Positions 1 to 20,287 of a DNA stretch of 20,287 bases are shown here, piece after piece (the first letter of the stretch is position 1; the number at the start of each line of letters is the position of its first letter). The notes beneath the pieces were generated by a model. It had not been told where the DNA came from, did not search any database, and saw nothing but the letters and a program-made list of their open reading frames with translations. Source of the DNA: a virus; the IMG/VR virus record IMGVR_UViG_3300011115_000860, positions 1 to 20,287 of that record, one strand, 5' to 3'. The position numbers were made by a program, and so were the translations under genes.

Positions 1-575
1 ATAGCCAAATAATTAGCGGCTGTTTGCATATCTTGAGTATCTCCATCTATTTGCAATAACCAAGATGCCGCAGCGTACTTTAAAAATCTCTGGTAAGGAA
101 CAGGTATTCTTGTATCAATAGGATCAGCGTCAGTAACAAGACTTACAGGTTCTTCGGCATAACCTATGATACAAGTTCCTGTAGATGGGTTAGGTGTAAG
201 CCTTACTTTGTTTCCATCAAATAAAACCCATCGCTTGGGCGTGCCCACAAGCGTTTGCCAATCTGGATTCTTATTAGTTTCTTGATCAATCGTTGATTGA
301 AGCAACCAAGTGTTATTACCACCCGAAGGCTTATATCCTGCTCTTTTAACATAAATATAAGAATTGGGCAGGGGGAATGTGGTTCCGCTTTTAGTTAATT
401 CCGCCTCGGTGTAGGACTTGCCCGTAATTCTAAAGTAATGCTCTACAGCCCAATTGATAGCCGCATTAACACTTTCATCAGACCAAGAAAGCGATAAAGA
501 CTGAACGTCGCCAATAAGAGTTCTTACTTCTGTTTTAACATCACCTAAAGTGTAATTAGTAAGTACAACAGCCAT
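1..575 (-). CDS. Head-tail adaptor-like protein, partial (C-terminus beyond window)
   Basis: The minus-strand frame is open from an ATG at 575-573 to the window edge (191 full codons). It was read by hand and starts MAVVLTNYTLGDVKTEVRTL. Its ATG overlaps the TGA of the 450-aa gene by one base (TGATG), so the two are translationally coupled. The start is an alpha-helical segment, followed by beta-rich sequence and then an IPVPYQRFLKYAAASWLL helix. That layout resembles the head-tail adaptor proteins of podoviruses and siphoviruses that bind under the portal. The neighbouring 450-aa protein has the same broad layout, and both lie downstream of the capsid gene, where adaptors usually sit. The family is inferred from layout and position; no catalytic motif is expected. 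It could instead be another tail-completion protein. Confidence 0.75.
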   Translation of the reverse strand, partial: MAVVLTNYTLGDVKTEVRTLIGDVQSLSLSWSDESVNAAINWAVEHYFRITGKSYTEAELTKSGTTFPLPNSYIYVKRAGYKPSGGNNTWLLQSTIDQETNKNPDWQTLVGTPKRWVLFDGNKVRLTPNPSTGTCIIGYAEEPVSLVTDADPIDTRIPVPYQRFLKYAAASWLLQIDGDTQDMQTAANYLA

Positions 576-1927
576 CACCAACCCCAACTAGAAGACCAAG
601 GACTTCCAAATGCGGTGTAGGTAGTTCTCTTTCTTCCGCCAAGGGGTCTTGGAATAACTGCCAACCTTCCGCTTTGGCCAAGTATGGCAATCGCTTTAAG
701 GTTTGACATTTCATAATTAAATTTAAGTTCATAGTTTTTGCCTAACTCAAGGTTCTGGCCAGGGCCAGGCAACATATAGGCTTCCGCAAGCGTGCCGTAA
801 TAAACCGCTTCTTCTGATTCTGGCAACAAGGGTATTTGATCAATCTCGCCCACAGGGATATACGAATAAACGACCCTAAGCCTTGAATCGGTGTTGTAGT
901 TGCTAATTGGAGGCCATAACTTTAATTTGCCTGTAATAGCATCCCAAGCATACATTGAGGGATTGCCGAATACGGCATCATTCTTTGGTATGTTGTTATC
1001 AACATCCACATAATTTCCCTCGCCAAGAATTCTATAGTCTCCAGTAGCCTCGGTGGGGATATCAGATAACGTTGTTTCAAAATTAACATAATTAACATTA
1101 CTTCCGTTGACTCCAGAGTAGGTATTATTGGTATCAATTCCTATAGTAATATTACCCTGATTGATGTTGCTAAAACCTGTGTTGCAAAGCCTGAACTCAT
1201 CAGTTGGAGTCTTAACCGCTACGCCACCAGAAGTATAAATTGAATAATTAGAACTATTGGTGGTATCTAAATCAACGGTAAAAGTATTGGTTGTTACCGC
1301 TGTAATCGTAAGCAATCTGCCATTGATTTGTGTCATTCCAGCCACGTTAAAAAGCGTAACATTATCACCAACGGCATAGCCGTGAGCCGTGGAACTTACA
1401 ACGGCCTCTGAGGCAATTGTGATTCCCGTAACGGTTTTATCACTTGAGACTAAGGTATCAATACGATATAAATCAAAGTGATCAAAGCCGTTAGGGGCGC
1501 TTGGAATACTTGGCATCGTAACCGTAACTTGATTAGTTCCACCACTTGTAGTAACGGTGGCTAAGTCTGAGTGACGAGAAACCCAACCCTGACCGCTTTT
1601 AGCCGCCACGCAATAGTTGTGTCTTGTGCTATTCGCAAACCCTGTACCTGATGTTGCCGTAACCGTAGGAGCATCGGGCTTAGAGATAAACGAATCCTGC
1701 CACCTTACTAGATGTATTCGATTAACGTCATTCCCATTTGGATCCGTTATAGTAACTTGCTCAAGGGGGCCTGATATATTACTAATGGTAATTTCATTTT
1801 GAGCCAACATTGTAAGTCGGCATATCCTACGAACAAGTTCTTGTGTTAAATAGTCAATCTCGGCTTCTCTAAGGTCAGGTCTATGCAGCCTAGTTTTGCC
1901 GAGGATAGACCTTACGGTATAAGCCAT
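575..1927 (-). CDS. Adaptor-like structural protein with two inserted beta domains (450 aa)
   Basis: The N-terminus (about 1-45, YTVRSILGKTRLHRPDLREA onward) is helical. Residues about 80-160 look like a fibronectin/Ig-type insert (Ser/Thr/Val-rich, with SAPNGFDHFDLYRID). Residues about 165-237 form a second beta unit with the pattern 'VVSSTAHGYAVGDNV...GMTQINGR...NTFTVDL...YTSGG'. That pattern recurs in phage tail and head-completion proteins and is often annotated as similar to the E1 FCCH fold. The C-terminal part returns to adaptor-like sequence (IPLLPESEEAVYYGTLAEAY). I infer a portal-proximal adaptor or neck protein carrying surface beta domains. The start is supported by AAGGAG five bases before ATG. 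The gene follows the 103-aa gene by 9 nt and overlaps the next gene by one base. A short tail fibre-like role is the main alternative. Confidence 0.75.
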   Translation of the reverse strand: MAYTVRSILGKTRLHRPDLREAEIDYLTQELVRRICRLTMLAQNEITISNISGPLEQVTITDPNGNDVNRIHLVRWQDSFISKPDAPTVTATSGTGFANSTRHNYCVAAKSGQGWVSRHSDLATVTTSGGTNQVTVTMPSIPSAPNGFDHFDLYRIDTLVSSDKTVTGITIASEAVVSSTAHGYAVGDNVTLFNVAGMTQINGRLLTITAVTTNTFTVDLDTTNSSNYSIYTSGGVAVKTPTDEFRLCNTGFSNINQGNITIGIDTNNTYSGVNGSNVNYVNFETTLSDIPTEATGDYRILGEGNYVDVDNNIPKNDAVFGNPSMYAWDAITGKLKLWPPISNYNTDSRLRVVYSYIPVGEIDQIPLLPESEEAVYYGTLAEAYMLPGPGQNLELGKNYELKFNYEMSNLKAIAILGQSGRLAVIPRPLGGRKRTTYTAFGSPWSSSWGW

Positions 1928-1936
1928 TGAGTCTCC

Positions 1937-2248
1937 TTATTTCTTGCCCTTCATACTTTCAATAATAGCACCCGCTATTTCGGCTTTAGTCATATGGGAG
2001 ACGGGAACTCCAAAAGTTATGTTGGAATCGCCAGCAATTTTTTGAAGATCCTTGACACTCTTAGCCATTAACTTACTCAGACTAACGGGTGCCTCGCCTT
2101 CTTTTTCTTCTACGTCTTCGTAGATAAGGGTAAATTCTTCTTGGTTTCTTTCACAATAGGTGACAAAGTTGAGGTTTTTTAACTCGCTCTCTTTATCAAA
2201 AACGTTACCCGTTACGGTGTTTACTATTCTTACAAGTTGTTTTGACAT
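1937..2248 (-). CDS. 103-aa protein with SAP/Rho-N-like C-terminus
   Basis: The start is ATG 2248-2246 (MSKQLVRIVNTVTG), preceded by GGAG six bases upstream. The frame stays open upstream, but an earlier start would lie inside the GC hairpin at 2277-2294. The N-terminal half is acidic and beta-rich. The last 45 residues (SVKDLQKIAGDSNI onward, ending MTKAEIAGAIIESM) have the spacing of a SAP/HeH/Rho-N helix-extension-helix unit, a small nucleic-acid or protein-binding fold common in phage head and connector genes. It lies between the capsid and adaptor genes, so a head-completion or DNA-contacting role is possible. No specific function is recognised. Confidence 0.8.
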   Translation of the reverse strand: MSKQLVRIVNTVTGNVFDKESELKNLNFVTYCERNQEEFTLIYEDVEEKEGEAPVSLSKLMAKSVKDLQKIAGDSNITFGVPVSHMTKAEIAGAIIESMKGKK

Positions 2249-2276
2249 TCTTATCTCCATTAGGAAGAGGAGAGAA

Positions 2277-2294
2277 GGGGGGCCGAAGCCCCCC
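2277..2294 (-). terminator. Strong UUCG-capped hairpin between capsid gene and downstream genes
   Basis: On the minus strand the RNA forms a 7-bp stem, GGGGGGC/GCCCCCC, closed as C(UUCG)G, an exceptionally stable tetraloop. The sequence after it is pyrimidine-rich (TTCTCTCCTCTTCC) but lacks a clean U run, so termination may be partial. Alternatively the hairpin may protect the 3' end of the abundant capsid mRNA. It lies about 37 nt after the capsid stop codon. Confidence 0.7.
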
Positions 2295-2330
2295 ATTAAC
2301 TCCTGTTGCGTTTGAGAACGATTACTAGGA

Positions 2331-3254
2331 TTAGTAAGCGTTGATCAGCACTAAGGATTCGTTCTTAACAACTTTAAATCCGAAGACTTGAAGTCCTTTA
2401 ATACCGTATCCAAAAGTGTTCTGCAAAGGCATCATTTCGTGCTTGATGAATTGCGAAGCAAACGTCAAGGCACTTTCGTGACCTACGAACATTTTGCTAG
2501 GCGAAGCCTGCACGGAACCAACAGCATTGGTTAAGTTGGTGGAAATGTAAAGTTTCATTCCATCAATTTCACCCACAAACCCGTTACGTAGAGGAGACGT
2601 TTCGTCACCCGTAATAAGGACTTGCTTTAAGTCTGATTGTTTCAGGTAACGAGCATACTCAGGCGTAACTACCGCCCAGCGTTTGCCGTCACGAGGCACA
2701 TTATTGCCATCCAAAACTTCACCCGCCATCAAAAGAGGCGTAATAAGTTTGGCTTGGCTTAAATCTGCTAAAGCAATCGGAGTTGCGTTACCAATGGCAG
2801 GAGCATCAGCACCTGTTTGACCAATGGTTTGTGCAGTCGAAATAGAACCCCAAATACCTTGAAGAACGGTTTGATCAACCTTGACGGCCATTTGCATAGC
2901 GGCATCTTGGGTAATCATATCGATCAAGGCGAGGTCTGACTGGTAATCATCAATGTAATCAACTTTAAAAGCATAGTATTTTGCTTGGTTGATCAGCAAT
3001 TGGATCTGTTCATCAGACACATCTTGGTAATTAATAGCACTATTCACTGAATAGTCTTGGATGGAAATGGTGGGGACTTTACGGATATTAACCGTATCAC
3101 CATAAGCCATAATTTCGCCTTCCCAGTTATGGTTAGCGATGGCAGGAACGGTTGAGGCAGCGTAAAACTTGTCTTGCAGTTTAGCGGAGTAAATCTGCGG
3201 AACAAACACGCCAGCCGAAAGGTTCGCACCTGTACGAGCAACTTGATTTGGCAT
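2331..3254 (-). CDS. Major capsid protein (307 aa)
   Basis: The sequence starts MPNQVARTGANLSAGVFVPQ and contains the blocks 'MAYGDTVNIRKVPTISIQDY' (about 49-68) and 'YAFKVDYIDDYQSD' (about 93-106). A long helix-rich middle follows (MITQDAAMQMAVKVDQTVLQ), then a beta-rich C-terminus. This pattern is typical of HK97-fold coat proteins of tailed phages, and about 300 residues is a normal length. Its place after terminase, portal and scaffold genes agrees. The start has AAAGGAT seven bases upstream. No prohead-protease-style N-terminal delta domain is evident, which fits the separate scaffold gene. The capsid then forms the icosahedral shell; assignment to a specific subfamily would need a structural comparison. 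Confidence 0.85.
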   Translation of the reverse strand: MPNQVARTGANLSAGVFVPQIYSAKLQDKFYAASTVPAIANHNWEGEIMAYGDTVNIRKVPTISIQDYSVNSAINYQDVSDEQIQLLINQAKYYAFKVDYIDDYQSDLALIDMITQDAAMQMAVKVDQTVLQGIWGSISTAQTIGQTGADAPAIGNATPIALADLSQAKLITPLLMAGEVLDGNNVPRDGKRWAVVTPEYARYLKQSDLKQVLITGDETSPLRNGFVGEIDGMKLYISTNLTNAVGSVQASPSKMFVGHESALTFASQFIKHEMMPLQNTFGYGIKGLQVFGFKVVKNESLVLINAY

Positions 3255-3263
3255 TGTATAAAT

Positions 3264-3281
3264 CCTTTAAATTAGTTATTG
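3264..3281 (-). repeat. Gene-junction direct repeat, copy 1
   Basis: CCTTTAAATTAGTTATTG here matches CCTTTTAAATTAGTTATTG at 3734-3752 apart from one inserted T. Both copies lie in the short gaps before minus-strand start codons and include the AAAGGA ribosome-binding core, so they give neighbouring structural genes the same translation-initiation leader. Confidence 0.75.
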
Positions 3282-3282
3282 A

Positions 3283-3726
3283 TTAAAAAACGTAAGTTGA
3301 ATTGATATAACTCAAGGGAGTTTGGAATCCAACGATTGAAATACCCATCGTTCCTGCAGCAGTGCCAGCATCCAAAAGTTTGACTTGGATAAGATCACCT
3401 GCAGTTGAATAGTGATTCAATGCCGTTCCTACTCCAGTTCCAGCAGCAGCATCAATAGCGGTTGCGGTTTGGAGATCGGTTCCTGAAGATAATTCAACAG
3501 TAATAGTTTTTGAGGCGGTTCCTGCTGTTAATACAACCGTGGTCATACCAACGATGTAAAAACCTGCGGGAATGGTAATAATGGCGGCAGTAGCATTTTG
3601 TGCTCCTGCGGCTCCCGTACCCGTGAAATCGGCAAAGTCAATTTCTTTTGAAAAAACAGTAAGTTCTGTACTAGTTTTTTGAAAGAAACCGTCAATGCCT
3701 GTGCTTAAATTATAAGTTGCGGTCAT
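3283..3726 (-). CDS. Putative head decoration protein (147 aa)
   Basis: This small protein is rich in Ala, Thr, Gly and Val (starts MTATYNLSTGIDGFFQKTST). It has alternating beta-like segments (AAIITIPAGFYIVGMTTVV, KTITVELSSG) and no charged catalytic cluster. It lies between the scaffold and capsid genes with a good RBS (AAAGGA, six bases before ATG). Capsid decoration or stabilisation proteins often sit here and are beta-rich, so that is the inferred role. No family was recognised directly. It could also be a minor head protein or a fibre-like trimer. Confidence 0.75.
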   Translation of the reverse strand: MTATYNLSTGIDGFFQKTSTELTVFSKEIDFADFTGTGAAGAQNATAAIITIPAGFYIVGMTTVVLTAGTASKTITVELSSGTDLQTATAIDAAAGTGVGTALNHYSTAGDLIQVKLLDAGTAAGTMGISIVGFQTPLSYINSTYVF

Positions 3727-3733
3727 TTTATTT

Positions 3734-3752
3734 CCTTTTAAATTAGTTATTG
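3734..3752 (-). repeat. Gene-junction direct repeat, copy 2
   Basis: This is the partner of the repeat at 3264-3281. On the minus strand it spans the last codon and TAA stop of the scaffold-like gene, then the TAATTTAAAAGG leader of the 147-aa gene. Confidence 0.75.
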
Positions 3753-4787
3753 TTTTGAACTACCCTGAATATATCTGTCTGCCTTCTCCATCAAGGCCTT
3801 GCGTTGTGCAGGGTCTTTAATGCGATGGATCATATAAGGCAGTTTTTGCATATCTTCAGAGGTAAATTCGGTTTCATTGGAGGTACCCATTTCTGGAACT
3901 ACAGAGGAAGGCGTTTTTACACCCACTTCAGCAGAACCAATTTTTGGGCGTGAATTACTATTTTGTTGCGGTCTAGCAAACAACTTGTAATCAGTAATGA
4001 TTTTATCAGCGTCTCTATCATTAAACTCTACAGTTCCTTCGTAAACGGCACGGTACATACTTGGTGCCTCTCCATAAATCCAAGTCTTAAACTCATCAGA
4101 TAGACGGATTTCGTCATAGTCTGAGTGTGTTTGTTTAACCATTTGATCACGGAGACGAATTTTTTCTAAGAATTTAATTTGATCGGCTTCTTCTTGCTGT
4201 TTTCGGATTTGACTCTCAACATTCATTAGTTTCTGATTAAAAGAACGATCCATCTCTTGCTTGATAGCCTTAGTGGCCCTTCTGACAACTTCCGTTGTGT
4301 CGGGAAGTTCTTCAGCGTAGGGTTCCAAAATAGAATCAATGTAAGAAGTATCTTCTTCTGTTTTGTTTGCCTCACTTTCTAACTGAGACTTAATTTGTTG
4401 TAACTCAAGTTTAAATCTATCGTGCTCTGCGGCCCTTTCTTGCAGTAATCTTTCAGACTCAGCGGCCTTTCGCTGGGCTTCATTCATTGCTTTAACGGCA
4501 GATTTGTACTGCTTTTCTGAGATCAGTTTTTCTTCTTCGTTAGTTTCGGATAGGTTTTCTTTTGCACTCGATGTTGTATCCATAACTACTTCGGGTTTGG
4601 CAACAGACTCAGACTCCAATTCGTTTGCGGCAACGGGCTCACTGGTTTTGGCTTCTGGAATCATATTACTAAACATTGAAGATTTAGAACCTGATTCTGG
4701 GAAAAGTCCACCCTCGGAGGCAAGTTGCTTGGCGAGTTCATTGGCTCGTTCGGCATTAGCACGGATTTCTTGTAACTTGGTTGACAT
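3747..4787 (-). CDS. Scaffold-like head assembly protein (346 aa)
   Basis: The sequence is highly charged and rich in Glu, Lys, Gln and Ser. Residues 1-85 are low-complexity with an acidic linker. Residues about 85-143 form a long heptad-like coiled coil (KAMNEAQRKAAESERLLQER...), and a second helical segment covers about 155-215. The C-terminus is short and basic-hydrophobic (DRYIQGSSKQ). These traits and the position between portal and capsid genes match internal scaffolding proteins, which direct procapsid assembly and then leave the shell. The start is backed by AAAGGAG five bases upstream of ATG. The assignment rests on composition, coiled coils and context, since scaffolds diverge too fast for motif recognition. 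Confidence 0.8.
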   Translation of the reverse strand: MSTKLQEIRANAERANELAKQLASEGGLFPESGSKSSMFSNMIPEAKTSEPVAANELESESVAKPEVVMDTTSSAKENLSETNEEEKLISEKQYKSAVKAMNEAQRKAAESERLLQERAAEHDRFKLELQQIKSQLESEANKTEEDTSYIDSILEPYAEELPDTTEVVRRATKAIKQEMDRSFNQKLMNVESQIRKQQEEADQIKFLEKIRLRDQMVKQTHSDYDEIRLSDEFKTWIYGEAPSMYRAVYEGTVEFNDRDADKIITDYKLFARPQQNSNSRPKIGSAEVGVKTPSSVVPEMGTSNETEFTSEDMQKLPYMIHRIKDPAQRKALMEKADRYIQGSSKQ

Positions 4788-4805
4788 AAAGTCTCCTTTG
4801 ACGGC

Positions 4806-5084
4806 CTAATTGGCTTGGTCGTATAATTTGGGCTCACGGTCACGGAATTGTGGCTTGGTGGCCTCATCAAATAACTTAATAGCATCGTCCAACTCTTTGA
4901 CTTCTCGCAGGGATTCTATGCACCCACGAATTCTCATTACTTCCTCAAAGTTAGTGACTCTCTCAAGAGAATCTCGCTTTTCAGAAATGAGTTGATCAAG
5001 CAAATCTTGTAACTTCTTCCAATACGGAGAATTCACAAGAGGCTTGATGTCCTCAAAGAGTTTTTCTTTGCTGTTTAATTGCAT
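4806..5084 (-). CDS. Small unknown protein between portal and scaffold (92 aa)
   Basis: The protein starts MQLNSKEKLFEDIKPLVNSP and is almost wholly helical and charged, with a central segment resembling a helical hairpin. I chose the ATG at 5084. A TTG at 5099 would add five residues, and neither has a strong Shine-Dalgarno sequence (only GGA about ten bases before the ATG). The gene lies 33 nt after the portal stop and ends 18 nt before the scaffold start, so it belongs to the head operon. Small proteins here can be head-assembly chaperones or scaffold cofactors, but no function is recognised. Confidence 0.75.
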   Translation of the reverse strand: MQLNSKEKLFEDIKPLVNSPYWKKLQDLLDQLISEKRDSLERVTNFEEVMRIRGCIESLREVKELDDAIKLFDEATKPQFRDREPKLYDQAN

Positions 5085-5117
5085 ATCTTTATAATCCAAA
5101 TTGTATCATATCAATAT

Positions 5118-7430
5118 TTACATTGGCTGAGGAGGAGTTTGGTTACCCATCATATCCATTAATTGTTCTGGGCTAATTTGTCCAGAAGCAACCGCTTGTT
5201 GCAACTCAGGGGGTAAGGCTTGTAGAATATCTGTCGATAAACCACTTTGTCCTTGGGGTTGTTGCGGGGCTGTTTGCGGATATCCAGCAGATCGCTCATA
5301 ATCTCTTGGGGAAGGTTGCATTTGTGTTCCAAGTTCAGGAGGCAACTGAGAAACCACATCGTGAGCCGCTGCAAGCGTTTGTGCTTTCATTGTGTCTAAA
5401 GCAATCTTGAGGGAAGGGGTCATTGCGTCTTGAGATAGGGCAACTTGTTCGTAAATGGCTGCAAACAAAGGACTATCAGGTTCTGTCTTTTGAAGCATCT
5501 CAAGTAGGGCATCAGGTCGAGGCATCTCAGCCCTTCTCTTCGGCACGTTCTCAATATCTGCTTGTTGGGCTGACTGTTGCATCATCTGTTTCTTAATCAC
5601 TTCAGCCTGAGCATCGGAGTTCACCATATCGGTTTCGTTGAATCCCCTTGTTCTGATCCATTCTTTCAAAACGTTAATCTTATTAATGTACGGCTTGAAG
5701 TCAGGATCTTGCATTAGGGCAACCAACTCTTGCATATTTTGTCCACGGGCTTCATTACCAATGAGCCTTTGAACGCCACCTGCATCAATATTAAAATCAC
5801 CCTTAACTAACATATTAGACGAGTACTGCATATTCCAATCGTACATACGTCTAATCATAGGTTTAGTAACGTAGTTATCAATATTAAAAATCACGCCCTT
5901 AATGTAATTACTAGCAGCATTAAACAACATACTCATACCACTAGAAGTTCGGTTGTGTTGTCCCGTGGCCGTTCCAGCAAACCCCGAAGTCATATCAGGC
6001 ATTGATGTTACTTCTTGAATAAACATCTTAAAGTTATCTTGTAAGAGTTTGAGTTCTTGCAAAATACTAGGAACAGGAACAAACGTAACAGGCGGAGTCG
6101 TAATACCCTCAAGCGTCTTAAGGGGCCAAACACCCCAAGGCTTAATACCTTCAAACTTAAATCCATTAATCATTCGGCTCGTGTCATAAATAACTTGAGG
6201 CCCTGCGGCAATACCCATATTATCGACCATTGCTCTCGCAGCCGCATTAACGATGTCCTGTGGGTCACGCATCTTTTCGGGAACACCACGACCCCAAATA
6301 TTGTAAAGAACTTTCTCATAGGGGCAAACCATATAGGGGATATACGGTTGTTCTAAAGAACTAATCGCAATCTTAATACAATAATTCCCCACTGTCCAAA
6401 TGCAAGACATATACTGAACGTTTTTATCAAAGCCTTCGGGCATTTCAACGCCCGCCTTGTTTAACTCTTCTCCCGATAAATAACCCCAATATTCAAGGGC
6501 CACATATCGATCTCCCTGTACCAACGGAGTTTGACGCTGGTTAAGTGAATAGACACGGCTCTCCCATACTTCGGCAGTCCAGTTTCCTTTAGGGTAAGCA
6601 TCGAGCACCTTTTCAATTTCTTCAGGTTGAAATCCATCAACTTTGTTTAAATCAATAAGTTGTGACTTGTTAAGTACCCTGCGGTGAACCGCCCACATAC
6701 AATCTTTAATATCAAAGGCAGAGGGGTCTGGATAAAACTCAAATGGAGAAACCGTTTCAAATTCTGGTTGAGGATCTTCATTAGAAGAAACTAATTTAAA
6801 TACTTTTTTAGTTTCCCTTTTGATACCAATCATACCCTTGATCTTAGTTGCTATTGTGGGTGATTCTTCCTCATCGACCATAACCCATTTTGTTTTTTGT
6901 CTCTGACCAGAAAAAGGGCCCTTGACAACCATCGTTCCCAAAATAACTAAATCAAGAACGCCTGAAGAAAACTTTTCCAACCAATGGTTTTGCTTAAGTT
7001 GGTCAGCAATTTTTACACGCATATTATCGCAAGCAATATTAGAAGCAAGAATTCTGTTTTGCAAATCTTCGGGTATGTTGGCTTTTTCTGCTTCAGCCAC
7101 ACTTTTAAATCCTAGCGATACCAAATCAGGATCAGGCGTGGGCTTGATGTCCCAAGGGTAATCATCACCACCCGCCATCGTGGCCATAATCTGTGCATAG
7201 GCCGCCATTGATTTCATTTGTGTGAAGTTCAGGAATAAACCTGATTTATTAACCTCATCATCGGATTGATAATCAATACCGTCAAACATCATCTTTGACG
7301 ATAGCCACTTTTCCTGTTGTAAGAAGCGTAAGTTCTTGCACCAAGTAAACTTATCTTGGACAACCTTAGCGATACCTGTGGTCATTGAATAGGGTTGACC
7401 CTGCTCAATATTACCAAATTCCATTACCAT
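5118..7430 (-). CDS. Portal protein (770 aa)
   Basis: A large protein follows directly after the large terminase. Near the start is 'SGLFLNFTQMKSMAAYAQIM', then a beta-rich wing region with 'FETVSPFEFYPDPSAFDIKD', the stretch 'PYEKVLYNIWGRGVPEKMRD', and the block 'DPQDIVNAAARAMVDNMGIA'. Its length and segment order fit long podovirus-type portals, whose dodecamer forms the DNA entry vertex and binds the terminase. The last 80 residues are rich in Pro and Gln (TAPQQPQGQSGLS, TPPQPM) and probably disordered, a common feature of long portals. The start is the first ATG, with GGAG seven bases upstream; a second ATG lies two codons on. The gene begins 10 nt after the terminase stop. Confidence 0.88.
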   Translation of the reverse strand: MVMEFGNIEQGQPYSMTTGIAKVVQDKFTWCKNLRFLQQEKWLSSKMMFDGIDYQSDDEVNKSGLFLNFTQMKSMAAYAQIMATMAGGDDYPWDIKPTPDPDLVSLGFKSVAEAEKANIPEDLQNRILASNIACDNMRVKIADQLKQNHWLEKFSSGVLDLVILGTMVVKGPFSGQRQKTKWVMVDEEESPTIATKIKGMIGIKRETKKVFKLVSSNEDPQPEFETVSPFEFYPDPSAFDIKDCMWAVHRRVLNKSQLIDLNKVDGFQPEEIEKVLDAYPKGNWTAEVWESRVYSLNQRQTPLVQGDRYVALEYWGYLSGEELNKAGVEMPEGFDKNVQYMSCIWTVGNYCIKIAISSLEQPYIPYMVCPYEKVLYNIWGRGVPEKMRDPQDIVNAAARAMVDNMGIAAGPQVIYDTSRMINGFKFEGIKPWGVWPLKTLEGITTPPVTFVPVPSILQELKLLQDNFKMFIQEVTSMPDMTSGFAGTATGQHNRTSSGMSMLFNAASNYIKGVIFNIDNYVTKPMIRRMYDWNMQYSSNMLVKGDFNIDAGGVQRLIGNEARGQNMQELVALMQDPDFKPYINKINVLKEWIRTRGFNETDMVNSDAQAEVIKKQMMQQSAQQADIENVPKRRAEMPRPDALLEMLQKTEPDSPLFAAIYEQVALSQDAMTPSLKIALDTMKAQTLAAAHDVVSQLPPELGTQMQPSPRDYERSAGYPQTAPQQPQGQSGLSTDILQALPPELQQAVASGQISPEQLMDMMGNQTPPQPM

Positions 7431-7440
7431 TTATAAACTC

Positions 7441-8823
7441 CTAGTAACCAATCTTTTTGTTGTGGGGCTTCCATTGATATTTTACCTCATTGCTTTTATA
7501 CAAGTCGGGAGTTGATACCGCTTTGTCCCAAGCCGTAACGCAATATCTAAACGCATCCATTAAATCATCATCTTTCTTTAAAATGTCTCCGTTTTCCTTG
7601 AATCTATATAGCCTCATCTCTTTTAGGGTCTCCACGCAAGACTCAAAAATAAACAACTGTTCAGAGGCTATTTTTGCTCTTATAAATGATATACCGTAAT
7701 TGACCCTATTGTCTGCAACAATGAGTCGGTCTTCTTCAAAAATATCTTGAAACATTTTGTAGGGAGAATCACCACTTGCAATAGAGCGCTGACGAGAATT
7801 CGGATCAATAGCAAATCGGCAAGGCCAATCCCTTAGTTTGTAGGCGTGATAAATAGACGATTCTCCTGATTGTTTGTATTCTTGATGAATATAACCAACG
7901 CCTGACTCATCATCAATCGATAGCCTAACCGCACAGGTAGGATGGGAGATACCCACATCCAGTCCTGCAATCGTTCTCCATTTCGGACTAATGGAAAAAT
8001 TGGACAACACATATTCGGATTCATCAAATTGATAAACCTTACCCGTACCGATGCTGGGCCTTCCAAACTTACGGCTTTCTATTTCGTGAGGACTGAGGCC
8101 CGCAATTTGTAATTTCTTATCTTCTTCGGACAAATGAGTAACATCATCCCAAGTCAGGAAGTGAACTCCGTACATATCATCGTAATTGCTCATTATTTCG
8201 TCACAGAGAGGCGTTACGCCCTTCAGCGGGGTGAAGGTAAGGAAAACATATCCAGAGGCCGCAATCGTCCTCATTTTGGCTTCTTTGTAAATATCTTCGG
8301 GCGGTTCCTCGTCGCACCACACCAAATCAACGGTAGAGCCTTGGAATTTCTCTCGGCCCTGATCGTAAGAGAAGAACTGAATCACACTGGTACCACCTGT
8401 TTTATGTTTAATCCTGCAAATATCAATGGCTCCAGGGATGCCCCCTTTGCGAATGGGGTCACCTAAGATGGCTTGTTTAGGAATTAAGCCTGTTCCCCAG
8501 TCACCTAATTGCCCAAACAGTTTTTCTTGCAGGGTATCTCGCACACGGGTAGATGATTCGCCTGCCACCCATACGGTTACAGGTCGGTCAAACTTGATGC
8601 CCTTATACCAAGACGGGTACTCACCCGTAAGGTGGTAAGCCACAAAAGCCGACCCCACCGTGGTTTTACCCGACTGATTACCCCCAAACAGGGCAACAAT
8701 TTTGTGACCATCATTCATAAAAGAGAGTTGTTTCTCGTAGGGTTTAAAGTTTTTTAACTTATTTTCCCTTTCCCGCCTTAAAAGTTCCTGTTCTAGTTGC
8801 TGTAGTTCGTTTAGGCTGCTCAT
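7441..8823 (-). CDS. terL: Terminase large subunit (460 aa)
   Basis: This is the ATP-driven DNA packaging motor and nuclease. The Walker A motif is GGNQSGKTT (47-55), Walker B is VDLVWCDEEP (165-174) with Asp171 and Glu172, and TFTPL (196-200) matches the coupling motif. The RNase H-like nuclease domain shows AGLDVG (286-291, Asp289), AIDPN (338-342, Asp340) and the acidic DDDLMDAFRY (418-427), giving a plausible metal-binding triad. Its length is usual for the family. It works with the portal gene just downstream (10-nt gap). The start has AAGGA, eight bases before ATG. On its upstream side lies an oppositely oriented mini-gene, so transcription must pass through that element or start anew. 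Confidence 0.95.
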   Translation of the reverse strand: MSSLNELQQLEQELLRRERENKLKNFKPYEKQLSFMNDGHKIVALFGGNQSGKTTVGSAFVAYHLTGEYPSWYKGIKFDRPVTVWVAGESSTRVRDTLQEKLFGQLGDWGTGLIPKQAILGDPIRKGGIPGAIDICRIKHKTGGTSVIQFFSYDQGREKFQGSTVDLVWCDEEPPEDIYKEAKMRTIAASGYVFLTFTPLKGVTPLCDEIMSNYDDMYGVHFLTWDDVTHLSEEDKKLQIAGLSPHEIESRKFGRPSIGTGKVYQFDESEYVLSNFSISPKWRTIAGLDVGISHPTCAVRLSIDDESGVGYIHQEYKQSGESSIYHAYKLRDWPCRFAIDPNSRQRSIASGDSPYKMFQDIFEEDRLIVADNRVNYGISFIRAKIASEQLFIFESCVETLKEMRLYRFKENGDILKKDDDLMDAFRYCVTAWDKAVSTPDLYKSNEVKYQWKPHNKKIGY

Positions 8824-8840
8824 TATGGGTTCCTTGGGGG

Positions 8841-8849
8841 TGTTATACT
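8841..8849 (+). promoter_or_regulatory. Extended -10 promoter for the 47-aa mini-gene
   Basis: TGTTATACT is an extended -10 element (TGn followed by TATACT). It lies 43 nt before the ATG of the plus-strand mini-gene. No good -35 box is present, which extended -10 promoters can tolerate. A near copy, TGTTACACT, precedes the structured RNA region at 11593-11601. Confidence 0.55.
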
Positions 8850-8891
8850 GATACTAGGTTTGATTTGCACTCATAACCGATGGAGAACAAA

Positions 8892-9035
8892 ATGGCCAAA
8901 AACGTTAATTTCGAATCTGAGATGAAAAAATCAGGTCGAGAAGAATTTGCCCAAGAAAGTGCTAAAACCGAGCAAGGTAAGGGTTCCAAGGGATTTGCAT
9001 ACCCCACAGAGGGATATGTAGCCGTTGTTGAATAA
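8892..9035 (+). CDS. Isolated antisense mini-gene (47 aa), moron-like
   Basis: This short frame was read by hand: MAKNVNFESEMKKSGREEFA at the start and GYVAVVE at the end. It lies on the opposite strand from all its neighbours, between the two terminase genes. GGAG stands six bases before the ATG. An in-frame ATG at 8880 would add four residues but would put the RBS inside the coding region. The gene has its own extended -10 promoter upstream and a strong terminator 25 nt downstream. An independently transcribed small gene within a structural operon matches the definition of a moron, which often changes host physiology. The peptide is charged, soluble and Lys/Glu-rich, with no recognised fold. 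Confidence 0.7.
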   Translation: MAKNVNFESEMKKSGREEFAQESAKTEQGKGSKGFAYPTEGYVAVVE

Positions 9036-9060
9036 CTGAAGTTGCACTGGTTTTGCAAAC

Positions 9061-9084
9061 AAGGGGCTAAACGGCCCCTTTTTT
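9061..9084 (+). terminator. Intrinsic terminator after the mini-gene
   Basis: AAGGGGC (9061-9067) pairs with GCCCCTT (9074-9080) around a 6-nt loop, and a run of T ends at 9084. On the minus strand the same hairpin sits just after the small terminase stop codon with only a weak T run (TTGTTT), so it may also attenuate late transcription before the large terminase gene. Confidence 0.85.
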
Positions 9085-9089
9085 GTTGT

Positions 9090-9788
9090 TTATTCGGTAT
9101 TTTCATCGGTTTCCTCGGTCTTTTCTTCTAAAGGTTGCACTTCGACCTCGTGTGCGGGGGGTGTCCAGCCTGTATCGATGAGTTCTTCTTTGACTTTGGT
9201 AAAGAGTTCGTCCCTTCTTCGCCTAAGTTCATCATCCGAAACGGATTTGATGTCTTCTTCCTGCCTAAAAACCTGTTTATCTTGGAATTTTTGACTCATT
9301 TGGGCGGCTCGACGAGTTAAAGCGTCGTATCTTAACTTCACTACGGGCACATCTTCTCGTTCTGTGAGGTGAACCACCTCCAAAAGAGCCTTGTCCGACA
9401 TAATGTGGGCTGCGGCTTCCTCGGCTAATCGGTAATCTCGCTCGAATTCAGGATGATTTTTGAACCATTTGTAAATCGTCCCAATACTAGGGGCCCCTAC
9501 TTGTTCACAAAACATCTTAAGTGAGTTACCTTCCGTAATCCAATCAAGCACTTTGTAGATAATATCTTGGCGATTGTAGTGAGCCCCATTGATCGTCCAA
9601 GTATCCGCCTGAGCATCTCGTCTAAGACGATCCATTTGACCCTTAAAAGAGTTAACTTGGCTCAAGGCCGCACCGTGTTTTTTGGTATCTCGATAAGCGA
9701 TTTCTGCATATTGTTTTTTTCTAAGATTACTTAGTTGTTTCGGGGTCAGTTTGTACGGATAATGCCTGCTGATTTGCTTCTTGACCAA
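9090..9788 (-). CDS. terS: Putative terminase small subunit (232 aa, TTG start)
   Basis: Residues 72-111 form a helix-turn-helix unit (DIIYKVLDWITEGNSLKMFC, then SIGTIYKWFKNHPEF), followed by the helix DYRLAEEAAAHIMSDKALLE. This arrangement is characteristic of many phage small terminases, which recognise the packaging site and load the large subunit. The C-terminus is acidic and likely disordered (EEKTEETDENTE). The gene precedes the large terminase in the same direction, though the antisense mini-gene separates them. The best start is TTG at 9788, with GGGAG nine bases upstream. It gives a 62-nt overlap with the preceding gene, and no good ATG lies nearby in frame. Confidence 0.82.
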   Translation of the reverse strand: MVKKQISRHYPYKLTPKQLSNLRKKQYAEIAYRDTKKHGAALSQVNSFKGQMDRLRRDAQADTWTINGAHYNRQDIIYKVLDWITEGNSLKMFCEQVGAPSIGTIYKWFKNHPEFERDYRLAEEAAAHIMSDKALLEVVHLTEREDVPVVKLRYDALTRRAAQMSQKFQDKQVFRQEEDIKSVSDDELRRRRDELFTKVKEELIDTGWTPPAHEVEVQPLEEKTEETDENTE

Positions 9789-10116
9789 TGGACACCACTC
9801 CCATCGAATGAAAATTATTATTGGTAATAGAAAGAGATTTGACTAATTGATCTACGATCTTATCGGTTCCTTCAATTTGAGAAAGGGTTTGTATACTCGT
9901 TGTAATATCTCTTACCACGGAGGCATACGTTCTTACGGCTTCAATCTGCTTAAGTTCATTAAGAGAATTGGCTACCGCTGCCTCTCGCCTTTCCGTCTCA
10001 GAAGTCAGATGATTAAAGTGACCCATCATCTTTTCAAATTGCTGCTCGGACATCTCAACGCCAAAACCTGCTTTGGGTTTTTCTTTCCATATTTCTTGTG
10101 ATTGAGGTTCGCTCAT
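9727..10116 (-). CDS. Coiled-coil-like small phage protein (129 aa)
   Basis: I took the ATG at 10116 (MSEPQSQEIWKEKPKAGFGV), which has AGGAG four bases upstream. The longer frame to 10350 overlaps another gene and has Cys/Arg-rich, non-protein-like sequence. The middle, from about residue 25, is helical and charged (QQFEKMMGHFNHLTSETERR), and the C-terminus is Asn/Gln/Ser-rich. It overlaps the putative small terminase by 62 nt and lies 7 nt after the 87-aa gene. No family is recognised. Position suggests a packaging accessory or internal head protein, but nothing in the sequence proves it. Confidence 0.75.
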   Translation of the reverse strand: MSEPQSQEIWKEKPKAGFGVEMSEQQFEKMMGHFNHLTSETERREAAVANSLNELKQIEAVRTYASVVRDITTSIQTLSQIEGTDKIVDQLVKSLSITNNNFHSMGVVSIGQEANQQALSVQTDPETTK

Positions 10117-10123
10117 AAGTCTC

Positions 10124-10387
10124 CTATGAAATAAATTTTTTAGGGGTAGATTCTGTTTTCTCTTTAATTCTTTGCTCAACTTTCTTTCGGTACTTATCGT
10201 CGCAGTGCAAAAGCAACGTGCGAATACAGACCAGCAAATGCGATTGAACTTTAATAAGTTCAGCGGCTTCTTCAACATCCAATTCAAATTCTTCAGGCAA
10301 TTGGCTTTGAGCGTGTTCTGCATATTCCTCAATGGCATCCAACCCTTCACGGTCGAGTCGTCCCCAGTTTTCGTCTTTGATAATCAT
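10124..10387 (-). CDS. Acidic small protein of unknown function (87 aa)
   Basis: The protein starts MIIKDENWGRLDREGLDAIE and is helical and strongly acidic in its first 45 residues. Residues 46-60 are hydrophobic (QSHLLVCIRTLLLHC) and the tail is basic. Its ATG overlaps the TGA of the upstream HTH gene by 4 nt (ATGA), a sign of translational coupling. No domain is recognised. The hydrophobic stretch is interrupted by Arg and His and is too short for a convincing membrane span. Confidence 0.78.
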   Translation of the reverse strand: MIIKDENWGRLDREGLDAIEEYAEHAQSQLPEEFELDVEEAAELIKVQSHLLVCIRTLLLHCDDKYRKKVEQRIKEKTESTPKKFIS

Positions 10388-10932
10388 ACGGAGTCCTTTT
10401 TAAATCTTCGTCGGGGTTTCTTTCGCTTACCGCTTTCAGCATAGTGGATGACCATCGGGGGCCCAATCTTCTCAAAGAACATTGGATTAACCGCAATGGT
10501 GTCAAAGGGAATATATTTTTCATCACGCCACACAAAGATTTCTACATCTCCACGACTCACCGACTGATGAATGGCTTGCCGTGATACGCCACGAATACGA
10601 CCCAATTCGGCTTGCGTAATAATCCCAATCATTCCATTCGTAAAATCATACTCCGTAATGCGTTTCCAATCACTGGGATGAATCGGATAAAGCCCGTCCA
10701 TTTTTCTAGTCGAAGGTTTAAATTTTTGTCGTAGAGATTCTTTAGCACCCGACTCTATACTTTTTTCAATCAGGCTGTGCAAGATCGGTTCAACCGAAGC
10801 GTGAGCCAACTCAAAAGAATTTTCCATTGAGTGAAATAAAAACTCACCATCGCTATCGTGAATAACAATTCGGTGTTTGCCTTGAATCACTTCGTGTTTG
10901 TAACTTAGTTTAGGTTTGGGACACTGTGACAT
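10384..10932 (-). CDS. Helix-turn-helix DNA-binding protein (182 aa)
   Basis: Residues about 105-132 read ITQAELGRIRGVSRQAIHQS then VSRGDVEIF, a clear helix-turn-helix with the 'x-GVSRQAIHQ-x' recognition helix seen in XRE/MerR/excisionase-type proteins. The wing-like strands after it end at IPFDTIAVN. The C-terminal tail is very basic (GKRKKPRRRFKK, 168-179) and could add nonspecific DNA contacts. The N-terminal 70 residues are a mixed alpha-beta region I cannot assign. It lies second in the late operon, after the HslV-like gene. It may regulate late transcription, or it may aid packaging or DNA recognition. AGGAG stands four bases before the ATG. Confidence 0.82.
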   Translation of the reverse strand: MSQCPKPKLSYKHEVIQGKHRIVIHDSDGEFLFHSMENSFELAHASVEPILHSLIEKSIESGAKESLRQKFKPSTRKMDGLYPIHPSDWKRITEYDFTNGMIGIITQAELGRIRGVSRQAIHQSVSRGDVEIFVWRDEKYIPFDTIAVNPMFFEKIGPPMVIHYAESGKRKKPRRRFKKDSV

Positions 10933-10944
10933 AACGCTCCTAGA

Positions 10945-11496
10945 TTAAAGTTCGATGATTCCAATTTGAATACGGCCACCACAATTGGGATCATATTTAA
11001 TGGCAGCCTGAATGGCTTTTTTAATGCGTTCTTTAGAGTTCTTAGTAGGTGTGCTATGGGCCGCCCCTAAAGCATAGGGCTCTCCGCTTCCCACGGCACA
11101 AAACTCAAAAGAAGGTATCTCCGTTACCGACATATCACTCGATATGCGGTAAAGATGATTTTGAAAAATAATAAGCATCTCCAAAGAATAAGACTGAGGT
11201 TCTCCCCCTGATTCTTTTTCTTCTTTCCACCCGTCCGCCGCAATCGCTTTTTTTAATATGTCTGCAATCTCAAAACAACTTAAAGCGGACTCGAAATTTT
11301 TAGCGCTTGACATTATCAAATTATCAAGTCTAGAGGATCCTGCAGAGCCTATGTAGATAGGAAACTTAGTGCTCTTGCCCCTTAGTTTTCTCCACTTGGT
11401 GGCCACATCATAGGCGGGGCCGTTGTCAAAGGTTACTCGTGTGTCAGAACCGTAGACGATTCTGTCAATTTCTTTGATGGCTGCAATAATTGTCAT
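10945..11496 (-). CDS. HslV/proteasome-beta-like Ntn hydrolase (183 aa)
   Basis: The protein begins MTIIAAIKEIDRIVYGSDTR. With Met1 removed, Thr1, Asp17 and Lys33 fall exactly at the positions of the HslV catalytic residues (T1, D17, K33). The 'GSAG' turn (50-53), the 'AVGSGEPYALGAA' block (134-146, HslV has IGSGGPYA) and the closing GGRIQIGIIEL also match. Length is near that of HslV (about 175). HslV-type peptidases form stacked rings that degrade proteins unfolded by HslU; no unfoldase gene is in this window. It is the first gene of the late operon, 13 nt before the HTH gene. It could remove scaffold, act as a maturation protease, or modify host proteolysis. The fold is well supported; the role is inferred. 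Confidence 0.85.
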   Translation of the reverse strand: MTIIAAIKEIDRIVYGSDTRVTFDNGPAYDVATKWRKLRGKSTKFPIYIGSAGSSRLDNLIMSSAKNFESALSCFEIADILKKAIAADGWKEEKESGGEPQSYSLEMLIIFQNHLYRISSDMSVTEIPSFEFCAVGSGEPYALGAAHSTPTKNSKERIKKAIQAAIKYDPNCGGRIQIGIIEL

Positions 11497-11522
11497 AAGA
11501 CCCTAAATGTTAACAATACTAG

Positions 11523-11551
11523 GTTTAACCCTGACAGAAAGCCTTTGTCAA
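11523..11551 (-). promoter_or_regulatory. Candidate late-operon promoter
   Basis: On the minus strand there is a perfect -35 box TTGACA (11551-11546), a 17-nt spacer, and TTAAAC (11528-11523) as a weak -10. It lies 27-55 bases before the ATG of the HslV-like gene, the first gene of the late operon. An adjacent AAACCTAGTAT also occurs upstream of the large terminase gene. Confidence 0.5.
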
Positions 11552-11592
11552 GCACTATTTTATTTTATCGTATCTTTTTTTTAGCAAAGTAA

Positions 11593-11601
11593 TGTTACAC
11601 T
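11593..11601 (+). promoter_or_regulatory. Extended -10 element upstream of the structured RNA
   Basis: TGTTACACT resembles TGTTATACT, the extended -10 of the mini-gene at 8841. It would start transcription near 11608, just before the first hairpin of the RNA-like region. Confidence 0.45.
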
Positions 11602-11607
11602 TTTAAT

Positions 11608-12085
11608 GGAACCGCCTTGATGGGGTTTCCACCAAGTACCAAATAGGCACCGTTCGTAAGATTACTTGGGATGCTGAGATGAGTTTTCGCTTGTCTTGGG
11701 GTCTTCGCTTTACAGGGTCGAAAGGCTTAGGGGTATACCCCATATGTAAAGAGCGCCGAGAAGGAGTTACGACTCCACGAGCAGTATAGGAAAGTTCTGT
11801 ACAGAAAAGAAAAATACTTGAAGAAAGAAAGGGGTTCGCCCCACAACTTTAATGGCTCACTGCTAGGTCATTAAAGCCACCGTTGTAAGAGATACTAACA
11901 AGCCACCCGACCGTACAACCAAGGGGTGTTGATAAGTTAAATCATATCAGTAGTTAGGTAGCATTAGTCCGAAGCCGTAGGCGAAAGGGTTCATATCTCC
12001 CCCGTAAGAAGGGGAGATTGTGTCCTCTCCTAGGCTCTAGGTTCATAAGCGTTTTCTAAAGGAACGCCCTTTACTCTAACAAACT
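11608..12085 (+). ncRNA. Candidate large structured non-coding RNA (about 480 nt)
   Basis: No credible reading frame covers this stretch, yet it holds many inverted repeats. They include 11616-11636 (CTTG/CAAG plus TGG/CCA), 11730-11741 (GGGGTATACCCC), 11763-11776 (GGAGT-TACG-ACTCC), 11795-11806 (TTCTGTACAGAA) and 11831-11842 (GGGG-TTCG-CCCC). Further on are 11847-11876 (8-bp CTTTAATG/CATTAAAG), 11882-11919 (GTTGTA/TACAAC), 11995-12018 (8-bp stem with inner C-GTAA-G) and 12049-12067 (GCGTT/AACGC). The UUCG and GUAA loops have stable tetraloop sequence only when read on the plus strand, which sets the polarity. An extended -10 element lies just upstream. Phages carry several large RNA classes (for example GOLLD and ROOL), but I cannot match this to one. 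It could also be a long structured leader of the early operon. Confidence 0.55.
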
Positions 12086-12144
12086 TTCTAGTGTCAATAG
12101 GTGATTTGAAAAACTCCTGTAAAAAAGAGACGGAGGCCTTCATA

Positions 12145-12200
12145 GCCCCCCCGTATGCGTCTGCGTGTCCCCTACCCCCCTCTTATCTTCCTACCCCCCC
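12145..12200. repeat. C-rich tract with repeated CCTACCCCCC
   Basis: Runs of C occur near 12145-12152, 12169-12172, 12175-12180 and 12194-12200, with CCTACCCCCC appearing twice around TCTTATCTT. The minus strand thus carries four or more G runs of at least four, with G-quadruplex potential. It is followed by the AT-rich TATATATTTATCTATTATAT. Confidence 0.7.
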
Positions 12201-12229
12201 TATATATTTATCTATTATATGTTTTGTCC

Positions 12230-12258
12230 TTGACAATGATAAGGTAGGCGTCAGTCTA
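12230..12258 (+). promoter_or_regulatory. Candidate early promoter, copy 1 of a paired motif
   Basis: TTGACA (12230-12235) is followed by 17 nt and AGTCTA. The same frame (TTGACAA, 4 nt, AAGG, 1 nt, AGG, 4 nt, AGTCT) recurs at 13806-13834. It lies about 85-110 nt before the ATG of the 103-aa gene. The -35 is perfect and the -10 is poor, so an activator or phage-altered polymerase may be involved. Confidence 0.55.
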
Positions 12259-12342
12259 ACAATATCGGCAACGGGAAAGCCCGTCAGTCGTGAGCGACCT
12301 TCTCGCTCTACCTTCTATAACCTTTCTAAAGGAGACCATTCT

Positions 12343-12654
12343 ATGGTCGCAAAGAAAACAAGCACCAAGGCTACCAAGCCCAAGACTTTTAGCCAAGCGT
12401 TGGCTAAACAGTTATCATCTCAAGGCATCACCGCTGATGTCCTTGAAACCATCATTAACCTTTACCAAGACAACGGCAAATATTCTGCTCAAGGCTTGGT
12501 TTCAACTCTCCGTTACCTTTCGCAAGGTAATGGAGACTTTGAAGGTTTCCTCCGTGAAACCTCAAAAACCTATGAGACGAAGTTGAATGACTTCGCCTCT
12601 GACTTAGCATCTGATGAAGATGTTAAAGAGGAGTTACTTAACTCGCTGAGTTAG
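12343..12654 (+). CDS. Early-type small basic-acidic protein (103 aa)
   Basis: The start is ATG 12343 with AAAGGAG eight bases upstream. A longer frame to 12091 is rejected because it runs through the C-rich tract. The protein starts MVAKKTSTKATKPKTFSQAL: a Lys/Thr-rich tail of about 16 residues, then a helical body (LAKQLSSQGITADVLETIIN), and an acidic end (DFASDLASDEDVKEELLNSL). A basic tail plus acidic helix suggests a nucleic-acid- or protein-binding small factor. No family is recognised. A strong terminator follows immediately, so it forms a one-gene unit. Confidence 0.85.
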   Translation: MVAKKTSTKATKPKTFSQALAKQLSSQGITADVLETIINLYQDNGKYSAQGLVSTLRYLSQGNGDFEGFLRETSKTYETKLNDFASDLASDEDVKEELLNSLS

Positions 12655-12668
12655 GTAACAAAGAGATC

Positions 12669-12714
12669 GCTAGGAGTCCCTTAGAAGGGGGGGCTCTTAG
12701 CCTTTCTTTTTTTT
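12669..12714 (+). terminator. Strong intrinsic terminator
   Basis: GCTAGGAGTCCC (12669-12680) pairs with the GGGGCTCTTAGC arm ending at 12701 (12 bp with two G-T wobbles), followed by CTTTCTTTTTTTT. It closes the 103-aa gene. Confidence 0.9.
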
Positions 12715-12726
12715 AACAACATTTCA

Positions 12727-12745
12727 GGGCATTAGCCCTAAGGAG
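12727..12745 (+). promoter_or_regulatory. Leader hairpin directly upstream of the RBS
   Basis: GGGC-ATTA-GCCC (12727-12738, extendable by an A-T pair) is followed two bases later by AGGAG (12741-12745). It belongs to a set of similar leaders (15010-15023, 19024-19035, 20175-20186). Confidence 0.6.
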
Positions 12746-12749
12746 CATT

Positions 12750-12998
12750 ATGAGTAAGACGAATAAAAGCGTAATTAAACAAAACCATAAGCCTGTGGGA
12801 CTCGCCAAAGTCCTACACGATAACTATCTTTTACACGGAGATTCTACTAATGTGATTGTCTTCGATGAGGGACTTATCGCTGACATTCTGAAATATATGT
12901 TAGACCATCAAAACTATAACCCTGATGAGTATATTAGTATGTGTAACTTTTACTATCGATACTGTTTGCCTCGCATCGTAAAGCGAGTAAAGCGATAG
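12750..12998 (+). CDS. Small unknown protein (82 aa)
   Basis: AAGGAG lies four bases before the ATG. The protein begins MSKTNKSVIKQNHKPVGLAK and ends with a basic RIVKRVKR tail. The middle is rich in Tyr and Asp (YNPDEYISMCNFYYRYCLPR). No transmembrane segment and no recognised domain are present. The gene lies between two strong hairpins (12669-12714 and 13006-13037), so it is probably expressed as its own unit or by readthrough. It may be a host-takeover peptide, but nothing specific supports that. Confidence 0.82.
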   Translation: MSKTNKSVIKQNHKPVGLAKVLHDNYLLHGDSTNVIVFDEGLIADILKYMLDHQNYNPDEYISMCNFYYRYCLPRIVKRVKR

Positions 12999-13005
12999 GC
13001 AATCC

Positions 13006-13045
13006 GATGATGGGGGAGATCGTCTCCCCCACTCATCTATCTTTT
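13006..13045 (+). terminator. Terminator-like long hairpin
   Basis: GGGGGAGA (13012-13019) pairs perfectly with TCTCCCCC (13023-13030) around a 3-base loop. GATGA and TCATC extend the stem past a small internal loop. TATCTTTT follows, a modest T run. Confidence 0.75.
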
Positions 13046-13068
13046 AACAATCCTACTAAGGAGATACA

Positions 13069-13272
13069 ATGAACGACAATAAGGAAATGATTGATACAAT
13101 TGCGAAAGCCCTAGGCTATCGTTTAGCCCACGAAAATAAGGATGATTCCAAGGCTTACTGCGAGGCAAGAGCCTATTGGGAAACATTCCCGCTTGGTATC
13201 AACAGCCAAGATTTTATTCTATTGGTGGGCTACCATAGAGCCATTAAGGAGATACAATTAAATTGTAAGTAA
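13069..13272 (+). CDS. Small unknown protein (67 aa)
   Basis: AAGGAG stands five bases before the ATG. The protein (MNDNKEMIDTIAKALGYRLA onward) is helical and charged, with aromatic YWETFPLGINSQDF in the second half. No family is recognised. Its last codons include a second copy of the 14-base RBS sequence TAAGGAGATACAAT (13245-13258), identical to its own leader at 13057-13070. An intrinsic terminator follows at 13282-13313. Confidence 0.82.
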   Translation: MNDNKEMIDTIAKALGYRLAHENKDDSKAYCEARAYWETFPLGINSQDFILLVGYHRAIKEIQLNCK

Positions 13273-13281
13273 GTCAAAAGA

Positions 13282-13313
13282 AGCCCTGAGCCTAACCGCT
13301 TGGGGCTTTTTTT
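13282..13313 (+). terminator. Intrinsic terminator
   Basis: AGCCCTGAGC (13282-13291) pairs with GCTTGGGGCT (13298-13307), including G-T wobbles, around a 6-nt loop. Seven T residues follow, ending at 13313. Confidence 0.9.
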
Positions 13314-13340
13314 GTGCCCATTTTTTTATAGCAAGAAGAA

Positions 13341-13364
13341 GGGGCTGTCATCACACACACACAT
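13341..13364 (+). repeat. GGGGCTGTCATCA plus CA-repeat element, copy 1
   Basis: GGGGCTGTCATCA (13341-13353) runs into a CACACA tract. An identical 13-mer followed by a longer CA tract is at 20144-20174. Each copy lies shortly downstream of an intrinsic terminator. Confidence 0.75.
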
Positions 13365-13768
13365 TTAGGGAATCTCAATAGATAACGCTATTAACGCAGG
13401 TTTACGGAAGACCCTATTAAACACGATAATCCGTATAATTACCTATTAAGCAGACACGCATAAGTTCAATCATATCTATACTTAAGGCTAGGTAAGGCTT
13501 TAATGGTGGGGGGTAAATAACCTAGTGTAAACCTAAAATAAATGTCATAAGCCGTAGTAAGGCTATGGAAAAATAGGCTAATCGACATCACATCACATCA
13601 TTATGCAATCTTATGTAACATTATGCATACGAGTAACATATAAGTATATCAGCGTTTACACCTTAACCTTATCCTTAAACTTAGCAGGTAAACATTAACA
13701 CTTATCCATAGGCTTACACTTAACCTTAACCCATAAACGCATTAGGCTAGGTATGGGGTGGAAATCGC

Positions 13769-13912
13769 TTGGAAGTTGCTGAAAACAAAGGACTTAAAAA
13801 TCTTCTTGACAAGCGGAAGGCAGGAGATAGTCTTTTGGGAGTGGCAAACAAACGGCTTGATCGCCACCCCCCATATGGTTATGGGGTAGACGAGATCAGG
13901 CTTATCCCATAA
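13769..13912 (+). CDS. Possible tiny gene with TTG start (47 aa)
   Basis: The frame read by hand starts TTG GAA GTT GCT and gives LEVAENKGLKNLLDKRKAGD, ending GYGVDEIRLIP with TAA at 13910-13912. Composition is protein-like and a weak purine-rich site (GGTGGA) lies six bases before the TTG. Against it: the start is non-ATG, a promoter-like motif (13806-13834) and a perfect hairpin (13869-13886) sit inside the frame, and such a short frame can occur by chance. I rate it as uncertain. Confidence 0.3.
   Translation: MEVAENKGLKNLLDKRKAGDSLLGVANKRLDRHPPYGYGVDEIRLIP
13806..13834 (+). promoter_or_regulatory. Candidate early promoter, copy 2 of a paired motif
   Basis: TTGACA (13806-13811), a 17-nt spacer and AGTCTT. 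It shares the spaced blocks TTGACAA, AAGG, AGG and AGTCT with 12230-12258. It lies about 97-125 nt before the ATG at 13931, a similar distance to the first copy. Confidence 0.55.
13869..13886 (+). promoter_or_regulatory. Leader hairpin
   Basis: CCCCATA (13869-13875) pairs perfectly with TATGGGG (13880-13886) around TGGT. It falls in the expected 5' leader of the 72-aa gene, about 45 nt before its start. No T run follows, so it is not a terminator. Confidence 0.55.
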
Positions 13913-13930
13913 GGGAGAAAGGAGTTGCAT

Positions 13931-14149
13931 ATGCAACCCAAGTCTTATTTTTACACCTATCTCATCGGAGATGGGCAATACCACCGAACTTCTTATGCTC
14001 TTACAAGTAAGAAGGCTCTTTATCGCTATGTTCGTGAACATCACGGACTCTCTAGCGTATACGGAATCGTCAAGACGATCCATAAAACGCTTAACCTAAG
14101 CCTACCTGCCTATAAGGGCAAGGCTTTACTCGTGAAAGGCGGTGCTTAA
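13931..14149 (+). CDS. Small basic protein of unknown function (72 aa)
   Basis: The start is ATG 13931, six bases after AAAGGAG; a TTG two codons earlier is less likely. The protein begins MQPKSYFYTYLIGDGQYHRT and is basic and Tyr-rich, with a SKKALYRYVREHH helix. No family is recognised. The start codon lies inside the perfect 14-base palindrome GTTGCATATGCAAC (13924-13937), which could bind a dimeric repressor or fold over the start. The stop overlaps the next ATG by one base (TAATG). Confidence 0.82.
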   Translation: MQPKSYFYTYLIGDGQYHRTSYALTSKKALYRYVREHHGLSSVYGIVKTIHKTLNLSLPAYKGKALLVKGGA

Positions 14150-14289
14150 TGAGTGCCTATAAACGAGCCTTAGTAAAAGGCGACCAAGTTATCAAAAACC
14201 CTATGACGGCAGGGGTACGAGCCGTTGTAAGAACCCAATTATGGGACAACCATTTCCGAGCCTTAATGCTCACTAAGGAGAGTGTGTAA
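14149..14289 (+). CDS. Small unknown protein (46 aa)
   Basis: This frame was read by hand: ATG 14149 to TAA 14287-14289, starting MSAYKRALVKGDQVIKNPMT and ending LMLTKESV. It overlaps both neighbours by one base (TAATG at each end) and exactly fills the gap between them, which is strong support for a real gene. Its last codons (AAG GAG AGT GTG TAA) supply the RBS of the next gene. The peptide is basic and soluble; function unknown. Confidence 0.75.
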   Translation: MSAYKRALVKGDQVIKNPMTAGVRAVVRTQLWDNHFRALMLTKESV

Positions 14290-14654
14290 TGAAAGTATCA
14301 CAACTAATCGAAATGCTATCTAAGTACCCTGCCGATATGAATGTCGTGGGTATAAATAAAGACCACGCTAATGGGGATGACTATGAATACATAGGCGACT
14401 TAGAATTAAGTGAGACGCTTATCATAAATAACCCTTGCACCAATGAAATAGAGTCCATACGGGATGTATATGGATATTGTGTGTTGCCTATGAGTGAGGA
14501 AGTATGGGGGTCAGGCTTTGAACAACCTACACCATACAAAGTGCTAATGGTTAGTTATACAGGGTTAGGGTGTGGGTCTCACCTTGATTATGAGAAACGA
14601 GACGAACTTAGTCCTGATGAACTTAATAAAATTATAGATAAGGAGAGTGTATAA
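14289..14654 (+). CDS. MKVSQLIE-type small phage protein (121 aa), paralogue 1
   Basis: The N-terminus MKVSQLIEMLSKYPADMNVV is a motif recurring in many phage proteins of unknown function (MKVSELIE...LSKYP...V), here followed by an acidic beta-rich domain. A second protein at 19047-19403 has the same N-terminus, so this phage has two diverged members. The RBS (AAGGAG) is inside the end of the preceding gene, and this gene's own KESV ending carries the RBS of the following one. The shared domain probably mediates protein binding, but its role is not known. Confidence 0.85.
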   Translation: MKVSQLIEMLSKYPADMNVVGINKDHANGDDYEYIGDLELSETLIINNPCTNEIESIRDVYGYCVLPMSEEVWGSGFEQPTPYKVLMVSYTGLGCGSHLDYEKRDELSPDELNKIIDKESV

Positions 14655-14950
14655 TGAGTTACTTTAATCATAATTGGATTGACCAATTAGCCAACACCAA
14701 TGTACACCTTGAAGATACTCGTGTGCTATCCGTCAGCACCAACAAGTTCGGCAAAGGCTATATGACAAGCGTTAGGTTTGACGATCAAGATGTGCCAACC
14801 TATTCATATGCAGATGATCTGTATGACGCTTGGGATAGGCACAACGAGGTCGTGGAACTTATAGCGTACAGCCGACCTGTTCAGTTTATGTATGAGAGTG
14901 AGCCGACCTACTCACCTTATGTCAGGTCATCTTGGGTAAACAATTTATAA
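14654..14950 (+). CDS. Unknown protein (98 aa)
   Basis: The protein starts MSYFNHNWIDQLANTNVHLE and is Tyr/Asp/Ser-rich with beta-like segments (SVRFDDQDVPTYSYADDLYD). Its ATG overlaps the previous TAA by one base, and the RBS AAGGAG lies within the previous gene. It is the last member of this coupled cluster. A hairpin leader and the amidoligase gene follow 91 nt later. No family is recognised and no membrane segment is present. Confidence 0.82.
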   Translation: MSYFNHNWIDQLANTNVHLEDTRVLSVSTNKFGKGYMTSVRFDDQDVPTYSYADDLYDAWDRHNEVVELIAYSRPVQFMYESEPTYSPYVRSSWVNNL

Positions 14951-14977
14951 GCGTTTTACAGAGTTTTATAGGGTCTA

Positions 14978-15003
14978 GGTGAGATACCCATATAAATCTC
15001 ACC
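14978..15003 (+). promoter_or_regulatory. Hairpin in the leader of the amidoligase gene
   Basis: GGTGAGAT (14978-14985) pairs perfectly with ATCTCACC (14996-15003). Outer ATAGGG (14968-14973) can also pair with CCCTAT (15011-15016), which competes with the RBS-proximal hairpin at 15010-15023. This may be a regulatory switch or simply a processed leader; there is no T run. Confidence 0.55.
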
Positions 15004-15009
15004 ATACTC

Positions 15010-15034
15010 GCCCTATCAAGGGCTAATTAGGAGG
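15010..15034 (+). promoter_or_regulatory. RBS-proximal hairpin and strong RBS of the amidoligase gene
   Basis: GCCCT-ATCA-AGGGC (15010-15023) lies five bases before AGGAGG (15029-15034), which is seven bases before the ATG at 15042. Confidence 0.6.
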
Positions 15035-15041
15035 CATACCA

Positions 15042-16790
15042 ATGCCAAACACATCAATAGTTTTCCAACGCACCTCGATCATACCCAATGGTGTGACTGA
15101 TGAGCAGATCACTCGTTGGACAGGACAAACCGACCTCGGCTATAGTATAGCCAAAGATATGGTCTTACACGATCTGCGTGAGACTCCCTATATCACAGGC
15201 ATTGAGGCGATAAGCCCTCGCACTCTAGATTTGCTCGTCAATCAATACCTGAGTATGAGTTATGTCTTAAGAAATGCACGAACTGAAAACCTTACGGCAC
15301 GGGGTACGGATAATGTGCGAGAGGAATTAGCCCATATTATTAACACAACCCTTGGTACTATGGAGTACTGCCTTTCTCGCCTCGAACACCAAACCTTCTT
15401 ACATAGCCCCATAGATGGGGAACGCATTACTACTAGGCTTATAAACGAATTGCCTATGATTGATGTGTCAAGGGAAATTTTCCAAATGAACTCAGCACAA
15501 GGGGGTATGCGACCTTATGTGTATGCCTGTGATTACGAATTATTTGCCGATTCGTGTGGGGATTGTTGTTCTGATTTCCCTAGCCATATACCTTCAGTTA
15601 GAGGCACAATCGTTGATAATGTTTACGAGTATCGACAACGAGCACACTCAATACAAGATAGCAACGGCGATCCCGTCATATGTAATGATTGCTTCGAGGA
15701 TCATTGGAATGAGTGTGATGATTGCGGTGAGTATGTCAATATGGATGATCATAGTTGCTCATCATCAGAATCAGTCTACTTCACTTGTAATACATCAGCC
15801 ACTCATAGCGTGGGTGATACGACCTTGCAGTTCGGTCAGCGAACCATAGGCATTGAGTTTGAGACAGGCTCAGGGGCTAGGAATCATAACTTCCAAAAAG
15901 CGTTTACCTCTGCCTTCCCTAAGTGGGGCGTACACGAAGACGGATCATTGGGTGATGATGCACTCGAGTTTGTAACCAACCCATTAGGGGGTCATCATAT
16001 TCAAAATGAAGTGCTTCAGTTCTATAAAATGTGTGGTGACTACGGCGTAGAAACTCAGGACAAAAGTGCGGGTATGCATATCCATATCGGGTGTTCAGAT
16101 ATCTACGAATTGATTGGGGGTCATCAGAATAAGACTTGGACTGAGGGCTCGGCTAATGATCTTGTTGAACGCCACATTATGGCAGGTTCATTGGAGTCTC
16201 AGGGTAGTGATTGCCCCTATGTCAGAGTCGATAGTGATGAGGTTAAGTTGATCAATCACTCTGATGTACCTGAGGAAACAATGGTAATGATGGGCAACGC
16301 CTTTGTCAATATCGCTAGGTGCTTTATCAACAAGACTCGTAGCCTTAATACCTATTGCCGTTCACCCTTTGGCTTCAGGGATAAGGGTAGCAAGAGTGAG
16401 GTGCTTAAGAAAACCAATGATTACACTTATCCTGCTATCGCTATGCGTAACCTCAAGACAATGGAGTTCCGCTTGTATCCTTCAACGACAAGTGTGAACT
16501 ATGCTCTGGCTCGTATCGAACTCAGTCAGAAACTCGTTGAGTATATGGCTATCAATATGGTCAAGTATCAAGACGCTTATGCACAGGGCATTACGGAAAC
16601 CTCTATGCCTGATGTGTTCAAGTTGTTGCGATTATCGAGTGTAATCAATCACGCCAATGAAAGTTATCCGACCAATATGGTGGACAAGTTAGGCGATATG
16701 ATTGGCTTATCGACTGAGGCTCGTACGCACCTTCAATTCCTGTATACTCGTAGTCATTTGAAATCAGCCTCATCAACCTTTGAACTTTAA
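15042..16790 (+). CDS. Zinc-ribbon amidoligase (COOH-NH2 ligase), 582 aa
   Basis: Residues about 260-480 carry the hallmarks of the amidoligase family (glutamine-synthetase/ATP-grasp-related COOH-NH2 ligases): GIEFE (270-274), HEDGSL (298-303), EFVTNPL (309-315), GMHIHIG (344-350) and MEFRLYPST (474-482). These should bind ATP and metal and join a carboxylate to an amine. Before it come a helical domain (1-150) and a Cys-rich region: C172/C175/C176, then CNDC (214-217) and ECDDCGE (224-230), a likely zinc ribbon. The C-terminal 100 residues are helical. It heads an operon with a glutamine amidotransferase 27 nt downstream, a pairing known for this ligase family. Substrate unknown: it may be a protein carboxyl group, a small peptide or a nucleotide derivative. 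The amidoligase identity is strong, the role inferred. Confidence 0.9.
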   Translation: MPNTSIVFQRTSIIPNGVTDEQITRWTGQTDLGYSIAKDMVLHDLRETPYITGIEAISPRTLDLLVNQYLSMSYVLRNARTENLTARGTDNVREELAHIINTTLGTMEYCLSRLEHQTFLHSPIDGERITTRLINELPMIDVSREIFQMNSAQGGMRPYVYACDYELFADSCGDCCSDFPSHIPSVRGTIVDNVYEYRQRAHSIQDSNGDPVICNDCFEDHWNECDDCGEYVNMDDHSCSSSESVYFTCNTSATHSVGDTTLQFGQRTIGIEFETGSGARNHNFQKAFTSAFPKWGVHEDGSLGDDALEFVTNPLGGHHIQNEVLQFYKMCGDYGVETQDKSAGMHIHIGCSDIYELIGGHQNKTWTEGSANDLVERHIMAGSLESQGSDCPYVRVDSDEVKLINHSDVPEETMVMMGNAFVNIARCFINKTRSLNTYCRSPFGFRDKGSKSEVLKKTNDYTYPAIAMRNLKTMEFRLYPSTTSVNYALARIELSQKLVEYMAINMVKYQDAYAQGITETSMPDVFKLLRLSSVINHANESYPTNMVDKLGDMIGLSTEARTHLQFLYTRSHLKSASSTFEL

Positions 16791-16817
16791 CCAACCAACC
16801 CTATAAGGAGAATCATT

Positions 16818-17807
16818 ATGTGTGGTATCTGGGCAATCATTCCTAAGCACAACAAGTGTGCTAATCAATTACGACAACTAGCGTATCTACTCGCTGAGTT
16901 TAACGATACTCGTGGGGGTCAGTCCTTCGGCATATGGCATAGAAAGGATACGCTACGCCGAGTCGGTGAGTTTTGGGATCGTGTTAATCGTAAGCCTGTC
17001 CGTATGCTCATTGGGAATTGGTCTCCCAATACGGATAATTGGATTGCAGGTCATAGCCGTTGGGCTACTCACGGAAAGGTAACCGAGGAAAACCAACACC
17101 CCTTTACTTATGGCGAGTATACCCTTGCTCATAATGGGGTCGTTGATGTGGAAGGTTATAGCGACAAGGATCACGCTGTGGATTCAGGTCGTATCGTTAA
17201 GTCAATCGTAGATCACGGCATTGTTGATGGACTCAGCAAAGTCTCAGGATCGTGTGGTCTAATCGTGTCTAAGGGCAACGAACTCTTTGCCTATCGGGGT
17301 AATCAGGAACTCTCCCTTGCTCAAGGCTCTTGGGGTACAGCGATCTCTAGTGATCGTGAACATCTAGAGAAAGCCTTATGTCGTGTGGGTTTAACACCCA
17401 AGACGATTGGTTCAATGAAGCAAGATGAGTTTACCAATCTCATCACAGGCGATATAACACCTGCCAAGTTGGGTGTTTCAGCCCACCCCGCAAAGTCTTG
17501 GAAAGATTACGGCTATGATAACTATGGGTATAGCACCCTTGGTGCGAGTGTCTATTCACCTCATACCCCTGTAACGAATAGTGGGTGGGCTACTCAGACG
17601 AAAGCCCCCCTCTACCCTACGACTGAGGCAGACGGATATGTGGATCGTATGGAAAACCCTGAACTTTATGATCGGTGCGATGATTGTGGTGAGACGTTTT
17701 ACCATACCCAATTAGGGTGGTATCAAGATTCTGATAACTTAATGTGTGATCGTTGTTCCTATAGTTGGTATGGAGATCACGCAAAGGCAATCAAGGTGCT
17801 CGTATAA
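16818..17807 (+). CDS. Class II glutamine amidotransferase with C-terminal zinc ribbon (329 aa)
   Basis: The protein starts MCGIWAI, so Met removal exposes the Cys2 nucleophile. It continues with the GATase II signatures RGGQSFGIW (32-40), GHSRWATHGKVTEENQHPF (78-96), LAHNGVV (103-109), DSGRIVKSI (122-130) and GSCGLIV (144-150); compare GHTRWATHG and VHNGI in GlmS. It should release ammonia from glutamine. There is no fused synthase domain: residues 215-280 are a Tyr/Gly/Ser-rich linker and residues 287-313 form a zinc ribbon (CDDCGE...CDRC). The CDDCGE block is shared with the amidoligase upstream. It lies within that operon, with AAGGAG eight bases before ATG. Likely it feeds ammonia or an amide to the ligase. 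Confidence 0.92.
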   Translation: MCGIWAIIPKHNKCANQLRQLAYLLAEFNDTRGGQSFGIWHRKDTLRRVGEFWDRVNRKPVRMLIGNWSPNTDNWIAGHSRWATHGKVTEENQHPFTYGEYTLAHNGVVDVEGYSDKDHAVDSGRIVKSIVDHGIVDGLSKVSGSCGLIVSKGNELFAYRGNQELSLAQGSWGTAISSDREHLEKALCRVGLTPKTIGSMKQDEFTNLITGDITPAKLGVSAHPAKSWKDYGYDNYGYSTLGASVYSPHTPVTNSGWATQTKAPLYPTTEADGYVDRMENPELYDRCDDCGETFYHTQLGWYQDSDNLMCDRCSYSWYGDHAKAIKVLV

Positions 17808-17840
17808 TCAACCTCAACCCATACCCAACTAGGAGAAACA

Positions 17841-18833
17841 ATGAAAATTATTAACGATTGGATTAACAAGTATGGTCAAGACAATTACTTCCATCTCTTT
17901 GATGCAGGTGGTTCAAACGACTTCAATGTGTGTGAACTTTCCTTTACCACTAGCCGTGAGTTTCACGAAGGTCAGACGGCTTGGTTAAGGGATACCTTTT
18001 GGAATAATCTCATTGAACGCTATAAGGGTTTATGTAGAGATAATCTTGATGGTAGACTCAGCGACCCACTCTATGTATCTATGGAAAAACTAATGGATAC
18101 AATGGGTGTGTATGTACCAAGCGAGTTCTTTGTCGATAGCATATCCGATAGAGCCAAAGTCTTGAGAGACATAGACGAGGACAAGATGTGTTTGCTTGAT
18201 GTGTTATGTGCCTTGTTCCCCTTCTTGCCAAGAATCTATGATAAGAACGCCTATGTCCAAAGGTTATACAATACGGCACTAGGATATGTGTATGAGGCGA
18301 GAGGGGACATCAAGAAAATCTATGAGGATCACGGAGATTACTTCTTAAGTCCCGATTCTATATTAGAGTTTGAGTATAGCCCCAAGGGTGATCGCTATCG
18401 TATCAAGTTCTTATCACCCATATGGTTACATCATCTATACAAGAAACTAGAGTGTATGTACAACCTCAATATCCAAGTATCAACAGGTAGGTTTAGGGAG
18501 AAGTATCCTAGTGCCGATATGAGGACGGAGTATGGTCAGCCTATTCATCTCTATCGCTTGGGCAGAAACATTGCTAAGGACTATACCTACCTCTATAACC
18601 TTGAGTATAAAGATGGAACGATTGAGGCAACCTCAGATAGTGACTTCTTTCCACCCTATGTATTCACGCCGTTCGAGGACGAACTTAATATCGCCAAGAT
18701 TAACTTCGCAGGTAATACGCTTAGGTATTGCGATACTAGACTTGCTACATTGGCTAAGTCTATGGATAAAGCCAATAACTTCCTTGCTGATTACAAGAGC
18801 ATAGGTCTTAACGAGTATTTGGAAGGTGCGTGA
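17841..18833 (+). CDS. Unknown protein of the amidoligase operon (330 aa)
   Basis: The gene lies 33 nt after the amidotransferase, with AGGAG six bases before the ATG (MKIINDWINKYGQDNYFHLF). It has a helical, aromatic-rich body with no Walker, GATase or ligase motif. There are five scattered Cys and no CxxC pair, and no signal peptide or membrane span. Blocks that may help a profile search are 'LDVLCALFPFLPRIYDKNAY' near 118-137 and 'FLSPIWLHHLYKKLECMYNL' near 190-209. Its stop overlaps the ATG of the next small gene (TGATG), so it is translated with the operon. It may be the modified substrate, a partner or a regulator. Function unknown. Confidence 0.88.
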   Translation: MKIINDWINKYGQDNYFHLFDAGGSNDFNVCELSFTTSREFHEGQTAWLRDTFWNNLIERYKGLCRDNLDGRLSDPLYVSMEKLMDTMGVYVPSEFFVDSISDRAKVLRDIDEDKMCLLDVLCALFPFLPRIYDKNAYVQRLYNTALGYVYEARGDIKKIYEDHGDYFLSPDSILEFEYSPKGDRYRIKFLSPIWLHHLYKKLECMYNLNIQVSTGRFREKYPSADMRTEYGQPIHLYRLGRNIAKDYTYLYNLEYKDGTIEATSDSDFFPPYVFTPFEDELNIAKINFAGNTLRYCDTRLATLAKSMDKANNFLADYKSIGLNEYLEGA

Positions 18834-18982
18834 TGACTAGATTAAGAATCAATAAAAAAATCAGATCAATTATTTTATTACTTTCATATGCCATCGGGAT
18901 TGTGATTGCCACGCATAGTTTTTTATCTGGTATGATTGTAATAGTTTTACTAGATGGTCTCGTTAGACATAAGTTGGATTAA
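18833..18982 (+). CDS. Small membrane protein (49 aa)
   Basis: This frame was read by hand: ATG 18833 overlaps the previous TGA by one base. After a basic N-terminus (MTRLRINKKIR) there is a hydrophobic stretch (SIILLLSYAIGIVIA, about 12-26), then a second (FLSGMIVIVLLDGLV, about 30-44), and a short polar tail. It resembles a two-span inner membrane peptide with a positive-inside N-terminus. In phages such peptides include holin-like or superinfection-exclusion proteins, but nothing here fixes the role. It lacks a strong RBS of its own and probably depends on coupling. Confidence 0.7.
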   Translation: MTRLRINKKIRSIILLLSYAIGIVIATHSFLSGMIVIVLLDGLVRHKLD

Positions 18983-18989
18983 GGGTATA

Positions 18990-19015
18990 GATGATCAACC
19001 CTTTTAATGATCATC
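18990..19015 (+). promoter_or_regulatory. Inverted repeat GATGATCA/TGATCATC
   Basis: An 8-bp perfect inverted repeat (18990-18997 and 19008-19015) with a 10-nt spacer lies in the gap before the second MKVS-type gene. It has no T tail. It may be a transcript hairpin or an operator for a dimeric protein. Confidence 0.5.
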
Positions 19016-19023
19016 ACAACAAA

Positions 19024-19042
19024 GCCCATTAGGGCAAAGGAG
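19024..19042 (+). promoter_or_regulatory. RBS-proximal hairpin
   Basis: GCCC-ATTA-GGGC (19024-19035) is directly followed by AAAGGAG (19036-19042), four bases before the ATG at 19047. Confidence 0.6.
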
Positions 19043-19046
19043 TTTT

Positions 19047-19403
19047 ATGAAAGTATCAGAACTAATCGAAGTCTTATCTAAGTATCCAAAATCTTCTGAG
19101 GTTTGCATAAACTATCGGATAAGCAGAGATAATCATTATGAGGAAAATTGGAAACATATGTATGCCCATAGCCAATTAAGGCGTATTGATGCTGAGAAAA
19201 TATCCATACAGAGTGTTGGGCAAGATGACCTTGGGTATGTTTGCGGTTTGCCTTGCATACAGGTTTACGAGGATAGTAAATGGAATAAAGACAATGGCAT
19301 AGTCGAGGCAGTTCCTGAAGGTAATTGGACTAACACAGCCGAAGTGGTATTTATTGATATGATTGATACTCCAACTCAGTTAGATCATAACGGCACAAGG
19401 TAA
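19047..19403 (+). CDS. MKVSELIE-type small phage protein (118 aa), paralogue 2
   Basis: The N-terminus MKVSELIEVLSKYPKSSEVC matches that of the 121-aa protein at 14289-14654, while the remainder has diverged (acidic, aromatic, beta-rich). The shared start points to duplication of a small binding domain or to exchange among phages. It has a strong RBS just after a hairpin and lies 10 nt before the next gene. Function unknown. Confidence 0.85.
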   Translation: MKVSELIEVLSKYPKSSEVCINYRISRDNHYEENWKHMYAHSQLRRIDAEKISIQSVGQDDLGYVCGLPCIQVYEDSKWNKDNGIVEAVPEGNWTNTAEVVFIDMIDTPTQLDHNGTR

Positions 19404-19413
19404 AGGAGAATAT

Positions 19414-19773
19414 ATGAAACTACTCGTACCCTTCTTAAGCAAGTCAGTCTTTATGTGGGTAAATGCGGACAATACATATAATACGAATAGGTATGGCTTT
19501 ACAATGGGACACGCACTTATAAAATCCTTCTCAACATACCTAGAGATTAAGCAAGATACCCAAGGCTTAGATCAAGTAGCCATAATGGCGTTTGAAAGGT
19601 TCAGTATATTTGATTGGTCGTTTGTGCCTTGCTTGGTATTCGTGCCTAAACAAAATGATGTGGACATTATCGAGATGGACGATCGGGTAATGTTTTGCAC
19701 GAAGGACTTTAAAGATGATGTTATTGAACCACTTAGAGATGTCATTAAAAATATGAATAAGGAGAGCCAATGA
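19414..19773 (+). CDS. Unknown small protein (119 aa)
   Basis: The protein starts MKLLVPFLSKSVFMWVNADN and is aromatic-rich with a beta/alpha mix, no clear signal peptide and no known motif. AAAGGAG is five bases before the ATG. Its ending (ATGAATAAGGAGAGCCAATG) encodes NKESQ and supplies the RBS and overlapping start (ATGA) of the next gene. Function unknown. Confidence 0.82.
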   Translation: MKLLVPFLSKSVFMWVNADNTYNTNRYGFTMGHALIKSFSTYLEIKQDTQGLDQVAIMAFERFSIFDWSFVPCLVFVPKQNDVDIIEMDDRVMFCTKDFKDDVIEPLRDVIKNMNKESQ

Positions 19774-19943
19774 ACGAAGAACTAAAAGAATACACTTGCA
19801 CCATCACGCTTGTGTTTGACGGAAACAAACACGAAGCAGAAAGTGAGCAGGATTATAGAGATAAGGTCAAAGATAATTTCTTTGAAGAGTTTGGAATAAA
19901 CTTAATTGACAAGGATATTTCTAATATCGAGGAGAGCCAATGA
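19770..19943 (+). CDS. Small acidic protein (57 aa)
   Basis: This frame was read by hand: ATG 19770 overlaps the previous TGA by 4 nt (ATGA). It starts MNEELKEYTCTITLVFDGNK and ends SNIEESQ with TGA at 19941-19943. It is acidic, with a beta-like start and a helical middle. The RBS GGAG is in the end of the previous gene, and its own tail again carries GGAGAGCCAATGA for the next. Function unknown. Confidence 0.75.
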   Translation: MNEELKEYTCTITLVFDGNKHEAESEQDYRDKVKDNFFEEFGINLIDKDISNIEESQ

Positions 19944-20038
19944 ATATACTCGTAACCCTATTGTTTCCAGTAGTTGTATTCTATATACTCAATAAGATTA
20001 TTGACAGATGTACCCAAGAAAAGGAGAACCTAAAATGA
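19940..20038 (+). CDS. Single-span membrane peptide (32 aa)
   Basis: This frame was read by hand: ATG 19940 overlaps the previous TGA by 4 nt. It begins MNILVTLLFPVVVFYILNKI, a hydrophobic span of about 16-18 residues, and continues with a charged tail (IDRCTQEKENLK). It has the layout of a small inner-membrane anchor. Its last codons hold AAGGAG for the next start. Overlaps at both ends make it likely to be real despite its length. Confidence 0.65.
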   Translation: MNILVTLLFPVVVFYILNKIIDRCTQEKENLK

Positions 20039-20196
20039 AAATGTTATCACTAACCCAAACAATGCTAAGTCCAATGTTTACTTACACTTACAAGCAATAC
20101 TTCAAGGGGGGTTTATCCCCCCCTTTTTTTGTGTTATTATTATGGGGCTGTCATCAGACAACACACACACACACAACGGCACAAGCCGAAAGGAGT
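20035..20196 (+). CDS. Short frame read through a terminator (53 aa)
   Basis: ATG 20035 overlaps the previous TGA by 4 nt and has AAGGAG eight bases upstream, so translation probably begins here. It starts MKMLSLTQTMLSPMFTYTYK. The frame has no stop before or within the terminator at 20106-20130 and ends only at TAA 20194-20196, inside the leader of the next gene. Transcripts that end at the terminator would thus be nonstop mRNAs. It may be a leader peptide, a decayed gene or an accident of coupling. The part after the terminator is low-complexity (QTTHTHTTA). Confidence 0.45.
20106..20130 (+). terminator. Strong intrinsic terminator
   Basis: GGGGGG (20106-20111), the loop TTTAT, and a run of seven C (20117-20123) form the stem, followed by seven T residues. 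Confidence 0.9.
20144..20174 (+). repeat. GGGGCTGTCATCA plus CA-repeat element, copy 2
   Basis: The 13-mer is identical to 13341-13353. A CA tract follows (20160-20173). This copy lies in the 5' leader of the last gene, after a terminator; TTATTATTAT just upstream could act as a -10 region. Confidence 0.75.
20175..20193 (+). promoter_or_regulatory. RBS-proximal hairpin
   Basis: CGGC-ACAA-GCCG (20175-20186) is directly followed by AAAGGAG (20187-20193), four bases before the ATG at 20198. Confidence 0.6.
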
Positions 20197-20197
20197 A

Positions 20198-20287
20198 AGA
20201 TGTTAAACCTAAACGATAGAGAACGCAAGGAGAAAGTGATTGAACAATTCTTCAACAAGCGTTTCCAAAAACTACCTGAGATACAAG
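20198..20287 (+). CDS. Start of an unknown gene, cut by window edge
   Basis: ATG 20198 follows AAAGGAG by four bases. The 29 visible codons (MLNLNDRERKEKVIEQFFNK onward) stay open to the window end. The start is helical and very charged. Identity cannot be judged from this fragment. Confidence 0.75.

Follow-up and report, generated by a model that had tools for sequence, protein, structure and literature searches.

Introduction

In the phage sequence analysed here, a gene for an amidoligase and a gene for a free-standing class-II glutamine amidotransferase (GATase II) lie side by side, and are closely followed by genes for a 330-aa protein and for a short membrane peptide. Which reaction might these two enzymes carry out, on what target, and do the two downstream genes belong to the same pathway? 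The sequence, hereafter called the window, is a virus record of 20,287 bases (IMGVR_UViG_3300011115_000860) that corresponds to an incomplete tailed-phage genome, with a contig end at 20287.

In the literature searched, no demonstrated reaction or substrate was found for phage amidoligase modules and, to our knowledge, there is no biochemistry for any phage member of the family. Co-occurrence of the amidoligase and GATase families has been described for OM43, LUZ24-like and other phages (PMC10580990, PMC3890496, PMC6209634). The roles put forward for them, as given in PMC10580990 (citing Iyer et al. 2009 and Mageeney et al. 2012), are cell-wall modification against superinfection or metabolite synthesis.

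Genomic context and organisation of the operon

The window consists of two divergent gene blocks. The leftward block (575-11496) encodes the major tail, capsid, portal and terminase proteins as well as an HslV-like peptidase. The rightward block (about 12.7-20.1 kb) mostly contains small genes and includes the amidoligase/GATase operon, four ORFs located at 15042-18982 on the + strand. As originally predicted, these ORFs are tightly spaced: genes 1 and 2 are separated by 27 nt, genes 2 and 3 by 33 nt, and genes 3 and 4 overlap by ATGA. Clear Shine-Dalgarno sites precede genes 1 to 3. The block is closed by an intrinsic-terminator-like site (20104-20125, + strand), an 8-pair stem with a T-run behind it; terminator-like sites number 15, compared with 5.6 expected from shuffles. 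No Rfam match was found. The rightward block is probably an early block. A role of the operon in virion assembly is mildly disfavoured, since the operon lies in this probably early block, opposite to the capsid and terminase genes.

A single close relative of the window was found, the contig IMGVR_UViG_3300012666_000919 (L005), in which all four genes recur in identical order, an arrangement that goes beyond chance. The amidoligases of the two contigs are 72% identical, the GATases 87% and the 330-aa proteins 81%, with dN/dS values of 0.41, 0.33 and 0.33, respectively. Judged by these ratios, the three large genes of the operon are under purifying selection. Constraint is stronger on the catalytic part of the amidoligase than on its N-terminal part (0.25 vs 0.49), and reaches 0.20 in residues 1-240 of the GATase.

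Several other features of the two contigs deserve mention. The region between the two blocks (about 12142-13900) displays sparse coding, fast divergence and several terminator-like sites; it is mostly unalignable to L005, whereas its flanks are 95% and 83-90% identical. The HslV/proteasome-type peptidase gene (10945-11496, - strand; phrog_1040, E 6e-21) adjoins the terminase genes. Residues T2, D18 and K34 of its product match the T1/D17/K33 triad counted after Met, and its dN/dS relative to L005 (0.04) is the strictest among all compared genes. A 346-aa protein encoded between the portal and capsid genes (3747-4787, - strand) has no PHROG match and would be a scaffold by position.

Directly before the Shine-Dalgarno site of the amidoligase gene lies a leader (14978-15023, + strand) with two hairpins, 14978-15003 and 15010-15023. 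A second leader of similar layout is found at 18990-19035, and counterparts of both occur in L005, at about 6155-6200 and 10170-10230. In the common layout, a hairpin whose sequence varies is followed by a GCCC-N4/6-GGGC hairpin and then by a Shine-Dalgarno site. From the window to L005, the first stems change from GGTGAGAT/ATCTCACC to GGTAGCC/GGCTACC and from GATGATCA/TGATCATC to GCGACT/AGTCGC. In these two sequences, the stems are thus rewritten on both sides with pairing kept, and the flanks before gene 15042 are near-identical. The hairpins are possibly mRNA-processing or stabilising elements.

The amidoligase

The first gene of the operon (15042-16790, + strand) encodes a 582-aa protein that combines a cysteine-rich N-terminal region with a C-terminal COOH-NH2 ligase domain of the Amidoligase_2 type. 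The catalytic domain (residues 256-582; 15807-16787, + strand) displays the series G-x-E-x-E, DGSL, E, P, HxH, E, R, Y and ExR. All four motifs on which the original prediction had based its assignment are present, GIEFE at 270-274, HEDGSL at 298-303, EFVTNPL at 309-315 and GMHIHIG at 344-350; a further conserved motif, which it had not listed, is MEFR at 474-477.

The similarity to known families is low. Pfam Amidoligase_2 (PF12224) scores 11.9 bits, under the cut-off of 22. PHROG matches were obtained to phrog_16683 (E 4.6e-7), a family also matched by the amidoligases of the viral contigs L020 and L026, and to phrog_7469, annotated 'amidoligase enzyme' (E 1.4e-3). No relative was retrieved by a single-protein scan for close relatives in viral contigs or by tblastn of the whole protein against the phage collection, and a profile built from the window and L005 amidoligases had no match in five classical phages; relatives were reached only with a mixed alignment (A5). 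By hhalign, the catalytic domains of the window and L005 match a set of 11 phage amidoligases, none of them from the window/L005 lineage, with a probability of 98.9% (E 3.4e-17). GIEFE, DGSL, EFV, P, HIHI and EFR are in register in this alignment. The negative control, a comparison of the amidoligase with ATP-grasp proteins, gave 0.1%. Furthermore, the window protein keeps every invariant residue of the 10-sequence phage amidoligase alignment (A5). Because of this match and of the retention of all invariant residues, the protein is identified from its sequence as a strongly diverged Amidoligase_2/phage COOH-NH2 ligase. The AlphaFold2 model obtained from a two-sequence alignment has a pLDDT of 34.5.

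Several CxxC motifs are found within the first 250 residues. The cysteines of a putative zinc-binding region (15555-15759, + strand), C172/C175, C214/C217, C225/C228 and C239, are all kept in L005, in an N-terminal part that is only about 52% identical, and this region would bind zinc. Cysteine-rich amidoligase N-termini also occur in the phage ctUh1700 and in L026, which has 14 CxxC. The amidoligases of L020, L024 and L025 have an N-terminal extension devoid of CxxC, a stretch of which, judged by eye, resembles a helix-turn-helix (e.g. ALRDSGYTFRQIASECGYADPATARYAW).

The glutamine amidotransferase

The second gene (16818-17807, + strand) encodes a class-II (Ntn) glutamine amidotransferase of 329 aa. 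The protein carries Cys2 (MCGIWA), HSRWATHG at 79-86, HNG at 105-107 and D122. It scores above the Pfam cut-offs for PF13522 (28.4 bits, cut-off 27) and PF13230 (23.6, cut-off 23), matches phrog_4736 (E 4e-20) and shows a short match to the glutaminase domain of GlmS (1xff). Neither Pfam nor NCBIfam detected a synthase domain of the GlmS, PurF or AsnB type. The original description of a GATase with Cys2 and the class-II signatures and devoid of any synthase domain is confirmed.

The GATase domain is followed by about 90 faster-evolving residues that bear a C-terminal C-x2-C / C-x2-C ribbon (17676-17756, + strand; C287, C290, C310 and C313). This ribbon is kept in L005, and similar C-terminal ribbons are found in the GATases of the contigs L021, L026 and L027. 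Neither this ribbon nor the cysteine-rich N-terminal region of the amidoligase had been pointed out in the original prediction.

Full and minimal forms of the module

An alignment search that used the amidoligase only retrieved eight viral contigs beyond L005, all from other lineages. Every one of these distant contigs (8/8) carries in its amidoligase cluster a GATase II gene whose product has an N-terminal MCG. This gene is directly downstream of the amidoligase gene in seven of the eight, at a distance of about 40 nt or less when the MCG start is used; the exception is L023, whose GATase II gene is located on the same strand, about 1.7 kb upstream. Both genes are also found in HP1, BA6, a PaP3-like phage, phiM6, phiEco32, T5S1 and ctUh1700. 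The idea that the amidoligase and the GATase II act jointly on an amide thus receives support at the level of the families, from the hhalign match (98.9%), from the pairing in all eight clusters and from the classical phages. The pair is a long-known phage module, ordinary for phages, of which the first two genes of the operon represent a new, diverged and, within the limits of the contig, pared-down member.

The module occurs in two forms. In the full form, a type-2 ligase (PF14395) and an ATP-grasp protein are also encoded on the contig; this is the case of L021, L022, L023, L026 and L027, and of phiEco32 according to its annotation. Neither a PF14395 ligase nor an ATP-grasp was found in the sequences of the window, L005, ctUh1700, L020, L024 and L025. 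Several of these minimal-form contigs, including the window, are fragments, and ctUh1700 was searched as a whole 43,972-base circular record; the existence of a minimal two-enzyme pair is fairly safe because this record was searched whole. Since neither a PF14395 ligase nor an ATP-grasp was seen in these sequences, the two enzymes can apparently act in the absence of both. For the window itself, the absence of the type-2 ligase and of the ATP-grasp applies within the contig, and an ATP-grasp or a further ligase may lie beyond 20287.

The pair could be part of a larger peptide-ligating pathway such as that of phiEco32, whose remaining genes, for an ATP-grasp ligase and a cyclotransferase, would be located past the end of the contig. 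In such a pathway, the amidoligase would couple a carboxylate to the amino group of a peptide or amino acid, and the GATase domain would act as an amidohydrolase or as an ammonia source. Full modules with a PF14395 ligase, an ATP-grasp and often a gamma-glutamyl cyclotransferase are indeed common in phages. However, the rightward block contains no recognisable gene of this kind as far as the terminator at 20104, and none was found in the whole of ctUh1700 or in the 32.7-kb L025 contig. Furthermore, in a tree of the catalytic domains, the window, on a very long branch, groups weakly (67/96) with the minimal forms and L026 and not with the full-module phages. A larger pathway is the main rival of the reading preferred below, and is rather unlikely.

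Phage amidoligase modules are widespread, and a natural two-enzyme form would be a simpler system for finding their reaction.

The 330-aa protein and the membrane peptide

For the third gene (17841-18833, + strand; 81% identity and dN/dS of 0.33 relative to L005, as above), searches of Pfam, PHROG, NCBIfam and PADLOC gave no noteworthy match. No relative of its product was found in the phage, plasmid or genome-contig collections at the sensitivities used, and L005 is the only viral contig that encodes one, in scans that detect close relatives only. By hhalign, all comparisons with the type-2 ligase, the 200-aa module protein, the ATP-grasp, the amidoligase and a 287-aa protein of L026 remained below 1%. 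The AlphaFold2 model from a two-sequence alignment has a pLDDT of 30.5. On the evidence of its conservation in L005, the gene is real, constrained and lineage-restricted, and it is probably co-transcribed with the pair.

Two other assignments were considered and rejected. A match to the collagen-binding ColH domain (3jqw; E 2.9e-4 with the profile and 0.002-0.009 with single sequences) is judged to be due to chance because it covers a 63-residue stretch with about 20 bits and has no Pfam support. A known defence system was rejected for want of a PADLOC match.

The fourth gene (18833-18982, + strand), which overlaps the third one by its ATGA, encodes a 49-aa hydrophobic peptide with one or two membrane spans predicted from hydropathy. 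Its L005 counterpart, a 48-aa peptide, is unrelated or barely alike (17-21% identity), and keeps the length, the hydrophobicity and the overlap with the preceding gene.

The original prediction had proposed the 330-aa protein as a possible substrate of the pair. In a four-gene unit of this kind, the two enzymes would modify the 330-aa protein and the membrane peptide would anchor the product. The gene order, the close spacing and the start/stop overlap common to the window and L005 are consistent with this scheme, as is the constraint on the 330-aa protein (dN/dS 0.33). However, outside the immediate lineage the 330-aa gene was not seen with the pair, an outcome that the original prediction had itself set as refuting, so that its substrate proposal fails there: no relative was found at any other amidoligase locus or, L005 apart, in the collections searched (phages, plasmids, viral contigs and genomes), and the protein has no profile link to the families of the module. 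The four-gene unit is very improbable. A self-sufficient version, in which a ribbon-guided pair amidates the 330-aa protein, or an envelope target presented by this protein and the membrane peptide, is very doubtful. The two genes are lineage-specific neighbours in the transcription unit of the pair, and their membership in its pathway is unsupported.

Proposed mechanism

The preferred reading, to which a probability of about 0.5 is given, is that the pair catalyses a glutamine-fed, ATP-dependent amidation of a carboxylate. Cys2 of the GATase would hydrolyse glutamine, and the ammonia released would pass to the amidoligase. This COOH-NH2 ligase, predicted to be glutamine-synthetase-like, would activate the carboxylate with ATP and form a carboxamide from it. 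In both proteins, the cysteine ribbons would probably serve to join the two enzymes or dock them on their target. If the two enzymes act alone, one-step amidation would be the simplest reaction, by analogy with MurT/GatD, a system whose folds (Mur-ligase and class-I GATase) are unrelated to those of the phage pair. The likeliest target may be a carboxylate of a host cell-envelope peptide or host protein that would be altered during infection. This is a guess, and an envelope target in particular is put forward tentatively, at odds well short of even.

For the other targets suggested in the original prediction, a phage structural protein or a DNA base precursor, the analysis yielded evidence neither for nor against. 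The pair might instead act on a nucleotide or a DNA base and contribute to hypermodification. Amide chemistry on bases is used by phages, and the location of the operon in a probably early block would suit such a role. However, the window ORFs that were scanned include no recognisable base-modification gene, and the amidoligase family has been linked to cell-wall or peptide-like substrates (PMC10580990, citing Iyer 2009) and is not known to be linked to bases. This alternative is highly improbable.

Comparison with known systems

The phiEco32-type module, also present in PaP3/LUZ24-like phages, Vibrio BA6, Pseudoalteromonas HP1 and Sinorhizobium phiM6, comprises a COOH-NH2 ligase, a GATase II, an ATP-grasp and a GGCT. 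The window shares with it the invariant amidoligase residues and the presence of a GATase II in the cluster. It differs from it by the lack of the type-2 ligase, ATP-grasp and GGCT within the contig and by the cysteine-rich N-terminus and the long insert before the conserved Arg of its amidoligase, and identity is only about 16-25%. The OM43 phage, compared by its published description only, carries a PF12224 amidoligase and a PF13522 GATase together, for which cell-wall modification or metabolite roles have been proposed (PMC10580990).

Outside phages, the bacterial MurT/GatD complex, made of a ligase and a glutamine amidotransferase, amidates lipid II (PMC3266927). The likeness to the reaction proposed here, amidation of a carboxylate by a ligase and a glutamine amidotransferase, is an analogy only.

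Two other viral sequences were compared. The 97-kb IMG/VR contig L026 encodes an amidoligase with 14 CxxC and, after it, a GATase that carries C-x2-C ribbons at its C-terminus; it differs from the window by a PF14395 ligase in its cluster and an ATP-grasp on the contig. Caudoviricetes ctUh1700 (MW202637) lacks the 330-aa gene, has a 43-aa ORF between the two genes of the pair, and its catalytic domains are about 25% identical to those of the window. Like the window, it encodes an amidoligase domain preceded by a long cysteine-rich N-terminus and a separate GATase II (352 aa in ctUh1700), and its pair occupies a similar position, in a rightward block that adjoins a leftward block with the terminase.
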